Part shown: in pieces, positions 1 through 64,000 of the stretch | Numbering within the stretch: position 1 is the first letter of the stretch | Layout: the number at the start of each line of letters is the position of its first letter | From: Chloroflexota bacterium | GTDB lineage: Bacteria; Chloroflexota; Limnocylindria; Limnocylindrales; CSP1-4 | Length of the DNA: 64,000 bases | Assembly: GCA_015478725.1 (NCBI GenBank) | Contig: JADMIG010000011.1 | Coordinates: 1-64,000 of the forward strand | Direction: 5' to 3' | The notes under the pieces: generated by a model | Database searches by the model: none | The model's input: the letters and a program-made list of their open reading frames with translations, nothing else | What the model was told of the DNA's origin: nothing | Translations under genes and position numbers: made by a program

Positions 1-184
1 AGGGCGTCATCGGCGCGGCGGGTCAGGGGTCTCCATCTGCGCCGAGGATAGCGGCTGCGGCCTGCTCGCTCGACATTCTCGAACGGCAACCGGCTCGGTC
101 CACATCGCCGCCCGCCGTCGGATGTCGAGCGCCCCTGCTGAGGCTTGCAGGGGACGCTCGGCTGCGAAGGATGATTGGGACCCG

Positions 185-1876
185 TCAGCGATTGAGCCAG
201 ACGTTTTCCAGCCGGAGCTCGAGGGTCGGGTTGACCGTCGAGCCCACGACATCCTTCTTCATGAGGTAGTTGATCGTCTCGTAGTGGGCGAAGATCAGCG
301 GCGCGTCCTCGAAGACGATTTGGCGGATCGCGACGTACAGATCCTTGCGCTTGGCAACATCGGTCTGGGATCGGGCCTGATCGATGAGCTGATCCAGTTG
401 CGGGTTCGAGTAGAACGTCGTATTGATCGAGCCGCCAGTTCGCAGGACGATCGCGTAGAAGTTGTCCGGGTCGATCGTCCGCTCCTGGTACGCCGACGTG
501 ATCTCGTAGTTCCCTTTGGTGAAACGATCGAACCAGACCGAGACGTCGACCTGCTCGATCGTCAGGTTGATCCCGATCGCCTTGAGCTGGTCGCGAACGA
601 CCTCTCCGGTCTTGAGCAGTTCAGGGTATTGCGGCAGGCCCAGGTACTTGATCGTGAACGGCGTCGTGATGCCCGCCGCTGCGAGTTGGGCCTTCGCCTT
701 GACCAGATCAGGCCCATTGGCATCCGGATCGCTGCCCCCGAACCACGGTGAACCGCTGGGCACTTCCTCCGAGCCGACTTCACCGGCACCGAAGTAGGCG
801 ACATCGCGGATCTGCTTACGGTCCAGGGCCCAGGCGATCGCCTGGCGGAGAGCCTTGTTGTTGAACGGCGGCTTGGCCGTGTTCATCGCGAGAAAGTCCG
901 GGATCCCGGCTATCGGTGAGGTGATGTGCGTGAAGGTCGGGTCCGCGGAGAGGGCCTTGAGCGACTGGAGCGGGATAGCGTCGGCCCAATCGAGGTTCCC
1001 CGAGCGGAGCGACTCGATCCGACTCTGGTCGACGAGCAGGAACTTGAACTGGACGCCGTCGAGGTACGGCCTGCCGGCTCGGAAGTAGCCGTCGAACTTC
1101 TTGAGCGTGATGTGGTCCCCCTGGACCCATTCCACGAACTGGAAGGGCCCGGTACCGACCGGGTTGCGGGCAGGATCCTTGGCTGAGATCGCCTTCTTGT
1201 TGACGATCTCGCCGTTGTTGGCGAGATTATTCAGGAAGGGCCCGAAGGGCGTCTTGAGTTTGAAAGTCACGCGGGTGGGGCTGGTCGCCTCGATCGAGGC
1301 GATCGCGTCGTACAGGGGAGCGTAGCCGCTGGCTGTCTTCGGATCGAGCATCCGCTCGAAGGTGTACTTGACATCGGCCGCCCCGAATTTCTCGCCGTTG
1401 TGGAACGTCGCGTTGTCAACGAGATCGAACACCCACGTCAGTGGATCCGGCTGCGCCCACTTCGTCGCGAGGACGCCGACGATCTGGTTGTTCTCGTCGA
1501 GGTCGACGAGTTTGCTGAAGATGTTGTCGTAGACCTGCGCACCGGTGTAGATCGAAGACGTCGCCGGGTCGAGGGAATCAGGCTCCCCGGTGAGGGCCGC
1601 CTGGAGGGTTCCTCCGGACTTCGCCGCTGCGCTGGCTGCGGCTGACGCGCTCGCTGGCGCCGAACTCGAGCCTTGGCTCGCGCCGCCCGCCGGGGACGCG
1701 GTAGCCGACGTGCCACCGCACGCGGTTACGACCGAACCTAGGCTGGTGGCTGCGAGGACCGCACCACTGAAGCCGGCCGCGCGGCGCAGGAAGTCGCGTC
1801 GCGAGAGGTCGCCGCGCATGAAGCTCCGAGCGAGCGCTTCCGCTCGTCGCTGCTCAGGATCGTGGGGATGGGACAC
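185..1876 (-). CDS. Dipeptide/oligopeptide ABC transporter substrate-binding lipoprotein (SBP family 5)
   Basis: Extracellular binding protein that delivers peptides or similar solutes to the permease pair encoded downstream. The N-terminus has a twin-arginine-like motif (SRRDFLRRAA) then a hydrophobic stretch ending in a lipobox-like VTACGG, so a lipid-anchored exported protein is likely. The body (about 560 aa) has the family-5 pattern, including a LAxxPDPLTW-like segment and a C-terminal DAPLIFAHYETIN segment. I place the start at the GTG at 1876 because GGAGGAG lies 5-11 nt upstream; an upstream ATG at 2011 lies inside the hydrolase gene and lacks such a site. It is last in a minus-strand operon, so binding protein and permease are co-transcribed. 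Confidence 0.9.
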   Translation of the reverse strand: MSHPHDPEQRRAEALARSFMRGDLSRRDFLRRAAGFSGAVLAATSLGSVVTACGGTSATASPAGGASQGSSSAPASASAAASAAAKSGGTLQAALTGEPDSLDPATSSIYTGAQVYDNIFSKLVDLDENNQIVGVLATKWAQPDPLTWVFDLVDNATFHNGEKFGAADVKYTFERMLDPKTASGYAPLYDAIASIEATSPTRVTFKLKTPFGPFLNNLANNGEIVNKKAISAKDPARNPVGTGPFQFVEWVQGDHITLKKFDGYFRAGRPYLDGVQFKFLLVDQSRIESLRSGNLDWADAIPLQSLKALSADPTFTHITSPIAGIPDFLAMNTAKPPFNNKALRQAIAWALDRKQIRDVAYFGAGEVGSEEVPSGSPWFGGSDPDANGPDLVKAKAQLAAAGITTPFTIKYLGLPQYPELLKTGEVVRDQLKAIGINLTIEQVDVSVWFDRFTKGNYEITSAYQERTIDPDNFYAIVLRTGGSINTTFYSNPQLDQLIDQARSQTDVAKRKDLYVAIRQIVFEDAPLIFAHYETINYLMKKDVVGSTVNPTLELRLENVWLNR

Positions 1877-1907
1877 GGATCTCCTCCTTCGGTGCTGGGC
1901 CGCAGTC

Positions 1908-2705
1908 TCAGCGGTGTCGGGCGATGAACGCGAGAACGGATTCGTTGAATGGCTTCGGGTGCTCCCAGATCGAGGCGTGGCCCCCGGGCGTCGTCGCCCA
2001 CTCCGCCCCATCGATGGCTTCGTGCAGCCGGCGCGAGAGTTCGACCGGGATGAGGATGTCTTCCGCGCCGGCGATAACGAGCGTTGGTACCGAGATTCGG
2101 TTGAGCCGACCGTTCGTGTCGTGGGTTCGAATCGAGCTCAGCTGGGCGAGATACGCGTCGAGCGGTTGCGCGAGGTCGGCCATCGCTATCTCGAATTCCC
2201 CGAGCTCGGCCTCCCGGCTCTCGAAAAACGGCACCGTAAACGCCCAGAGGGTCACGTCGCGCATGACGAACGACACGCCGAGTACGGGCGCGAGATCCGC
2301 CCACATCGCGAACATCCGACCGCAGAACGGACCAGGTGCCGCGTAGGTCGAGCTGAGGACGAGGCTCTTGAGATCCGAGCCATACGCGATCGCGTATTCC
2401 TGGGCGATCATCCCGCCCATGCTGGTGCCGAGTAGGTGGAAACTGCCGATTCGAAGATGGTCGACGAGCGCCTTCGTATCCTCGGCAAAGAGCCGGGTCG
2501 TGTATGGGCCGGGAGGCTTGCTCGTCTGGCCAGCGCCGCGGTTGTCGAACCGAAGGACTCGGTGGCCGGCGGCCAGGAAGTCTTCGGTCTGATAGGCCCA
2601 CGACTCAAGGTCATCGGCCAGGCCGTTGACCATGACGATCGTCTCAGGGCCGTCCCCTTCGAGGCGATAGTTGATCTCGATGTCGTTAACAGTGGCGACT
2701 GGCAT
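1908..2705 (-). CDS. Alpha/beta-fold hydrolase
   Basis: A 265-aa alpha/beta hydrolase with the nucleophile elbow GTSMGG near residue 95 (Ser nucleophile), an oxyanion-hole region near VNGLADD, an acid residue in GAEDILIP and the catalytic His in GGHASIWEHP near the end. It resembles 3-oxoadipate enol-lactonases and related esterases, but the substrate cannot be read from sequence. AGGAGGAA precedes the ATG. It lies between the ABC ATPase gene and the binding-protein gene of a peptide-transport operon, so it may act on the imported compound (inference). Confidence 0.85.
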   Translation of the reverse strand: MPVATVNDIEINYRLEGDGPETIVMVNGLADDLESWAYQTEDFLAAGHRVLRFDNRGAGQTSKPPGPYTTRLFAEDTKALVDHLRIGSFHLLGTSMGGMIAQEYAIAYGSDLKSLVLSSTYAAPGPFCGRMFAMWADLAPVLGVSFVMRDVTLWAFTVPFFESREAELGEFEIAMADLAQPLDAYLAQLSSIRTHDTNGRLNRISVPTLVIAGAEDILIPVELSRRLHEAIDGAEWATTPGGHASIWEHPKPFNESVLAFIARHR

Positions 2706-2726
2706 GGGCGCTTCCTCCTGATCCGG

Positions 2727-3758
2727 TCAGTGGCTGGTCGCTGCGTGGACGACTGGATCGCCCGCTTCCGACCCGCAGGCCGAGTCAGCCCGGACGCGAG
2801 CGACGTGGCAGGCCGCGCGGTGCCGAAGGCCGAAGGCGGTGAGCTCCGGCACCTCGGTCCGGCAGCGCTCGATGGCGACCGGACAACGAGGGTGGAACCG
2901 GCAACCGGTCGGTGGGTTGATCGGACTCGGGATCTCGCCGTTGATGCGGGCTGCGGTCACCCGGCGTCCCGGGTCCGGGTACGGGATCGCGGCGATCAAC
3001 GCCTGCGTGTATGGGTGCTCGGCCCGGGCGAAAAGCGCGTCGGTCGGGCCCTCCTCAGCCAGCCGACCGAGGTAGAGGACCGCCGCCCGATCGCAGACGT
3101 GCTCGACGACCGCGAGGTTATGGGTGATCAGGACAAGGGCCAGCCCAAGATCGCGCTGGAGTTCGGCGAGCAGGTTGAGGATCTGCGCCTGAACCGAGAC
3201 ATCGAGGGCCGACACCGGCTCATCGGCGATGATGAGCTCGGGCTCCAGGGCGAGCGCTGCCGCGATTCCGACACGCTGACGCTGGCCGCCCGACAGCTCG
3301 TGGGGTCGCCGGGCGGCGAGCCGGCGCGACAAGCCAACCCGGTCGAGAAGCGTCGCGACCCGCGTCTCGCGCTCGGCAGGCCGGCCGATCTTGAACGCGT
3401 CAAGCGGCTCGCGGATCGTCCGAGAGATCGGCCAGCGCGGGTCGAGCGAGGCATACGGGTCCTGGAAGATCGGCTGGACTCGTCGGCGGAACTCGCGCCT
3501 GTCGGCGCCGCGCAGGCGGGTGACGTCCGCGCCATGAAACCAGATCTCGCCGTCCGTCACGGCCGTCAAACCGAGGACACAGCGGGCGAGCGTCGTCTTG
3601 CCGGATCCGGACTCCCCGACGATCGCGACGAGCTCACCCGGAGCTACGATCAGATCCACACCATCAAGGGCGTGGACGACCGTCGACCGACCCAGGAGCG
3701 CACCGCGAACAGGGAAGTGCTTGACGAGTCCGCGGACTTCGAGCAGCGCGCCGTTCAT
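2727..3758 (-). CDS. Peptide ABC transporter ATP-binding protein (DppF/OppF type)
   Basis: Second ATPase subunit of a dipeptide/oligopeptide importer, 343 aa. Visible motifs are Walker [10 protein letters not shown] near residue 50, signature LSGGQRQRV, Walker [15 protein letters not shown], and the C-terminal oligopeptide-transporter extension with the Cys-containing block [15 protein letters not shown] typical of OppD/OppF proteins. The ATG start overlaps the stop of the upstream ATPase gene by 4 nt (ATGA), which implies translational coupling. Cytoplasmic, pairs with the other ATPase on the permease dimer. Confidence 0.93.
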
Positions 3759-4810
3759 CGGGCCGCCTCAGAGGCCTGGCCGGTCATCTCCGCTGCGGCG
3801 CGGGTCGCCAGATCATTCCAGCACGCGATCGCATGGTCTGGTGAGGCGATGGCGAGAGGCGGTACGTGATCGCACTCGTCGCGCCGGACGGGGCAACGGG
3901 GCGAGAAGCGGCATCCGGCCGGCGGCGCGGACAGCTCTGGCACCTGTCCGTCGATGACGTGCAGCGAGCCGCGCGCCTGCGCCCTGGTCGGGAGCGCGCC
4001 GATGAGCGCCTGAGTGTACGGGTGACGAGGGGAGGCGAAGATCTGGGCTACTGGAGCAATCTCGACAAGCTGGCCGGCGTACATGACACCGACCCGGTCG
4101 CAGGTCTGCGCGATGACGCCCAAGTCATGCGTGATGAGGACGACCGTGGTCCGGTGGCGCTCACGGAGTACCTTGATCAGTTCGATGATCTGGGCCTGGA
4201 TCGTCACGTCGAGGGCCGTCGTGGGCTCGTCGGCGATGAGCAGAGCTGGCTCGTTGGCGAGGGCCGTCGCGACGACGACGCGCTGACGCATGCCGCCGGA
4301 GAACCGGTGCGGTGGCTCCGCGTAGCGCTCCTCGGCCGATGGGATTCCGACCTCTCGCAGAAGCTCGAGAGCCCGATCGCGGGCGCCAGACCGATCGGTC
4401 CTTCGGTGAGCGCGGATCGTCTCCGCCACCTGGTCGCCGATCCCGTAGGTCGGGTCGAGCGCGGTGAGCGGGTCCTGGAAGATCATGCTCATCCGGTCGC
4501 CACGCAGTGCTCGTAGCTCCCTCTCACCGAGACCGACGAGGTCGCGGCCGAGAAAGGTGATCTGCCCTTTGACGGCAGCGGTACTCGGCAGGAGCCCCAT
4601 GATCGCCAATGCGAGGGTCGACTTGCCGCAACCAGATTCGCCGACGAGACCGAAGATCTCACCACGGTTGATCCGCAGTGACACGTCGGCCACGGCCGAG
4701 ATTCGGTCGTCCTCGACCCGGAACTCGACGCCGACGCGGCGGAGGACCAGGACCTCGTCCAAGCCTCCGGCTGCTTGCGTCGACGCCGGACTCACGGTGG
4801 TCGAGATCAT
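3755..4810 (-). CDS. Peptide ABC transporter ATP-binding protein (DppD/OppD type)
   Basis: First ATPase subunit of the importer, 351 aa. Walker A GESGCGKST, signature FSGGMRQRV, Walker B LLIADEPTTALDVT and the C-terminal GCRFSPRCPVRRDEC block are all intact. It overlaps the permease gene upstream and the partner ATPase gene downstream by 4 nt each. The first 20 residues are low complexity and of uncertain relevance. Together with its neighbours this makes a complete five-subunit import system. Confidence 0.93.
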   Translation of the reverse strand: MISTTVSPASTQAAGGLDEVLVLRRVGVEFRVEDDRISAVADVSLRINRGEIFGLVGESGCGKSTLALAIMGLLPSTAAVKGQITFLGRDLVGLGERELRALRGDRMSMIFQDPLTALDPTYGIGDQVAETIRAHRRTDRSGARDRALELLREVGIPSAEERYAEPPHRFSGGMRQRVVVATALANEPALLIADEPTTALDVTIQAQIIELIKVLRERHRTTVVLITHDLGVIAQTCDRVGVMYAGQLVEIAPVAQIFASPRHPYTQALIGALPTRAQARGSLHVIDGQVPELSAPPAGCRFSPRCPVRRDECDHVPPLAIASPDHAIACWNDLATRAAAEMTGQASEAAR

Positions 4811-5682
4811 CGAGCCATCCCGCGAGGATCGAGTCGCCGTCTCAGTCCGTCACCGACGAGGTTGAACCCGAGCACCGTCACTGCAAGGGCGAGACCAGGA
4901 AAGATCTCCACCCAAGGCGCCAGGGTCAGGACGTCACGACCTTCGTTGAGCATGGTGCCAAGCGACGCGGTCGGAGGCTGGGCGCCGAGGCCCAGGAACG
5001 AGAGCGCCGCCTCGATCTGGATCGCGAAACCCATGAGGACGGACGCCTGGACGAGGGCGGGTCCGAGCGAGTTCGGCAGGACATGACGGAGCATGATCGA
5101 GATCTCCGAGGCACCGCGGGCCCGGGCTCCGTCCACGTACGGCTGCGCTTCGACGACGATCGCAGCGCTGCGGACGATCCTCGCGATGATCGGTAGGTAG
5201 ATCACGGCGATCGCGACGAGCGCGATGAGCGAGCCTGGACCGACGATGGCGATGAGTGCGACGGCGAGGAGAAGAGCCGGCAGCGCGAGGAGGAGGTCCA
5301 TCGGGCGCATGAGGAGCCCATCGACCCAACCGCCGCGGAAACCGGCCACGAGGCCGATGGGCGCACCGATCGCGCACGCCAGGGCGACCGAGCCAAAGGC
5401 GACGGTCAGCGAAACGCGATAGGCGAACAGGACCCGCGTAAGTACGTCGCGCCCGAGGGCATCGAAGCCAAACGGGTGGCGGAGGTCCGGTGGCGCAAGG
5501 AGCCTGGCGGAGTCGATCGCCTCGGGATCGTGCGGTGATATGAGGGGTGCAAGAACCGCGAGCGTAACGAGCCCGGCGAGGATGACCACGCCAACGAATG
5601 CTTCCCAACCGCCGACGCGGCGGACGAGTCGTCCGGCGAGCGACGCTCGGTGATGGGAGCCAGGAAGACTCCGCGCCGTCAT
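4807..5682 (-). CDS. Peptide ABC transporter permease (DppC type)
   Basis: Inner-membrane permease, 291 aa, with the DppC-type N-terminus (one TM helix followed by LAPLISPHDP and the HPFGFDALGRDVLTRVLFAYRVSL block) and about six TM helices. The coupling-loop EAA region reads near VDGARARGASEISIMLRHVLPN. Start overlaps the DppB-type gene by 4 nt. Forms the heterodimeric channel with the upstream permease. Confidence 0.92.
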   Translation of the reverse strand: MTARSLPGSHHRASLAGRLVRRVGGWEAFVGVVILAGLVTLAVLAPLISPHDPEAIDSARLLAPPDLRHPFGFDALGRDVLTRVLFAYRVSLTVAFGSVALACAIGAPIGLVAGFRGGWVDGLLMRPMDLLLALPALLLAVALIAIVGPGSLIALVAIAVIYLPIIARIVRSAAIVVEAQPYVDGARARGASEISIMLRHVLPNSLGPALVQASVLMGFAIQIEAALSFLGLGAQPPTASLGTMLNEGRDVLTLAPWVEIFPGLALAVTVLGFNLVGDGLRRRLDPRGMAR

Positions 5683-6638
5683 GCTTCGTCTCCCTCGGCC
5701 AATCGCGGATCGAGGACGCCGTAGAGGAGATCCGTGAGGAGATTGACGAGGATGAAGAGCACTGCCACGACGAGCACCCCGGCCTGCACGACCGGATAGT
5801 TGCGCTGATTGATCGCCGTGACGATGAGCCGCCCGACACCCGGCAGGGCGAACAGACTCTCGACGACGATCGCTCCGCCGAGGAGCACGCCGAACTGGAT
5901 ACCGACGACGGTGACGATCGGAACGGCGGCGTTGCGCAGGGCGTGGCGGAAGGTGATCTCGCTCTGGCTCAATCCCTTGGCCCGCAGGAAGAGGACAAAT
6001 GGGCTTCCGAGCGTGGCCTCCATCGCGCCACGGGTCGTCCGAAGGATGTATGCCGCCTCGCCCGCGGCAAGGGTCAGGACGGGAAGGATCATGTCGCGCA
6101 GGTTCGAGGCAGGGTCGTCGACGAACGGCGTGTAGCCCGACGGCGGTAAGAGGCGCATCGTGCCGGCGAAGAGGAGGACCAGCATGATCCCGAGCCAGAA
6201 GTCGGGCACGCTGATCGCGGCTACGACGAACGCACTCGTCAGACGGCCGGTCCAGCGACCACGGGTCGCCGCCAGGACGCCGAGCGGAACGCCGACGATC
6301 AGTGCAACGGCCATCGCCAGGACGGTCAGCTCGAGGGTCACCGACAGGCGCTCGGCGAGCAGGCTGGTAAGCGGCGCCTTACTGATGAAGTCCTGACCGA
6401 GATCGCCGTGGAGCAAGCCGCCTAGCCACGCGACGTACTGATCAGCAAGCGGGCGGTCGAGGCCGAGCGCCGCCCGGATCGTGGCAACGTTCTCGTCCGT
6501 CGCTCTGAAGCCGAGCATCGTGCGGACCGGGTCGCCAGGCACGAGGCGGATCATGAGGAAGACGAAGATGCTCATCATGACCAAGACCGGGATGGTCAGT
6601 AGGAGACGGCGCACGAGGTATCCGAGTCGCGGACTCAT
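5679..6638 (-). CDS. Peptide ABC transporter permease (DppB type)
   Basis: Inner-membrane permease, 319 aa, with the DppB pattern: an N-terminal TM helix, then RLVPGDPVRTMLG, and later the coupling loop near LRAKGLSQSEITFRHALRNA. Six TM helices are evident. Its ATG overlaps the stop of the GntR-family regulator gene by 4 nt, so regulator, permeases, ATPases and binding protein read as one transcript. Confidence 0.92.
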   Translation of the reverse strand: MSPRLGYLVRRLLLTIPVLVMMSIFVFLMIRLVPGDPVRTMLGFRATDENVATIRAALGLDRPLADQYVAWLGGLLHGDLGQDFISKAPLTSLLAERLSVTLELTVLAMAVALIVGVPLGVLAATRGRWTGRLTSAFVVAAISVPDFWLGIMLVLLFAGTMRLLPPSGYTPFVDDPASNLRDMILPVLTLAAGEAAYILRTTRGAMEATLGSPFVLFLRAKGLSQSEITFRHALRNAAVPIVTVVGIQFGVLLGGAIVVESLFALPGVGRLIVTAINQRNYPVVQAGVLVVAVLFILVNLLTDLLYGVLDPRLAEGDEA

Positions 6639-7465
6639 CCGATACCCGGCTCGCCGCCTGCGGTGCGCGTCCGGTCATACAGCTCGCGCAGACGCTCCTC
6701 CGTGATTGTGAAGTGACGGGCGGCGATTGCCGCCGCCTGGTCGGTGGCGCCAGCAATCACGGCATTGGCAAGATCGCCGTGCTCACCGATCGCCCGCTCC
6801 CGGATGGGAAGGCTGTATGGCTCGGCGCGGAAGCCGAGGCTCACGCCGTGGCGGATACGCTCGGAGAGGTCGACCAGATATGGGTTGTGGGCAGCCTCTG
6901 CGATAGATCGGTGGAGCGCCTCATCCGCCGTACTCGAAGCCTCGCGGTCCAAGCCTGCCCCGCGGTAATCGGCGAGCGCGCCCTGGATACGATCGATGTC
7001 AGATGGGGTTCGGCGAGCAGCCGCCGTCCGGGCGATGAGCGGCTCCACAAGCGTGCGGAAGTCGAACAGCTGCTCGAGTTGCGGCCAGCCCGGGACGAGC
7101 GTTCGCCGGATCATCTCGTCCGCGTCGGGGCGAATACCAGCAAGGACGAACGCGCCGCCGTGGCGGCCGCGCCGCACCTCTACGTAGCCGGTGGCCGCGA
7201 GTCGAGAGATCGCCTCGCGAACGGTGGTGCGGCTGACCTCAAGCGTCACAGCGAGGTCACGTTCTGTGGGCAGTCGCTGGCCAGGCACGAACTCGCCCAG
7301 GGCGAGCGCTGTCACGAGCCGCTCCGCGACGAGCTCGCCAGCGTTCCGAAGGCGGAGCGGAGCGAAGAGGCCAGCGACCAACGCGTTGCCGCCGGGGCCG
7401 ATCTGCTTCAGATGCGCGCGTCGCGCGGGAGGCTGCGGCGTCGTCCGGGCCGGCGTACCGCTCAC
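6635..7465 (-). CDS. GntR/FadR-family transcriptional regulator (FCD domain)
   Basis: DNA-binding regulator of about 276 aa. The N-terminal winged helix includes PGQRLPTERDLAVTLEVSRTTVREAISRL, followed by a C-terminal FCD all-helical effector domain with probable metal-binding Asp/His positions (DEALHRSIAEAAHNPYL and a late EHGDL). I choose the GTG at 7465, which overlaps the M20 peptidase stop as GTGA; a GTG nine codons upstream is possible. It is co-transcribed with the transporter and so probably controls it, perhaps through the palindrome at 8799-8825. Confidence 0.88.
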   Translation of the reverse strand: MSGTPARTTPQPPARRAHLKQIGPGGNALVAGLFAPLRLRNAGELVAERLVTALALGEFVPGQRLPTERDLAVTLEVSRTTVREAISRLAATGYVEVRRGRHGGAFVLAGIRPDADEMIRRTLVPGWPQLEQLFDFRTLVEPLIARTAAARRTPSDIDRIQGALADYRGAGLDREASSTADEALHRSIAEAAHNPYLVDLSERIRHGVSLGFRAEPYSLPIRERAIGEHGDLANAVIAGATDQAAAIAARHFTITEERLRELYDRTRTAGGEPGIG

Positions 7466-8763
7466 GCCCTCTTCTCCGGTTGAGCGTACCAAGCGGCCAG
7501 GAACCTGCCGAGCGTTTGAGCGCCAGCGACGATGCTTGCAAGTTCGACCCCCTCGTCGATGCCGTGCATGCGAGTCGTCCGCGGGCCGTAGCAGATCGCG
7601 GGAATGTTGTACCGATTCAGGTAGGTTCGGGCGTCAGTCGTGGTTCCCATGACGGACATCTGAGGATCCGATCCGTGGGCGGCGCGATGGGCCGCTCCAA
7701 GGAGCCGCGCGAGTGGTTCATCTCCAGAGAGGTCATACCCTTCTGCGCGAAACCCGGATGCACGGACAGTCGGCGGATTGACAGACAACCATGGATCCCG
7801 ATCTGCGGCCTCCGTGAGTCGCTTTCGAACGAGGGACTCGGCTTTGTCCGCCGTCCAGGTCCACGGGGCGCCAACGCGCACCTCGAACCGAGCTACCGCC
7901 GGAACGCTCGATCCCCAATCGCCACCGGCAAAGCGGCCAACGTTGACGATGAACGGGCGGTCCGTGCCGACGATTCGGGGGTCACGTTCGGTCGTGTTGA
8001 GCTCATCCTCGAGCGCCCGCAGCGCCGTGATGAGCGGAAAGCTCGCCTCGATCGCGTTGATCGCTGAGCCGGCTGCGTGGGCATGGGCGGCTCGGCCGGT
8101 GACCGTAACCTCGAGCCAGAGGATCCCGATGCCGCCGAGGAGCAAGTCGAGATTGGTAGGCTCGAGGAGGACGACAGCTTGGGCGAGAACACCTTGCTCG
8201 GCGGCCGCAAGCGAGCCGTTGCCAGTGCACTCCTCCTCGATCGCCGCGAGAACGGTGAGGGGGCCGCGAATGGCGTCGGGCGCTACGTCCAGCAGGGAGC
8301 GGATCGCGAGAGCGCCCATCGCGAAGCCGGACTTCATGTCTCCGGCACCGCGGCCGTAGAGCCAGCCGGCACGCCGATGCGGCGCAAATGGCGGAGTGGT
8401 CCACTCGTCGGGTTCCTCGGCCGGCACAACGTCGATGTGGCCATTAAGAAGGAGCGACGGTCGATCGGGGCTGTTGGAGCGCCGGGCGACCAGGTTGTAG
8501 CGTCCCTCGTAGGACCGAAGCGGGACACCGGCGCCCGGGACGGCGGCGATCTCCGCCGGGATAGGAAGCCGCTCGATCTCGAAGCCGAGGCTCTCGAACT
8601 CGCCGGCCAGCACTTCCTCGGCCCCCTGCTCCGCGCCGACAACACTGGGCTCGGCTACAAGGCGCTCGAGGAGTCCGAAGGCATCCTCGGCATGGGCGGC
8701 AATCCGGGCGTCGAGGTCGGCGCCGACGACTGTCCCGCCTAAAAGGTCCATTGTATGGGGCAT
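7462..8763 (-). CDS. M20 family metallopeptidase (ArgE/DapE/ACY1 type)
   Basis: Dinuclear-zinc amidohydrolase of 433 aa that removes acyl or amino-acid groups from amide-linked substrates. Metal-site motifs are visible: NGHIDVVP (first His and Asp), GRGAGDMKSG (bridging Asp) and the EEECTGNGS glutamate pair, with a dimerisation lid domain in the middle. It is first in the minus-strand operon. An internal ATG at codon 5 is an alternative start. Its position at the head of a peptide-import operon fits hydrolysis of the imported compound in the cytoplasm. Confidence 0.9.
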   Translation of the reverse strand: MPHTMDLLGGTVVGADLDARIAAHAEDAFGLLERLVAEPSVVGAEQGAEEVLAGEFESLGFEIERLPIPAEIAAVPGAGVPLRSYEGRYNLVARRSNSPDRPSLLLNGHIDVVPAEEPDEWTTPPFAPHRRAGWLYGRGAGDMKSGFAMGALAIRSLLDVAPDAIRGPLTVLAAIEEECTGNGSLAAAEQGVLAQAVVLLEPTNLDLLLGGIGILWLEVTVTGRAAHAHAAGSAINAIEASFPLITALRALEDELNTTERDPRIVGTDRPFIVNVGRFAGGDWGSSVPAVARFEVRVGAPWTWTADKAESLVRKRLTEAADRDPWLSVNPPTVRASGFRAEGYDLSGDEPLARLLGAAHRAAHGSDPQMSVMGTTTDARTYLNRYNIPAICYGPRTTRMHGIDEGVELASIVAGAQTLGRFLAAWYAQPEKRA

Positions 8764-8798
8764 TGACCCATAGTACGGAGCGTGTCAACGCCGGTTCC

Positions 8799-8825
8799 GC
8801 AATAGGCCAGGCCCTGGTCTATTGC
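8799..8825. promoter_or_regulatory. 27-bp near-perfect palindrome in divergent promoter region
   Basis: Left arm GCAATAGGCCAGG and right arm CCTGGTCTATTGC are reverse complements at 12 of 13 positions around a central C. It lies between the divergent M20 operon (start 8763) and the IclR gene (start 8968). On the minus strand a TTGACA -35-like hexamer (8783-8788) is just downstream. It is a strong candidate operator for either the GntR or the IclR regulator encoded on the two sides. Confidence 0.7.
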
Positions 8826-8967
8826 AACTTGAGCATCCTCTCTGCGCCCGAACCCATTGATGGGGCGTCCGAATGGTGGGATGATTGACCACGATCCGGA
8901 TATCTCGCTAGAGCGGTGAGATCGTTGGACAGGCGAATCGTCGATTCCGGTCGAGCACAAGCGGACC

Positions 8968-9789
8968 GTGCCTGATCGAACCAGCGCGGCCCGTGAGGTC
9001 CGGACCGCCTCCCGATCGGCGCCTGGTCCGTACGTCAGCGCGATCGGAAAGGCGATCATCCTGCTCGATGTCGTGGCCGCCGCCGATGGCGAGTTGTCAA
9101 TGGCCGAACTGAGCCGTCGGCTGCAGATGAGCCGGACCACGGTGCATCGCCTGGTGGCAACGCTTGAACGGCACGGGTTCATCGAGCGCAGCACGTCCGG
9201 CCGACTCGCGCTCGGCCTTCACCTGTTCCTGCTCGGCACCGCCGTTCATGAGCGGATCGCGCTCGCACGGATCGCCAGACCCCACCTGCGGGTGCTGGCC
9301 GAGTCATTCCGTGTTTCCAGCTACCTGTCGGTCCGGGACGGCGACGAGGCGTTGTGCGTCGAACGTGTCGACGGCGGCGGCGTCACGCTCGCTGCCTATC
9401 AGCTCGGTGACACGCTCCCCCTCCACATCGGCGCTGGACCGCTGGTCCTCCTCGCTGGGCTCCCGGACGACGAAGTCGACCGCATCCTCGCCCAGTTGCC
9501 GTCGCGCACGACGGCCGACGCGATGGTCGGCCCGGAGGTCATCCGCGCACGCGTCGAGGCAGTTCGGTCGTCTGCCGTCGCCTGGGCAGACGGGGACGTC
9601 GAGGTCGGCGTCGTCGCTGCCGGCGTGCCGGTTCGGGACGGCCTCGGGCGAACGATCGCCGCGGTGAGCGTGGCGGGGCTTGACGCGCAACTCACGTCTC
9701 GGCGACGAACCGCGCTTGCTGCGGCGGTCAGTCACGCGGCCCGAGTGATCGGCGACGAACTCAACGCGCCGGGCAGGGCGATCTCGTGA
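8968..9789 (+). CDS. IclR-family transcriptional regulator
   Basis: A 273-aa regulator with an N-terminal winged helix (AIGKAIILLDVVAAADGELSMAELSRRLQMSRTTVHRLVATLERHGFIER) split from a C-terminal IclR effector-binding domain (from about residue 95; SVAGLDAQL near the end). Starts at a GTG. Its stop overlaps the start of the phosphoesterase gene (GTGA). It is transcribed away from the peptide-transport operon and towards a permease/dehydrogenase/peptidase cluster, which it probably controls. Confidence 0.9.
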   Translation: MPDRTSAAREVRTASRSAPGPYVSAIGKAIILLDVVAAADGELSMAELSRRLQMSRTTVHRLVATLERHGFIERSTSGRLALGLHLFLLGTAVHERIALARIARPHLRVLAESFRVSSYLSVRDGDEALCVERVDGGGVTLAAYQLGDTLPLHIGAGPLVLLAGLPDDEVDRILAQLPSRTTADAMVGPEVIRARVEAVRSSAVAWADGDVEVGVVAAGVPVRDGLGRTIAAVSVAGLDAQLTSRRRTALAAAVSHAARVIGDELNAPGRAIS

Positions 9790-10730
9790 GGCTCTACTTC
9801 TGCTCGGACATCCACGCTTCAGAACGCTGCTGGCGGAAGTTTCTGGCCGCCGGCACGTTCTACAAGGCCGACGTCATCATCGTCGGCGGCGACATCACGG
9901 GGAAGTTCGTCGTACCGATCATCCGCCACCTCCGGGGACCCGCGACAGCGACGTTTCAGGGGATCGAACGCAGGGCGGAGACGACGGCCGAGATCGAGCG
10001 GCTTCTTCGACAGATCGCCGACGCCGGGCAGTACGGCACGGTCATGAGCGAAGAGGAGTACGAGGCGCATACCGCCGACGCGGCCCTCCGCGACCGCCTG
10101 TTCCATCAGCTCATCATGGCGCGGGTAACCGACTGGATCGAATTCGCCGAGGCGCGTCTGCGGGGTTCCGGCATCCGCTGTCTCGTGAGCGGCGCGAACG
10201 ACGACTTCTTCGAGATCGACGCCGCCCTCGCGGCCTCGTCCGTGATCGAGGACCCGAATGGCCGCGTCATCGACCTCGGCGGCATCGAGATCGTCGGCAT
10301 GGGCTACGGCAACCCGACGCCTTGGCCATGTCCGCGGGACATCAGCGAGGAAGAGCTCGGCGAACGGATCGACACCGCGGTGACAGGGGTTCGTCGGATG
10401 GACCGGGCGATCTTCAGCTTCCACGTACCGCCCCATCACTCAGGGCTCGACAACGCCCCGCGCCTCGATGCGAACCTCCGCATGGTCATGAGCGGAGCCG
10501 GGCCCGAGATCGTTCCTGTCGGCAGCACGGCGGTCCGTGCCGCGATCGAGCGTTACGAGCCGATGCTCGGACTGCATGGCCACATCCACGAGTCGAAAGG
10601 GGTGCGAACGATCGGCCCAACGACGGTAGCGAATCCGGGGAGCGAGTACGGGGAGGGCATCCTTGACGGCTTGCTCGTCGACGTGGATGTCGCGATGGGT
10701 TCACCGAAGGTCCAGCTCGTAACGGGCTGA
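9786..10730 (+). CDS. Calcineurin-like metallophosphoesterase
   Basis: A 314-aa protein with the metallophosphoesterase metal ligands in order: FCSDIHAS (Asp, His), GGDITGK (bridging Asp), SGANDDFF (Asn region), FSFHVPPHHSG (His) and GLHGHIHES (GHxH). Predicted cytoplasmic. Substrate unknown. Start GTG overlaps the IclR stop. Its presence between a regulator and an amino-acid permease is unusual and suggests a phosphorylated or nucleotide-linked intermediate in the pathway (inference). Confidence 0.85.
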   Translation: MRLYFCSDIHASERCWRKFLAAGTFYKADVIIVGGDITGKFVVPIIRHLRGPATATFQGIERRAETTAEIERLLRQIADAGQYGTVMSEEEYEAHTADAALRDRLFHQLIMARVTDWIEFAEARLRGSGIRCLVSGANDDFFEIDAALAASSVIEDPNGRVIDLGGIEIVGMGYGNPTPWPCPRDISEEELGERIDTAVTGVRRMDRAIFSFHVPPHHSGLDNAPRLDANLRMVMSGAGPEIVPVGSTAVRAAIERYEPMLGLHGHIHESKGVRTIGPTTVANPGSEYGEGILDGLLVDVDVAMGSPKVQLVTG

Positions 10731-10752
10731 CCGCAGCGAGGAGGAACGTGCC

Positions 10753-12333
10753 ATGAGTGCTCCGGTACCGGCGACGAAGGGGTTGTTCACGCGGGCGAGT
10801 TCGGGGCTCGTACGCGAGGTGGGCGTGGGCGATGTCGTCTTCTACGGATGGGGGCAGATCACCCTCGGGTTCATCATCTTCACGATCGCTGCCTGGCAGT
10901 TCTACCCGGGCGCGTCGATGGAACTGGCAACGGTCGCCGTCACCCTTGGCGGGATCGCCCTCGGTCTCGTCTACGCCCTCATGAGCTCGGTCTACCCCCG
11001 CTCGGGCGGCGAGTACGTATTCCTCTCACGCGTGCTCCACCCGGCGATCGGGTTCGTCGCCAGCGTGTCGTTCGCATTCTGGGAAACGTTCTACACGGGC
11101 ATCGTCGCCGCGTTCCTCGCGATCTTCGGGTTCTCGCCGTTGTTCGCCACGCTCGCCCTCCAGACCGGCAACTCGAGCCTCGCCGACATCAGCACGTGGT
11201 TCGCCAGCCCGATCGGGATCTTCGTCACCGGCGCCATCACCATCCTCCTCGCCGCGACGTTCGTCTACCGCGGCCTCAGCCGGTACTTCACGATCCAGCG
11301 CATCGGCATGTGGCTCGTCGCGGGCAGCATCCTCGTGACGCTCGGTGTCCTCGTCGTGGCGGCGGCCGGCGGCCTCTCGTTCAAGGCCAACTTCGACGCC
11401 CTCGCCGGCGCCGGTTCGTACGACAAGATCGCGGCGGCCGGCGCCGCCGGAAACGCACCCTTCGATCTGGGTCAGACGGTCCAGTTCATGATCTGGCCCG
11501 CGTTCTCGATCTGGTTCGCCGTCGCATCCGTCTCGCTGAGCGGCGAGGTCAAGAACGTTCAACGCAGTCAGCTCGTCGGCATCCTCGTCGCCATGATCAC
11601 GATGGGGGCAGCGTCGATCGGGCTGATGTTCTTCTCGCGGGTCGTCTTCGGCAGCGCGTTTCTCGTCGGCGCCGGCTCGCTGGCCGCGGGTCAGTTCCCG
11701 CTCGCGGCGCCGGCGTACATCAATGTCTTCGCCGGGATCGCCGGCGGCAACGTCCTGCTGACGATCCTCATGTCTGTCTGGGTGATCGGGACGATCGCCC
11801 TCGACGTCGGCGCGACGATGATCTACGCAACGCGGGCGATGCTCGCGTGGGGGATCGACGGTGTCGCCCCGACGAAGCTCGCCGATGTATCCGAGCGCTA
11901 CAACTCGCCGACCTGGGCGATCGCGACCTCGGCCGTCGTCGCGATCGCATGCCTGGCGCTGTACGCGTTCACCTCGCTCGTCGCCATCCTCTCCGGGTTC
12001 ATGGGGTTGGCGATCACGTTCGTCCTGGTCTCGATCGGCGGCATCGCCTTTCCGTATGTCAGGCGCGGCGTGTTCGAGTCGTCCGCCGTGGCGTTCCGGG
12101 TGGCAGGGGTTCCGGTGATCTCGATCCTCGGCGTGATCTCGCTCGTGTTCACGGGGTACGTCTTCTACCGGTTGTTCCTTGACAGCGCGTTCGGATCGAA
12201 CCAGCCGTTCCCGATCGCGATGACGATCGTCGTCGTCGTCGCGGCAGTCGCCTGGTTCTACGGTGCCCGCTGGTACCGGAGCCGACACGGGACCGAGTTC
12301 GACGCACGGTTCAGAGAGATCCCCGTCGAGTAG
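10753..12333 (+). CDS. APC-superfamily amino acid permease
   Basis: An integral membrane transporter of 526 aa with about 12 TM helices. The N-terminal VREVGVGDVVFYGWGQITLG and SSVYPRSGGEYVFLSR segments match amino acid-polyamine-organocation carriers (unwound TM1 and the PRSGGEY loop). GAGGAGGAA precedes the ATG by about 7 nt. Likely imports an amino acid or amine handled by the dehydrogenases and peptidases next to it. Exact substrate not recognisable. Confidence 0.9.
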   Translation: MSAPVPATKGLFTRASSGLVREVGVGDVVFYGWGQITLGFIIFTIAAWQFYPGASMELATVAVTLGGIALGLVYALMSSVYPRSGGEYVFLSRVLHPAIGFVASVSFAFWETFYTGIVAAFLAIFGFSPLFATLALQTGNSSLADISTWFASPIGIFVTGAITILLAATFVYRGLSRYFTIQRIGMWLVAGSILVTLGVLVVAAAGGLSFKANFDALAGAGSYDKIAAAGAAGNAPFDLGQTVQFMIWPAFSIWFAVASVSLSGEVKNVQRSQLVGILVAMITMGAASIGLMFFSRVVFGSAFLVGAGSLAAGQFPLAAPAYINVFAGIAGGNVLLTILMSVWVIGTIALDVGATMIYATRAMLAWGIDGVAPTKLADVSERYNSPTWAIATSAVVAIACLALYAFTSLVAILSGFMGLAITFVLVSIGGIAFPYVRRGVFESSAVAFRVAGVPVISILGVISLVFTGYVFYRLFLDSAFGSNQPFPIAMTIVVVVAAVAWFYGARWYRSRHGTEFDARFREIPVE

Positions 12334-12362
12334 CAGCGATCCGCGATGTTGAGGGCGCGCCC

Positions 12363-13097
12363 GTGGCGCCGTTGCTGGAGCATCGGTCACTCGCACCCGT
12401 CGTCCTCGTGACGGGTGCGAGCAGCGGCATCGGGCGGGCCACGGCCGAAGCGTTCGCCGGGGCCGGCTACCTCGTGGCGGTGAACTATCGGACGCAGCGG
12501 GGACCGGCGCTCGAGCTTGCGGGTCGGCTCGGTGGTCGGGCGTACGCGGCCGACGTGGCTGATGACGTGGCCGTCGAGGAGATGGTCCGCCGGATCGAAG
12601 CCGAGCTCGGCCCGATCTCGGTCGCCGTCTGCAATGCCGGCTTCTACACCGAGCAGCCGCTCGCCGAGGTGACCGACGAGCTCTGGGACCGGACGCTGAG
12701 GACGCTCCTCGGGGGATGCTTCCACGTTGCCCGCGCCGTCGTCCCCGGCATGCGAAAGGCTGGTGGGGGTTCGATCGTCACCGTCGCGTCTGAACTGGCC
12801 CTCATCGGCGGTGATGCCATCGCCCCATACGTCGCGGCCAAGGCGGCCGTGATCGGACTCACCAGGTCGCTCGCTCGTGAGCTCGCCCCGACGATCCGCG
12901 TCAACAGTGTCGCGCCCGGGGCAGTCGACACTCCCCTCCTGCCCGATCGGGACCGCGGACCCTCGTACACGTCGACGGTTCCCCTCGGCCGGATCGGCCG
13001 ACCGGCTGAGATCGCCTCGGCGATCCTCCATCTCGCCGAGGCACCGTGGACCACCGGCCAGGTCTATTCACCGAACGGCGGGGTGGTCATCCAGTGA
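12363..13097 (+). CDS. SDR-family NAD(P)-dependent oxidoreductase
   Basis: A classical short-chain dehydrogenase of 244 aa. Visible: TGASSGIGRA nucleotide-binding motif, NAG at about residue 87, catalytic Ser in VASELAL, YVAAK (Tyr and Lys), and the SPNGG C-terminal segment. Start is a GTG. Its stop overlaps the next SDR gene (GTGA). Two adjacent SDRs of the same type suggest a two-step oxidation/reduction or paralogues with different substrates. Confidence 0.9.
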   Translation: MAPLLEHRSLAPVVLVTGASSGIGRATAEAFAGAGYLVAVNYRTQRGPALELAGRLGGRAYAADVADDVAVEEMVRRIEAELGPISVAVCNAGFYTEQPLAEVTDELWDRTLRTLLGGCFHVARAVVPGMRKAGGGSIVTVASELALIGGDAIAPYVAAKAAVIGLTRSLARELAPTIRVNSVAPGAVDTPLLPDRDRGPSYTSTVPLGRIGRPAEIASAILHLAEAPWTTGQVYSPNGGVVIQ

Positions 13098-13813
13098 CCG
13101 AGCGCCCCGCCTCGGGCCCACGCGTGGCGCTCGTCACCGGCGCCGGGGGCGGTCTCGGTCGCGCGATCGTCGATCGTCTGACCGCGAGCGGATGGCGCGT
13201 CGCTGGGGCGACCCACCGTCGCGGGCGGTTCGCCGCGGATGTGGGCGATCCGCGTGAGGTTGACGACCTCGTCCGGCGAGTCGTACTCGAATTCGGTCGG
13301 CTTGATCTCGTCGTCTCCAACGCCGCGGCGATGACGATGGCTCCGCTCGAAACCCATCCGCCCAACGACTGGTGGGCGATCATCCGAACGAACCTGTCCG
13401 GCGGGTTCTACCTCGCTCGAGCAGCGCGGCCGCACCTCATCGAGACACGTGGCGCCATCATCTTCATCTCGAGCGAGTGGGGCGTCACGGGATGGCCGAA
13501 CGCCTCCGCCTACGCGGCGAGCAAGGCAGGCCTCATCGGACTGACCAAGGCCCTCGCCTGCGAACTCGCTCCAGCGGTGCGGGTGAACGCCATCGCCCCA
13601 GGCGTGATCGACACGCCGCAGCTCGCCGTCGATGCCGCCGACGCGGGCGTGAGCGTCGAGACGATCAAGGAGCAGTACGCTCGGGCGGCGCCGCTGCGCC
13701 GAATCGCGACTGCCGCGGAGATCGCCGCATCGGTCGGGTTCCTCGCGTCTGGCGACGCCACCTACTACACGGGACAGGTGCTTCAGCCGAACGGCGGGAC
13801 GACGATGGCATGA
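13094..13813 (+). CDS. SDR-family NAD(P)-dependent oxidoreductase (second copy)
   Basis: A classical SDR of about 239 aa with TGAGGGLGRA, SNAA, Ser in ISSEWG, YAASK and the QPNGG tail. I take the GTG at 13094 (GTGA overlap with the preceding SDR) rather than a start inside the upstream gene. It is clearly related to its neighbour but differs at the NAD(P) site, so it is not a recent duplicate. Translationally coupled to the first SDR. Confidence 0.9.
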   Translation: MTERPASGPRVALVTGAGGGLGRAIVDRLTASGWRVAGATHRRGRFAADVGDPREVDDLVRRVVLEFGRLDLVVSNAAAMTMAPLETHPPNDWWAIIRTNLSGGFYLARAARPHLIETRGAIIFISSEWGVTGWPNASAYAASKAGLIGLTKALACELAPAVRVNAIAPGVIDTPQLAVDAADAGVSVETIKEQYARAAPLRRIATAAEIAASVGFLASGDATYYTGQVLQPNGGTTMA

Positions 13814-13841
13814 CGACCCGCCGCCACATCGGAGGTTCGCG

Positions 13842-15035
13842 ATGACCGGATGGCCACCTTACGATGTCGCCGCGCTCCGCGCAGCCCGGAGCGAACGGGT
13901 CACCGGATTCATGCGATCCCGGGGCCTCGACCACCTTCTGCTCACCGGCTTCGACACGATCCGCTACGCACTCGACGCCCGCTTCCAGATCATCTCGGAG
14001 GGATTCGACTGGTTCGTCGCCCTCATGGACGGTTCAGGCGAGGGCGAGGTCTTCGTCCCCTGGGTCGACGAGGACGTCGCGGGGCCGGATCCGGATGCAC
14101 CCGCGGTCCGCGCGACCCACCCGCTGCCATCGTGGGCGCCGGCCGTTGCCCAGGTGGAGTACTGGACGAGTGCGGTCGCGGCGGCTCTCTCGCGACTCAG
14201 GGCCCGGAGGGTCGGGTTCGACCTCATCGATGCGACGCTCCTCGCCGGCCTCCGGGTCGAGCTCCCGGAGGTCGAGTTCGTCGGCGTGGCGCGCGACCTG
14301 TACGACCTCCGGGCGATCAAGCTGCCGGCCGAGATCGCCCTGCTCGAGGCAGCGTCGCTCGTCAACTGCGCCGCCGCTGACGCGGCGATCGACGGCGCGC
14401 GTCCCGGGATGACCGACTACGACGTGCTCGCGCTCGCGATGGCGTCGCTCCAGACCGCCGGGGTCGAGTACCTCACCCACTCGCTCTGCAACGTCCGACG
14501 CGGGTCGGGCACCTGGTTCGCGGTCGGCCAGACGCTCCGCGAGGGTGATGCGTTCTTCTTCGATATCGGTTGTTATGGGCGGGGCGGCTATGCCTCGGAT
14601 ATCGCCCGGGTCGGCTTCGTCGGCGAGCCGCCGGCTGTCGTCTCGCGAGCCTACCGACAGCTTCTCGAGGCGCTCCACGTCGGTGAGGAGGCAGCGCGGC
14701 CGGGTGTCCGGGTGGCGGATGTCCACGCCGCCATCAATGACTACCTGCGCCGGCAGGGACTGCCGATCACGCCGTACGGCACCGGTCACGGCATCGGGCT
14801 CCGGGCGTGCGAACCGCCGACCATCCATCGACGCGACCGGAGCTCCCGCGACGAGGTGCTCCTCGAGGGCATGACGATCGCCATCGAACCAGAGACGCAG
14901 GTCGAGATCGACGGTGCGACCGTCCTGCTCAAGGTGGAGGACAACTATGCGGTCGAGGCGGACGGGCTCCGGCGGCTGACGACCGCGCCTCGGCTGGTGC
15001 CGACTGCGGATTCTGTGAGGGCTCCTGCTGGGTGA
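13842..15035 (+). CDS. M24 family metallopeptidase (Xaa-Pro aminopeptidase-like)
   Basis: A 397-aa pita-bread metallopeptidase. An N-terminal creatinase-like domain precedes the catalytic domain from about residue 165. The five metal ligands are visible: Asp in FFFDIG, Asp in YASDIAR, His in GTGHGIG, Glu in AIEPET and Glu in LKVEDN. GGAGG lies 6 nt before the ATG. It may cleave Xaa-Pro peptides or be a creatinase-like amidinohydrolase relative; the neighbouring M20 peptidase and peptide transporter favour a role in peptide or amide catabolism. Confidence 0.9.
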   Translation: MTGWPPYDVAALRAARSERVTGFMRSRGLDHLLLTGFDTIRYALDARFQIISEGFDWFVALMDGSGEGEVFVPWVDEDVAGPDPDAPAVRATHPLPSWAPAVAQVEYWTSAVAAALSRLRARRVGFDLIDATLLAGLRVELPEVEFVGVARDLYDLRAIKLPAEIALLEAASLVNCAAADAAIDGARPGMTDYDVLALAMASLQTAGVEYLTHSLCNVRRGSGTWFAVGQTLREGDAFFFDIGCYGRGGYASDIARVGFVGEPPAVVSRAYRQLLEALHVGEEAARPGVRVADVHAAINDYLRRQGLPITPYGTGHGIGLRACEPPTIHRRDRSSRDEVLLEGMTIAIEPETQVEIDGATVLLKVEDNYAVEADGLRRLTTAPRLVPTADSVRAPAG

Positions 15036-15289
15036 CGGCCGTCAATGGATCGGCCGGCTCGTCCTCCTCGAGCACGTCTGCAGTCCCAGGCACGCGGTAC
15101 GGGCAGTCGAGCGTGCACTCGACTTCTTCACGTCGCGCCTTCAGCGCGACCACCTGCCGCGGATCTTGCTCCAATCCGATCAGTCGTTTCGGAGGTTTCC
15201 GATCACCCGCCCGTGAGGCCGTCAGCGCGCTGACGTGAGGGCACCACGGTCCGCCATCGTGGCTCGGACGATCAGCCGTTCGAGGACCG

Positions 15290-15400
15290 ATGCCGGTGCC
15301 ACGCCCCCGTTCCGCCATGCGCAAGATTCGCGAGATCCTCCGCCTCGCCCTCGGCGAGGGCCTGAGCCGCCGCGCGACCGCATCTCGCTTGCATCCATGA
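15290..15400 (+). pseudogene. Remnant of IS21-family transposase istA (N-terminal fragment)
   Basis: Reading from the ATG at 15290 gives MPVPRPRSA followed by MRKIREILRLALGEGLSRR and a stop after 36 codons. This matches the start of IS21-type IstA proteins, whose N-terminal HTH begins with a MRKIRE(I/V)LRL block. Nothing of the catalytic DDE domain or of istB follows. The rest of the gap 15036-15574 has no convincing gene; one frame (about 15040-15215) reads like a degraded protein tail that I cannot identify. Confidence 0.55.
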
Positions 15401-15574
15401 CCGATGCAAGGATACCCGGGCCGTCGCTGGCTACGACCACGAGCGACGTGGGTCAGGGAACTGCCACGTTCATCGTCACGTCGGCGTCATTGTTGCGAAG
15501 AGGACTGAAGATCGTCGCACCGACCGGGGAGTAGATATATTCCATACGGTACATAGTGATGCTACGATGGGATC

Positions 15575-16000
15575 GTGGCGGATGAACTGATCGACAGCCT
15601 CGAGCGCCTCTCGGTGTGCTCGGTCGCCGTCACGGCACGAGCCATCACCGCCGCGGGCGCGGACCTTACCTTCACGCAATGGCGGGTCCTCCTCGTTGTC
15701 GGCGAACGGACCGAAGGCGCGACCGTGAATGAGATCGCCACCCGGATCGGCGCACACGCCTCGCCGGCGAGCCGCCTCGTCTCGCGCCTGAAGCGGCGCG
15801 GCGTCGTCCGCACCGGAAAGGACGACCGCGACGGTCGCGTCACGCGGGTGACGTTGACGGAGGTCGGCCGGGACCTGCGCAGCCGTGTGCTCGAGCGTCG
15901 TCGTCGCGATCTCACCGTCGTGCTGGAATCCGTATCGATGACGCCCGCGGAGGCCGAGGCCGTGGCCAGGCTGGCCCGATCGTTCGAGTCGTTCGCATGA
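15575..16000 (+). CDS. MarR-family transcriptional regulator
   Basis: A 141-aa winged-helix regulator. The DNA-binding part includes VNEIATRIGAHASPASRLVSRLKRRGVV and the wing DDRDGRVTRVTLTEVG. Starts at GTG. Upstream is an AT-rich stretch (15533-15560) unlike the rest of the locus, probably the promoter. Its stop overlaps the ClC gene start by 4 nt (ATGA), so it probably regulates its own transcription together with the channel. Confidence 0.88.
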   Translation: MADELIDSLERLSVCSVAVTARAITAAGADLTFTQWRVLLVVGERTEGATVNEIATRIGAHASPASRLVSRLKRRGVVRTGKDDRDGRVTRVTLTEVGRDLRSRVLERRRRDLTVVLESVSMTPAEAEAVARLARSFESFA

Positions 16001-18027
16001 CCCGCGCCCGGTTCCTCCGAGTCGTCCGCCGGCGCGTTCGCACGGCAGCGTACCTTCGGAAGTGGGTCGTCCTCGGGGCCCTCATCGGCGTCATCAGCGG
16101 CCTCGGGGCCGCACTCTTCTTCGTGGCGCTCGACGTTGGGAGCAGGTTCTTCCTCGGCGTGCTCGCCGGCTTCGTCCCCGCCTCGCCGCTCGGCGAAGGC
16201 GCCCGACCGATCACGGACGCGCTCCGGCCGTGGGCACTCCCGCTCGTCGTCGGGCTCGGCGGACTGATCTCCGGGGTCATCGTGTTTCGCCTCGCGCCGG
16301 AGGCCGAGGGTCACGGGACTGATGCGGCGATCGCCGCATTCCACCACGGCCCGAAGCGGATCCGGGCGCGGATCCCCCTCATCAAGCTTGTCGCGTCGGC
16401 GATGACGATCGGGTCGGGCGGATCCGGTGGCCGAGAGGGCCCCACGGCCCAGATCGGCGCCGGGTTCGGATCGTTCCTCGCCCGGCTCCTCGACCTGGAC
16501 GCGCGCGATGCGCGGATCGCCGTCAGCACCGGGATCGGCGCCGGCATCGGGGCGATCTTCCGGGCACCGCTCGGCGGAGCGGTCCTCGCCGCGGAGATCC
16601 CGTACCGCGACGACGTCGAATCTGACGCTCTTGTCCCGGCCTTCGTCGGCTCCATCGTCGCCTTCTCCATCTTCGGCGCGATCATCGGCTTCGATCCGAT
16701 CTTCGGGCGTGTCGCCGGCGCGGGGTTCACGGATCCGCGGCAACTTCTCTACTACGCTCTCATCGGCCTTGCCGCCGGGGTCGTCGGCCGCCTCTACATC
16801 GCGAGCTTCTACGGGTTCACGCGATGGTTCGGGCGGTGGAGCCTCCCACGCGCGCTCCGACCGGCCGTCGCGGGCTTCGCCGTGGGCTGCCTCGGCCTCG
16901 CTCTGCCGGGCGTGCTCGGCACCGGCTACGGCTGGGTTCAGGCGGGCCTCGACCGGACGACACTCCTCGGGCTGCCGCTGTGGGTCGTCCTCGCGCTGCC
17001 GTTCGCGAAGATCCTCGCCACCTCGCTCTCGATCGGCTCTGGCGGTTCTGGCGGGATCTTCGGTCCCGGGATGGTCATCGGCGGCCTCCTCGGAGCGGGG
17101 ATCTGGAGACTCCTCGAGCCGGTGGCGCCCGCCGTCCCGCTCGATCCATCGCCGTTCGTCATCGTCGCGATGATGGCCCTGTTCGGCAGTGTCGCACGTG
17201 CCCCGCTCGCAGTCATGCTCATGGTCGCCGAGATGACCGACAGCCTCGCCATGCTCGCCCCGGCGATGCTCGCGATCGGGATCGCGACCCTCGTAGTCGG
17301 CGACCGCTCGATCTACGCGTCCCAGCTCCGGAGCCGGGCCGAGTCGGCGGCCCACCGTTTCCGGTTCGCCCTGCCGCTCATGGCGGCGATCCCCGCCGGC
17401 GATGCAGCCCGAGTTCCTCGGGCGGTGGTCACGCTCGATGATTCGACGATGAGCGTCCGGGCCCGGCTCGTCCGCGCCGGTGTCCCGGGTGCGCCGGTGG
17501 TCGACCGAGCCGGTTCCGTCCTTGGCTCGATCGATGTGGTGGCCCTCGAGACCGCGGCCGACGGCTCGACCATCGGTGATCTCGATCTTGCCGGATCGAC
17601 CATCCCCGCCGATGGCGCGCTCGACGATGCGCTCGCCATCCTGACCGACGCGCATCGGAGCTGGGCTCCGGTGGTCGCCGACGATCGGCTCGTCGGGATT
17701 CTTTCTATCCGCGACATCGTCGCCGCGTATCGGCGGGCGCTCGCCGGCAATGTCCAGCGGGTCCGGGGCGTGGATGGCGGCGGATCGCTCGTCGACGCGG
17801 AGATCGGCCCGTCCTCGACGCTCGTGGGTTCCTCGGTCGCCGCCGTCCCGTGGCCGCGGCAGGCGATCCTCGTGTCCGTGACGCGCGGCGAGGAGGTGAT
17901 CGTGCCGCGGGGCGATCTCGTCCTCGAAGCGGGCGATCGACTCACCGCGTTTGCGACCCCTGCGGCGCGAGAGGCGCTCGAGGGGCTCCTCGCGAGCCGG
18001 ATCGCCGCCGCCGCGCCCGAGGCGTGA
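15997..18027 (+). CDS. ClC-family chloride channel/antiporter with CBS pair and C-terminal RCK-C-like domain
   Basis: A 676-aa membrane protein. The ClC core (residues about 20-440) carries the selectivity motifs GSGGSGG, GREGP with the gating-type Glu at about residue 147, and GSGGSGGIFGPGM. The Glu suggests H+/anion exchange rather than a pure channel. A cytoplasmic CBS pair (about 465-580) and a TrkA-C/RCK-C-like domain (about 605-670) follow, so ligand gating is likely. Coupled to the MarR gene by a 4-nt overlap. Could act in acid or halide stress. Confidence 0.93.
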   Translation: MTRARFLRVVRRRVRTAAYLRKWVVLGALIGVISGLGAALFFVALDVGSRFFLGVLAGFVPASPLGEGARPITDALRPWALPLVVGLGGLISGVIVFRLAPEAEGHGTDAAIAAFHHGPKRIRARIPLIKLVASAMTIGSGGSGGREGPTAQIGAGFGSFLARLLDLDARDARIAVSTGIGAGIGAIFRAPLGGAVLAAEIPYRDDVESDALVPAFVGSIVAFSIFGAIIGFDPIFGRVAGAGFTDPRQLLYYALIGLAAGVVGRLYIASFYGFTRWFGRWSLPRALRPAVAGFAVGCLGLALPGVLGTGYGWVQAGLDRTTLLGLPLWVVLALPFAKILATSLSIGSGGSGGIFGPGMVIGGLLGAGIWRLLEPVAPAVPLDPSPFVIVAMMALFGSVARAPLAVMLMVAEMTDSLAMLAPAMLAIGIATLVVGDRSIYASQLRSRAESAAHRFRFALPLMAAIPAGDAARVPRAVVTLDDSTMSVRARLVRAGVPGAPVVDRAGSVLGSIDVVALETAADGSTIGDLDLAGSTIPADGALDDALAILTDAHRSWAPVVADDRLVGILSIRDIVAAYRRALAGNVQRVRGVDGGGSLVDAEIGPSSTLVGSSVAAVPWPRQAILVSVTRGEEVIVPRGDLVLEAGDRLTAFATPAAREALEGLLASRIAAAAPEA

Positions 18028-18044
18028 GCGCGGCACCTGGTTCC

Positions 18045-19362
18045 TCAGCGATTGCCGTTCGCCATCCGAGTGGCGTCGGGCCGGCCGCGGAGTCTGCCCA
18101 TCGCGAAGATCCCGACCAGCGGCCCGGTGGCGAGCAGGCCGAACGCGATCTGCCAGCCCACTGCGTCGGTTGAGCGGAGGAGCCCGACGAGGGTGATCGT
18201 CACCCCGGGCAGGAGGAATCCGGCCGCCGTCTGGAGCGCGAGAGCGGATCCGGCCGTGCCGGGTGGTCCCAACTCGGTGACAGCGACGGAGAACTGCGCC
18301 GAATCGGCGACGACGCTGATCCCCCAGACGACCCCGAGGGCGAGGGTCAGCGCTGGCGGCGCACCGAACAGGAATCCGATGGCGACGGCGCAGGAGCCGC
18401 TCACCGCCATCGCAGTCATCGTCAGTGTCGTCCGACCAATACGATCTGCGGCGAGCCCGGCGGCGGCGCAGCCGAGCCCACCCGCCGCCACGACCACGAA
18501 TGCAGCGAGGCTCGCCGGCGCCGGGTCGCTGAGGCCGGCGGCGGCGAAGCTCGCGGTGAGGAACAGAGGGATCCAGGTCCACATCGCGTACAGCTCCCAC
18601 ATGTGACCGAGATACCCGAGGCTGGCCAGCTGGACCGACGGCTCGCGAAAGGCGGTGCGAGCCACAGCCAGGCTGAACCGTGGCGCCGGGACGTCGAACG
18701 GACCGCTGGACACCGTCCGGATGACCAGCCAGGCCGCCGAGGACGCCGGCGACGCTGGCGGAGGCGACGATCGCCCGCCAGTCGAGGCCGGACAGCTTGC
18801 CGAGGGCTCGGAACAGGTAGGGCAGGGACGCTCCCACGGTGAGGGCCCCGACGAGGATGCCGATTGCCAGGCCGCGCTCGCGCCGGAACCAGCCCGCGAC
18901 GATCTTCATCCCGACCGGGTAGACGCCGGCCAGGGCGAACCCCGTGAGGAAGCGGAACAGGATCGCACCGGCTTCATCGCGTGCGACGTAGGCGAAGCCG
19001 AGGTTGGCGGTCGCGGCGCCGAGAGCTCCGACGAGGAAGAGGATGCGGCCCGGCAGGACGTCAACGGCGCCAGTGACGGCGAGCAGGAGTGCACCGGCGA
19101 CGAAGCCGAGCTGAACGGCGATCGTCACGAGCGGGAGATCCATCCCCCCGAGATGCCAGTCGACCACGAGCAGCGGCGCGACGGCGGACGCGCTGAACCA
19201 GGGCGACATCGCGAGCAGTTCGCCGAGACCGAGGAAGACGAGGAGACGCCAGCGGGCCAACGGCTCGGGATCGCCGGCCTCCCCTCCCGACGCGACCGCG
19301 CGGAGCATCGCGTGCCGCGCATCCTCCCCTCGCAGGCCTTCGACCCGCCCTATCCGAACCAC
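18045..19362 (-). pseudogene. MFS transporter disrupted by a frameshift
   Basis: Two halves of one major facilitator protein lie in different frames. The N-terminal half (from 19362 or the ATG at 19308 down to about 18735) contains LAMSPWFSASAVAPLL and GVYPVGMKIVAGWFRRERGLAIG. The C-terminal half (about 18735-18045) contains YLGHMWELYAMWTWIPLF and ADRIGRTTLTM. The break is near 18731-18745, where one base appears missing between LGGLA and LVIRTV. With one base added the protein is about 430 aa with 12 TM helices. It may be a recent mutation or a consensus error. It resembles nitrate/cyanate-type MFS carriers, but the substrate is uncertain. Confidence 0.75.
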
Positions 19363-19550
19363 AGGAGGCCTTGGGTCGCCTCATCCAGTGGCACATCGGG
19401 CGGCACTTCCGCAAGGACGGCGGGCTCCGCCGCCCAGGAGGCCCGGGCCGACTCGAGCGGTTGGCGTCGAATGACCCGCGCGTCGTTCTCGTCAAGCGAT
19501 GCCGGTCCCGGTTCACTGGCCTGAGTAGCCGGCGCCTTCGGATCCGTCAT
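19350..19550 (-). CDS. Small hypothetical protein (66 aa)
   Basis: Acidic, low-complexity 66-residue protein starting MTDPKAPATQ and ending ATQGLLWFG. It lies directly upstream of the MFS gene and overlaps the upstream GTG candidate of that gene by 13 nt, so they are probably co-transcribed. No domain recognised. A TGTGA-N6-TCACG box lies about 180 nt upstream of the start, which supports a real promoter here. Confidence 0.5.
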   Translation of the reverse strand: MTDPKAPATQASEPGPASLDENDARVIRRQPLESARASWAAEPAVLAEVPPDVPLDEATQGLLWFG

Positions 19551-19729
19551 GGTCGATTCCAGTCGTTCCCGGCGCATTCGAGGCCGGATGGGGCCGTGTT
19601 CCGTCGCCACGCGTCTCGGGTTCGGCGTCAGCGAGCGCGGACGATGGTGCGATGCCTCCGTGGCGCTGGGCCCTCCATCCAGCTCGGTCGCCGGTCCCCG
19701 AAGCATAGGCTCGAACCAAGCCCGCTGGA

Positions 19730-19745
19730 TGTGACCCGCGTCACG
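19730..19745. promoter_or_regulatory. CRP/FNR-like box TGTGACCCGCGTCACG
   Basis: Near-perfect dyad TGTGA-N6-TCACG between the minus-strand small protein/MFS genes (start 19550) and the plus-strand DsrE-like gene (start about 19828). One of seven similar boxes found between 19.7 and 30.5 kb; a CRP-family regulator is encoded at 32833-33558. Confidence 0.6.
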
Positions 19746-19827
19746 CTTCGTCCCGGATGTGTGCCTCGCCCTCGGGGCGGTCCGATCTCGGTCCTGTCGC
19801 CGAACCGGATCCGGCACGGCCAGCCGT

Positions 19828-20212
19828 GTGTCGTGCGTCACGGCGGCCATCCCGGCAGCACCGGTAGTCTTGGCTCCAGATGCGGCTACCCACGAGATGG
19901 AGGGCGAGCAGCGTGCTCTACACGAAGGAGCTGGTGGCCGCCGGGGCAACCGTCCGTCTCGTCTTCGACGGTGCCGGCACCGGTTGGCTGGCCCGCTGGG
20001 GGCGCAGTGATGGCCCGGCGTCCCGCGCCGCGGAGCTCTTCGCGGAGCTCAAGGCGGCCGGCCTCGCCTACGAGGTCTGCGACTACTGCGCCGGTGCGTT
20101 CGACGTCCGCGAGGAGCTGTCCGACGCCGGTGAGGCGCTGACCGGCTCGTACATGGACCATCCGAGCGTCGCCGGGCACGTGGCGGACGGGTTCCAGGTG
20201 TGGATCCTGTGA
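19828..20212 (+). pseudogene. DsrE-like protein, apparently frameshifted near 19913
   Basis: The C-terminal part (from about 19913) reads LYTKELVAAGATVRLVFDGAGT, then CDYCAGAF and MDHPSVAGHVADGFQVWIL, the pattern of a DsrE/DsrF-like family with an FDGAGT motif and a C-x2-C-AGAF cysteine pair. The first 30 residues expected for the family are missing in that frame, but the adjacent frame upstream (GTG 19828) reads VVLAPDAATHEMEGEQRAL, which fits the family N-terminus. One base appears lost at about 19910-19915. If the shift is real, a start at the GTG at 19913 behind GGAGG would give only a truncated protein. Confidence 0.6.
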
Positions 20213-20317
20213 CGGTCGCGAAAACGGGCGCCCGATCGCGATAGGTCTCCCGACGAGTCTCCCCAGGACCTCTGGCGGGTTGCCCGGTGATGCAGCCGCG
20301 GCGACGATCGTCGGAAC

Positions 20318-21523
20318 TTGGCCGGACCACGCTCCACGAGACGAACACCCTTGACCATCCGTCCACTCGTCCTCGGCGGTCGACCGTCGCTCTCTGCTCC
20401 GAACGTCGTCGCGAGCGCCCTCGAATCGGCGCGCGCCCCCCTCGTGGTCGGCGCGATCGGCGCCGGACTCGTCCTGCTCGCCGGGCTGCCGGCGCTCGTG
20501 CTCTCGACGTCGGCTGACCGGGTCACGGTCGGCGGGCTGAGCCTCCTCGGCACGGCCGCGGTGGGCGCCACGCTGTCCATCCGGCCGCGCGATCGGGTCG
20601 TGAGTTCGATCGCGACGGTGCTGGCCATCGCCTCGATCACGGCTCTGGCGCGGGCCGTCTTCGCCGAGGTTCCCACGATCGTCTGGCTGTTCGCGTTCGT
20701 CGTCCCGGCCGTCGGCCTCGTCCGCGGCCCGGCGCAGGGGGCCCTCGCCGGGTTGCTTGCCGAGCCAGCTCTGCGCTGGATCGAGACCGGTACCGCGGTC
20801 GGCCCCCTCGATGCGCAGGCGCCGTTCGGGTTCCTCATCCTCGTCGCCCTCGGATCCGTGCCCGCCTATCTGTTGGCGGTGGCGCACAGCCGGCGTGAGG
20901 CGCTCGATGCTCAGCTCGCGCGAGCCAACGAACTCCTGAGCATCGCCGTCGTGGCCCGCGAAGCTCTGAAGGAGGCCCAGGATCAGGCGATCTTCATGCT
21001 CGCCCGGGCGGCCGAGGCGCGGGACGGCACGACCGGCCAGCACATCCAGTCGGTGCGTGCTCTCGCCGGCGAGCTTGCGCTCGCGCGCGGGATTGGCGCC
21101 GCCGCCGCTGAGGAGATCGCCTGGTCGGCGATGCTCCACGACCTCGGCAAGCTGCGGGTGCCCGATCGGGTGCTCCTCAAGCCGGGCAGCCTGACCGAGG
21201 AGGAGTGGGCGATCATCCGTCAGCATCCCGCCTGGGGCGAGGAGCTGCTGGCGGGCACGGCGGGCTTCGCGGTCGCCCGGCTCATCGCCCGCTCCCACCA
21301 CGAGAACTGGGATGGTACGGGCTACCCGGACCGCCTCGTCGGCGAGGCCATCCCCCACGCGGCGCGGATCGTCCGGATCGTCGATGTCTACGACGCGCTT
21401 CGGAGCGACCGCCCGTACAAGCCCGCCTGGTCGCCGGAGCGGGCGCTCGACGAGATCCAGGCGATGCGCGGTCGCGGCCTCGACCCGGAGTTGACGGATC
21501 TGTTCCTCGGGCTGGCACATTGA
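20318..21523 (+). CDS. Membrane-anchored HD-GYP domain phosphodiesterase
   Basis: A c-di-GMP phosphodiesterase candidate of about 400 aa. The N-terminal half has about five TM helices (residues 40-195). A short coiled region then leads to the HD-GYP domain with MLHDLGKLRVPDRVLLK, HHENWDGTGYPDRL and RIVDVYDALRSDRPYKPAW, so the catalytic His/Asp and the GYP motif are intact. The start is uncertain: TTG at 20318 or TTG at 20351; neither has a strong Shine-Dalgarno site. No receiver domain, so the signal probably enters through the membrane part. Confidence 0.85.
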   Translation: MAGPRSTRRTPLTIRPLVLGGRPSLSAPNVVASALESARAPLVVGAIGAGLVLLAGLPALVLSTSADRVTVGGLSLLGTAAVGATLSIRPRDRVVSSIATVLAIASITALARAVFAEVPTIVWLFAFVVPAVGLVRGPAQGALAGLLAEPALRWIETGTAVGPLDAQAPFGFLILVALGSVPAYLLAVAHSRREALDAQLARANELLSIAVVAREALKEAQDQAIFMLARAAEARDGTTGQHIQSVRALAGELALARGIGAAAAEEIAWSAMLHDLGKLRVPDRVLLKPGSLTEEEWAIIRQHPAWGEELLAGTAGFAVARLIARSHHENWDGTGYPDRLVGEAIPHAARIVRIVDVYDALRSDRPYKPAWSPERALDEIQAMRGRGLDPELTDLFLGLAH

Positions 21524-21573
21524 CTCCCCGCGGATGAGGGGGGTCGGCTCGGGTGACGCGTGGCCGCGCGGAC

Positions 21574-21589
21574 TGTGGGCCACATCACG
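21574..21589. promoter_or_regulatory. CRP/FNR-like box TGTGGGCCACATCACG
   Basis: Dyad TGTGG-N6-TCACG located 58 nt upstream of the redoxin ATG at 21647, a usual distance for an activator site. Same consensus as the other boxes of the island. Confidence 0.5.
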
Positions 21590-21646
21590 GCGGCGGTGAG
21601 GATCCACCCACGATGATCGTGGCTCAACACTCGCACGGAGCCCGTC

Positions 21647-22252
21647 ATGCGCAGCGATATCCGGCCCCGAGCCACATTCCCCGACTTCGAGCTCCCGGAC
21701 CAGTCCGGCCGGCGTCGGCAGTTGTCCGAGATCCAGGGGATCGATCCGATGATCGTGGTCCTCTCCCGGGGACGCTACTGTCCGAAGGACCGGCGCCAGC
21801 TGCGTAACCTCGTCGAGCTCGCCCCCGAGTTCAAGGTGGCGTACACGAAGATCGTGACGATCTCCACGGACAACCTGCTCGAGACCAACGAGTTCCGCGA
21901 CGGCCTCGGGGCGACCTGGCCGTTCCTCTCGGACCCCGGACGAATCGTCCAGAAGGATCTCGACGTCGCCGAGTACACGGATCCCACCCACGATCCGATG
22001 GTCCCTCACACGTTCGTGCTGGGCCCCTGCCTCGTCATCCACTCCATCTACAACGGCTACTGGTACTGGGGGCGCCCGTCCAACGAGGACCTCCGCCGCG
22101 ACCTTCGCGACGTCACGCGCCGAGCCCGCTCCGACTGGGACCTCGGGGCTCCCGGCCCTCGGGAGAAGTGGGAGGCCGGAGAGCGGGCGGAGTTCTGGCC
22201 CTACGGCCGGTCCCTCCGCGAGGTCCTCGCCGCGGAACGGGAGATCGCGTGA
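21647..22252 (+). CDS. Redoxin/peroxiredoxin-like thioredoxin-fold protein
   Basis: A 201-aa AhpC/TSA-type thiol oxidoreductase. The early FPDFELPDQSGRRRQLS matches the family, and the probable peroxidatic Cys is in SRGRYCPKDRRQLRNL near residue 45. A second Cys (LGPCLVIH) near residue 126 could resolve it. The C-terminal 40 residues are an acidic/aromatic extension. Followed 100 nt later by a glutaredoxin gene, a likely electron donor. Confidence 0.85.
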   Translation: MRSDIRPRATFPDFELPDQSGRRRQLSEIQGIDPMIVVLSRGRYCPKDRRQLRNLVELAPEFKVAYTKIVTISTDNLLETNEFRDGLGATWPFLSDPGRIVQKDLDVAEYTDPTHDPMVPHTFVLGPCLVIHSIYNGYWYWGRPSNEDLRRDLRDVTRRARSDWDLGAPGPREKWEAGERAEFWPYGRSLREVLAAEREIA

Positions 22253-22352
22253 CCCGCGCGCTTCGATCCCGGGACACCGAGGGCTCGTCGGTCTCGCGAC
22301 GCCTCCTCGCGGCCGTCTCTTCGCGCTCGACCGCCGAGCTCCGGGGAGACCA

Positions 22353-22664
22353 GTGAATCTCTTCCGGCTCCTGCGTCGCGTCGTCGTGGCACAGCCGGCG
22401 CCGGCGCCCGTTCCGATCGACGTTCCCCCGGAGCTGACGGTGTACGGGGCGGACTGGTGTGGGGATTGTCGTCGGGCGAAGCACCACCTCGACACGGCCG
22501 GCGTCCCGTACCGCTGGGTCGACCTTCGGTCGGATCTCGCGGCGAAACGGATGCTCGCGGCGGCAGGCCTCCGGGCGATCCCGGTCATCGCCACGCCGGA
22601 CGGGCGCGTCCTGGTGGAGCCGTCGAACGCGGATCTCGGTCGACTTGTCGCGTCGCTCGCCTGA
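22353..22664 (+). CDS. Glutaredoxin/mycoredoxin-like protein (CGDC)
   Basis: A 103-aa thioredoxin-fold protein with active site WCGDC near residue 37, the cis-Pro segment AIPVIATPDG and a C-terminal SNADLGRLV helix. The first 22 residues are a short basic/hydrophobic leader. Start GTG behind GGGGAG. The CGDC sequence resembles actinobacterial mycoredoxins and NrdH-like proteins. Probably reduces the neighbouring redoxin or mixed disulfides. Confidence 0.88.
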   Translation: MNLFRLLRRVVVAQPAPAPVPIDVPPELTVYGADWCGDCRRAKHHLDTAGVPYRWVDLRSDLAAKRMLAAAGLRAIPVIATPDGRVLVEPSNADLGRLVASLA

Positions 22665-22872
22665 GGTCGCGCCACCCGGGTCAGTCGTCAGCCCGTGATG
22701 GCCGGCGAACCGGGAACCACCGATCTGGTCCGAGCCGCGGACCGCTCGCTCACCGGCTGTTGGAAGACGCAGTCGAGTGGGGCGACAGCGTCGTCGCGCC
22801 GACGTTTCCCTTCGTCGTGGGCCCTACCAACGATGCGGTAGCACTCCCGCAGATGTCGAGCTCGAGGTTCTG

Positions 22873-23289
22873 TCACGGTGTTGCGAGCACTCCCTCCGGC
22901 GGGTCGAATCGCGCCGGGTGGTCGAGATAGTCGATCCACAGCTCCGGGCGTCGGAGCCCCACCGCAAGGCCTCGTCGGAACGAGAAGCGGCCCCATCGCA
23001 GCACGACTCCGGCGTCACCGATGAGGCCGAGCAGCCGCCGCTTTGCGAAGAGCCGGATGCCGTCGATCGGTGCAAGCTCGACGAACTCGGTATCCGGTTC
23101 CGTGGCCCTCCACCCCACGGTCAAGTCGCCGACCCAGGTGCCGCAGCACCAGGAGCGGAACGAATCGATGACGAGAATCCGGCCGGCCGCCAGTCCGCGG
23201 AGGGACGACCGCAGCGCGGCATCCACCTCGACCGAGATCGTGGACGGGACGACCGGGTGGCCGCCCGGGGTTGCCGCGATGTTCTCCAC
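22873..23289 (-). CDS. Conserved hypothetical protein with CC motif
   Basis: A 138-aa protein without TM segments. It has a central FRSWCCGTWVGDLTVGWR block (adjacent cysteines) and a C-terminal PELWIDYLDHPARF segment. I recall similar uncharacterised proteins in Actinobacteria and Chloroflexota but no function. Start is a GTG preceded by GGAAGAGG. A CRP-like box lies about 119 nt upstream. The adjacent cysteines and the redox neighbourhood suggest metal or thiol chemistry (inference only). Confidence 0.6.
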   Translation of the reverse strand: MENIAATPGGHPVVPSTISVEVDAALRSSLRGLAAGRILVIDSFRSWCCGTWVGDLTVGWRATEPDTEFVELAPIDGIRLFAKRRLLGLIGDAGVVLRWGRFSFRRGLAVGLRRPELWIDYLDHPARFDPPEGVLATP

Positions 23290-23407
23290 TGCTGACCTCT
23301 TCCTGGGTACGCTCGAGATCGTGGTCAGGCCTCCGCCCTCCGTCGTCCCGGAGCAGGCGGCGACGCGACCATGCGCCCGGAACGTAGGGCGGGGTGGCGC
23401 GCCCGTC

Positions 23408-23423
23408 TGTGGCGTGGATCACG
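23408..23423. promoter_or_regulatory. CRP/FNR-like box TGTGGCGTGGATCACG
   Basis: TGTGG-N6-TCACG dyad in the 240-nt gap upstream of the minus-strand CC-motif protein (start 23289). Part of the recurring set of boxes in this island. Confidence 0.45.
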
Positions 23424-23475
23424 CTCAGCGCGGTTCCAAGGTTAAACCCGGATCGCCGTGTTGCCCCGGGCATGC

Positions 23476-23506
23476 ATCGACCCCCGGCCGCCGACCGGGG
23501 GTCGAT
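23476..23506. terminator. Perfect 12-bp GC-rich stem-loop, probable terminator
   Basis: Arms ATCGACCCCCGG and CCGGGGGTCGAT with a 7-nt loop. It begins 24 nt downstream of the stop of the minus-strand membrane protein gene (23530). There is no T-tract, so it may act as an intrinsic terminator of the U-less kind, or as an mRNA 3'-end stabiliser. Confidence 0.55.
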
Positions 23507-23529
23507 TGCGAGAAGGCCCCTGGGGTGGG

Positions 23530-24048
23530 TTAGTTGTTGGCGCGGAAGACGAACCGGTCGAGGACGAGGCCGAGCACGCTTCCGTACATGAACGTGTGGG
23601 CCACGAACTGGACGGCCACATTCTGGCTATCCGGGAACCACGTCCAGCCGAAGACTCCGGCGAGGACGAAGAAGTTCATGATCCAGAGGCCGAAGCCGGC
23701 CAGGCTCGCGACGACGAGGACCGCGGCGGTCGACCGAGAGAACGACGGCACGAGCGCGAGCACGCCCGCCACGACGACGCCGTACATCATCGACAGCGCC
23801 ATGTGAACCACGAGTCCGGCACCGCCGGACGTGAGGAGCGAACTCGTCGGATCGAGCGCTGTCTTGCCGAGCGCGATCGCCCCGATCATCCGCAGCGGCA
23901 TGAAGAACGCAGCGCTGCCATTGAGCACGACGGCCATGATCATCTCGAACATCGCAAAGACGATCCCGCCGACGATCCCGCCGACGATCCCGTAGCGGAT
24001 CCAGGTCCCCGTGGCGATGCGTCGGTCGGTGAACGTTGCGGTCGACAT
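23530..24048 (-). CDS. Four-TM membrane protein of unknown function
   Basis: A 172-aa hydrophobic protein. A short N-terminus (MSTATFTDRRIATGTW) precedes a glycine-rich first helix (GIVGGIVGGIVFAMFEM), and three or four more helices follow, ending FVFRANN. No catalytic motif recognised. The start at 24048 is set by AAGGAG 9 nt upstream. A CRP-like box overlaps the end of the upstream methyltransferase gene, 63 nt from the ATG, so it probably has its own promoter. Confidence 0.7.
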   Translation of the reverse strand: MSTATFTDRRIATGTWIRYGIVGGIVGGIVFAMFEMIMAVVLNGSAAFFMPLRMIGAIALGKTALDPTSSLLTSGGAGLVVHMALSMMYGVVVAGVLALVPSFSRSTAAVLVVASLAGFGLWIMNFFVLAGVFGWTWFPDSQNVAVQFVAHTFMYGSVLGLVLDRFVFRANN

Positions 24049-24110
24049 GTGCGGACTCCTTATCCAATCGTTGATAGGACCCGACCGTAGTCGCACCCGT
24101 CGCGATGTTC

Positions 24111-24126
24111 TGTAGCCTCCCTCACA
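24111..24126. promoter_or_regulatory. CRP/FNR-like box TGTAGCCTCCCTCACA
   Basis: On the minus strand it reads TGTGA-GGGAGG-CTACA, centred about 70 nt upstream of the ATG of the four-TM protein (24048). It overlaps the last codons of the methyltransferase gene by 5 nt. Confidence 0.45.
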
Positions 24127-24973
24127 AAGCCTGCAGGACACCGCCTGGGCAAGGCGCCGCGTAGGCCAGCCCGCCGCCGGGTGTGGGCTGCTGGTACGCG
24201 ATGAGGAACCGCCAGCGGCTCATTCGACCAGCCTCGATGGACCTCTGGACCAGAGCCTCTTCGGCGAGGATGAGGAGCATCGCCAGACGGCCTCGGGACG
24301 TCGCCGTCCGCTCGCGAAGCAGGGTCCGCGCCGCGTCGGCGCGTCGGCGACTGCTCTCGTCAAGAGCCGCCGTGACGTCGTCGAACCGCTCGACTCGGAC
24401 GTCGGCCGCGTGGAGCGAGCGGCCCAGCCGATCGCCGGCATTCGGACCGGTGACGAGGAGTGCAGCGAAGAGTCGACCGTTGGGACCCAGTGCTTCCCCG
24501 ATGCCCCGGACCGACGCTGCGAGGTCCGGCGCGAACATCAGGGAGTCGATCGCGTAGGCGCTCGTGGCGCCGAGGAGCGGTGGGCAGGCAAGATCGCCGG
24601 CGTAGAACCGGACCGCGGCACTGACGCCAGCACGCCGGGCTCGCCTCGTCGCCGCGGCGACGGCCCGCCGGGAAACGTCGACGCCGACGATCTGTGCTCC
24701 TGAGCGGCGATGCATCTCGAGCGCCAGGCTGCCGATCCCGCAGCCGAGGTCGAGCAGCCGATCGCCCGGCGCGGGATCGAGGTCCGTCAGCAGGAAGTCG
24801 CGGTCCTCCGTGGTGAGATAGCCGTGGGCAGCCACGCCCCCGGCCGCCGTGAGCGTCAGGAAGCGACGTCCCGCGACTGATCCGACGAGGAGCGCGTAGG
24901 AGATGTCGAAGTAGATCCGGGCGATGACCCCGGCCGCGACTCGACCAAGCCCCCGCCGCTGCCGCCACGTCAC
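24122..24973 (-). CDS. SAM-dependent class I methyltransferase
   Basis: A 283-aa methyltransferase. Motif I is LLDLGCGIGS near residue 75, followed by VGVDVSRRAVAAA, and the acceptor-side loop MFAPDL. An N-terminal segment RIYFDISYALLVGSVAG resembles methyltransferases acting on small hydrophobic substrates. The GTG start overlaps the stop of the small membrane protein gene (GTGA). It ends an operon with DsbA- and CcdA-like genes. Substrate unknown. Confidence 0.8.
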   Translation of the reverse strand: MTWRQRRGLGRVAAGVIARIYFDISYALLVGSVAGRRFLTLTAAGGVAAHGYLTTEDRDFLLTDLDPAPGDRLLDLGCGIGSLALEMHRRSGAQIVGVDVSRRAVAAATRRARRAGVSAAVRFYAGDLACPPLLGATSAYAIDSLMFAPDLAASVRGIGEALGPNGRLFAALLVTGPNAGDRLGRSLHAADVRVERFDDVTAALDESSRRRADAARTLLRERTATSRGRLAMLLILAEEALVQRSIEAGRMSRWRFLIAYQQPTPGGGLAYAAPCPGGVLQAL

Positions 24974-25152
24974 GCGCGGGGCCTTCGGGCCGGGCGGAGC
25001 CAGGCAAAGGCGATGGCGGCGCCCACGACGATGACGACGGCGATCTCCGCCGGTTTGTCGAGCGCCCCGCCAGCGGATCGGACCGCGACGAGGCCAGCGC
25101 CGGTCACGATCGCTCCGCCCACGATGACTTCGGCCCGTGGACGGATGGTCAT
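24970..25152 (-). CDS. Small two-helix membrane protein (60 aa)
   Basis: Sixty residues with two hydrophobic stretches (VIVGGAIVTGAGLVAV and IAVVIVVGAAIAFAW) separated by a short polar hinge, and an Arg-rich tail. It overlaps the CcdA gene upstream (ATGA) and the methyltransferase downstream (GTGA), so the overlaps themselves argue that it is translated. Function unknown. Confidence 0.65.
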   Translation of the reverse strand: MTIRPRAEVIVGGAIVTGAGLVAVRSAGGALDKPAEIAVVIVVGAAIAFAWLRPARRPRA

Positions 25153-26012
25153 TCGCCGGGCTCCGGAACGCGGCGCTTCCGCCGAGTGAGCGAGCGGCCG
25201 GCGATCGCCACCAGCGCGACCATGGGCAGGCCAACGATCGCGACGAGGAGCAACGGGGTCCGCACGGCGAGGTCGCGCACCCCACTCTCGATGGAGAGGG
25301 CGAGATCCGCGGCGCCGAGGGCTGCATAGAGGCCACCCAGGGCGTTCGAGCCCTGGAACACGATGAAGGCCGCGCCGAGCCCGATGAACAGCAGGCTCGA
25401 GATGACGACGGAGCTGTGGCGGCGGATCGGACCGAGCTGCAGCTCCCGGCCGCGCAGGCGGCCGCGACCGGAGGCCCCGAGTCGGTCCCAGGCGAGGGCG
25501 AGGGCGAACAGCGGGGCGGCCATCCCTGCCGCGAAGATCGCGAGGAGGACCGCGCCCTCGATCGCGCCCCCGGAGGCGCCCGCGATCGTCAGTACCCCGC
25601 CGAGCAGCGGCCCCGAGCAGAACCCGCCGATCCCGTACACGAGACCGAGCACGTACGTGGCGGCAAGGGACTCGCCGCTCGCGGCGAACCCTCGTCCGGA
25701 GAGGCGTCCGGCGCCCGGCACCTCGAACCCGCCGACCGCCAGCTGGAAGGCACCGATCGCGATGAGCAGGAGGCCGGCCACGATCGAGACCTCTGTCCGG
25801 TGCTCGAGGAACAGGCTGCCGAGAGCCCCGACGCCGAGGCCGAGCGGGACGAAGAGGGTGAGGAGTCCGACGTAGAAGACAGCGGTCCGCAGGAGCAGCT
25901 GGCCGCGCGACGGGAATGCATAGGCGAAGAAGGCCGGCAGGAGCAGTGCCGAACACGGGCTGAGCAAGGACAGCACGCCGCCGGCGAACGCGACGACCGT
26001 CTCGATTCCCAT
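25149..26012 (-). CDS. CcdA/DsbD-type thiol-disulfide transmembrane transporter
   Basis: A 287-aa membrane protein that carries reducing equivalents across the membrane. The two key cysteines are in LSPCSALLLP (about residue 20) and GIGGFCSGPLLGG (about residue 132), in the symmetric positions expected for CcdA. Seven or so TM helices. Directly downstream of a DsbA-like gene (15-nt gap), its likely extracytoplasmic partner. Some cytochrome c maturation roles are known for the family, but no cytochrome genes are near. Confidence 0.88.
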   Translation of the reverse strand: MGIETVVAFAGGVLSLLSPCSALLLPAFFAYAFPSRGQLLLRTAVFYVGLLTLFVPLGLGVGALGSLFLEHRTEVSIVAGLLLIAIGAFQLAVGGFEVPGAGRLSGRGFAASGESLAATYVLGLVYGIGGFCSGPLLGGVLTIAGASGGAIEGAVLLAIFAAGMAAPLFALALAWDRLGASGRGRLRGRELQLGPIRRHSSVVISSLLFIGLGAAFIVFQGSNALGGLYAALGAADLALSIESGVRDLAVRTPLLLVAIVGLPMVALVAIAGRSLTRRKRRVPEPGE

Positions 26013-26027
26013 CGCTGCGTCTCGCGG

Positions 26028-26810
26028 CTACTTCGACGCGAGGGCGGCATCGATCGCCGCCTGGAAGACCTCGAATGGCTGGGCGCCGACGATCCGCTGC
26101 GTGCCGATGAGGAACGTGGGAGTGCCGTTGAAGCCCTTCGAGGTGACGTCGGCGAGATCCGCCTGGACCGCGCCGGCGTGGGTACCCGCGTCGACGCAGG
26201 CGTCGAACTTGGAGACGTCGAGTCCGAGGCTGGCGCCGAATCCCTTGAGGCGGTCCTTCGAGAACGCCCCCGTGTTCTCGCCGCCCTGGTTCTCATAAAG
26301 GAGGTCGTGATACTCCCAGAACCTGCCCTGATCGCCCGCGCAGCGCGCGGCATTCGCCGCGTCCCGCGACTCAGGGCCGATCCAGGCGAAGTCGTGCCAC
26401 TCGAGGCGGACCGTGCCGGTGTCGATGTAGGCGGTCTTGATCTGCACCTCGACCGAACGAGCGAATGCCCCGCATGACGGACACTGGAAGTCGCCGTATT
26501 CGCGGATCAGGACGGGCGCGGCGGCCTGGCCGAGAACCGGGTGCGGGTCCGCGACGCTGCCTGTGGGCGTGCCCGCCGCGCCGATGTAGAGGATGCCGAC
26601 GACCGTGGCGGCCGCGACCGCGAGGAGCCCTGGCAGCGCCCAGCGCCGGAGACTGCGCGGCGAGCGCCGCGCTGGCATCGCGCTGCGGACCGTCGACCGC
26701 CCGGATCGGTCCGTCGCCCGTAGGCTCGTCCGGACACCAGCGCGCTCGGTGGAACCCAGGGGCGTGGTTGTACCTTCGCGCGGATCTGCGCTTCGGCGAC
26801 GCTTGCCCAA
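26028..26810 (-). CDS. DsbA-like membrane-anchored thioredoxin-fold protein
   Basis: An exported disulfide oxidoreductase. One TM anchor (ALPGLLAVAAATVVGILYIG), then YGDFQCPSCGAF with the CPSC active site at about residues 110-113, a helical insertion, and the cis-Pro loop NGTPTFLIG. It belongs to the Thioredoxin_4 (DsbA/DsbG-like) group. The start is uncertain: TTG at 26810 has GGAGG 5 nt upstream; the ATG at 26678 gives a compact signal anchor but no ribosome site. Forms an operon with CcdA. Confidence 0.85.
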   Translation of the reverse strand: MGKRRRSADPREGTTTPLGSTERAGVRTSLRATDRSGRSTVRSAMPARRSPRSLRRWALPGLLAVAAATVVGILYIGAAGTPTGSVADPHPVLGQAAAPVLIREYGDFQCPSCGAFARSVEVQIKTAYIDTGTVRLEWHDFAWIGPESRDAANAARCAGDQGRFWEYHDLLYENQGGENTGAFSKDRLKGFGASLGLDVSKFDACVDAGTHAGAVQADLADVTSKGFNGTPTFLIGTQRIVGAQPFEVFQAAIDAALASK

Positions 26811-26888
26811 TCGATCCTCCGTCCGGTCCACGTCAAGCGGCCGCGCCGCGCACCCCGGGGGATGGTAGGCGGGTCACTGTGTCGCGGC

Positions 26889-26929
26889 TGTGACGGACAT
26901 CACGAACCGGGGACGTGACGCACCACACA
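26889..26929. promoter_or_regulatory. Two CRP/FNR-like boxes in the dsbA / SRPBCC divergent region
   Basis: Box one at 26889-26904 is TGTGACGGACATCACG; box two at 26914-26929 is CGTGACGCACCACACA, 25 nt apart. They lie between the DsbA-like gene (minus, start about 26810) and the SRPBCC gene (plus, start 26965) and could control both. Confidence 0.6.
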
Positions 26930-26964
26930 GCGATCCTGCCGGGGATAGATCAACATTCGCGCCG

Positions 26965-27486
26965 ATGAACGATCGCACTACCATCGACGACGTTGGGCCG
27001 ATCGTCGCCGAGGTCAGCGCGCCCGCCGCCCTCGTGTTCCAAATGATTGGCGCGATCGGCCAGGGTCCCCAGCGTCCTGGCGACCGCGCCGACGTTCTTG
27101 CGCGCGATGGCGATTCGCTCATCTGCGATTTCCGGACGACCGTCCGCCTCCCACTCGGCCGGAGACGATCCGTGCGAACGCGTGAGGCCGTGCGGCTCGT
27201 GCCACCGGACCGCGTCGAGTACGAGCACCTCGACGGTCCGGTCCGCGGTCTTCGCGAGTCGATCACGGTCGAATCGATCGAAGACCATCGCAGCCGGCTC
27301 GTCTACCGGGGCACGTACGGTTCGCGGGGTCGCCTCGCCCGGGCGGTCTTCCGGCTCCTGTCCAAGGGCACGATCGAGCGCGCGATGGATGAGCACTTCA
27401 CCGACCTTCGGCAGCGGGCCGAAGCTCGGGCGGTGCGCAGCCGAGCGTTCGCGGTCGAGCCAGCCGTCGAACCCGTCGACGACTAG
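26965..27486 (+). CDS. SRPBCC (START-like) family protein
   Basis: A 173-aa protein with a polyketide-cyclase/START-like fold pattern: VSAPAALVFQMIGAIGQ at the N-terminus, alternating beta strands (DSLICDFRTTVRLP, RVEYEHLDGPVRGLRES) and a long C-terminal helix (GTIERAMDEHFTDLRQRAEA). Binds an unknown hydrophobic ligand. Start at the ATG 26965 is chosen because an upstream GTG would lie within the CRP-like box. Its stop overlaps the end of the convergent methyltransferase gene by 4 nt. Confidence 0.75.
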   Translation: MNDRTTIDDVGPIVAEVSAPAALVFQMIGAIGQGPQRPGDRADVLARDGDSLICDFRTTVRLPLGRRRSVRTREAVRLVPPDRVEYEHLDGPVRGLRESITVESIEDHRSRLVYRGTYGSRGRLARAVFRLLSKGTIERAMDEHFTDLRQRAEARAVRSRAFAVEPAVEPVDD

Positions 27487-28346
27487 GGGTCGGCCTGGGC
27501 AACCGCCGCGAAGTACCGCAGATCCCCCCGCCGCACCGCGGCGCGGACCTCGTCTGCGAGGCGCTGCGCCTGCGCCGGTCCGATCCATGCTGAGCCAGCG
27601 GACCCGGCGAGCGCCCCGAGATCCAGTCCCAGGTCGCGCGCCGCGACCGCCGCCAACCTGATGCGGGCTTCGATCCGATCGACGAGGGCGCAGATCGACG
27701 CCGTCCGATCCCACCGTCGCTCGATCCTCAGGCCGGCAGCACCGAGCTGCCGGCCGAGCTCGCCGGCGCGCCAGGCATCGGTGACGCACAGCGCCGCGCC
27801 GAGGATCCGGTGGTCGGTCAGCGCCGGGATCGGGTCGTCGCCGACCTCGACATCGCTCAGGATGAGCCGGCCACCCGGGCGGAGCACTCGGCGCATCTCG
27901 ATCAGCGCGTCCGTCCGGGGCAGCGTCGAGAGGACGCACTCGGCGAGGATCCCGTCGAAGGTGGCCGATTCGTACGGCAGGTTCAGCAGATCGGCCCGGC
28001 GCCAGCGCACCCGACCGATTGGCTCGCGTGATTCGGCGTGCGCGATCACCTCGGCGCTGGCGTCCACGGCGTCGACCTGGAGACCGAACTCGCCGGCTGC
28101 GAGGCGCGAGCTTGCCCCCGGACCGCAACCGGCGTCGAGCAGCCGCGTTCCCGGCTTGAGCTCTGACGCCGCGAGCAGCTGGCGCGTGCTCTCGAGCCCA
28201 CCGGGGTGGAACGACTCTCCGATGAGGAGCTCGGCGAGCGGATTCCCGTAGACCGTCGAGCAGCAGGCGATGACGCTGGCTGGCTCACGCCGGAGTTCGA
28301 CCCTCGGGCTGACCGGCCCCGGGTCGCCCGAACGCTCGGCCGTCAT
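27483..28346 (-). CDS. SAM-dependent class I methyltransferase
   Basis: A 287-aa methyltransferase with motif I LLDAGCGPGAS, motif II-like VDAVDAS and the post-motif LAECVLSTLPRTDALIEMRRVLRPGGRL. The N-terminal block YGNPLAELLIGESFHPGGLESTRQL resembles methyltransferases found next to Cys-rich radical SAM genes in anaerobes. The start overlaps the radical SAM stop as TGATG, so the two proteins are translationally coupled and probably work on the same product. Confidence 0.85.
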   Translation of the reverse strand: MTAERSGDPGPVSPRVELRREPASVIACCSTVYGNPLAELLIGESFHPGGLESTRQLLAASELKPGTRLLDAGCGPGASSRLAAGEFGLQVDAVDASAEVIAHAESREPIGRVRWRRADLLNLPYESATFDGILAECVLSTLPRTDALIEMRRVLRPGGRLILSDVEVGDDPIPALTDHRILGAALCVTDAWRAGELGRQLGAAGLRIERRWDRTASICALVDRIEARIRLAAVAARDLGLDLGALAGSAGSAWIGPAQAQRLADEVRAAVRRGDLRYFAAVAQADP

Positions 28347-29782
28347 CAACGCGGCTCCAGGACCGCAACGGCGCGGCCACCACGTCGTCGGGCGGCGAGG
28401 CGCTGGCGGGTCTCCTCGCGGTAGCCGACCGTGTTGTACGTGCAGAAGGGGATCATCCGTCCGTCATCCTGGAGGACCCCGATGCAGCACTTCATCGCCT
28501 TCTTGACGTCGAACGTCCAAGGATCGAGAAAATCCCGCATTTGGACCATGAAGACCCGCCGGGCGAGGTCGGTGAGCGCCGGCAGATCGAGATCGCACGC
28601 AGCGCAGACGAACCGTTCGCTCGTCGAATCGCCCGGCACGGACCCGGCCGACCAGAGCCCCTCCAGGGCGTGCAGGATGTTCCGGTCGATGTTCGGCAGC
28701 GTCCGGTTCGTGATGTAGTCGAGGTACTGGTCAACCTCGAGGACGCGCGGCAGCGGGATCACCTCGCCGTCGTCGCCGAGGTAGGCGTAGGTGACCGAAC
28801 TGCAGGTCGGGAAGCAGCACGGGATCGGGACAAAGTCGCTCGCCCGAAACGTCTCGCCGCCGGTCTCGAGAGCGCGGAGCACGTCCGGGATCGTCATTCG
28901 CCGCAGCGGGTCGTGGTCGGGGTGGCGCCCCGTGTGGGTCACGGGCTGGAACATCACGCCACGGACCGCCGGGTGCTTGAGGCCGAACTCGACGATCGGC
29001 CCGACCTCGTGCTCGTTCACGTCCCGCTCGATGGCCGCGACGAGGATGACGTGCAGGTCGGCTTCGGCCAGGCGATCGAGGGCCCGGAGCTTCGTCTCGA
29101 GGAGCGGCTCGCCCCGGATCGTCCGGTACGTCTCGTCGGTGAGGCCATCGAACTGGAGGTAGATGAGCGGCCGGAGCGCGGCGAAGCGGGCGAACCACTG
29201 CGGATCATTCGCGACGCGGAGGCCGTTCGTATTGACCATCACGTGACGGATGTCGCGGTGCTGGGCCGCCGTGATCATCTGGAGGAGGTCCGGGTGGATC
29301 GTCGGCTCGCCGCCGGAGAACTGGACCACCTCGGGGTGGCCCTCGAGCTCGACGAACCGGTCGAGCATCGCCTCGACCTCGGCAACCGTCAGGTTGAAGC
29401 CGGCCCCGGCGTTCGCGAAGCAGACCGGGCAGTCGAGATTGCACGCCGTGTTTACCTCGATGAGGGCGAGGCACGTGTGCTGGCGGTGCTCCGGGCAGAT
29501 CCCACAGTCGAGCGGGCAGCCGCGGGCCACCTCGGTCGTGACCCGCAGCGGTGCCTGGCCGGGTTTGTTGAACCGAGCGTTCTCGACATAGGCGCGGGAG
29601 TCGGCGTAGATGAGTCCCTCGAACCAGCCGTGCGTGTCGCAGCGCTTCCGCATGAAGACCTCGCCGTCGCGGAGGAGGACCTGGGCGTCGATGACGGTCC
29701 GGCACTCCGGACAGATCGAGCGAGTCACCTCGTGGAGGATCTCGCCCGCTGGGCGCGGCTGCGGGGGGAGCGTCGGGAGCAT
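28346..29782 (-). CDS. Radical SAM protein resembling the Tes (tetraether synthase, MJ0619-like) family
   Basis: A 478-aa enzyme very rich in cysteine. An N-terminal zinc-ribbon-like part (ICPEC near 24-27, RCDTHGWF near 48) is followed by RGCPLDCGICPEHRQHTC (about 88-104), the radical SAM cluster CNLDCPVC (114-121), the SAM-binding FSGGEPT, and C-terminal cysteines (IPCCFPTCSS, CAACDLD, KCCIGVLQ, FCTYN). This layout is that of Tes-type radical SAM proteins that join lipid chain ends in archaea and occur in some bacteria; the assignment is by pattern only. Start ATG 29782 has GGAGG 4 nt upstream. Confidence 0.85.
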   Translation of the reverse strand: MLPTLPPQPRPAGEILHEVTRSICPECRTVIDAQVLLRDGEVFMRKRCDTHGWFEGLIYADSRAYVENARFNKPGQAPLRVTTEVARGCPLDCGICPEHRQHTCLALIEVNTACNLDCPVCFANAGAGFNLTVAEVEAMLDRFVELEGHPEVVQFSGGEPTIHPDLLQMITAAQHRDIRHVMVNTNGLRVANDPQWFARFAALRPLIYLQFDGLTDETYRTIRGEPLLETKLRALDRLAEADLHVILVAAIERDVNEHEVGPIVEFGLKHPAVRGVMFQPVTHTGRHPDHDPLRRMTIPDVLRALETGGETFRASDFVPIPCCFPTCSSVTYAYLGDDGEVIPLPRVLEVDQYLDYITNRTLPNIDRNILHALEGLWSAGSVPGDSTSERFVCAACDLDLPALTDLARRVFMVQMRDFLDPWTFDVKKAMKCCIGVLQDDGRMIPFCTYNTVGYREETRQRLAARRRGGRAVAVLEPR

Positions 29783-29844
29783 GTGGCCTCCAGGGGAGCG
29801 GTCGGTGGACACGTCGGCTCGGTCGATGCCGGTCCCGCCTTCGG

Positions 29845-30450
29845 TCAGCGAGCGGCCGGAGCGGCCGGCAGCCGCTCACCAGCCTCGATCCGGATCGGCA
29901 GACGGTTCTCGCCGGGGGTCAGGGGGCAGGAATAGGTATCGGCGTAGACGCAGTACGGGTGATACGCAAGGTTGAGATCGAGCGCGTACGTCCCGTCGTC
30001 CTCCGCCTCGAGATCGAGGTAGCGTCCGGCGCCGTAGGTCTCGACGCCGCTCGTGCCATCGAGGAATGGCACGAAGAGCGACTCGGCGCGTCCCCCGTCC
30101 ATGACATACGCTGTCAGCGAGCGCGGTGCTCCGCCCACGGGGAAGGTGAACGAGCCCGCTCGATGCGCCGGTCGAAGCTGGCCGTCCGAGGTAGGGATCT
30201 CGAAGGCCGAGGGTGCTTCCCCGTGATATGGCTCGAGCTCCAATCCTTCGAATCGGAGCGTGGGATCGATCGGGAAGTACGGCAGTCCCGAGAAGGCGGG
30301 GCGCTGGGAGGCCGGGATCGGGCTTGACGGTGACGCCTTGAAGAACGCGTCCTTGGCGGCCCGATGGCGCTCGATCTCCGCCGCGTACCCGTGTTGGTGG
30401 TCGTCCGCCACTGGCTGATCTCCCTGGCCTGTCCCGTTCGCCGCGATCAT
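29845..30450 (-). CDS. DUF1684 family protein
   Basis: A 201-aa cytoplasmic protein with the DUF1684 signature: HRAAKDAFFKASPSSPI, FSGLPYFPIDP, LFVPFLDGTSGVETYGAGRYLD, DLNLAYHPYCVYADTYSCPLTPGENRLP and IEAGER. The biochemical role of the family is not established. It is first of three minus-strand genes (DUF1684, radical SAM, methyltransferase) transcribed from the region holding the box at 30497. Confidence 0.85.
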   Translation of the reverse strand: MIAANGTGQGDQPVADDHQHGYAAEIERHRAAKDAFFKASPSSPIPASQRPAFSGLPYFPIDPTLRFEGLELEPYHGEAPSAFEIPTSDGQLRPAHRAGSFTFPVGGAPRSLTAYVMDGGRAESLFVPFLDGTSGVETYGAGRYLDLEAEDDGTYALDLNLAYHPYCVYADTYSCPLTPGENRLPIRIEAGERLPAAPAAR

Positions 30451-30496
30451 GGGGCTTCGGCGGTCCCGGGGCCGTAACCGAGCCCACACTCTCCAA

Positions 30497-30512
30497 CGTG
30501 ACGCGCGCCACA
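30497..30512. promoter_or_regulatory. CRP/FNR-like box CGTGACGCGCGCCACA
   Basis: CGTGA-N6-CCACA dyad between the DUF1684 gene (minus, start 30450) and the flavin disulfide reductase (plus, start 30632). One mismatch per half compared with TGTGA-N6-TCACA. Confidence 0.5.
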
Positions 30513-30631
30513 GCGGGCGAGGCGGCGATCCGCATAGCCTCGGTGAGCCGCGACTCTCGTGGCGCGGGGTCGGTCGGCGATCGGGCAGGCGACGGCCCAG
30601 CACGACGCCCGCACCAGGAGAACATCCGCCG

Positions 30632-32005
30632 ATGGAAGAGCAGTTCGACTTCGTGATCATCGGCGCCGGGTCGGCTGGTGAGGCTGCGACCTACATGGCA
30701 CGTGGCCGCGGTGCTTCGGTCGCGATCGTCGATCGAGAGCTCTTCGGCGGATCGTGCCCGTTTTGGGCCTGCATGCCGTCCAAGACGCTCCTCCACGCGG
30801 CCGCGGTCCACGCGGGTGGCGGCGGCTACGACTGGCCGCAGGCCTCCGCCCGACGCGACTACATGATCAACCGTGAGGGGACTGATGTTCCGAGCGACGC
30901 GGGTCACGTGCATGGGCTCGAAGATGCCGGCGCGGTCGTCGTTCGCGGGACCGCCCGGATCGTCGGACCGGGTGCGGTCGCGGTCTCTGGGGACGGGGAC
31001 GAGCGGATGCTGCACGCACGGAACATCGTGGTTGCGGGCGGCACGTTCCCGACGATCCCGAGTATCGAAGGACTCGACCGGATCATCTTCTGGACGAACC
31101 GCGAGGCCACCACCACCCGCGTCCTCCCGGCAAGCCTTGTCGTCCTCGGCGCCGGACCGACCGGCGTCGAGCTGGCACAGGTTTTCGCCAGATATGGCGT
31201 CCCCACCGCCCTCGTCGCGTCGCAGTCGAGGGTCAATCCCAAGGATCATCCGCGGAACTCGAGCGCCCTGGAGGCCGGCCTTCGACGAGACGGGGTCGAT
31301 GTGCGGACCGGTGTGCAGGCGCTGCGCGTGCGGGGACGCGCGGGGGCATCCGGAGCCGACGTGGTGGACCTGTCCGACGGCACGACGGTCGAAGGTCACC
31401 GGATCCTGCTCGCGGTAGGCCGAACCGTGCCCGTCGCCGGACTCGGGCTCGAGACCGTGGGGGTGAAGCTGTCAGATGGCCGTCCGGTCGTCGGTCCGGA
31501 CCTGAGGATCGCCGACCACGTCTACGCCGTCGGGGACCTGGCAGGACCGGAGATGCACACGCACCTCGCGCACTACCAGGGCGAGCTCGCCGTCCGCATC
31601 GCGCTCGGCGACGACGTTCGGCCCGACTACTCGGCGATCCCTCGCGTCGTCTACACGGACCCTGAGGCCGCCGGCGTCGGGCTCACCCTCGAGCAGGCGA
31701 TCGCGGCCGGATACGATGCCTTCGAGGAAGTGGCCGACCTTGCGACGAGCGCGAAGGGCTACGTCGTCGAGGCGACCGGGCACGTCACGATCATCGTCGA
31801 TCGACGGACGCGGACGTTGCGCGGGGCGTTCATCGCCGGACCGGCGGCATCGGAGGTCATCCACGAGGCGGTTCTCGCCATCAGGATCCAGGCGACCATC
31901 GACGTCCTCGCCGACACGATCCACGCCTTCCCGACGACGGCTCGGGTCATGGGCGGGCTCTTCTCACAGGCCATTCGCACGCTCGACGCCACGAAGCGGC
32001 GCTGA
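30632..32005 (+). CDS. Dihydrolipoamide dehydrogenase-like FAD pyridine nucleotide-disulfide oxidoreductase
   Basis: A 457-aa flavoprotein. FAD site IIGAGSAGEAA, redox disulfide GGSCPFWACMPSK (Cys42 and Cys47), NAD(P) site VLGAGPTGVELAQ, second FAD motif YAVGDLAGPEMHTH and the dimerisation domain. It differs from true Lpd by the bulky CPFWAC spacer and lacks the usual HPT...E active-site pair (HAFPTTAR takes its place). It is not MerA: no C-terminal Cys pair. Probably reduces a low-molecular-weight disulfide or a thioredoxin-like partner. Confidence 0.85.
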   Translation: MEEQFDFVIIGAGSAGEAATYMARGRGASVAIVDRELFGGSCPFWACMPSKTLLHAAAVHAGGGGYDWPQASARRDYMINREGTDVPSDAGHVHGLEDAGAVVVRGTARIVGPGAVAVSGDGDERMLHARNIVVAGGTFPTIPSIEGLDRIIFWTNREATTTRVLPASLVVLGAGPTGVELAQVFARYGVPTALVASQSRVNPKDHPRNSSALEAGLRRDGVDVRTGVQALRVRGRAGASGADVVDLSDGTTVEGHRILLAVGRTVPVAGLGLETVGVKLSDGRPVVGPDLRIADHVYAVGDLAGPEMHTHLAHYQGELAVRIALGDDVRPDYSAIPRVVYTDPEAAGVGLTLEQAIAAGYDAFEEVADLATSAKGYVVEATGHVTIIVDRRTRTLRGAFIAGPAASEVIHEAVLAIRIQATIDVLADTIHAFPTTARVMGGLFSQAIRTLDATKRR

Positions 32006-32056
32006 TCTCGATGCACGCGCCACCGACGCTTCTGTTCGCACGGCGGTAGCAGTCGA

Positions 32057-32836
32057 GTGACCGATCCTGGCGCATTCGTTCCCGTGATCCCGGCCTCGGC
32101 GGTCCCGAGCGTGACCGCGACCGTGATGACCGAGGTCGACAGGCTCGCTATCGAGATGTACGGCATCACCCTGCTCCAGATGATGGAGCAGGCCGGCTCC
32201 CACCTCGCGGAGGTCGTTCGACTTGAGCTCGGTGGCGACCTCCGTTCACGAAACGTCGTCGTGGCGGTCGGGCCCGGCAACAACGGCGGCGGCGGGCTGG
32301 TGGCAGCCCGACACCTTGTCAACCGCGGCGCGAGCGTGCGGGTCGTCCTGGCGCGGCCCACGCTGCGTATGACCGAGGCGGCCCGGCACCAGCTGGCGAC
32401 GCTCATCGCGATGGGGACGAGCTGCTGCGTGGCCACGTACGACCTTGGTGACGAGGAGCTCGACGTGGTGCTCGCGAATGCCGACGTCGTCGTCGACGCG
32501 ATCCTGGGCTACAAGATCCACGGCGCGCCGCGCGGGGAGGTCGAACGGCTCATCGGCTTCGTCATCCGCTCGGGCCGCCCGGTGGTCAGCCTCGACCTGC
32601 CCTCGGGCATCGATCCGGACACTGGCGACGCGTCCGGCATCGCGATCTCCGGCGCGGCGACCCTCACTCTCGCGCTGCCCAAGCCGGGCCTCATTCGCGG
32701 GGTTGGCGCCACTCGCAGTGGCCGGCTCTACCTTGGAGACCTCGGGCTACCAGCGGCCCTCTATGCTGGCCTGCACATCGACGTCGGCCCATTGTTCGCC
32801 GCCGGCCGTATCGTCCACCTGGATCGGATCGCGTGA
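32057..32836 (+). CDS. nnrE: NAD(P)H-hydrate epimerase (YjeF N-terminal domain)
   Basis: A 259-aa YjeF_N protein that repairs hydrated NAD(P)H. Visible: TEVDRLAIEMYGITLLQMMEQAG, the GPGNNGGGGLVAARHL nucleotide loop, DAILGYKIHGAPRGEVERLI and LDLPSGIDPDTG. The kinase/dehydratase domain often fused to it is absent. Start GTG. Its stop overlaps the CRP-family regulator start (GTGA), an unusual pairing that may tie cofactor repair to the redox regulon. Confidence 0.88.
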   Translation: MTDPGAFVPVIPASAVPSVTATVMTEVDRLAIEMYGITLLQMMEQAGSHLAEVVRLELGGDLRSRNVVVAVGPGNNGGGGLVAARHLVNRGASVRVVLARPTLRMTEAARHQLATLIAMGTSCCVATYDLGDEELDVVLANADVVVDAILGYKIHGAPRGEVERLIGFVIRSGRPVVSLDLPSGIDPDTGDASGIAISGAATLTLALPKPGLIRGVGATRSGRLYLGDLGLPAALYAGLHIDVGPLFAAGRIVHLDRIA

Positions 32837-33558
32837 CCAGACTCACCCAGGCGCGTTCGTTGACCGAGAAGCTCGGCCTCCTCAGCGAGGTCGCCCTCTT
32901 CGCCGGGCTGTCGGAAGCCGACATCGAGGCGATCGGCCATGCCACGACGATGACCCACTGCGTCCGTGGCCAGCAGATCCTCTCGCCCGACGACGCGCCG
33001 GACCGGATCCACATCATCAAGAAGGGCCAGGTGCGGGTCTTCCGCGTCACGCCCGACGGCAAGCAGCTGACCCTCGACATCTACGAGAAGGGAACGATCC
33101 TCGGCGACATGGGCCTCCTCGGGCAGGACCGGCTTCCCGAGGCGTATGCCGAGGCGATCGGCGACGGGGTGATCTGCACGATCACCCCGGAAGAGCTGCG
33201 CCGGCTCATCGAGCGCCACCCGGTCGTTGGCATCAATATCATCCGGCACCTCTCTCGGCGGCTCCAGGCCGCCGAGCGGGAGCTCGAGGCGATGGCGTAC
33301 CAGCGGGTCGATCAGCGGCTCGCCCGGAAGCTGCTCGATCTCGGCCAACGCTTCGGCGTCTCGACGCTTCGAGGCACGCTGATCGAAGCACGGCTCACGC
33401 AGCAGGAGCTCGCCGAGATGATCGGCACGACCCGCGAGACGCTCGCCCACACGCTCGCCGATTTCCGGCGGCGGGGCTTGCTCGACACGGCCCACCACGA
33501 GGTCGTCATCCGCGACGCCGAGCGCCTCGCGGAGATCGCCGACGGGGACCTTCTCTAG
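32833..33558 (+). CDS. CRP/FNR-family transcriptional regulator
   Basis: A 241-aa regulator: cyclic-nucleotide-type sensor barrel (residues 20-140), long dimerisation helix (IRHLSRRLQAAERELEAMAYQRV) and a winged HTH with recognition helix TTRETLAHTLADFRRRGLL. The Arg-Glu pair of that helix matches CRP-type readers of TGTGA half-sites, and the nearby boxes have that half-site. No N-terminal Cys cluster, so it is not an Fe-S FNR. Phosphate-cassette residues for cAMP (RxSS) are not evident, so the ligand is unknown. Confidence 0.9.
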   Translation: MTRLTQARSLTEKLGLLSEVALFAGLSEADIEAIGHATTMTHCVRGQQILSPDDAPDRIHIIKKGQVRVFRVTPDGKQLTLDIYEKGTILGDMGLLGQDRLPEAYAEAIGDGVICTITPEELRRLIERHPVVGINIIRHLSRRLQAAERELEAMAYQRVDQRLARKLLDLGQRFGVSTLRGTLIEARLTQQELAEMIGTTRETLAHTLADFRRRGLLDTAHHEVVIRDAERLAEIADGDLL

Positions 33559-33634
33559 GCGCTCCGGCTCGTCCTTCTCGGAGAGCGTGATCCTCCCTAC
33601 ATCCTGCGAGGCCGAACGTCGCTACGGTCGCGCC

Positions 33635-33910
33635 ATGGACATCCTCCGCCTCATCACCAGATCCATTTCCACCACCGCATGCGAACATGTCCCCGCCGAG
33701 ACCGCGGCACCCCAGGCTGACCGCTGTCAGGAATGCGGCAGTTCGTTCAGCCTCCGACTGTGCGCAACCTGCGGCCACGTCGGTTGCTGCGAATCCCAGG
33801 CCGGCCACGCCCGCTCCCACGCCTTGAGCGCTGATCATCCGGTCATCTACCAGGTGCCGGCGGGCTCCGGCTTCATCTGGTGCTACCCGGATCGAAGGTA
33901 CGTCGGCTGA
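33635..33910 (+). CDS. UBP-type zinc finger protein
   Basis: A 91-aa protein made almost wholly of one ZnF-UBP domain: CEHV, CQECG, LCATCGHVGCCE, GHARSHALSADHPVIYQV and a WCYPD end. Bacterial single-domain versions are known but uncharacterised; in eukaryotes the domain binds ubiquitin C-termini. Lies between the CRP-type regulator and the mercury operon. The start at 33635 is the only ATG close to the domain. Confidence 0.85.
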   Translation: MDILRLITRSISTTACEHVPAETAAPQADRCQECGSSFSLRLCATCGHVGCCESQAGHARSHALSADHPVIYQVPAGSGFIWCYPDRRYVG

Positions 33911-33931
33911 GGCGCCGGCTTGGGCGGGGGG

Positions 33932-33966
33932 ATACCGTTGCGTGGTATACGAATACGGTATATCGT
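33932..33966 (+). promoter_or_regulatory. Candidate mer promoter/operator
   Basis: AT-rich island in GC-rich DNA. ATACC-N7-GGTAT inverted repeat (33932-33948) overlaps a -35-like TTGCGT (33938-33943); a -10-like TATCGT (33961-33966) follows at 17 nt. More ATAC/GTAT elements run to 33962. It precedes the HMA-merA-arsR operon by 36 nt and is a plausible binding site for the ArsR-type repressor. Confidence 0.5.
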
Positions 33967-34001
33967 GTGGATAGACGTATCGACACCCTGGAGTTCCCGA
34001 C

Positions 34002-34250
34002 ATGACCCAGCCCATCGTCTACATCGACCTCGGCATCGGCGGGATGACCTGCGACGACTGCGTCGTTCACGTCACCGAAGCGCTCGAGTCAGCCCCGGGG
34101 GTCGAACACGTCAGCGTGGACCTCGAGTCTCGCAGTGCGGTCGTCACGGCGAGGGCGGACGTGTCGACGGCGGCCCTCGCCGCGGCCGTCCGCGCGACCG
34201 GCCAGTACAACGCGTTCGAGCGCGGACGGCGACCGGCCTCCGATGCGTGA
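34002..34250 (+). CDS. Heavy-metal-associated (HMA) domain protein, MerP-like
   Basis: An 82-aa single HMA domain with metal motif GMTCDDC at residues 14-20 and the usual babbab length. No signal peptide, so it is cytoplasmic and probably hands Hg(II) or another soft metal to MerA. It overlaps merA by 8 nt (ATGCGTGA). In many MerA proteins this domain is fused to the N-terminus; here it is a separate gene. Confidence 0.88.
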
Positions 34251-35670
34251 CGCGTTCGACTTCCTCATCCTCGGCTCTGGCTCGACCGCCTTCGCCGCGG
34301 CGATCAAGGCGTCCGACCTCGGCGCCCGGGTGGCGATGGTCGAGCGCCGGACGCTCGGCGGAACGTGCGCGAATCGCGGCTGCCTGCCCTCGAAGAACCT
34401 CATCGAGGCCGCCCGGATCGTCCACGAGGCGGCCCACCCGCGGTATGCCGGGCTCGCACCAGCCGCCGTCGGCGTCGACTTCGGGGCCCTCGTCGCCCAG
34501 AAGGACGATCTCGTGCGGGAGTACCGGGCGAAGAAGTACGCCAGCGTCGCCGACGGCCTGGCCGACCTGGAGCTGCTCGAGGGCGACGCGTCCCTCCTCG
34601 ATCCACACACGATCGGTCTCGGCGACCGGCGGGTGAGCGGCGACCGGATCCTCATCGCCACCGGCAGTCGTCCGACGATCCCGTCGATCCCGGGCCTCGA
34701 TACCGTGCCCTACCTCACGAGCGACCTCCTCGACGCCGATGAGGCCGGCCGACTGACCGCTCTGCCCGCCTCGCTCGCCGTCCTCGGCGGCGGCTACGTC
34801 GCGGTCGAGCTCGCCCAGCTCTTTGCCCGGCTCGGCAGCCGGGTGACGATCGTCGCCCGCTCGGGGCTGCTCTCAGGGTACGAACCCGCCCTCGGCGAGA
34901 CGCTCGCCGAGGTGTTCGTCGCCGAGGGGATCGAGGTCCTCACCGCCACCCCCATCGAGCGGGTCGAGGGCGACGCGCGGGAGGTGCGGGTCCATGTCGA
35001 GACACCGACGGCCGGCCGGATCGTCCGCGCCGAACGGCTCCTCGTCGCCACCGGCCGGACCCCGAACACCGAGACGCTCGGGCTCGAACGGGCCGGCATC
35101 GCGGTCGACGGCGACGGCTTCGTCACGGTCGATGCCGAGCTGCGGACGAGCCAACCGCACATCTGGGCGGCGGGCGACGTCATCGGTCGCCAGCACGGCT
35201 CCCAGACCGCGACGCCGGTCGGCGCACGGCAGGGACGACTCGTCGCCGAGAACGCGTTCGCTGGCGCGAAGCGGCGCTTCGACGGGACCGTCATCCCGCG
35301 CGCGATCTTCACCGACCCACCGATCGCGGTCGTCGGCGAGACGGAAGCCGAGGTCCGCGCTCGCCGCTACCCCGCGGTCACCGCAACGACGCCACTCGCC
35401 TACGTCCCGCGGGCCGGGGCGATCCATCGGACGACCGGGTTCGTCAAGTTCATCGCCTCGACGATCGACGAGCGGGTCATGGGCGTCCACGTCATCGGCG
35501 AGGCGGCGCCGGAGATCATCGGCGAGGCGGCGATGGCCATGAAGTTCAAGGCCACCCTGGCCGACTTCATCGACCTCATCCACGTCTACCCCACGATGAG
35601 CGAGGCGCTCAAGATCGGCGCCCAGGCGTTCAGCCGCGACGTGACGAAGCTCTCCTGCTGCGCAGAATGA
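34243..35670 (+). CDS. merA: Mercuric reductase
   Basis: A 475-aa flavoprotein reducing Hg(II) to Hg(0) with NADPH. FAD site [12 protein letters not shown], redox pair [13 protein letters not shown] (Cys42/Cys47), NADPH site [13 protein letters not shown], second FAD motif [10 protein letters not shown], and most tellingly the C-terminal vicinal cysteines KLSCCAE (472-473) that distinguish MerA from Lpd relatives. Tyr/Pro-rich [11 protein letters not shown] segment also matches. No N-terminal HMA domain. Start at 34243 avoids an arginine-rich upstream run. Confidence 0.93.
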
Positions 35671-36053
35671 CGAGCAACCTTCCTGTCGCCGCCCGGCGAG
35701 CCGACGAACTCGATCGACCGGCGGTCCTGGGCGCCTTCTTCGCGGGGCTATCCGACCCGACCCGGGTGCGGATCCTCGAACTGCTCGCCGAGCGGGCGCA
35801 GACGGTGACCGAGCTCGTCGAGGCGCTCGGCCTCGCGCAGGGCCGGGTGTCGAGCCATCTCTCGTGCCTGCGCTGGTGCGGCTACGTCGAGGCGCGCGTG
35901 GAGGGCCGCTACAACCGCTATCGGCTCGTCGACGAGCGGGTCCGCGAGATCCTCCGGCTCGGCGAGGCGATCGTGCGCGACAACGCCGACCGGCTCACCT
36001 CGTGCCTCGTCCTCGCGATCGAGGACGCCGCCGGATCGGGCGACGCGCCGTGA
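35667..36053 (+). CDS. ArsR-family metal-responsive repressor, CmtR-like sensor
   Basis: A 128-aa ArsR/SmtB repressor. DNA-binding region [21 protein letters not shown], wing [11 protein letters not shown]. Cys67 and Cys71 in LSCLRWCG and Cys113 in LTSCLVL are spaced like the three metal ligands of mycobacterial CmtR (57, 61, 102), so Hg, Cd or Pb sensing is likely. Its ATG overlaps the merA stop (ATGA). Probably represses the whole operon from the site at 33932-33966. Confidence 0.9.
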
Positions 36054-36077
36054 GTGAGAACCGAGGGAGACCCCGGG

Positions 36078-37181
36078 TCACCGGCGCCGTCCGCCGGCCA
36101 CCTCCAGCAGGACCGCCTCGTAAGCGTCGACGGCCGCGTCCAATCCCAGGCGCCGACGGGCCGAGGCACGCACGCGAGCGCGGTCGAGCCGTTGCGCCCG
36201 ACTGACCGCCACGACCAGCGCGTCCTCATCGTCGGGATCGACGAGGAAACCGCTCACCCCCTCCTCGACGACCTCGGGCAGCGCGCCGCGCCGGTAGCCG
36301 ACGACGGGAGAGCCGGCCATCTGGGCCTCCGCGGCCACGAGGCCGAATGGCTCTTCCCAGGCGATCGGGAGGAGGGTCACCGCGGCGCGGGCCATCAGCC
36401 GCCACAGCGCGTGCCGCGGAACCGTGGGCAGCAGCTCGACCTGGTCCAGCAACGGCCTGACCTCGGTCTCGAAATAGGTGCGGTCATACGCCTCGCCGAC
36501 GACTCGCGGTCGGAGCCCGGCGCGGAGGGCAACGCGGATCCCTGCGGCGACCCCCTTTTCCGGCGAGATGCGCCCCGCGATGAGGGCCACGGGCTCCACC
36601 GTGGCGGGTTCGGGGGCCTGGTCCGGGATCCCGTTGCGCAGGACCAGCACATCAGCGATCCCGGCCGCTGCCCAGTCACGTCGTGCGGCCTCCGAGACAG
36701 TGGCCAAGACGCCATGGGTGCGCCGGGCGGCGGCCACGACCTCCGGGACGATTGGTGGAAGGTGGAGGGTATGGAGGACCGGACGACCGGTGGTGCACTC
36801 GATCGCCGCGGCATCGAAGGCGTGGCCGCTGATGGCGTCGGCGCCCTGCTGATCGATGGCGTCGAAGGCCCGGCGGAACGTGTCGCGCACCGCAGCAGCT
36901 GCTCGCGGGGCGGTCGGGCGCGGCCGGGCCAGGCTCGAGGACCGATCCGCCTGCCGCTCGGCCACCGGCCGCACCAGCGTCGTCGTGACCAGGGGGCTGA
37001 CCGGAACCTCGACAAGCTGCAGGCCCGGGGCTGTCGAGCCGGCGGCACAATACACACGGACTTCGTGGCCTCGGCTCGCCAATGATCCCGCAAGGTCCAG
37101 GAGGAAGGCGTGCGGCCCGTACGGCATGGCCGGCCGCAGCGGCGCGAAGAGCGGCGCGACGACCGCGATCCGCAGCCTCAT
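36078..37181 (-). CDS. Glycosyltransferase family 4 protein
   Basis: A 367-aa GT-B enzyme. N-terminal RIAVVAPLFAPLRPAMPYGPHAFLLDLA, nucleotide-sugar half with LIAGRISPEKGVAAGIRVALRAG, and the catalytic E-x7-E region PIAWEEPFGLVAAEAQMAGSPVVGYRRGALPEVV. Resembles GT4 enzymes of cell-envelope or compatible-solute synthesis. No TM. The start ATG at 37181 opens the canonical first strand; upstream sequence is low-complexity. Confidence 0.88.
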   Translation of the reverse strand: MRLRIAVVAPLFAPLRPAMPYGPHAFLLDLAGSLASRGHEVRVYCAAGSTAPGLQLVEVPVSPLVTTTLVRPVAERQADRSSSLARPRPTAPRAAAAVRDTFRRAFDAIDQQGADAISGHAFDAAAIECTTGRPVLHTLHLPPIVPEVVAAARRTHGVLATVSEAARRDWAAAGIADVLVLRNGIPDQAPEPATVEPVALIAGRISPEKGVAAGIRVALRAGLRPRVVGEAYDRTYFETEVRPLLDQVELLPTVPRHALWRLMARAAVTLLPIAWEEPFGLVAAEAQMAGSPVVGYRRGALPEVVEEGVSGFLVDPDDEDALVVAVSRAQRLDRARVRASARRRLGLDAAVDAYEAVLLEVAGGRRR

Positions 37182-37236
37182 CCCCGGCGCCCGGGTGCGT
37201 TCGAGCTCGGCTGGAGGGCCGTGAGCATCGATCGGG

Positions 37237-38118
37237 CTACACGGCTCGCCGGCGCACTTCGACCTGCCCGTCGGTGACCCGCACGTCGTAGCGCGGCTGC
37301 GGGAAGGTGGCCGGGCCACGCAGGACCGACCCTTCGGCCGGCCGGAAGCGTGAGCCGTGCCAGGGGCACTCGACGTACCCCCCCGTCAGGGTCCCCTCGT
37401 GCAGCGGTCCTCCCGCGTGCGAGCAGACGTCCCCCAGCGCGCAGAGTCGGCCTTCGGTACTGACGATGAGGACCGCATCGCCACCGACGTGGACCAGGTT
37501 CAGCCCCTCGACGAGCCCCGACAGCGGACCGACCGCCGAGTACTCCTCGGGCCCTTCGCGAAACGCGTTGTGATCGACCATCGACCCGAAGGCGAAGGCC
37601 ATCTCGCCTCCCAGGTAGCCGCCGGCGACGAGCGTGATCCAGCCGACCACCGCGACGAGTCGGGCGCCGGGGCTCTCGAGGGAGCCGGTCACCCGGAGGA
37701 GGCCGCTGACGAGGTAGAGCAGCGTCGCGACCAGCATGACCAACCCGTGCACGAACCCGACGCGCTGCTCGTAGCCGTACGTATCTTTCCAGTCGGTCGC
37801 GCCGCTGGCGATCGAACCGAAGGCGGCGACCACCCCGAGCCACAGCGCGATCGCGGCGGCCAAGCCGAGCCCGGCGCCGGGAACCGCGAGGGCGATGAGG
37901 TCCAGCACGAGCACGATCGTCCAGGCGCCGATGGGGACGTCTGTCAGCATCGGATGCAGCGGATGGCCCAGCCAGGTGCCGTTCAGGAGGCCCTGGACGG
38001 GACGTCCGAGCGGTCCAAGGGCGCGGTAGATCGCGGCGATCAACCCGGAGGTCCAGCCGATCGGCCGGTTCCACGCCCTCCGGTGTCCGAGCAGCCGGTC
38101 AACCAGTGGCGAGGTCAC
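37237..38118 (-). CDS. DUF2231-type membrane domain fused to Rieske [2Fe-2S] domain
   Basis: A 293-aa protein. Residues about 45-175 form four TM helices of the DUF2231 type (HPLHPMLTDVPIGAW). The C-terminal soluble part has the Rieske cluster ligands CSHAGGPLHEG and CPWHGSRF. The pair is likely a membrane-tethered electron carrier; its partner is not known. Start is GTG. Upstream lies a dyad (38186-38205) that resembles one in front of the truncated haemoglobin gene. Confidence 0.9.
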   Translation of the reverse strand: MTSPLVDRLLGHRRAWNRPIGWTSGLIAAIYRALGPLGRPVQGLLNGTWLGHPLHPMLTDVPIGAWTIVLVLDLIALAVPGAGLGLAAAIALWLGVVAAFGSIASGATDWKDTYGYEQRVGFVHGLVMLVATLLYLVSGLLRVTGSLESPGARLVAVVGWITLVAGGYLGGEMAFAFGSMVDHNAFREGPEEYSAVGPLSGLVEGLNLVHVGGDAVLIVSTEGRLCALGDVCSHAGGPLHEGTLTGGYVECPWHGSRFRPAEGSVLRGPATFPQPRYDVRVTDGQVEVRRRAV

Positions 38119-38185
38119 AAGACTCGGCCCTCCTGCACCAGGCTGGATCCGCCGCCCGAGGGACGGCCTCGCGATCCGGCTCGCT

Positions 38186-38205
38186 CTAACAATAGCATCT
38201 GCTAG
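38186..38205. promoter_or_regulatory. Dyad CTAACA-N8-TGCTAG upstream of Rieske gene
   Basis: The 20-bp site has arms CTAACA and TGCTAG (one mismatch) and sits 68 nt upstream of the Rieske start. The minus strand of 40469-40488 in the haemoglobin/regulator gap shares 13 of 20 positions with it, including CTAACAA and the final TAG. Possible shared operator. Confidence 0.4.
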
Positions 38206-38232
38206 TCAAAGAGCAGGATCGCGGAGGCTCGC

Positions 38233-39114
38233 CTAGAGCGTCGCCGGCGCGGGACGATAGCGCAGGAACAGGTGGTTGCCCGCACGTCGGGCCGAATGGA
38301 GCGTGGCCCACGGGGCGGCCGTCGCCGCGAAGGCGTGACCCTCGACGAGCGCCAGCCGCTCGACCGTCCCGCTCCGGCCGAGCAACTGCGGCGCCAGGGT
38401 CAGGAACAGCTCGTCGCCGAGGCCCGCCGCCAGCAGTCCGGCGAACAGATGCGGACCGCCTTCGCAGAGCACCAGCCGAGCGCCGAGGCGGACCAGCAGG
38501 TCGAGCAGTGGCCCTGCCGCCACATGCCCTGCCTCGCCGATGACCTCGACCCGCACTGCGGGGCGCAGCCCGGAGGCCGCCAGACGCGTGGCACCGGCCG
38601 GCGTCGTCGCGATCACGACCGGCACCGTGGTCGTACTCAAGCCGGGGTGGCGGGGGTCGAGGTTCCCGGCGGCGGTGACCACGACTGTCGTCGGCTGCGG
38701 CTCGAGGCCGAGCGTCCGTCGCCACGTGGCCGTTTCGGCCGCCGTGGCCGGATGGACGTGATCGGCACTCCAGCGGTGGTCGGGCGCGGCGCGCACGGTG
38801 CCGGCGCCGACGAGGACGACGTCGGCGAGCGTGCGCAGCAGGGCCATGACGAATCGGTCGGGCTCGAAGAAGCCGCTGATCTCGCCGCCGCCGGCGCCGG
38901 CCGAGCGGTCCAGGGCGACGACGCCGTCGAGGCTCTGCACGAAGTTCGCCACGATCGTCGGCCGATCGGGGTGGAGCGGGATCGTCAGCTCGCCGCCATA
39001 GCGGTCGCGAAGGTCGGCTGGCATCGGTCGGCCTCGGGCGCGGTCCGGGACGGTGACGTCCGGGCGCGCCTCCCAGAGAGCCTCGAGGGCCGCTGGCGGC
39101 TGGCGGTCGCTCAC
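38233..39114 (-). CDS. RibD C-terminal domain reductase (DHFR-like)
   Basis: A 293-aa NADPH-dependent reductase of the RibD_C/dihydrofolate reductase family. Visible: ANFVQSLDGVVALD, LRTLADVVLVGAGTVRAAP, and the late CEGGPHLFAGLLAAGLGDELFLTLAP. The N-terminal deaminase domain of RibD is absent. It follows folE, so the substrate may be a pterin- or pyrimidine-type compound. Start GTG. Confidence 0.88.
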   Translation of the reverse strand: MSDRQPPAALEALWEARPDVTVPDRARGRPMPADLRDRYGGELTIPLHPDRPTIVANFVQSLDGVVALDRSAGAGGGEISGFFEPDRFVMALLRTLADVVLVGAGTVRAAPDHRWSADHVHPATAAETATWRRTLGLEPQPTTVVVTAAGNLDPRHPGLSTTTVPVVIATTPAGATRLAASGLRPAVRVEVIGEAGHVAAGPLLDLLVRLGARLVLCEGGPHLFAGLLAAGLGDELFLTLAPQLLGRSGTVERLALVEGHAFAATAAPWATLHSARRAGNHLFLRYRPAPATL

Positions 39115-39148
39115 CAGCCCGCGTCACCGACCGGGTGACCCTGGGTCC

Positions 39149-39808
39149 TCATGCCGGGCGGCGCAGCCCGGCGACGTCGAAGAACTCGCTGCGCAGCGCC
39201 GCATGCTCGGTGTAGGTGCCCCGGAAGGCGGTCGTTCGAGTCTTCGGGTGAAGCTCGCGCACGCCGCGCATCTGGGTGCACAGGTGATGGCCTTCCACGT
39301 ACACCGCCACGCCGTGGGGCTCCATCATCCGGGTGAGCTCGTCCGCGATCTGGTGGGTCATCTGTTCCTGGACGCCGAACCGTCGGGTCACGACCCGAAC
39401 GAGGCGGGTGAGCTTGCTGATGCCGATGATGCCCTCGTGCGCCACGTAGCCGACCCAGGCCTCGCCGAAGAACGGCAGCGCATGGTGCTCGCACAGCGAG
39501 AAGTACGGAATCGGGCCTTCGACCACCTGCGCGAGCTCGCAGTTCGCCCCGCCGTGACAGACCGTCGGAAACGCGGTGAGCAGCTTCGGGTCGCCTTCGT
39601 AGCCGATCGTGGCCTCGTACAGCGCTCGGAGGTGACGACGCGGGGTGTCCGCGGTCGCCTGGCTGCTCAGGTCCAAGCCGAGCGCGGTGAAGATCTCGGC
39701 GAGGTAGCCCTCGAACCGGATCCGGTCCGCGTCGCTGATGGCTCGCGGATGGATCAGGTCGGCGATCGGCGCGTCCTCATCGCGGGCCGTGACAGGATGA
39801 TGGGTCAT
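39149..39808 (-). CDS. folE: GTP cyclohydrolase I
   Basis: A 219-aa FolE that converts GTP to dihydroneopterin triphosphate. Zinc ligands are in FSLCEHHALPFFG (Cys, His) and HLCTQMRG (Cys); other marks are GYVAHEGIIGISKLTRLV and QIADEL. Start at 39808 has AAGGAG 8 nt upstream. It lies between a truncated haemoglobin gene and a RibD-type reductase, all minus strand, which suggests a dedicated pterin pathway rather than a folate operon. Confidence 0.93.
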   Translation of the reverse strand: MTHHPVTARDEDAPIADLIHPRAISDADRIRFEGYLAEIFTALGLDLSSQATADTPRRHLRALYEATIGYEGDPKLLTAFPTVCHGGANCELAQVVEGPIPYFSLCEHHALPFFGEAWVGYVAHEGIIGISKLTRLVRVVTRRFGVQEQMTHQIADELTRMMEPHGVAVYVEGHHLCTQMRGVRELHPKTRTTAFRGTYTEHAALRSEFFDVAGLRRPA

Positions 39809-39922
39809 CGCTCGCTCCTTACGGCCGAGGTCGTCAACTCGAACTCGACGAGGATACGTCCGTTGGTTGCGCACGCGAACGGCGCGTCCGGCGACGCGCG
39901 CCAGTCTGCAGCAGGTCAGACC

Positions 39923-40366
39923 TCAACGGCCTCCATTGGCCGCGGCCACGTATCCTTCGTTCACCTCGCCCTTGTGCGCCGAGAACGCAGCCAGGACCTC
40001 CTCTTTCTCCCGCTGAGGCACCTTGACGAAGTCGAGAGTGCGCCCAAGCTCAGCCGCGACTTCATCGAACTCCTCGGGAGAGATCCGGAGCTCTCGATGG
40101 GCTTCTTCCAGGCCAAGGAGAGTGCTCCCTGGTCTCGTGGCTGTAAATTGGAAGGGTCCACCCGCAACGCTGCAGACCCACAGCGTGCGCATGAACTTCA
40201 GGCCCGGCAGTCTGCCCAGATTGTTCGTATGCCATTCCCGGAGGGCCGGATTTTTCGATCCTTGACCAACGATCGGGTTCTCGACGACCGCATCGCTGAA
40301 GTGGTCAACGACTGCCGCGATGGCAAATGCGCCACCGAGCCTTTCGTACAAACTTGACTCAGACAT
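39923..40366 (-). CDS. Group 1 truncated haemoglobin
   Basis: A 147-aa haem protein. It begins SLYERLGGAFAIAAVVDHFSDAVV, contains FTATRPGSTLLGLEEAHRELRISPEEFDEV with the probable proximal His in the EAHRE segment, and ends with a helix DFVKVPQREKEEVLAAFSAHKGEV. Such proteins bind O2 or NO and often detoxify NO. GAGGTG precedes the ATG. Divergent from a Cys-rich HTH regulator with palindromes between them. Confidence 0.85.
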   Translation of the reverse strand: MSESSLYERLGGAFAIAAVVDHFSDAVVENPIVGQGSKNPALREWHTNNLGRLPGLKFMRTLWVCSVAGGPFQFTATRPGSTLLGLEEAHRELRISPEEFDEVAAELGRTLDFVKVPQREKEEVLAAFSAHKGEVNEGYVAAANGGR

Positions 40367-40468
40367 TGTCAGCACCTCGTCTCATGGGTTTCCTGTGGGC
40401 GCGGCCCGCCGCGAACTCAATGGACCTCGCGACGAGCGGACGGCTCTCGGCATCCAGCCTGTCCGCGT

Positions 40469-40548
40469 CTATCGTTAGCAGTTGTTAGTTGTACATTGCT
40501 CAGCAACGCATGTCAACGCCTTGCGCAAGGACGTACTTGCTTTAGAAT
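40469..40548 (+). promoter_or_regulatory. Promoter and palindromes for the Cys-rich regulator / haemoglobin pair
   Basis: Contains CTATCG...TGTTAG (40469-40488), TTGCT-C-AGCAA (40496-40506) and the perfect 12-bp palindrome CCTTGCGCAAGG (40519-40530). A -35-like TTGCGC (40521-40526) and a -10-like TAGAAT (40543-40548) are 16 nt apart, the -10 lying 8 nt before the ATG at 40556. That geometry suggests a leaderless mRNA. The palindrome overlaps the -35, so autorepression is plausible. Confidence 0.55.
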
Positions 40549-40555
40549 CGCAGCC

Positions 40556-41302
40556 ATGCCAACCACTCGGGCCGACATCCAGGCAGTGGCGCTGCTCGAT
40601 GAGCCGGTCCGCCGCGCGCTATACGAGTGCGTCGCCGACGCCAGCCGTGCGGTCAGCCGTGACGAGGCCGCGGCTGCGGTCGATGTCTCGCGCGCGCTCG
40701 CCGCATTCCACCTTGATCGGCTCGTCGGCGCGGGCCTGCTCGTTGCGGAATATCGCCGCCTGTCCGGCCGTACCGGCCCCGGCGCCGGACGGCCGGCCAA
40801 GCTCTATCGGACCGGACCTCGTGAAGTCGCTGTCTCGCTGCCCGAGCGCCACTACGAGATCGCCGCGCTGCTGTTCGCGAAGACGATCGAGCAACTGGCC
40901 GAGCAACTACCGCCCGACGCCCTGCGCTCGGCGGCTCGCGAAGTGGGCGAGTGGGTCGGCTCAGAGGCGCGTAAACGCGCGGGAAGGCGACCCAGCCAGA
41001 AACGACTGCGCGAGGCATTGATCGACTCGCTCGCTGAGCGCGGCTATCAACCAGGCGAGACGTCGGGCGAGATCCGTCTTGGCAACTGCCCGTTTCACGC
41101 GCTCGTTGACGACCATCGCCAGCTCGTCTGCGGCATGAATCTGGCGCTGGCTGCCGGGCTGATTGTCGGGCTTGGAGATCGCAACGGTGAGGCCCGCCTG
41201 GATCCCCAGCCCGGCCAGTGCTGTGTCGCCATCGGGCGAGCCGGGCGGGAGCGCTCGATCGTCTACACGACCTCACGCAGGCGGCCGGTCTCGACCTCGT
41301 AG
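40556..41302 (+). CDS. HTH transcriptional regulator with C-terminal Cys cluster (SufR-like)
   Basis: A 248-aa protein. N-terminal winged helix (LDEPVRRALYECVADASRAVSRDEAAAAVDVSRALAAFHLDRLVGAGL). The C-terminal part has LGNCPFHALVDDHRQLVCGMNLALAAG and PGQCCVAI, giving Cys178, His181, Cys192, Cys222 and Cys223, an arrangement like the [Fe-S] site of SufR-type regulators. Divergent from truncated haemoglobin, so NO or O2 sensing is plausible. No Shine-Dalgarno site. Its end overlaps the convergent carbonic anhydrase gene by 40 nt. Confidence 0.85.
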   Translation: MPTTRADIQAVALLDEPVRRALYECVADASRAVSRDEAAAAVDVSRALAAFHLDRLVGAGLLVAEYRRLSGRTGPGAGRPAKLYRTGPREVAVSLPERHYEIAALLFAKTIEQLAEQLPPDALRSAAREVGEWVGSEARKRAGRRPSQKRLREALIDSLAERGYQPGETSGEIRLGNCPFHALVDDHRQLVCGMNLALAAGLIVGLGDRNGEARLDPQPGQCCVAIGRAGRERSIVYTTSRRRPVSTS

Positions 41303-41769
41303 ACAAGGCCATGGATGGGAACGTCCTTGACCCACGGGTGGGCGCGGATCCGCTCGATCTGCGCGCGGAGGTTCGCCTCGAGATCAGAGAACGCGAGGAG
41401 GGGCAGCTCGACGTCCGTCCCGGTCCGGGCCGCGAGGTCTCGGCGCACGGTTTCGTCCTCGAACGTGAGCATGCCGCAGCCGGTGTGCTCGATGACGATG
41501 ATCTCCTCGGTCCCCAGCAGGTGCTGGCTGATGACGAGCGATCGGATCGCGTCATCGGTCGCCAGGCCACCTGCATTGCGGATGATGTGGGCGTCGCCAG
41601 TCCGGAGTCCGAGGACGTCCTCGACGGTCAGGCGCGCATCCATGCAGGCAAGGACAGCAAGCTTCCGGCCGGGCGGCAGCGGTAACGCTGAACGGTCGAA
41701 CTGGGCAGCGTGCCGCTCGTTCTCGTTGAGGGCACGGACATATTCAGGGGTGCGGACGACAGGAGCCAT
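41263..41769 (-). CDS. Beta-class carbonic anhydrase
   Basis: A 168-aa zinc enzyme interconverting CO2 and bicarbonate. Zinc ligands: Cys in ACMDAR (with the Asp-Arg dyad) and His-x2-Cys in EHTGCGM. Short length and NAGGLATDDAIRSLVISQHLLGT match the small type III beta-CA group known from mycobacteria. GGAGG lies 10 nt before the ATG. Convergent overlap with the regulator gene. Confidence 0.92.
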   Translation of the reverse strand: MAPVVRTPEYVRALNENERHAAQFDRSALPLPPGRKLAVLACMDARLTVEDVLGLRTGDAHIIRNAGGLATDDAIRSLVISQHLLGTEEIIVIEHTGCGMLTFEDETVRRDLAARTGTDVELPLLAFSDLEANLRAQIERIRAHPWVKDVPIHGLVYEVETGRLREVV

Positions 41770-42053
41770 CGGGACGGAGCCTCCGGTACGCGCTGAGGGA
41801 TGAGTCAACCGCGGAAGATGCGGGCTCAGACCAGCAAACGGCTCCAGTGCGATCGAGGTGCGCCGACCTTGAACGTCCGCGCGTGGAGCAGGTCCGAGAC
41901 CCGCTCGATACACAGGCAGCGGACGAGAAGGCGGGGTCCGATCACGCCGGGTATCGTAGCCGAAGGCTCTCCTCACTGGAAGCCCTGTGCCTGGCCTCGT
42001 CGGGGTATCGTCGACCTCGAAGCGCTGAGCGGCCGAAGGCGACGCTGGGGGCA

Positions 42054-42250
42054 CTCATCCCCATTCGGAACTCGCCGGCACAGTGGGATCTCGCGCAGGA
42101 CGAACGTCGAACGATCTTCGAGGTCCGTTCGAGGCACCATTCGCACGGGACTCGACTACCTGCCTGCCATCGCTCGCCGGCTGCTCCATGGGCGGGACAT
42201 CGGCGAGGCGTTCGACTTTCTGACCTGGTTCAGGTTGGACGTGACGGATC
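42054..42250 (+). pseudogene. Frameshifted fragment of a chlorite dismutase-family haem protein
   Basis: One frame (about 42054-42152) reads IPIRNSPAQWDLAQDERRTIFEVRSRHH; the next frame (about 42133-42249) reads LDYLPAIARRLLHGRDIGEAFDFLTWFRL. Both strings match the conserved central region of chlorite dismutase-like proteins, including the YLPAIARRLxHxRDLGExFDFLTWFE block. The rest of the gene is absent, and the shift lies near 42135. The flanking stretch 41770-42053 holds nothing else I can support. Confidence 0.65.
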
Positions 42251-42256
42251 GCGACG

Positions 42257-43762
42257 CTACGAGAGGTGCCGGAGGCTCGGCCAGATCGCGACCCACGGCG
42301 CCCGCAGGCCGCTGCACACGGACACGTGCTGCCCCTGCTCCTGGTTCTGGATCCCGAGCCCATTGTCGATCCGGGCGACGGTTCGGCAGCCGACGAAGTC
42401 AGGACTCCAGTCGGCGCTCGTCCAGTCGCCCACGTGCACCACCACGGTGCGGTCGGCCGGCGGGGGTCCCCAGTCCCAGAACGCGTTGTGGCCCGAGTAG
42501 ACCGGGGGCAGCCCCGTGCCCAGCAGCTCGAGCGCGCCCGCCTCGCCGTAGTTGTTGGTCAGGATCACTGCGTGGGCGCGCTCCGCCGCGGGCAGGGCGG
42601 CGACCACGCCCCCCACCGTCGCGACGAGCTGCGGCCAGCCGATCTGCTCGGCCGAGTCGGGGACCGTGGATGGGAGCGACGTGGTCGCGAACGTGGCGAC
42701 TGGCAGGATCGGCAGGGTCAGGTACGCGATGAGCGCGACCGAGATCGCCGCAGCCGCGGTGAAGCCGGTGGCCCGCAGGCGCCGGTGGCCGCGCGCCAGC
42801 CAGCTGTCCGTGAGAATGGCGCCCGCCGCCATGAACGGGGGCAGGGCGCCGACGGCGTAGTAAGCCTTGCCGCCACTGACGACCACGAGGATGAGCGCGA
42901 CCATGGCGGCCATCCCGATCGCCCGCCAGGGTGCGGCTGCCTTCGCCCGCAGCATCCAGGCCCAGCCGGCGACGGTCACCGGGAAGAGGAGCGGACCGGT
43001 GAACAGCCACAGCAGCGGCACGAGCTGGGACCGGTTCGACGCGGCGTCGCCTGCGATGTGGGAGGCCATCGTCAGCTGGGGGAAGCCGTGCGTCGCCTGC
43101 CAGGCGAGGTTGGGCGCCCAGAGCAGGAGCGCGATCCCGATCGCCGCCCACGCCCACGGCGAGCGCACGACGTCCCAGCGCCGGGCGAAGACGAGTCCCA
43201 CTGCGAGCCCCGCGCCCAGGAGGAGGAGCGTGTCCTTGTTCTCGAGTCCGATCCCGGTCGCGACGCCCAGGGCCAGCCAGAGGCGCCGGTCGCCACCGGC
43301 GAGGAGCTTCACGAGCAGCCACAGGATGAACGCCCAGGCGAGCAGGTCGTATTCGGCGGTGTCGTCGAGATGGCCCGCGGCGAGATAGCCCGAGAGGGCG
43401 ACCGTGATCGCCGCGAGGATCTGGGCCCGTCGTGAGCCGCCCAGGTCGCGCGCGATGAGCGCGGCCAGGACCGCGATGAGCGCCATCGCGAGGGCGGGCA
43501 GCACGCGCACAGCCGTCGGCGAGACCCCGAGCACCGCGGCCGAGGCGGCGCTGAGCAGCGGGGTCAGCGGCGGCTGGTCGACGTAGCCGAAGGCCGGGTG
43601 GCGACCCGCCACGATGAAGTACATCTCGTCACGATGGAAGCCGTAGGCGCCCGACACGGCGAGCAACCCGACGACCATGAGGCTGGCGACCAGGAGCACG
43701 GGCCAGGGAATGGCGCGCAAGGAGAGACGGTCGTGGGATGCGTTGGCGGTCGAGCTTGTCAT
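42257..43762 (-). CDS. GT39-like membrane glycosyltransferase (PMT/ArnT type)
   Basis: A 501-aa integral membrane protein with about 11 TM helices. The first extracytoplasmic loop has the acidic catalytic-type motif GFHRDEMYFIVAGRHPAFGYVDQPPLTPLL, typical of dolichyl-/undecaprenyl-phosphate sugar transferases of the GT39/GT83 group. The C-terminal 110 residues form a soluble extracytoplasmic domain (LTNNYGEAGALELLG). Probably moves a sugar from a lipid carrier to an envelope acceptor. Confidence 0.88.
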   Translation of the reverse strand: MTSSTANASHDRLSLRAIPWPVLLVASLMVVGLLAVSGAYGFHRDEMYFIVAGRHPAFGYVDQPPLTPLLSAASAAVLGVSPTAVRVLPALAMALIAVLAALIARDLGGSRRAQILAAITVALSGYLAAGHLDDTAEYDLLAWAFILWLLVKLLAGGDRRLWLALGVATGIGLENKDTLLLLGAGLAVGLVFARRWDVVRSPWAWAAIGIALLLWAPNLAWQATHGFPQLTMASHIAGDAASNRSQLVPLLWLFTGPLLFPVTVAGWAWMLRAKAAAPWRAIGMAAMVALILVVVSGGKAYYAVGALPPFMAAGAILTDSWLARGHRRLRATGFTAAAAISVALIAYLTLPILPVATFATTSLPSTVPDSAEQIGWPQLVATVGGVVAALPAAERAHAVILTNNYGEAGALELLGTGLPPVYSGHNAFWDWGPPPADRTVVVHVGDWTSADWSPDFVGCRTVARIDNGLGIQNQEQGQHVSVCSGLRAPWVAIWPSLRHLS

Positions 43763-43790
43763 TGTCGTGTCCCTGATGGAGCCGCGTGAA

Positions 43791-43907
43791 GGGGCTCACC
43801 ACCGAAGGTAAGCATCCCAACTTCTGTGCTGACCTGCCGTGAATCGGGTGAGCCCCATCCGCCACGCTGTTGGTGTCAAAGCAAACCAGCAGGCGGAGGG
43901 GCTCACC
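43791..43907. repeat. Three copies of GGGGCTCACC in alternating orientation, competing stem-loops
   Basis: GGGGCTCACC at 43791-43800, its reverse complement GGTGAGCCCC at 43847-43856, and GGGGCTCACC again at 43898-43907. The middle copy can pair with either. The second pairing is longer: CCATCCGCC after the middle arm pairs with GGCGGAGG before the right arm, and inner CTGTTGG/CCAGCAG also nearly pair. It lies upstream of the GT39 gene and at the end of the RHS remnant. Confidence 0.6.
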
Positions 43908-44720
43908 ATGGAGTGTACGGTTCCGGTCGAGGTCCACGTCACGACGGAGCATGGCGGCCATGTTGTCTGCCCCCCGATCCGCGATCGTGCGCGTGAGGCC
44001 GTGGCTCGCCCCATGGCGCGCGATGGCGGCGAGCTGGGTCTCGGCGACCCGCACCGCTCGCCAGGCGGCAGCGGCGGTCCGCTCGGCGGCGGCGGCGCGG
44101 GACCACGCGGCGCGAGCGTAGGTGGCGGCCCGGCTCGCATCGGCCGCTCGGGAGTGCTTCCAGCCGGCGCAGGCCTCGGGATCGCCCCAGCGGCAGGGTC
44201 CGGCAGCGAGGGCCGCGGCGGCCGCGGCATTGGCATCGGCGCTCCGGGCGGCGCTCATCGCGCTCGAGGCCGCGGCGGAGGCGGCGACGGCCACTGCCCG
44301 GAGGACATCGAGCCCGCGGGTCTTCGCGATCCCGGCACAGTCGTCGGTGCCCAGGCGGCAGGCGGCATGGCCGTCGGGATCGATCAGCGAGGCCGGGTTC
44401 GCCTCGGCGTAGAGGTAGCGGTTGAGGCTCAGCGGATCGGCCACCTGGCCGAGGCTCGTGTCGAGCGAGGTGAAGGCGGCGCTCGCGGGGTCGTACTGGC
44501 GGGCACCGAAGTCGTACTGCCCGGAGACGGGCTCGAGGAGCCGGCCGCCGAAGCGGTACGGGTTGACGCTCGTGCCGGCACGCTCTCGCTGAGCGGGGCA
44601 TTCGTCGCGGAATAGGTGAACGTGCTGTTCGCGGTGACGCTCGCCGCGGAGGACGTCTCATTGCCGGCGGCGTCGTACACCGGGTGGGCGCTCGTTAGGC
44701 GAGACCGATCGGTACGCGAA
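43908..44720 (-). pseudogene. RHS/YD-repeat protein remnant (core-domain end)
   Basis: The minus strand reads LTSAHPVYDAAGNETSSAAS, then after a frame change VNPYRFGGRLLEPVSGQYDFGARQYDP, LGQVADPLSLNRYLYAEANPASLIDPDGH, the RHS-repeat-associated core. An Ala-rich variable C-terminal region follows (about 200 aa), in the position where toxin domains usually lie, but I recognise none. The long YD-repeat body and N-terminus are missing. The frame break is near 44590. Only a fragment, probably not functional. Confidence 0.7.
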
Positions 44721-44793
44721 CAGCGGTCGGGTCAATCCGGCGATCACTGGCTGTTGCTCGCGCGTCGCGGCGCGTCTGATCAGGTCGAGGCGA

Positions 44794-44835
44794 GAGGAGT
44801 TGGAGCGCCACTTTACGAGCGAAGGTCTGGATCGT
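44794..44835. repeat. Dispersed 42-bp repeat, copy 1
   Basis: Matches 55245-55286 at 33 of 42 positions, both in the + orientation, with the central CACTTTACG and GAAGGT blocks conserved. It lies in the gene-free stretch 44721-45068 between the RHS remnant and the SRPBCC tail. The other copy is next to the tRNA fragment at the element edge. Confidence 0.55.
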
Positions 44836-45068
44836 GGCACCGCCGACCCGAGTGGGCGTCGTCTGGTCCGCCTGACCCCTCGGGAGGCCGGCATCTTGCA
44901 AGGCCCTGGAAAGCGGCCCACGACGCGTCGCATCCGACGCGGTCTCCACGCGATGGCAACATCGTGTGAACCCGCGCGACGATCAGGCGGGCGAGAAGGC
45001 GCCGTTGGGGCGGCGCCCCGGCCGCACGCAAGAGGGTTTGCCGAACACGTGCGCCGTGTGGCTGAGGG

Positions 45069-45254
45069 TCAACGCTTCGTGAAGAACGCCCGCATCGGAT
45101 CGAAGTAGTTGTCCCGCCACCCTTGCTCGTACCCGCTCTGGCCCTCCGGGATATTCGTTTGGTGGAGCGTGATCAGGGTGCCCGGACCGGCGGCAACGTG
45201 TTGCGTCCCGTCGAACGCCACGTCAATCCGGTCGAGGCTGTGGGAAGATCGCAT
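45069..45254 (-). pseudogene. C-terminal fragment of a SRPBCC/AHSA1-type protein
   Basis: Reads RIDVAFDGTQHVAAGPGTLITLHQTNIPEGQ and then YEQGWRDNYFDPMRAFF, the last two strands and final helix of an AHSA1-like START domain, ending at a normal stop. The N-terminal two thirds are missing and the upstream sequence (to 45472) shows no matching frame. Interpreted as a truncated relic. Confidence 0.6.
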
Positions 45255-45472
45255 CCAGCACGTGCTCGGCTTGGTCGGGTCGACGCCTGTGTCGCAACAC
45301 CATCATTCCCGATCATTCCCGATCAGGCGGGCACTTGTTCCGCTGTCCCGGACCGTGATCAACTCAGCGATTTCCGGTCGCCAGCGCGTCCCACCGGCGA
45401 CTGACCGTCGACACGGCCACGAGGATCCAACGATGAGCGGAGCGCAGCCGCGACCCGGGGCAAAGCCGTCAG

Positions 45473-46165
45473 GTGCCCCGCTCGACCGACCCCGAGATCG
45501 CGGCCGCTGTCCGGTTGTCGTTCCTCGGCCGCGTGCCGACGGCGTCACTGATGCGGCTCCTCGACGATGCTCTCGACTTCGTCGTCCCCGCCGGCGGCGT
45601 CATCCATCCGGAGGGCGGGCCTCCATTCGCCATGTTGGTGGTCAGCGGTCTCGTGAGGATCGTCGCGTCGTCACCAGACGGCCGACAAGCGACGATCCGT
45701 TATGGACGGAACGGGGCCCAGCTTGGGTTCGGGTCGCTATTCTCGGAGCTCCCGAACGTCGTCGCGGCGGTGGCGTTACGCAACACGCGAGTCGTCGCGC
45801 TTCGACCTGGCCGTGCGCGCGAGCTGGCGACGACGAATCCCGCGATCGCCGCCGCGCTGCTGGCCGAGCTCTCCGACCGCATCATCGCGTACCAGGGCGA
45901 GCTCATCGGGAGCACCTTCTCGGGACTCCGCCAGAAGGTCGCGCGACACCTGCTCGACATCGCTCAGCCCGCCCGAGGTTCGGGACCCCTCGTCGCGCAC
46001 GTCTCGCAGGCGGCCCTCGCCGACGCCGTCGGGACGAGTCGGGAGGTCGTCGTCCGGGTGCTCCGCGACCTCCGGGCCGCCGGTCTGATCGAGACGGGAC
46101 GCGACGGGGTCGTGCTGCTGGCGCCGGAACGGGTGCACGAGGAGTCGTGGCCGACGACGCCCTGA
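45473..46165 (+). CDS. CRP/FNR-family transcriptional regulator (second)
   Basis: A 230-aa regulator with a cyclic-nucleotide-type barrel (VVPAGGVIHPEGGPPFAMLVVSGLVRI), a dimer helix and a winged HTH whose recognition helix GTSREVVVRVLRDLRAAGLI keeps all three CRP base-reading positions (Arg, Glu, Arg). No Fe-S cysteines. Starts at GTG. It is followed by an FAD oxidoreductase gene after 110 nt and may regulate it. It is also an alternative reader of the TGTGA boxes at 19.7-30.5 kb. Confidence 0.9.
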   Translation: MPRSTDPEIAAAVRLSFLGRVPTASLMRLLDDALDFVVPAGGVIHPEGGPPFAMLVVSGLVRIVASSPDGRQATIRYGRNGAQLGFGSLFSELPNVVAAVALRNTRVVALRPGRARELATTNPAIAAALLAELSDRIIAYQGELIGSTFSGLRQKVARHLLDIAQPARGSGPLVAHVSQAALADAVGTSREVVVRVLRDLRAAGLIETGRDGVVLLAPERVHEESWPTTP

Positions 46166-46275
46166 GGAGCAAAGGTTCCCCGCTGCCGGTGCCAAGGTCG
46201 CTGACGGGCACGGCCCTTGCGCCACAACCTCCGAGGTACGCGAACAGCGACCAGCCGCAGTGAAGGAGCGACACC

Positions 46276-47685
46276 GTGTCTGACCACGAAACGACCAGCC
46301 GGGACCTGCCCGAGGGTGCCCTGGCGGCCCTTGCGACCCAGGTCTCTGGGCGCCTCGTGCGCCCGAGCGACCCGGAGTATGGCGGCGCGCGACACGTCTG
46401 GAACGGGATGATCGACCGGTATCCGGCCGCGATCCTGCGATGCGCCTCGAACGCCGACGTCACGGCGGGCATCCGGTTCGCCCGCGAGGCCGGGCTCGAG
46501 ATCTCCGTGCGCTCCGGCGGCCACAACGTCGCCGGGTTCGGGACATGCGACAACGGGCTCGTGCTCGACCTGTCACTGATGCGGTCCGTGGACCTCGACC
46601 CGGCCGCCGGTGTCGCGCGGATCGGCGGAGGCCACACGTGGGGCTCGTTCGACGCCGCGCTCGCCAACGCCGGGCTCCACACGACGGGCGGTCTCGTTTC
46701 CACGACCGGCGTCGCCGGCTTCACGCTCGGCGGCGGGATCGGGTGGCTCCAGCGCCGCCACGGACTCGCCTGCGACAACCTCGTCGGCGCAGATGTGGTG
46801 ACTGCGGACGGCACCGTCGTCCGGGCGGATGCGGACGGGGACCCGGACCTCCTCTGGGGCCTTCGCGGCGGCGGCGGCAACTTCGGGGTCGTCACGTCGA
46901 TGACGTTCCGCGTTCACCCGGTGACGTCGGTGACCGGCGGCATGGCGATGTTCCCCGCCGGGCGGGCGGCGGAGGTCCTCCAGGCGTTCGGAGAGCTCTC
47001 GGCCTCCGCGGACGACGACCTGACGCTGCTCGTAGCCATGATCACCGCTCCGCCCGCGCCGTTCGTGCCGGCCGACCTCCAGGGTCGCCCGGCGGTGGCG
47101 ATCGCCGCCTGCCATGCCGGCGACGCGGGCGCCGGCGAGCGTGCGCTGCGGCCGGTCAAGGCACTCGGGCCCAGCGCCGACCTGCTCGGGCCGATGCCCT
47201 ACAACGTGCTCCAGGCGATGCTCGACCCGACTGCGCCGGCCGGCCAGCGGCAGCACTGGAAGTCCGGATACCTCCGGTCCCTCGAGCCCGCGTTCCTCAC
47301 GACCCTGCTGGAGTGGTCGGACCGCAAGCCTGTCCCGTTCGGGCAGGTACACCTCCATCAGATGGGAGGCGCGGTCGCCAGAGTCGCGCGGGAGGCGACG
47401 GCCTTCGCCCATCGAGACGCGGCGTTCACGCTCAACATCATCGGCACGTGGGACCGGGCGGACGAGGACGAGGCGGGGATCGCCTGGGCACGGGGTGCCT
47501 TCGGCGCCGTGGCTCCATGGACCGACGGTGTCTACGTAAACTTTCTCGGCTCGGAGGGCGAGGACCGGATCCGCGACGCTTATGGGTCCGCGACCTATGC
47601 GCGGCTGGCCCAACTCAAGCGCCGGCTCGACCCCGACAATACCTTCCACCTGAACCAGAACATCCGGCCGGCGGCGGCCGGCTGA
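46276..47685 (+). CDS. FAD-linked oxidoreductase (BBE/VAO family)
   Basis: A 469-aa flavoprotein. FAD-binding half: RSGGHNVAGFGT with the probable covalent His, GGHTWGSFDAALANAGL, TGVAGFTLGGGIGWLQRRHGLACDN, GGGGNFGVVTSMTFR. The C-terminal berberine-bridge segment ends YARLAQLKRRLDPDNTFHLNQNI. The second covalent Cys of bicovalent members is replaced, so FAD is probably attached only through His. Oxidises an unknown alcohol or sugar using O2 or another acceptor. Confidence 0.9.
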   Translation: MSDHETTSRDLPEGALAALATQVSGRLVRPSDPEYGGARHVWNGMIDRYPAAILRCASNADVTAGIRFAREAGLEISVRSGGHNVAGFGTCDNGLVLDLSLMRSVDLDPAAGVARIGGGHTWGSFDAALANAGLHTTGGLVSTTGVAGFTLGGGIGWLQRRHGLACDNLVGADVVTADGTVVRADADGDPDLLWGLRGGGGNFGVVTSMTFRVHPVTSVTGGMAMFPAGRAAEVLQAFGELSASADDDLTLLVAMITAPPAPFVPADLQGRPAVAIAACHAGDAGAGERALRPVKALGPSADLLGPMPYNVLQAMLDPTAPAGQRQHWKSGYLRSLEPAFLTTLLEWSDRKPVPFGQVHLHQMGGAVARVAREATAFAHRDAAFTLNIIGTWDRADEDEAGIAWARGAFGAVAPWTDGVYVNFLGSEGEDRIRDAYGSATYARLAQLKRRLDPDNTFHLNQNIRPAAAG

Positions 47686-47797
47686 GTTCGCTCCTCTCGC
47701 GCGACGGCGGCCCGGTCACGCGGAGGACCAGGCCGACCGTCCCATCCTTCGCGGCCGTGTCCTCGTTGACCTCCGTCGAGTCCAAGGAATTCGCAAC

Positions 47798-48093
47798 CGC
47801 GGAGCGAGCTGTACGAGGCGGAGACGTTTCGGCTCGTGGGGTGGCCGCCACCGCCACTGGCTCCAAGGCACGATCCGCGCCACGGCCGCGTCGCTGGCTC
47901 CCCCGGGCTCCGGCATCGTCGCGTCCGTGACCCCGGGGCCCGTCCCCGTCTACGAGACGAAGATCCGCCCTGGTGCGAGGACCGGCTCGTCGCTTGGGGC
48001 AGCGAGGCCGTCCATGCGGTCATCGACGCGGTCGCGGTCGCGGAGCACCTTCCGAAGGTCACCCGGCCGAGGAGCCGTCGCCGCGAGCCGACC
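47798..48093 (+). pseudogene. Decayed 3' end of an element-type winged-helix AAA+ ATPase
   Basis: Three consecutive frames align with the last 80 residues of the ATPase encoded at 59503-61419: PRSELYEAETF (cf. QRSEPYEEET), WLQGTIRATAAS then PVYETK (cf. RFQRGIPGDLARAIAA and DPVYETK), and EDRLVAWGSEAVHAVIDAV with LPKVTRP (cf. PDRLVAWGSSAVDAVLQAA and LPPLTRP). It needs two frame changes, so it is a relic. The rest of the gap 47686-48243 shows nothing recognisable. Confidence 0.7.
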
Positions 48094-48243
48094 CGCCGCG
48101 CGTCCCCGTCATCGCCCCGCCGCCTCTGATGGACGATGCGCCAGAAGGGGACCCTCGTCCGGCCCCTGATCCGTGCGGCGGACGGTCCCCACCCGGGCTG
48201 GCCCTAAACCAGGTCTTTCGGGACGACCCCGTGGCGTGGCAAG

Positions 48244-49878
48244 CTAGCGATCAGCCGTGATCGGCGCCGGACGCCCGAACAGGTAACCCTGGGCGAACTC
48301 GACTCCGAGCCTTTCCAGCGCGGCCGCCTCGTCTTCGGTCTCCACGCCTTCGGCGACGAGATGGCAGCCGCTCCGCTGGGCGAAGTAGGCGAGGCCGGCC
48401 GCGAGCGCCTGGCGGAGCCCGTCTGCCTCGATTCCCCGGACGAGGCTGATGTCGAGCTTGGCGTACGTCGGCCGCAGCTCGAGGATGTGATGGAGGCTCG
48501 CGTAGCCGGCTCCGGCATCATCGACCGCGATCCCCACGTCACCGAGCCTCCCGATCGCCGCGCGGAGGGCCACGTAGTCGTCGATCGGAACATGTTCGGT
48601 CAGCTCGAGGACGAGTCGCCGGCTGGTCGACCGGATGAGCTCGTGGAGCCGGTCGGTGCGCTCGAGCACGAGGCCCGGCGACAGGTTGACGGAGAGGAAC
48701 GCATGGCTGGGCAGGGACGACGCCTCCGCGAGCGCCGCCTCGATCACGGCGGACTCGTAGTCATGGCCGAGACCCACCGACGCCGCCTCGGCGAACCGCA
48801 GGTCCGGTCGAGTGCCGTCGTCGAACCGGGTGAGGGCCTCATAGCCGATGACAGCGCGCGATTCGAGCTCGAGGATCGGCTGAAAGACCGGATGGAACGC
48901 CCGGGCAGCGAGCACACCCTCGAGCCTGGCCCGCACCGCCGCTGTACCGGCACGCTCGGCGAGGCCCGGCCCGATGACGCCGCTGAGGATGCTCGCGTAG
49001 TCGATGGCGGCGGCGAGGAGCCGACCTTTCCGGGCCGGCGTCGACCGCTGCCCTGCGCGACTGACGCCGAGCGAGAGGATGCCGACGGGCGCATCGCCGG
49101 CATAGATCGACGCCCAGGCGCCGACGTCGAGGTCCGCTGCCGCGAACGCCGGCGTCGGCACGTCGTCCTTGAGCGGCACGATGTCCTCGACCCACGGGCC
49201 CTGACGGGCGCGGGCGACGAGGGCGCGCGAGAGGTTCGGCCCGAGGAGTGCCCCACCGCGCTGCACCCCGGCGATCCGGTTGTACGTCGCGAGCTCGTGC
49301 AGCCGATCGCCGTCGACAAGCTGCGAGACGGCGATGAAGTCGGACGCGGTCCGTCGCGCGAGTTCGGCCACCACCGCCTCGGCGGCCTCCTCGGGGACCA
49401 CGGAGAGGGTGAGGTGTCCGAGGGCCTCGACGACCGTCGAACGACTACGCAGCTCCTCCTCGACGGCGCTCAACCAGGCCGCGCCACTCCGCAGGTGCGC
49501 CCGCACTCTGGCGACGAGCTCATCGAGCCGCACCGGCTTGGCGAGAAAGTCGTCGGCACCGGCGCCGAGACCGGCGACGAGGCTGTGCTCGTCGCCGGAG
49601 CCGGTCATGAGGATGACCGGCAAGGTCGCCGTCTGCGGTCGCTCCCGGAGTGCCCGGACGACGTCCGCGCCCGACATGCCCGGCAGTCCCATATCGAGGA
49701 CGACGAGACCGATCAGTTCGCTCTCGACGACGCCGAGCGCGGCCTCGCCGCTCGCCGCCTCGAGGACCTCGAACCCGGCGCGTCGAAGGCCGAGTGCCAC
49801 GAGGGCGCGGCCGCCGGCGTCGTCATCGACCACGAGGATCGGATTCGGCGAATCGGATGGGCGCGCCGTCACGGACAT
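48244..49878 (-). CDS. Response regulator with EAL c-di-GMP phosphodiesterase output
   Basis: A 544-aa protein: receiver domain (residues 10-130; phosphoacceptor Asp in LVVLDMGLPG, Lys in LAKPV), a GAF-like middle (about 150-300), and an EAL domain (about 310-540). Catalytic residues appear intact: YEALTRF, SVNLSP, LELTEHV, DDAGAGY, AKLDISLVRG, AEGVET and QGYLFGRP. Seven nt downstream of the hybrid kinase gene, which probably phosphorylates it. Confidence 0.92.
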   Translation of the reverse strand: MSVTARPSDSPNPILVVDDDAGGRALVALGLRRAGFEVLEAASGEAALGVVESELIGLVVLDMGLPGMSGADVVRALRERPQTATLPVILMTGSGDEHSLVAGLGAGADDFLAKPVRLDELVARVRAHLRSGAAWLSAVEEELRSRSTVVEALGHLTLSVVPEEAAEAVVAELARRTASDFIAVSQLVDGDRLHELATYNRIAGVQRGGALLGPNLSRALVARARQGPWVEDIVPLKDDVPTPAFAAADLDVGAWASIYAGDAPVGILSLGVSRAGQRSTPARKGRLLAAAIDYASILSGVIGPGLAERAGTAAVRARLEGVLAARAFHPVFQPILELESRAVIGYEALTRFDDGTRPDLRFAEAASVGLGHDYESAVIEAALAEASSLPSHAFLSVNLSPGLVLERTDRLHELIRSTSRRLVLELTEHVPIDDYVALRAAIGRLGDVGIAVDDAGAGYASLHHILELRPTYAKLDISLVRGIEADGLRQALAAGLAYFAQRSGCHLVAEGVETEDEAAALERLGVEFAQGYLFGRPAPITADR

Positions 49879-49885
49879 CGGAGGG

Positions 49886-51844
49886 TCACCCGTCGATCGT
49901 GGGCTTCAGCGGGTCGGCCTGCCGCCTCGCCCGGGCCTGCTGAACCGCGGCGATGAGTTGCGCCCGGGTCACGGGCTTCGATACGAACGCCGCGCCGCGG
50001 GCCGTGACCCGCTCGAGGTTGAGCGTCGCGGCGGTGTATCCCGAGAGGAGCACGATCCCCATGTCCGGATAGCGATCCATCGTCCATTCGGCGAGTTCGA
50101 TGCCGGACATGTGCGGCATGACGACGTCGGTGACAAGGACGTCGATCGGCTCACCGCGTTCGGTCAGCCAGGTCATCGCCTCGGCGCCATCGGCGAGTGC
50201 GACCACCGCGTAGCCCGAGCGGGTGAGGAGCTGGGTCGTCATGTCGCGGATGGCCGGCTGATCCTCGACGACGAGGACCGTGCCGGCTCCGACCGCAGGA
50301 AGTGGCAGAGTAGGACCTTCCGCTTCGGGGGCCGCGTCGGCGCGCGGGAAGTAGAGCTTGAACGTCGATCCCCGCCCTGGCTCGGAATAGGGCGCGATGT
50401 GGCCGCCCGCCTGACGGACGATCCCGTAGGTCGTGGCGAGGCCGAGGCCGGTCCCCTTGCCGAGCTCCTTCGTCGTGAAGAACGGCTCGAAGATATGTTC
50501 GCGCGTCTCGCGGTCCATCCCGCTCCCGGTGTCACTGACCGCGAGCAGGACGTACGACCCTGGCCTCACGTCGAACAGGCCTATCTCGTACCGTTCGCCA
50601 AACGCCACGTGGGTGGTCTCGATCGTCACGGTTCCGCCGTCGGGCATCGCGTCGCGCGCGTTGACCACAAGATTGACGAGGATCTGGTCGAGCTGGCTCG
50701 GGTCGGCACGGATGTGACCGGCGTGGCTGTCGAGCTTGATGGCGAGCCGGACGTTGTCGCCGATGAGCTGACGCACCATCGGCTCGATGCCCTTGATGGC
50801 GGCGTTGAGGTCGAGCACCTTCGGGCTGATGACCTGCTGGCGGCTGAAGGCGAGGAGCTGCGCCGTGAGCGCGGCGGCGCGCTCGGCCGCCTGGCTGATC
50901 GCGTTGACGCTGAGCAGCGCGCCATCGTGATCGAAACGGACCCGATCCGGCGCGCTGAGATCCTCGGTGAGGAGCTCAGCGTAGCCGTGGATCGCGAAGA
51001 GCATGTTGTTGAAGTCGTGGGCGATGCCACCGGCCAGCCGCCCGATCGATTCGAGCTTCTGGGCCTGGAGCAGCTGGTTCTCCGCCGCCTTGCGCACGCT
51101 GATGTCGCGGATGGCGGCCGTCACCAGGATCCCCTCCGCGCTCTCGAGCGGACTGAGCATGATCTCGATCGGGAACTCGCTGCCGTCCTTGCGCAGCGCG
51201 ACGAGCTCGATCCCCGTGCCGATCTGCTGTGCCAGCGCGTCGGCCGCGGATCGAAGGTCGTCCGCGACCAGCCGCTCGGCGAAGCCCTCCGGGATGATGT
51301 TCGTCACGCGCTGCCCGAGGAGCTCGTCGCGAGGATAGCCGAACTGCTTCTCGGCCTGCACGTTCAGCAGGACGATCTCCCCGCCCTGGTCCACCACGAC
51401 CATCGCATCCGGCGCCGCCTCGAGCAACCCGCGGTAGCGGGCCTCCATCTGGGCCAGATGTCCTTCCGCCGCCTTGCGCACGCTGATGTCGCGGATCGCC
51501 GCCGTCACGAGGATCCCCTCGGCGCTCTCGAGCGGACTGAGCATGATCTCGATCGGGAACTCGCTGCCGTCCTTGCGCAGCGCGACGAGCTCGATCCCCG
51601 TGCCGATCTGCTGTGCCAGCGCGTCGGCCGCGGATCGAAGGTCGTCCGCGACCAGCCGCTCGGCGAAGCCCTCCGGGATGATGTTCGTCACGCGCTGCCC
51701 GAGGAGCTCGTCGCGAGGATAGCCGAACTGCTTCTCGGCCTGCACGTTCAGCAGGACGATCTCCCCGCCCTGGTCCACCACGACCATCGCATCCGGCGCC
51801 GCCTCGAGCAACCCGCGGTAGCGGGCCTCCGATTCCTCGCTCAT
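49886..51844 (-). CDS. Hybrid sensor histidine kinase: PAS-PAS-HisKA-HATPase-REC
   Basis: A 652-aa soluble kinase. Two PAS domains (about residues 7-125 and 135-253) are almost identical. Then HisKA with [15 protein letters not shown] (His), HATPase (N box [15 protein letters not shown] boxes VSDTGSGMD and [13 protein letters not shown]) and a C-terminal receiver (Asp in [12 protein letters not shown], Lys in VSKPV). Its start overlaps the GGDEF stop (ATGA). No membrane segment, so the PAS domains sense a cytosolic or redox cue. Confidence 0.93.
51081..51830 (-). repeat. Tandem duplication of a PAS-domain coding segment (period 384 nt)
   Basis: Copies at 51081-51446 and 51465-51830 differ at only a handful of bases near one end and are otherwise identical for over 300 nt. 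The period of 128 codons keeps the reading frame. The protein repeats are identical over about 120 residues. This level of identity implies a very recent duplication, or an assembly artefact. Confidence 0.9.
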
Positions 51845-53463
51845 CCGGCCGCCGCCGCGGACCCGCGGAGGCCCGGATGGAACCGCACGGCGCGTCCCTT
51901 GCCGGTTCGCTTCGCCTCGTACATCGCGGCATCCGCTTCGCCGAGCAGTTCAGCTACGCTCGCCCCGGCGGTGGAGCGGTGCGCCACGCCGATCGAAATC
52001 GAGATGCTGACGGGCTGGCCGGCGAGCTCGAGCGGAAGCGCAGCGGCGGCGATCGCCCGCCTGGCGACGGCGAGCGCCTCATCGCCGGAGGCCACCTCCT
52101 CGAGCAGGAGCGCGAACTCGTCACCGCCGAGGCGGGCGACCGTGTCCGTCGGCCGGACCACCGTCCGCAACCGCTCCCCCAGGAGGACCAGGAGCCGATC
52201 GCCCCGGGCGTGGCCGAGCGTGTCGTTCACAACCTTGAAGTCATCGAGGTCGATGAACAGGACCGCGATGGTCGATTCCTTATGACGCGCAAGCCGGGTG
52301 AGGGCATGCTCGACCCGGTCGTGGAAGAGGCTGCGGTTCGCGAGGCCGGTGAGCGGATCGTGGAGCGCCCGGTGGCGGAGCTCCTGGTAGAGCCGTCCGT
52401 TCTCGATCGCCATGGCCGCCTCGAATGCGAGCGTTCGGGCGAGCGCAAGCCGCCGTTCGTCGAGCGGTCGATGTCCGGTCGCGGTCAACTCGGCGACCCC
52501 GACCGGTCCCCCGTGGGCGACGAGCGGCAGGAGGAGCATGACGTCACGCCCGAGGGCGCGCAGCCGTTCCTGCTCGGTCGGATCGGCCTGCTCGTCCGCG
52601 GAATCGAGGACGATCCGCTCCCGGTCGTGGATGACCCGCCCGAGCATCGGCCGCTCCGCCAGCGACTCGGGGTCGGTCACCAGGGCGCGGCCAACGGGGT
52701 GCGAGCCGAATGGGGCGAGTCGGCCGGTTTCCGGCGCGAGGGCGTAGATGACGCAGTCATCGTATCCGGTGGCTTCGGCGAGATGGCGGGCGACGATCTC
52801 ACCGAGCACGGCGGGCTCGGTCGTCTCGGCGAGGTCGGATGACAGCTGGAAGAGCCGGCGAAACTCGCGACTCGACGCCTTGAGTCGCTCGCTCGATCGG
52901 TAGAGGAGGAAGAGGACGACCCCGGACACCAACACGAGACCCCAGATCCGTGTGAGCGATGCGGCCAGGACCGGGACGGCCGGGTCGTCGGGGATGTATC
53001 CGGTGGCGAGCGTCGCGATCATCCCCGCCCAGGCGAGGAACATGAGCCGGCGGAGGATGCCGCCCTCGAGAATGGGTAGGGCAGCGGCGATCGGGATCAG
53101 CAACGCCACCGCTGCAACACCGGCGACGAACGGCTGGAGGAACGCGACGACGACCGGGAGCACGATGAGCGCGGCCGCCATGGGACCGACGACCGACGCC
53201 ATCGGTCGGTGCACGAGTGCACGGCGCGAGAATGCCGCCAGCCAGATGGTGAGGGCCGCGAACAGCACGCCGACGATGACCGACCGCGGGCTCCCGAACG
53301 CAAGACCGGCGGCAACCTGCGTGACGCCAAAGGCGAAGAGGGCAACGATGAGCACATCGATCGTCCGCCCGACCTCCTCCCGCTGAGTGGCCTCATCCGG
53401 GTCGAGGGGCGTTCGCTCCAAGATCCGGACCTTCGGACGCGCTGATCGTGTGTGCGGCGTCAT
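51841..53463 (-). CDS. Membrane GAF-GGDEF diguanylate cyclase
   Basis: A 540-aa protein that makes c-di-GMP. Six or so TM helices (residues about 30-190), a GAF domain (about 205-345) and a GGDEF domain with intact RLGGDEFALLLEE. An RPTD sequence five residues before GGDEF is a product-inhibition I-site. Start ATG at 53463. First gene of an operon with the hybrid kinase and the EAL response regulator, so the operon holds both synthesis and breakdown. Confidence 0.92.
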   Translation of the reverse strand: MTPHTRSARPKVRILERTPLDPDEATQREEVGRTIDVLIVALFAFGVTQVAAGLAFGSPRSVIVGVLFAALTIWLAAFSRRALVHRPMASVVGPMAAALIVLPVVVAFLQPFVAGVAAVALLIPIAAALPILEGGILRRLMFLAWAGMIATLATGYIPDDPAVPVLAASLTRIWGLVLVSGVVLFLLYRSSERLKASSREFRRLFQLSSDLAETTEPAVLGEIVARHLAEATGYDDCVIYALAPETGRLAPFGSHPVGRALVTDPESLAERPMLGRVIHDRERIVLDSADEQADPTEQERLRALGRDVMLLLPLVAHGGPVGVAELTATGHRPLDERRLALARTLAFEAAMAIENGRLYQELRHRALHDPLTGLANRSLFHDRVEHALTRLARHKESTIAVLFIDLDDFKVVNDTLGHARGDRLLVLLGERLRTVVRPTDTVARLGGDEFALLLEEVASGDEALAVARRAIAAAALPLELAGQPVSISISIGVAHRSTAGASVAELLGEADAAMYEAKRTGKGRAVRFHPGLRGSAAAAG

Positions 53464-53895
53464 GCGATCCACTCGCGCGGGCAGCCCTGGTGCGCGAGTC
53501 GGGACACTGCCCTGATGTGACCGCAAGGTTCCGTGGTCCGTCCCTCCGGAGTCGCTCGGCCGAGTGTGCGCGCACCGTCGCGGAATGGGAAGCCCGACAT
53601 TCGCGAGGACAAGCGTCCCAGCGTGAGTTCCGACGGCACACCTCGGAGCTGCGCGCCACGGAGCTTCCAGAAAGCCTCCTTTCGGAGCGGGTCAGCCAGA
53701 GACTCTCCGCCGCACGAATCGGAGGCCGTCGTGCTCGACGCCGGCCGCTCCGATCGTCATGAGGCTCGCCAGCGTCTGGCCACCCGGCCCGGCCCGATTG
53801 GTCGCCGCCCCGATCTCGCCGCGACAGCCCCTCGGCCGTCCTCGGGCATCCACGGCGGGCCAACCGTCGCGACGACGGCGGTGAGACGGGCGCGC
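53464..53895. other. Gene-free stretch
   Basis: No convincing coding frame on either strand. It holds the upstream region of the GGDEF operon and one copy of a dispersed repeat (53675-53728). Confidence 0.6.
53675..53728. repeat. Dispersed 54-bp repeat, copy 1
   Basis: Shares 41 of 54 positions with 59282-59335, with identical blocks TTTCGGAGCGG and CTCCGCCGCACGAATC. Same orientation. The copies flank the left part of the putative integrative element. Confidence 0.55.
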
Positions 53896-54243
53896 CTACC
53901 GGGGTGGGGTGTAGCTCGGCCTGAACGGCTGGAGCGCGACGTTTGTCGTCGCCTCGTCTGACCTCGACCGCGACGCCACGTCGGCCCGCGCCGTGGTCTC
54001 CGGAGCGCCGAGGAAGACGAGAACCCGCCAGACGATCCAACCGCCGGTGATGGCGATCAGCGCCGTGGCGACCGGGTGTCGGTCGGTCATGCCGACGATA
54101 GCGGCGGATGCCGGCTCGGCGTCGCGACCGACCGGCATCGCGGCCAGCTCGAGCTCGGCCGGTGGCCGCAAGCTCATGACCTGGGACAGGCCGTCGTCCC
54201 CGACGGGGAGCGGCTGCTCGGGCGCGGGTCGCGTCTCTGCCAT
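53896..54243 (-). CDS. Hypothetical protein with one TM helix
   Basis: A 115-aa frame starting MAETRPAPEQPL with a single hydrophobic helix (VATALIAITGGWIVWRVLVFLG) after a 70-residue soluble part and a polar tail ending RPSYTPPR. The topology is plausible, but there is no Shine-Dalgarno site and no recognisable family. It could be a decayed gene beside the recombinase remnant. Confidence 0.35.
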   Translation of the reverse strand: MAETRPAPEQPLPVGDDGLSQVMSLRPPAELELAAMPVGRDAEPASAAIVGMTDRHPVATALIAITGGWIVWRVLVFLGAPETTARADVASRSRSDEATTNVALQPFRPSYTPPR

Positions 54244-54439
54244 CGATGATCGGGGCGGGGAGGACTGCCGGGCGACCGACGTGGTCGTCGCGGCCGTGGC
54301 CAGCGCGACCATCGACCTCGGCGCGGCCACGGCCGGTTGGCGGCACCAGCGGCGGATCGACTCGCTGGCGGTGGCGGAGCCTGTTCGGGCCGCGCGATCG
54401 CGGCCTCCCGGCTCGGCGCGGCGAGGTCAGCCACGAGGT

Positions 54440-55075
54440 CGCGCCCGCTACGCCTACTACACCTGCACCACGCGCGCCAGGCGAGGGTCAGCCGCGTGCA
54501 ACCAGCCGCGGCTGTCCAAGGCGGAGGTCGAGGCAGCCATCCTGGCCCAGATGACCGAGGCCTACGCGGACACGGGGTTGGTGGGTGCCGCGCTGGAGGA
54601 CGCCGCGGCGGCCGGGCGAACGGCCCAGGCCGAGGCCGAGCAGGCCCGCGAGGGCCTCACGCGGGACGCGGCCGAGCTGCGCCGCAAGCTCGGGCGGTAC
54701 TTCGCCGCGTTCGAGGCGGGCGAGCTCGATGCGCCGCTCGTGCAGTCGCGCCTGGCCGAGCTGCAGGCCCAGCTGGCGGCCATCGAGGCGCGCCTGGCCG
54801 AGACACCGCACCCGGAGGCAGGCTCTCCTGCCGGACCAGTCGAAGCGGCCATCGTGTCGTGGGCGCTCAGTCAGGCGCTCAGTCAGGCCCTCGGACAGGT
54901 CCTGCGGCAGGGACAGCGAGCCCGGACGAAGGCGCTCCTGCGCCTCCTCATCGGCGAGATCCGCGTCATCTCGCCAGCCGACATCCGGCCGACGTACCGG
55001 GTGCCGGCGGCGATTCGCATACCGGACGAGCTGGTAGGGGAGGGTGGACTCGAACCACCGACAGGCGGTGTATAA
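54440..55075 (+). pseudogene. Large serine recombinase remnant (zinc ribbon and coiled-coil part)
   Basis: From about 54440 the plus strand reads RARYAYYTCTTRARRGSAACNQPRL, the zinc-ribbon pattern of large serine integrases, then a long coiled coil (AEAEQAREGLTRDAAELRRK...LAELQAQLAAIEARLAE) and a tail IGEIRVISPADIRPTYRVP. The N-terminal resolvase domain with its catalytic Ser is absent. The last residues (GGLEPPTGGV) are simply the antisense of the tRNA fragment, so the original stop has been lost. Confidence 0.7.
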
Positions 55076-55082
55076 GGCCGCC
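55032..55082 (-). tRNA. 3' half of a tRNA gene (probable attachment site)
   Basis: The minus strand has a T-arm GGTGG-TTCGAGT-CCACC, then CTCCCCT, A and CCA (55032-55034). Before it, GGCGG...CCGCC can form an anticodon stem around a loop containing TTAT (possibly anticodon TAT). No matching 5' acceptor strand (AGGGGAG) or D-arm lies upstream, so only the 3' half is present. This is the typical trace of integration at a tRNA 3' end. Confidence 0.6.
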
Positions 55083-55244
55083 CCATAGCGTCCGCGGGCG
55101 TCCGCAGACTGTTCGTTTACGCACGAACCGGCCATTTGTTCGGGTCCCGTGACCGGGGCCGTGCGCCCCCATTGCTACCGCGGTTGCTACCTCGATGGCC
55201 CCCGTCGACCCCCTGAATCCGCCGGGGCCTTGTGGTCGGGGCGG

Positions 55245-55286
55245 GAGGAGTAGGACCGACACTTTACGGGTGAAGGTTCGAACCGT
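55245..55286. repeat. Dispersed 42-bp repeat, copy 2
   Basis: Partner of 44794-44835 (33 of 42 identical). It lies in the short gap between the tRNA fragment and the YaaC-like pseudogene. No gene is seen in 55083-55335. Confidence 0.55.
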
Positions 55287-55335
55287 CTCGCGGCGTGTCG
55301 GCTGGCGCCTGGCGACGGCAGGGTAAGGATCCTGC

Positions 55336-56372
55336 TCAGAGTGTCAGCGGAGGCACCTCGGGGAACGGCGGGAGCCGCACCGGCTCGCCGAGCAACGCGT
55401 AGAGAACGAGATGTGGCACCGCCTCCACGGCGAGGTCCATCGCCCGCTCTAGCTCGATAGCGGCATAGGAGCCCTGGCGGTCGAGCGCGGCCGCCCACTT
55501 GGCCGGGTGGTAGCGAGCAAGCATGGAAAGGCCGAAGAGCAGCGCCCACCACGTCATCAGCGGTGAAGGAGGCGGCTCCGTGCCGCTGAGCGCCGGCCGC
55601 AGCCACCGGCGACCGACCCAACGATACTGCGGCACGATCTCATCGAGCGCATCCACAGGCCGCCGCATCACGCTCCGATCGCGCAGCAACACGGTGAGCG
55701 ATTCGCCTCCGGCCGTCGGCCGCCAGATGATGTTCTCGCCACCTCCAGAGATCGGCGGCAGCCTGAAGCCTGCATGTGCCGCCGCTGGGTACCCGAGCAG
55801 CAGGTCCTTATGCGTTCTGGGGTCGTAGCCTCGTCCCGATCGAGCGCGAGGCCGATCTGGAGCCACTGCGACCCGTCCATCGAGATCCTCTCCGGGTCAG
55901 GACCTGGCAGGGGCTCGACATACAGCGCCCGCCGCCACTCGCGGCCCCGCAGCATCGGCTTGCTCAGTTCGGGAAGCGACGCCATGAGCGCGCCGAGCGC
56001 CACAGGCTGAGGAAGTCCTGGCGACCCAGTGGCAGCTGCAGCTGCCACAGTCTGGAACCAACCCCCCTCCTTCGGTGAGACTAACCACTCGAACGGATCG
56101 TCAGAACCGACATCGATCGTCAGGCCGTGCTAGAACGCCTGCTCGCTGCCGCGGCTCGCAACGATCGCACGGCCAGCCTGGCTCAGGGCATAGAACAGGG
56201 GCAGCGGGCGGGCGGCGTAGCCCGTCGCCTCGGCGGCGTGCAACAGTTCCTCGAACTGCTGGAGAGCCGCCCGATAGGTGGCGGCGCGCTGCGCGTCGGC
56301 GGTCGCCGCGGCGGGTGGGGCAAAGAGCGACGCCCGCAGCCAGTACAGCACGTTGCTGGTCAAACCAGCCAT
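55336..56372 (-). pseudogene. YaaC-like protein gene, disrupted by nonsense and frameshift
   Basis: Three collinear pieces: MAGLTSNVLYWLRASLFAP...LPLFYALSQAGRAI (56372-56133), then an in-frame TAG at 56130-56132, then HGLTIDVGSDDPFEW...LPELSKPMLRGREWRRALYVEPLPGP...DEATTPERI, then a frame change near 55850 into RTHKDLLLGYPAAAHAGFRLPPI...LMTWWALLFGLSMLARYHPAKWAAAL. The overlap of ERI-R and RTHK suggests a small deletion at a short direct repeat (ACGCATA). Together about 340 aa, the length and motif order I associate with YaaC-like proteins. Confidence 0.6.
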
Positions 56373-56481
56373 GTTGCTCTTCCGCCTACCGATGTCGCCG
56401 GCGGCTCGCGGAGGGGAAGCGGCCGTGGCGGCTGCGAGCGCTTGTGATCTGCGGCCCGTCGCCCAGGCTGAATCGGGGTCT

Positions 56482-57389
56482 TCACTGCTGTTGGTACGCC
56501 CGGCAGAGGAGGTGGCCCCAGTACTGATCGCCCGTGTCCCACACTTCGAACGGCGTCGCGGCGTTCCCGAGCCGGCCTGTGCACACGATCGAGTCGTCGA
56601 GGGGCACGTCGGTAGCCAGTTCCCAGTTGCCACCGATAGCCAAGTGGTTGTTCTCGACCCAGTAGTCGGCGCAGATGGCCGAGGCGTCTTGGAGGACAAG
56701 GACGGCGTCGCCGTCCTTGAGGCGGACTCCGCACCACCCCGTAGCAATCGCGCCGGGTGTGCGCTGGGTCAACTGTTGCGTCGACACAGGCGATGCCCCG
56801 TTAGAGGGGGCCGGAGAGGGAGCGCTCGTTGGGATGGCGGTCGCCGCGGACGTCGCGGCCACCGATGCAGCGGCACTAGCGGGTGCCGGTGAGACCCTCG
56901 AAGCGGCGATCGATGGCGTCAGGCCCGGTGCGGGCGGGAATAACCCCGACGTCGAAGCGGACGGAGAGCCCGCACTGAGCCGCCAAGCGGTGCCAGTCCA
57001 GCGCCAGTACCACCAGCCGCCTGTAACGAAGAACGCCCCCCGCGCCTGATAGATCGGCACGCCGCCGCGCAGCAGGGTCTCCTCGATGGTGCCCCTGTCC
57101 CCGGTTACTTCTCCGCAGATACCTCCAGCGTTGCACCCTTGCCGAAGCCGTAGGCAACGTTCGCCTGCGGCGCGAAACAATCCGCGAGCGCGCAGTGGGC
57201 CTCGCCGCTGTCGACATACGTGTATGCCTGTGCGAAGTCCCCGGACAGCACAGCGCTATCGAACGCTCGCGCGGTGACTACCAGGGAGGCCTGCGGACTT
57301 GGCGGCGTCGCAGAAGCGGCAGAGCCGCACCCGGCGAGGGCCGCGAGCAGTAGGACCACGAGTGCTGTCCGGTAGCCCGCTGCAGGCAT
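56482..57389 (-). pseudogene. Putative secreted lipoprotein split by a frameshift near 57110
   Basis: The first part (57389-57105) has a lipoprotein signal MPAAGYRTALVVLLLAALAGCGS and reads to a stop after EVSAEK. The second frame (from about 57125) continues GEVTGDRGTIEETLLRGGVPIYQARGAFFVTGGWWYWRW, an Ala/Ser/Pro linker, and a Trp-rich end with four cysteines. The frames join smoothly at SAE-EVTGD, so one 300-residue lipoprotein with a one-base change is more likely than two genes. No family recognised. Confidence 0.5.
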
Positions 57390-57888
57390 GCCCACGGCTC
57401 CATCGTGTGTCCGACGATAGCACGCGGGTACGTCCCGAAAGGGCTGTCTTGTCACACTTGTGCGGCGGTCTTGGCGGATCCGGGCCGGTCCATTCGGGAT
57501 CGGGCCGTTCGTGCCGATGATGGTCAGCAGCCGTTCCGGCCTCGCCCAAACGGTGACCGAACGCATCCGGGGTGGACCAAAGTCCGAGGTGGGTAGGCAA
57601 TGATGCCCATTGACACCGCAGAGACCGGGGGGGTATCGTCCGACACAAAGAGGCCGTAGCCCACTTGCCCCGGATCGCTGTTGCCATCGCAAGCTGAGGT
57701 AGGGGTGCTCGCCTGCCTTACAACCTCAGCGCCCCCGAACCGAGACGGTCGCGAGACAGCTCCGGGGTACGGTGGCGACGAGCGTGCGACGACCGAAGGG
57801 GGGTGAGCCAAGGACTTTCACCATCGGTCCCTGCTGGCGCCGGTTCAAGCCGGGGGACTTCCCTGTACAAGCCGGCAAAGGAGAAACG
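57390..57888. other. Intergenic stretch without recognisable genes
   Basis: About 500 nt between divergent genes. No supported coding frame. It must contain the promoters of the minus-strand lipoprotein gene and the plus-strand secreted protein gene; I see no clear palindrome. Confidence 0.5.
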
Positions 57889-58458
57889 ATGCCGATCTTG
57901 AAGTGGGCCCGCAGGTTGGTGATCTGTTTAGTGGCGGCGTCTATCGCGCTGCCAATCGTTGCCGCTCCGGCATTCGCCAAGACATCACCGACGCCGACGT
58001 CGGTCACGATCACGGTCGCGCTCGAGCTCGACTGCTCGTCTGTTCCGAACACGCCCGATGCGCGGAAGGCGTTGAAAGACAACGGGCTCTGCGGCTTCTC
58101 GAAGAAGGGCGGCGGGATCACGCCGTACACGACCGTCTCCGGCACCTGCGGGACTCTCAGCCTGCTCTTGTTCGACGCCGGCGGCGGCTGGATGCAATGG
58201 AAGGCCGAGATCACGTCGAGCCTTGGGCCATTCGTCTTTGCCAGCTACGGAGGCAGCTGGAACAACTGGTGGGGAGGGTTTGGTCCGGTCGGCCGCAGCT
58301 ACGGCCCGGGCTTGACCTCGGATTGGCTCGACATCTTCGGGATCCTCACCGCGCCGGGCTATGTCACCGGGCAGATCAACTGGGCCCAGGACACCCTGTG
58401 GTGGGGAGGAACCTGCAGGAACGACGCCGTGGTGGGAGCTTCGACCAACGTGACCTAA
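57889..58458 (+). CDS. Secreted protein of unknown function
   Basis: A 189-aa protein with a clear Sec signal peptide (KWARRLVICLVAASIALPIVAAPAFA, cleavage after AFA). The mature part is Gly/Trp-rich with paired cysteines (LDCSSV, GLCGF, GTCGT, GGTCRND) and a WNNWWGGFGP segment, suggesting a small beta-rich exported domain. AAAGGAG lies 5 nt before the ATG. No family recognised. Cargo of the putative element. Confidence 0.75.
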   Translation: MPILKWARRLVICLVAASIALPIVAAPAFAKTSPTPTSVTITVALELDCSSVPNTPDARKALKDNGLCGFSKKGGGITPYTTVSGTCGTLSLLLFDAGGGWMQWKAEITSSLGPFVFASYGGSWNNWWGGFGPVGRSYGPGLTSDWLDIFGILTAPGYVTGQINWAQDTLWWGGTCRNDAVVGASTNVT

Positions 58459-58537
58459 CTCACATACCACGGGCTTTCTGCCATCGGCTGGCACCCGTCT
58501 CTCTGGGAAGCCGGCCGAGGCTCAATATGGTGCATCC

Positions 58538-59173
58538 ATGTGGCACTGGACGGAGGCATACAGCCAAGCCGCCGGGTTCGCGACCTGGGTCCTGAAACGA
58601 GATGGGCTCAGAGTCCCCCCGTTCGACGTGCACCCACCGGGCGACCGTGTCCTGCGGTCGCTTGGGCTTGACGAGGCCGCCTGGGGCGCGTGGATCGAGG
58701 CAATCGTGCGGGCCGAGGATCGATCCGCCGAGGCGATGTCAGCGATCGACCTCCGCCTGATCACGCCGCGTGAGCGGCGTGATCTCAAGGAGCTCTACGA
58801 CCGGTGCAGTCCGGTCGCGTCCTGGGTCGGCGACGCGCACATCCTGAGCACGCTCGAGGGCCTTTGGGGAACATATCAGCCTATCGGCGAGGCTTGGGCG
58901 CGGACGATATCGTCCACCAGGCGGCACTCCCGCATCTCGGCTGGCCAGGAGCGGCGGCTGTGGCGCCAGTTGCAACCGTTTCACGACCGGCTGCCGACGC
59001 TGCACGTGTACCTCGTCGACTATGTGCAACTCGTCGCCTTGCCCATTCCGCCGATCTCCTGCGTGGTCGGCATCGGCGCGCCCGATCCTGAAGGCCGCGC
59101 CTACGTCGACCTTGTCACCGCGGCGGCCGGCGAACTCGCGACCATCCAACGAAGGGGCGCTTCGACCTCTTAG
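58538..59173 (+). CDS. Hypothetical protein (211 aa)
   Basis: A soluble protein starting MWHWTEAYSQAAGFATWVLKRDGLRVPPFDV, helical in the middle (ERRDLKELYDRC, GQERRLWRQLQPFHDRL) with a C-terminal segment PPISCVVGIGAPDPEGRAYVDLV that looks like a beta-hairpin. No known domain. Coding-like composition over the whole length and an 80-nt gap after the secreted protein gene suggest co-transcription. Confidence 0.65.
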   Translation: MWHWTEAYSQAAGFATWVLKRDGLRVPPFDVHPPGDRVLRSLGLDEAAWGAWIEAIVRAEDRSAEAMSAIDLRLITPRERRDLKELYDRCSPVASWVGDAHILSTLEGLWGTYQPIGEAWARTISSTRRHSRISAGQERRLWRQLQPFHDRLPTLHVYLVDYVQLVALPIPPISCVVGIGAPDPEGRAYVDLVTAAAGELATIQRRGASTS

Positions 59174-59281
59174 GGCTCCTGCGGCGCACCGGCTGCTCGT
59201 GTGCGCCGACGCCGGCGGGTCCAACCGGGTCCGAAAGCCCAAGCACCATGCGTGCACGGTGCCATCCGCCTCCGAAAAAGA

Positions 59282-59335
59282 CCTCATTTCGGAGCGGTTC
59301 GAGCGGGTTTCCTCCGCCGCACGAATCAGGGGCCG
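59282..59335. repeat. Dispersed 54-bp repeat, copy 2
   Basis: Partner of 53675-53728 (41 of 54 identical). It lies in the otherwise empty gap 59174-59502. A short GTCCC-TTTTT-GGGAC hairpin follows at 59344-59358. Confidence 0.5.
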
Positions 59336-59502
59336 GATCGGAGGTCCCTTTTTGGGACGGCCACTCCGGGGTCACCATCGTCGAGGACGCGGGAGACAAG
59401 GTGCAACGGTGAGCCCGCCAGATTCGGCCCCTGCCGCGCCGGACGATGGCGGGTGGACGTGTCGCGGTCCTGACGGCGCGGGGCGCCCGTCGGAGGCCGT
59501 GC

Positions 59503-61419
59503 TCACGCTCGACGCGGGGACGCGCGCGGCGGCGCCGGCCGGGTGAGCGGCGGGAGCCCCTCCGCGGCCTGCGCAGCCTGGAGGACCGCGTCCACCGCCG
59601 AGCTTCCCCAGGCGACCAGCCGATCAGGCCACCACCCATGGCCGGCGCGATCCTCGTACCACCGCCGGGTCTTCGTCTCGTAAACGGGGTCGGGCTTCGA
59701 TAGGTTGGGTAGCCCGGTGCGCGCGGCGATGGCGCGGGCGAGGTCGCCGGGGATCCCGCGCTGGAACCGGGAGGTGCCCGTCTCCTCTTCGTACGGCTCG
59801 CTCCGCTGGGTCAGGCAACCCGCGGCCACGAGGGTGTCGAGGACGGACTCCTCGGGCCGCGTCGTGAGGCGCCGGTAGAGGGCCTGTCGCGCCTCGGCGG
59901 CCCTGCTCCGCTCGCCGGCCTGCCGCCGCTCGCCGGCCTCCTGCTGGGCTTGCGCCTGGCGAGCGCCCTGCCGCCGCGCCTCAACGGTCTCGGTGAGGGC
60001 GCGGAGTGGGCCGAGCACCGCGTTCTCGACCGGGGTGGCAAGCTCGGCGAGGGCCGGGCGATTGCGAGCCCCCACGACCTTCTTGCGCAGGGGCCGCGCC
60101 GCGCCGAACGCCCCTCCCTTCGTGTCGCGCTCGGCGGGCGTGAGATCCTTCCGAGGCGCCGTGTCCACGGCGTAGTCAATCCTGTCGAGGAGCACCTGGC
60201 GCGCCGCGGACAGCGCCACGGTCTCGTCGACATCAGCCCGCTCGATCACCGCCTGCTGTCCAGCCTGCACTGCCAGCCGGGAGCGAGCATCGGCCAGGAC
60301 CCCGCTGGCGGCGGCCGCGGCAGGCCCGACCGTCCGCTCGAAGACGAGCGGCCAGTCGTCCACGACGAGTCCCGCCCGGGTAGCGGTGACGAGCAGATAG
60401 TCCGCCGCGGTCGCGACCACCGCGGCGACGAGGTCGGTGGGCAGCGTCGCCGAGCGACCGAGGACCAGCCGGCTCACCGCCTCCACGTCGATGAGCTGCC
60501 AGCCCCGCTCGGTCAGGCAGTTCTGCAGGAGGGTGCGGAGCCCGCGACGAGCGTCGGCGGCGAGATCGGCCGCGGGCGGGGTGAGGTCCGGGCCGACCAC
60601 TGGCAGCACGACCCGGGCGAGCGCCGCGGCGACGAGGTCGAGATCCCGGACGACCGGAGCGAGCGGCGCCGTGTCGAGCACGACCGAACGACGCAGGTAG
60701 GCGTCGGGCAGGAGCCCGAGATCGCGCTCGGCATTGAGGGTGACGATCACCGTCGCCTGGATGTCGAGCTCGCCATCCTCGCTCTGGTACCGCGACACCC
60801 CCTCGAGATAGGCGAACACGGCCCCCCGCTGTTCGGGGCTCGCCTTGTCGAACTCGTCGAACATGACGAGCGGCAGGGAGAGCAGCGGGCTCGGCACGAT
60901 CTCCCAGGACGCCGGGCCGGTCTGCACCCGCCGGCCGAGCAGGCTGCCCGGCTTCTCCCGCATGAGGAGGCGGCGGGTGGCGATGGGATCGAGCCCGAAC
61001 CGCCGGGCGGCGAGCGTGCCGAGGAGCGTCTTGCCACTCTTCGTCGGACCGAGGAGGATGAAGGCCGGCCAGTTGCTCGGATAGACATCCCGCAGGGCGC
61101 GCCGGGCGACCACCGCGTCCTCGATCAGCCGGAGCATGGCCCGGTGCTCCGCCGGGAGGGTGTCGAGGCTGGCGATCGACGCCGTCGGTTCGGGGACCGT
61201 GGCGGCCAGAGCGGCCCGCTTGCCGGCCCCGGTGAGGGTCCAGCTGCCCCGCGTCCGCTGTTCGACGAGGCCCCGCTCGCGGAGGCGGCCGAGCCACAGC
61301 TGGACGGTCCGAACGGGAACCGCGAGGGCGGCCGCGAGTGCTTGGCTGTGGGCCGGACCCGCGAGGAGCAGGCGCAACAGCGGAGCGTCGCGGGTCGCTT
61401 CCACGGCCGGCTCAGCCAT
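59503..61419 (-). CDS. Winged-helix AAA+ ATPase of an integrative element
   Basis: A 638-aa protein. An N-terminal winged-helix domain (residues 8-70; SQALAAALAVPVRTVQLWLGRLRERGLVEQ) is followed by an AAA+ core with Walker A GPTKSGKT (124-131), Walker B LVMFDEFDK (about 184-192), sensor-1-like IVTLNAE (about 225-231) and candidate arginine-finger YLRRS (about 241). A C-terminal region has a long Arg/Gln/Ala coiled coil (about 500-560) and a conserved end DPVYETKTRRW...LVAWGSSAVDAV. It overlaps the HTH gene by 8 nt. Possible replication, partition or DNA-remodelling ATPase; no named family recognised. Confidence 0.8.
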   Translation of the reverse strand: MAEPAVEATRDAPLLRLLLAGPAHSQALAAALAVPVRTVQLWLGRLRERGLVEQRTRGSWTLTGAGKRAALAATVPEPTASIASLDTLPAEHRAMLRLIEDAVVARRALRDVYPSNWPAFILLGPTKSGKTLLGTLAARRFGLDPIATRRLLMREKPGSLLGRRVQTGPASWEIVPSPLLSLPLVMFDEFDKASPEQRGAVFAYLEGVSRYQSEDGELDIQATVIVTLNAERDLGLLPDAYLRRSVVLDTAPLAPVVRDLDLVAAALARVVLPVVGPDLTPPAADLAADARRGLRTLLQNCLTERGWQLIDVEAVSRLVLGRSATLPTDLVAAVVATAADYLLVTATRAGLVVDDWPLVFERTVGPAAAAASGVLADARSRLAVQAGQQAVIERADVDETVALSAARQVLLDRIDYAVDTAPRKDLTPAERDTKGGAFGAARPLRKKVVGARNRPALAELATPVENAVLGPLRALTETVEARRQGARQAQAQQEAGERRQAGERSRAAEARQALYRRLTTRPEESVLDTLVAAGCLTQRSEPYEEETGTSRFQRGIPGDLARAIAARTGLPNLSKPDPVYETKTRRWYEDRAGHGWWPDRLVAWGSSAVDAVLQAAQAAEGLPPLTRPAPPRASPRRA

Positions 61420-62128
61420 TGCGTGAGACCGGCCGGGCCGCTGCGCGAACCGGCATCGAGGCGGCGCGAACCGGTCCCGCTGTTGCGCGAGCACCGCCGG
61501 CCGCACGCTCCCGTGGGTTCCGCCCGTTGCGCGAAGCTGCCCCGGGGCCGACGAGGGAGGGGGAGGGGGTGCCAGCGACCCCTCCTCCGGCCGGCCCGCG
61601 GTCCGCGGCCACCAGCCGGGCCAGCGTGGTGGTCCCGACGCCGAGCCGACGCGTGGTCTGGCGGTGCGAGAGGCGCCCGGCGGCGAGCTCGGCACGGACG
61701 TGGGGCCAGCGGCGCTCGAACCCGGGACGTGTGGTCACCGTCGGGAGCCTCTGGGCGTCCGCGATCGCCTCGACGGTCAGCCCGCTTGCCGGCGCTGTGG
61801 AGACGGTCGGGCGGCGGGCATGGAAGCTGCCCTCCCTTGATGCGGCCGCCCCGGGCGTCTCGATCGCCGGGACGGCCGCGATAAAGTCCGCGATCGATCC
61901 GGCCGCGACCAATCGACGCCTCCCGATCTTGATCGAGCGCAACCGACCGGCACCGATCTCGTCATAGAGGCGCGAGCGGCCGATGCCGAGCGCGCTTGCG
62001 GCCTCGTCGATGCTCAGTAGCCGATCGGGCACGGTGCCGAACGGAGCGGACTCGGTGACGGCGGCCCGGATCGCGGCCACCAGCTCCTCGATGGCGGTCC
62101 GAATGGCAACCTCGTGGTCAGGGGTCAT
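61412..62128 (-). CDS. Excisionase-like HTH protein with second HTH region
   Basis: A 238-aa protein. Residues about 37-85 form a MerR/excisionase-type HTH (LLSIDEAASALGIGRSRLYDEIGAGRLRSIKIGRRRLV). A second HTH-like region near 140-170 (AELAAGRLSHRQTTRRLGVGTTTLARLV) resembles resolvase-type HTHs. The C-terminal 60 residues are disordered and basic. Overlaps both neighbours (ATGA upstream, 8 nt with the ATPase). Probably controls excision and/or transcription of the element. Confidence 0.8.
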   Translation of the reverse strand: MTPDHEVAIRTAIEELVAAIRAAVTESAPFGTVPDRLLSIDEAASALGIGRSRLYDEIGAGRLRSIKIGRRRLVAAGSIADFIAAVPAIETPGAAASREGSFHARRPTVSTAPASGLTVEAIADAQRLPTVTTRPGFERRWPHVRAELAAGRLSHRQTTRRLGVGTTTLARLVAADRGPAGGGVAGTPSPSLVGPGAASRNGRNPRERAAGGARATAGPVRAASMPVRAAARPVSRNG

Positions 62129-62325
62129 CGTTCGCGCTCGCCTGCATCGACGATGAACGCCGGACGCCCTCGGCCAGCCGCGCCGTGAGCCCGGCGCCAG
62201 GCCCTTTCGATAGCCTCGACGGGGAGGGCCGCGGCCTCGTGCCGCGGCGCACGGAAGTCTCGTCGAGCCAGCTCGCTGAGCTTCGCTCCGGCGTCGTTCG
62301 GGATCGCGATCGTCAATCTGCGCAT
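62125..62325 (-). CDS. Small ribbon-helix-helix-like protein
   Basis: A 66-aa protein starting MRRLTIAIPNDAGAKLSELARRDFRAPRHEAAALPVEAIERAW, a beta strand followed by two helices as in Arc/CopG repressors, with a short tail. Stop overlaps the next gene (ATGA). Likely a DNA-binding regulator or partition accessory of the element. The ATG at 62325 places the strand at the N-terminus as expected. Confidence 0.6.
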   Translation of the reverse strand: MRRLTIAIPNDAGAKLSELARRDFRAPRHEAAALPVEAIERAWRRAHGAAGRGRPAFIVDAGERER

Positions 62326-62394
62326 GGTGAGAGCGAGCGTGGCAGACGACCTCGTCCCCCGGAAGGGGCGCAATCTGGGGCGGAAACCCCTCTC

Positions 62395-63066
62395 TTATTC
62401 CGGTAGCTCGCCGCGGTGGCGCCTGCGCACGAGGCGGCGCAAGTGGTCAGGATCGATCCCGACGGTCCCGTCGAACGCCCCGAAGTGATCGGCCACGTGA
62501 GGAATGGTCTTGGGCTCCTCCGCCAAGCGGTTGGCTGACTCCCAACGCTCGTCGAAGAGCCGCCGCGTCCACCCTGGCCGGCCGGGTTTTCGTGGCGCCA
62601 GTCCTGCGGCGGCCTGATCGGATAGACCCCGCGGAGCGTTAGCGTCGGCGCTCAAGCGCCGATCGACCAGCTCGTCGAGAACCTCTCGCTCGGTAACCGC
62701 GGCAAGGATCGCCCGGGGGTCCGTCCGTTGTTCCCAGGCCAGACCCGACCAGGCCTCGGCAATCCGACCCTGGCGGACGTCGTCAGCGAGGTCGGGCCGT
62801 TGACGCTGGGCCTCGAGCAACGCCCTGGCCATGGCAACGGCCTCCCCGCTCCGGAGCTCGCGCTGTCCTGGCGCCAGCGCCGCGACGAGCCGGCGCTCGA
62901 ACGGGCTCGACTCGGGGACATTCCACCAGACGTCCATGTATGCGACGCCGAAGGCGCCGCTGCGCCACGCCACCGGTGGCACCTCCATCCCCTCGCGAGC
63001 CGCCTGCTCGAGCCACTCCGGCGGCCATTCGTCGGGCGACGGCCCACGGATCTCCTGCTCGCTCAT
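62395..63066 (-). CDS. Hypothetical element protein (223 aa)
   Basis: Starts MSEQEIRGPSPDEWPPEWLEQAAREGMEVPP and has a Trp-rich first third (AYMDVWWNVPESS), a helical middle (GQRELRSGEAVAMARALLEAQRQRPDLADDV) and a basic end (HLRRLVRRRHRGELPE). No domain recognised. It overlaps the integrase stop by 4 nt (ATGA), so it is translated with the integrase and may assist recombination. Confidence 0.7.
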   Translation of the reverse strand: MSEQEIRGPSPDEWPPEWLEQAAREGMEVPPVAWRSGAFGVAYMDVWWNVPESSPFERRLVAALAPGQRELRSGEAVAMARALLEAQRQRPDLADDVRQGRIAEAWSGLAWEQRTDPRAILAAVTEREVLDELVDRRLSADANAPRGLSDQAAAGLAPRKPGRPGWTRRLFDERWESANRLAEEPKTIPHVADHFGAFDGTVGIDPDHLRRLVRRRHRGELPE

Positions 63067-64000
63067 GGCCGGATCTCCTGAGGGCGATCGACGGTCGTGA
63101 GCGCCCGGTCCATGGCCGCGGCAGCCTCGTGCCGGAGGGCAGGCACGACGGCTGCGTAGTGCGACGCGGTGATCGCGATGCCGGCATGGCCGAGCCATTC
63201 GCTGATGACGGCCAGCGGGACGCCTTCGGCGAGCATCATCGTCGCCGCGGAGTGCCGGAGATCCCTGAAGGGGACCCGCGGGATCCCGGCCGCGTCCCGG
63301 GCCTGTCCGAACGCCACAGACACGGAGTCCGGGCTGAGGTGCCTGCCGACGGCATCGGTGAACACCAATCCGTCCCGGTCCTGCCAGGCGGAGCCGGCGG
63401 CGACGCGGGCAGCATCCTGCCGGACCCGTTGACGGTCAAGGGCCTCCCGGGCGGTGGCCGGGAGCGGGATCGACCGGCGTGATCGTGCCGACTTCGGCTG
63501 CGCCAGCTCCCAGCCGCGACCGGCCGCCCGGGCGAGCGAGCGGCGGACCGTCAAGGTGCCATTCGCCACGTCCGGCCAGGTCAAGCCGAGCAGCTCGCCG
63601 AGGCGGAGCCCGGTCGTCGCCGCGAGCGCGTACAGCGGGCCATGAGCGGCGTCCGCGGTGGCGTCTAGCAGTCGCCGCACGTCCGGTGCTGCCAGGTAGG
63701 TGACGGGCCGATGCGCGACGTAGGGCGGCCGAGCGTCCGCCGCGGCGTTCCGGCCAACCAGGCCATCCCGGGCGGCATCGCCAAGGGCTCGACGAAGCGT
63801 CGCCCGGACGTGGCGAGCCGTGAGCGGTGAGACGGGCGCGTGCCGCTGGCCATGCTTGCGATCCTCGGCTATCGCGGGTCGCCCGTTCGCCATGAAGCCG
63901 CCGATGGCACGTTCCACGTCGGCCGCCGAGAGGCGGGCCAGGGCCAACCGCCCGAGTGCCGGGATGAGATAGCAGCGGACGTGCATCTCACGCTGGCGCC
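63063..64000 (-). CDS. Tyrosine recombinase/integrase (5' end outside window)
   Basis: The catalytic core is complete: Arg in TTGLRLGELLGLTW, Lys region near SARSRRSIPL, His-x2-Arg-type DLRHSAATMML, His in WLGHAGI and the nucleophile Tyr in ASHYAAV. The N-terminal core-binding domain begins MHVRCYLIPALGRLAL, but the frame stays open to the window edge (RQRE upstream), so the protein continues past 64000. First gene of the element module. Confidence 0.9.
   Translation of the reverse strand, partial: RQREMHVRCYLIPALGRLALARLSAADVERAIGGFMANGRPAIAEDRKHGQRHAPVSPLTARHVRATLRRALGDAARDGLVGRNAAADARPPYVAHRPVTYLAAPDVRRLLDATADAAHGPLYALAATTGLRLGELLGLTWPDVANGTLTVRRSLARAAGRGWELAQPKSARSRRSIPLPATAREALDRQRVRQDAARVAAGSAWQDRDGLVFTDAVGRHLSPDSVSVAFGQARDAAGIPRVPFRDLRHSAATMMLAEGVPLAVISEWLGHAGIAITASHYAAVVPALRHEAAAAMDRALTTVDRPQEIRP

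Follow-up and report, generated by a model that had tools for sequence, protein, structure and literature searches.

In M. tuberculosis, Cmr (Rv1675c) shows that a CRP-family protein with two cysteines, encoded near thiol genes, can act as a redox switch (PMC5499769). Nitrosation impairs its DNA binding, as does disulfide formation at Cys36/Cys131, and it represses components of the DosR regulon (PMC5499769). Two-cysteine members of the CRP/FNR group have a precedent in FLP of Lactobacillus casei and in other FNR-like proteins, as cited in PMC5039431. The thiol-based OxsR regulon of Haloferax volcanii includes the DUF1684 protein HVO_1043, which carries a Cx7C motif (PMC9426492).

We compared these systems with a CRP-family regulator, referred to by its start position as 32833, and with the 17-kb cluster of thiol/redox genes (the island) to which it belongs. 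The DNA analysed, hereafter the window, comprised positions 1-64000 (64 kb) of contig C11 in the genome of an uncultured Chloroflexota bacterium (G000; 3.45 Mb in 151 contigs). Like Cmr, 32833 is a member of the CRP/FNR superfamily, has two cysteines, and lies near thiol-redox genes, and its sequence suggests that it is likewise not directly modulated by cAMP; however, the Cmr site resembles TGTCAGCGTGCTGACA, unlike the boxes assigned here to 32833, and the cysteines are spaced differently (36/131 in Cmr, 43/115 in 32833) (PMC5499769). FLP, as it is cited in PMC5039431, belongs to a different lineage. The OxsR regulon is a functional analogue in that DUF1684 with Cx7C, disulfide reductase, thioredoxin, and glutaredoxin stand under one thiol-based regulator, but OxsR is an archaeal TrmB-family regulator, and neither the protein nor its operator is related to that of 32833 (PMC9426492). 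With E. coli CRP and MtbCRP/GlxR, 32833 shares the fold, the Arg-Glu pair of the recognition helix, a TGTGA-N6-TCACA-type operator, and class II spacing. Unlike them, it has no conserved cAMP phosphate-binding Arg-Ser, the Arg185 position is occupied by His, Thr, or Lys, and its predicted regulon is small and local, whereas theirs are global.

Seven boxes of the form YGTGAN6YCACR had been listed earlier, and all were present (Table 1). The form was exact in at least one orientation at 19730, 21574, 23408, 26889, and 30497, with one mismatch at 24111 and 26914; the boxes at 19730, 23408, 24111, and 26889 pointed leftward. The genes behind the boxes had been described as mostly redox-related. 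This held for the set, which is mainly thiol/redox, but not for the 19730 box, whose leftward target is a frameshifted MFS gene; the DsrE-like gene is served by the box at 19827. Boxed genes that were not obviously redox were 23530, the methyltransferases, the MFS gene, and the UBP finger. Redoxin orthologs in loci L085-L087 and L144 were likewise box-fronted, and a DsrE homolog in the unlinked locus L139 also had a box with a -10 element. The glutaredoxin gene, about 100 bp after the redoxin gene, would be part of the redoxin transcript. The flavin disulfide reductase was related to the lipoamide dehydrogenase and MerA models, under their cut-offs. Assignment of 28346 as a TrsS radical SAM (seleno)protein or Tes member was rejected, as it fell under both NCBIfam equivalog cut-offs and is related only.

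Table 1. Boxes and genes of the island (window positions; box scores are matrix scores)
Feature	Position	Strand	Remarks
Box CGTGACGCGGGTCACA	19730..19745	-	Score 17.1; -10 TATGCT at 19702-19707, 22 bp; leftward to MFS gene
Box TGTGTCGTGCGTCACG	19827..19842	+	Score 14.4; -10 TAGTCT at 19865-19870, 22 bp; upstream of DsrE-like gene; new relative to earlier list
Box TGTGGGCCACATCACG	21574..21589	+	Score 17.3; looser -10 GATGAT at 21612-21617; before redoxin
Box CGTGATCCACGCCACA	23408..23423	-	Score 14.8; -10 TACGTT at 23381-23386, 21 bp; before 22873-23289
Box TGTGAGGGAGGCTACA	24111..24126	-	Score 13.8; -10 TACGGT at 24084-24089, 21 bp; before 23530-24048
Box CGTGATGTCCGTCACA	26889..26904	-	Score 15.5; -10 TACCAT at 26862-26867, 21 bp; before DsbA-CcdA-methyltransferase
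Box CGTGACGCACCACACA	26914..26929	+	Score 17.4; looser -10 AACATT at 26952-26957; before SRPBCC-like gene
Second box, divergent gap	30473..30488	-	Score 15.2; 24 bp from 30497; new relative to earlier list
Box CGTGACGCGCGCCACA	30497..30512	+	Score 15.0; -10 TAGCCT at 30535-30540, 22 bp; before operon containing CRP gene
Box CGTGATCCTCCCTACA	33586..33601	+	Score 12.9; -10 TACGGT at 33623-33628, 21 bp; before UBP zinc-finger gene; new relative to earlier list
DsrE-like protein, CDYC motif	19880..20212	+	PF02635 21.7 bits, just under 22.7 cut-off; N-terminus uncertain
Redoxin (AhpC/TSA family)	21647..22252	+	PF00578 59 bits
Glutaredoxin, mycoredoxin-like	22353..22664	+	PF00462; TIGR02200 62.7 bits, below 89.5 cut-off
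Small protein with Cys-Cys pair	22873..23289	-	No Pfam match
Membrane protein	23530..24048	-	No Pfam match; homologs in 8 CRP-linked loci, boxed homolog in L136
SAM-dependent methyltransferase	24122..24973	-	PF13649; homologs in 7 CRP-linked loci
CcdA/DsbD-type membrane thiol reductase	25149..26012	-	PF02683 40.9 bits
DsbA-like exported thioredoxin, CPSC	26028..26678	-	PF13462; NF041057 143.7 bits, below 190 cut-off
SRPBCC-like protein (named by eye)	26965..27486	+	No Pfam match; homologs in 7 CRP-linked loci
Methyltransferase related to DVU_1556 family	27483..28346	-	NF045667 128.7 bits, below 155 cut-off
Radical SAM enzyme, TrsS/Tes group	28346..29782	-	NF045646 363 bits (cut-off 490); NF045702 329 bits (cut-off 450)
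DUF1684 protein, Cx7C motif CVYADTYSC	29845..30450	-	PF07920 139.9 bits
Flavin disulfide reductase, CxxxxC active-site pair	30632..32005	+	PF07992 152 bits
NAD(P)H-hydrate-epimerase-like protein	32057..32836	+	PF03853 140.8 bits; without Asp of NNGGDG
CRP-family regulator, Cys43 and Cys115	32833..33558	+	PF00027 63 bits, PF13545 65 bits, both above cut-off
UBP-type zinc-finger protein	33635..33910	+	PF02148 57 bits; most homologs in relatives boxed

The island is probably the core of a regulon under 32833, in which boxes near -41.5 would serve class II activation of thiol-disulfide genes and of the regulator's own operon. The sequence shows the boxes, their -10 spacing, their conservation, the operon structure, and the linkage to 32833; binding by 32833 and activation are inferred from these. 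A 32833 dimer would bind YGTGA-N6-YCACR boxes centred near -41.5, beside a TANNNT -10 element, and would act on RNA polymerase as a class II activator, giving mRNAs that are partly leaderless. The genes switched on would be those for redoxin, DsbA-CcdA, flavin disulfide reductase, DUF1684, the DsrE-like protein, the TrsS-like radical SAM enzyme, and the UBP-type zinc finger, and activation of its own operon would create positive feedback. More speculatively, the signal would be thiol/disulfide or electrophile stress, read via Cys115 (with Cys43 in this class) or via a partner, which resembles an epimerase here and a thioredoxin in other parts of the phylum. For this widespread phylum, one uncultured lineage would thus have a testable regulon in which the operator, the promoter geometry, and a candidate regulator are all specified. 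A single thiol-redox programme would connect several families that are poorly understood: TrsS-like radical SAM enzymes, UBP-type zinc fingers of bacteria, DUF1684, DUF3179, and small membrane proteins.

The structural model of 32833 was CRP-like (AF2 pLDDT 85.9; best PDB matches GlxR and MtbCRP), and a cNMP-binding-like domain with a Crp-type helix-turn-helix placed the protein in the CRP/FNR superfamily. The Arg-Glu recognition pair claimed for it agreed with the recognition helix of E. coli CRP. It was not a CRP sensu stricto: the cAMP phosphate-binding Arg-Ser/Thr was absent, and these columns held Pro/Ala/Gln-Glu/Gly in the orthologs, while the other CRPs in these genomes have Arg-Ser there. 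The FNR part of the earlier label also had to be dropped, as only Cys43 and Cys115 are present, not the four cysteines for a [4Fe-4S] cluster, and the sites are TGTGA-type rather than TTGAT-type. Cys115 was kept by 20/20 orthologs and by 20/21 distant homologs; for Cys43 the figures were 19/20 and only 4/21, and it is not conserved beyond the class. Selenocysteine in the CRP was also considered and rejected, since the TGA flagged in two homologs of family f5 lies where the reading frame ends instead of interrupting it. The gene content, the nearly invariant Cys115, and a thioredoxin-like fusion in one homolog make thiol-redox sensing by 32833 plausible.

The coupling of the regulator to an NAD(P)H-hydrate epimerase was retained in part: the two genes share an operon and the protein is epimerase-like, above the TIGR00197 cut-off by sequence, but 32057 has lost the Asp of NNGGDG. 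This Asp was gone in every readable CRP-linked epimerase-like copy (GGGG or similar) and kept in the second YjeF_N copy of the genome (C1) and in four of four PDB relatives. We infer that 32057 may have a sensing role. It can now be asked whether a CRP-family switch may take its input from an epimerase-like or thioredoxin-like partner. A possible alternative, though less likely than not, is that 32833 controls the boxes but senses a small ligand (nucleotide, NAD(P)HX, or another metabolite) instead of thiol oxidation. The CRP fold with its intact cNMP-type domain and the epimerase-like operon partner are consistent with a ligand, whereas the missing phosphate-binding pair, the near invariance of Cys115, and the presence of a thioredoxin-like protein, as partner or as fusion, at many distant loci argue against one.

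To define the promoter architecture, we examined the spacing between boxes and -10 elements. In relatives, TANNNT lay 20-22 bp downstream of the box in 23/33 occurrences within 60 bp, 13 of them at 21 bp (P about 2e-20), and no TANNNT stood at the 20-22 bp spacing after box-like words from the genome's own coding DNA. The window contained nine box/-10 pairs, seven of them strict TANNNT; the elements of 21574 and 26914 were looser, and no clear -10 was seen for the box at 30473. By sequence, these boxes fit the geometry of a class II CRP-dependent promoter, in which the box is centred near -41.5 and the -10 lies about 21 bp further on. In CRP-linked loci, 17 sites lay 41.5-43.5 bp from the start codon, which implies leaderless mRNAs. 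The boxes at 26914 (43.5 bp to the ATG of the SRPBCC-like gene) and 33586 (centre 41.5 bp from the ATG at 33635) showed the same leaderless geometry. Leaderless transcription appears to be general in this genome, because TANNNT peaked 12-14 bp before start codons across its genes. Some boxes lie very near start codons (at 16-30 bp in a few relatives, for instance), as might be expected if 32833 were a repressor at these promoters; we regard this as unlikely, since the position that dominates is that of a class II activator (-41.5, followed by the -10 at 21-22 bp), and -35 boxes are not evident.

Orthologs of 32833 were sought in 177 genomes of the class; the relatives were genomes titled Chloroflexi/Chloroflexota MAGs, and genes in about a dozen CRP-linked loci were called with a custom script. 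Orthologs were present in 14 other genomes of the family (75-87% identity) and elsewhere in the class (one at 80%, four at 54-57%). In the window, a box preceded the operon of flavin disulfide reductase, epimerase-like protein, and CRP; in most relatives, too, the CRP gene belonged to an operon with a box upstream. 32833 is probably autoregulated, because its own operon bears a box. The CACA-ended box with TANNNT was found in 11/20 genomes with the CRP versus 10/157 without it (P 3.6e-7). Seven family genomes had orthologs of the radical SAM gene 28346, and six of these seven had the CRP (P 1.8e-5); about 60%-identical radical SAM homologs in genomes without a CRP ortholog had no box and a different neighbourhood. 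The CRP orthologs in G059 and G106 had no boxes nearby, on contigs that were short or transposon-rich.

Both 32833 and a second CRP-type protein, 45473, had been proposed as readers of the boxes. The evidence favored 32833, as the boxes track its orthologs, front its own operon, and are absent beside the radical SAM homologs where the CRP is missing. The own genome contains five CRP-like matches, and TGTGA-type sites are shared among many CRP proteins, so the boxes might be real but read by 45473 or by the copies at C1:198193, C36, or C3, with 32833 a passenger. This is very unlikely: the boxes follow 32833 orthologs, which themselves lie inside boxed operons, and no 45473 homolog was found in the box-bearing loci of relatives.

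Over the whole window, the one-mismatch pattern gave 50 matches against 32.9 +/- 6.7 in shuffles, an approximately 1.5-fold enrichment; the loose pattern by itself is therefore weak evidence, and position and exact form are decisive. The stricter TGTGRN6YCACR occurred at 20 places in the 3.45-Mb genome, six of them in the 64-kb window (Poisson P 4e-7) and five within the island (Poisson P 2e-8). Sites of the own genome outside the island, where their context was checked, were mostly coding, or intergenic without adjoining regulon genes; the palindrome at C62:1522 may belong to another CRP.

We further counted all palindromic four-base dyads, at spacings 0-18, in promoter gaps of CRP-linked loci including the island. 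The best two of 4,864 dyads were TGTG-N8-CACA and GTGA-N6-TCAC, with 8 occurrences each versus 0.3-0.5 expected; a similar length of control promoters from the own genome held 0 and 1, respectively. The relatives alone, without the window, gave 8 and 6. A weight matrix was then built with a custom script, seeded with the dyad and trained on the relatives' sites only, in loci picked by CRP presence. The seven earlier sites and those at 19827, 30473, and 33586 topped the window, along with a box-like word at 58449, which straddles a stop codon without a -10 and is probably non-functional. The original prediction had proposed a weight-matrix check and had named equal frequency in genes or random promoters as evidence against a regulon. 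Scores of at least 10 were obtained at 10/2,949 intergenic positions of the island, versus 0/33,060 sampled intergenic positions elsewhere in the own genome; there were likewise none at 14,411 coding positions of the island or at 6,859 intergenic positions of the window outside it. The boxes appear to form a real control circuit and not chance matches, because their position before the same genes is kept in many relatives. The circuit is also apparently undescribed, as had been suggested: the literature searched, with incomplete coverage, yielded nothing on a CRP regulon in Chloroflexi or on a pairing of CRP with an epimerase. That the boxes arose by chance in GC-rich promoter DNA, as the mild enrichment of the one-mismatch pattern might suggest, is hardly credible: the -10 spacing and the unlinked loci refute it, and the cross-species matrix also speaks against it.

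The unlinked loci were fetched solely for the box and -10 pattern, with no CRP linked on the fetched stretch. Boxes were found at glutaredoxin and DUF3179 genes (G012, with TlpA-like and epimerase-like genes on the same contig), at thioredoxin, CcdA, and MFS genes (G120), at the 23530 family (G100), at DsrE (G046), and at thioredoxin reductase (G169; TIGR01292 391 bits, above the 343 cut-off). Matches in L137, L138, L142, L143, and L145 were without regulon genes and look like chance.

Distant CRP homologs across Chloroflexota (33-41% identity) had similar neighbours in 20 loci inspected by eye: a small thioredoxin-fold protein in about 11, DUF3179 in 7, a DUF1440-like membrane protein in 7, and a TrsS-like radical SAM enzyme with a methyltransferase in 2, besides DsrE, glutaredoxin, or CcdA homologs. 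In G239, a thioredoxin-like domain was fused to the CRP homolog itself. GTAA-N6-TTAC ranked first among the de novo dyads of the distant loci (7 versus 0.13). YGTAA-N6-TTACR-type sites, with TANNNT at 21-22 bp, numbered 9 in 34 kb of intergenic DNA and 2 in 151 kb of coding DNA. The same partners, the variant box, and the same -10 spacing therefore point to the same circuit, its box altered by one base at position 4. In E. coli CRP, Arg185 contacts this position; as the equivalent residue, the window's family has His, f5 has Thr, and most of the distant homologs have Lys. The position-4 shift between the f1 and f5 operators was not significant (P=0.12); the covariation of box position 4 with the Arg185-equivalent residue is suggestive. 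Tentatively, these proteins may form a phylum-wide CRP subfamily that reads thiol or pyridine-nucleotide state via a dedicated partner. In many Chloroflexota this partner would be a thioredoxin-like protein, fused to the CRP or encoded next to it; in the window's class, its place would be taken by a degenerate NAD(P)H-hydrate-epimerase paralog that serves as a sensor and not as an enzyme. The operator would shift between GTAA and GTGA half-sites along with the residue at the Arg185 position.

The position of the TANNNT hexamer was scored in a sample of own-genome loci (L090-L121) and the window. A maximum was found 12-14 bp upstream of start codons, and many genes in this lineage are therefore probably leaderless. 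Two different frames gave a better reading of the DsrE-like N-terminus, which may reflect a single-base indel or, at 19880, a short start without a leader. The MFS transporter gene is divided between two frames near 18.71 kb; a homolog in L135 is unbroken (395 aa, 81% identical). Either an assembly error or a genuine lesion may account for the break.

Features and their coordinates (window positions unless a locus is named)
Feature	Position	Remark
Split MFS gene	18045-19362 (-)	
DsrE-like N-terminus	19859-19913	
AT-rich palindrome-like stretch	near 33945-33970	at the cluster of the next row
HMA protein, mercuric reductase, ArsR-type regulator	34002-36053	separate cluster
Strong box-like word	58449-58464	overlaps stop codon
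Second CRP ortholog copy	L065 9989-10710 (G024:C105)	in-frame TGA
Perfect TGTGAGCTGAGTCACA	L121 1522-1537 (G000:C62)	upstream of PaaA-like gene

The second copy of the CRP ortholog in G024, interrupted by an in-frame TGA, is probably a duplicate in decay. TGTGAGCTGAGTCACA, upstream of a gene resembling phenylacetyl-CoA oxygenase PaaA, is possibly the site of another CRP. The strong box-like word at 58449-58464 lies across a stop codon and lacks a -10 element on both sides.

The mercuric reductase scored 504 bits against TIGR02053 (cut-off 454), and the HMA-MerA pair of the relative L052 carries a weak CRP box accompanied by a -10 element. In genomes lacking the CRP ortholog (L128-L131), the radical SAM homolog, approximately 60% identical, adjoined genes resembling prolipoprotein diacylglyceryl transferase; at L141, a gene behind a box belongs to the Lgt family itself (PF01790).
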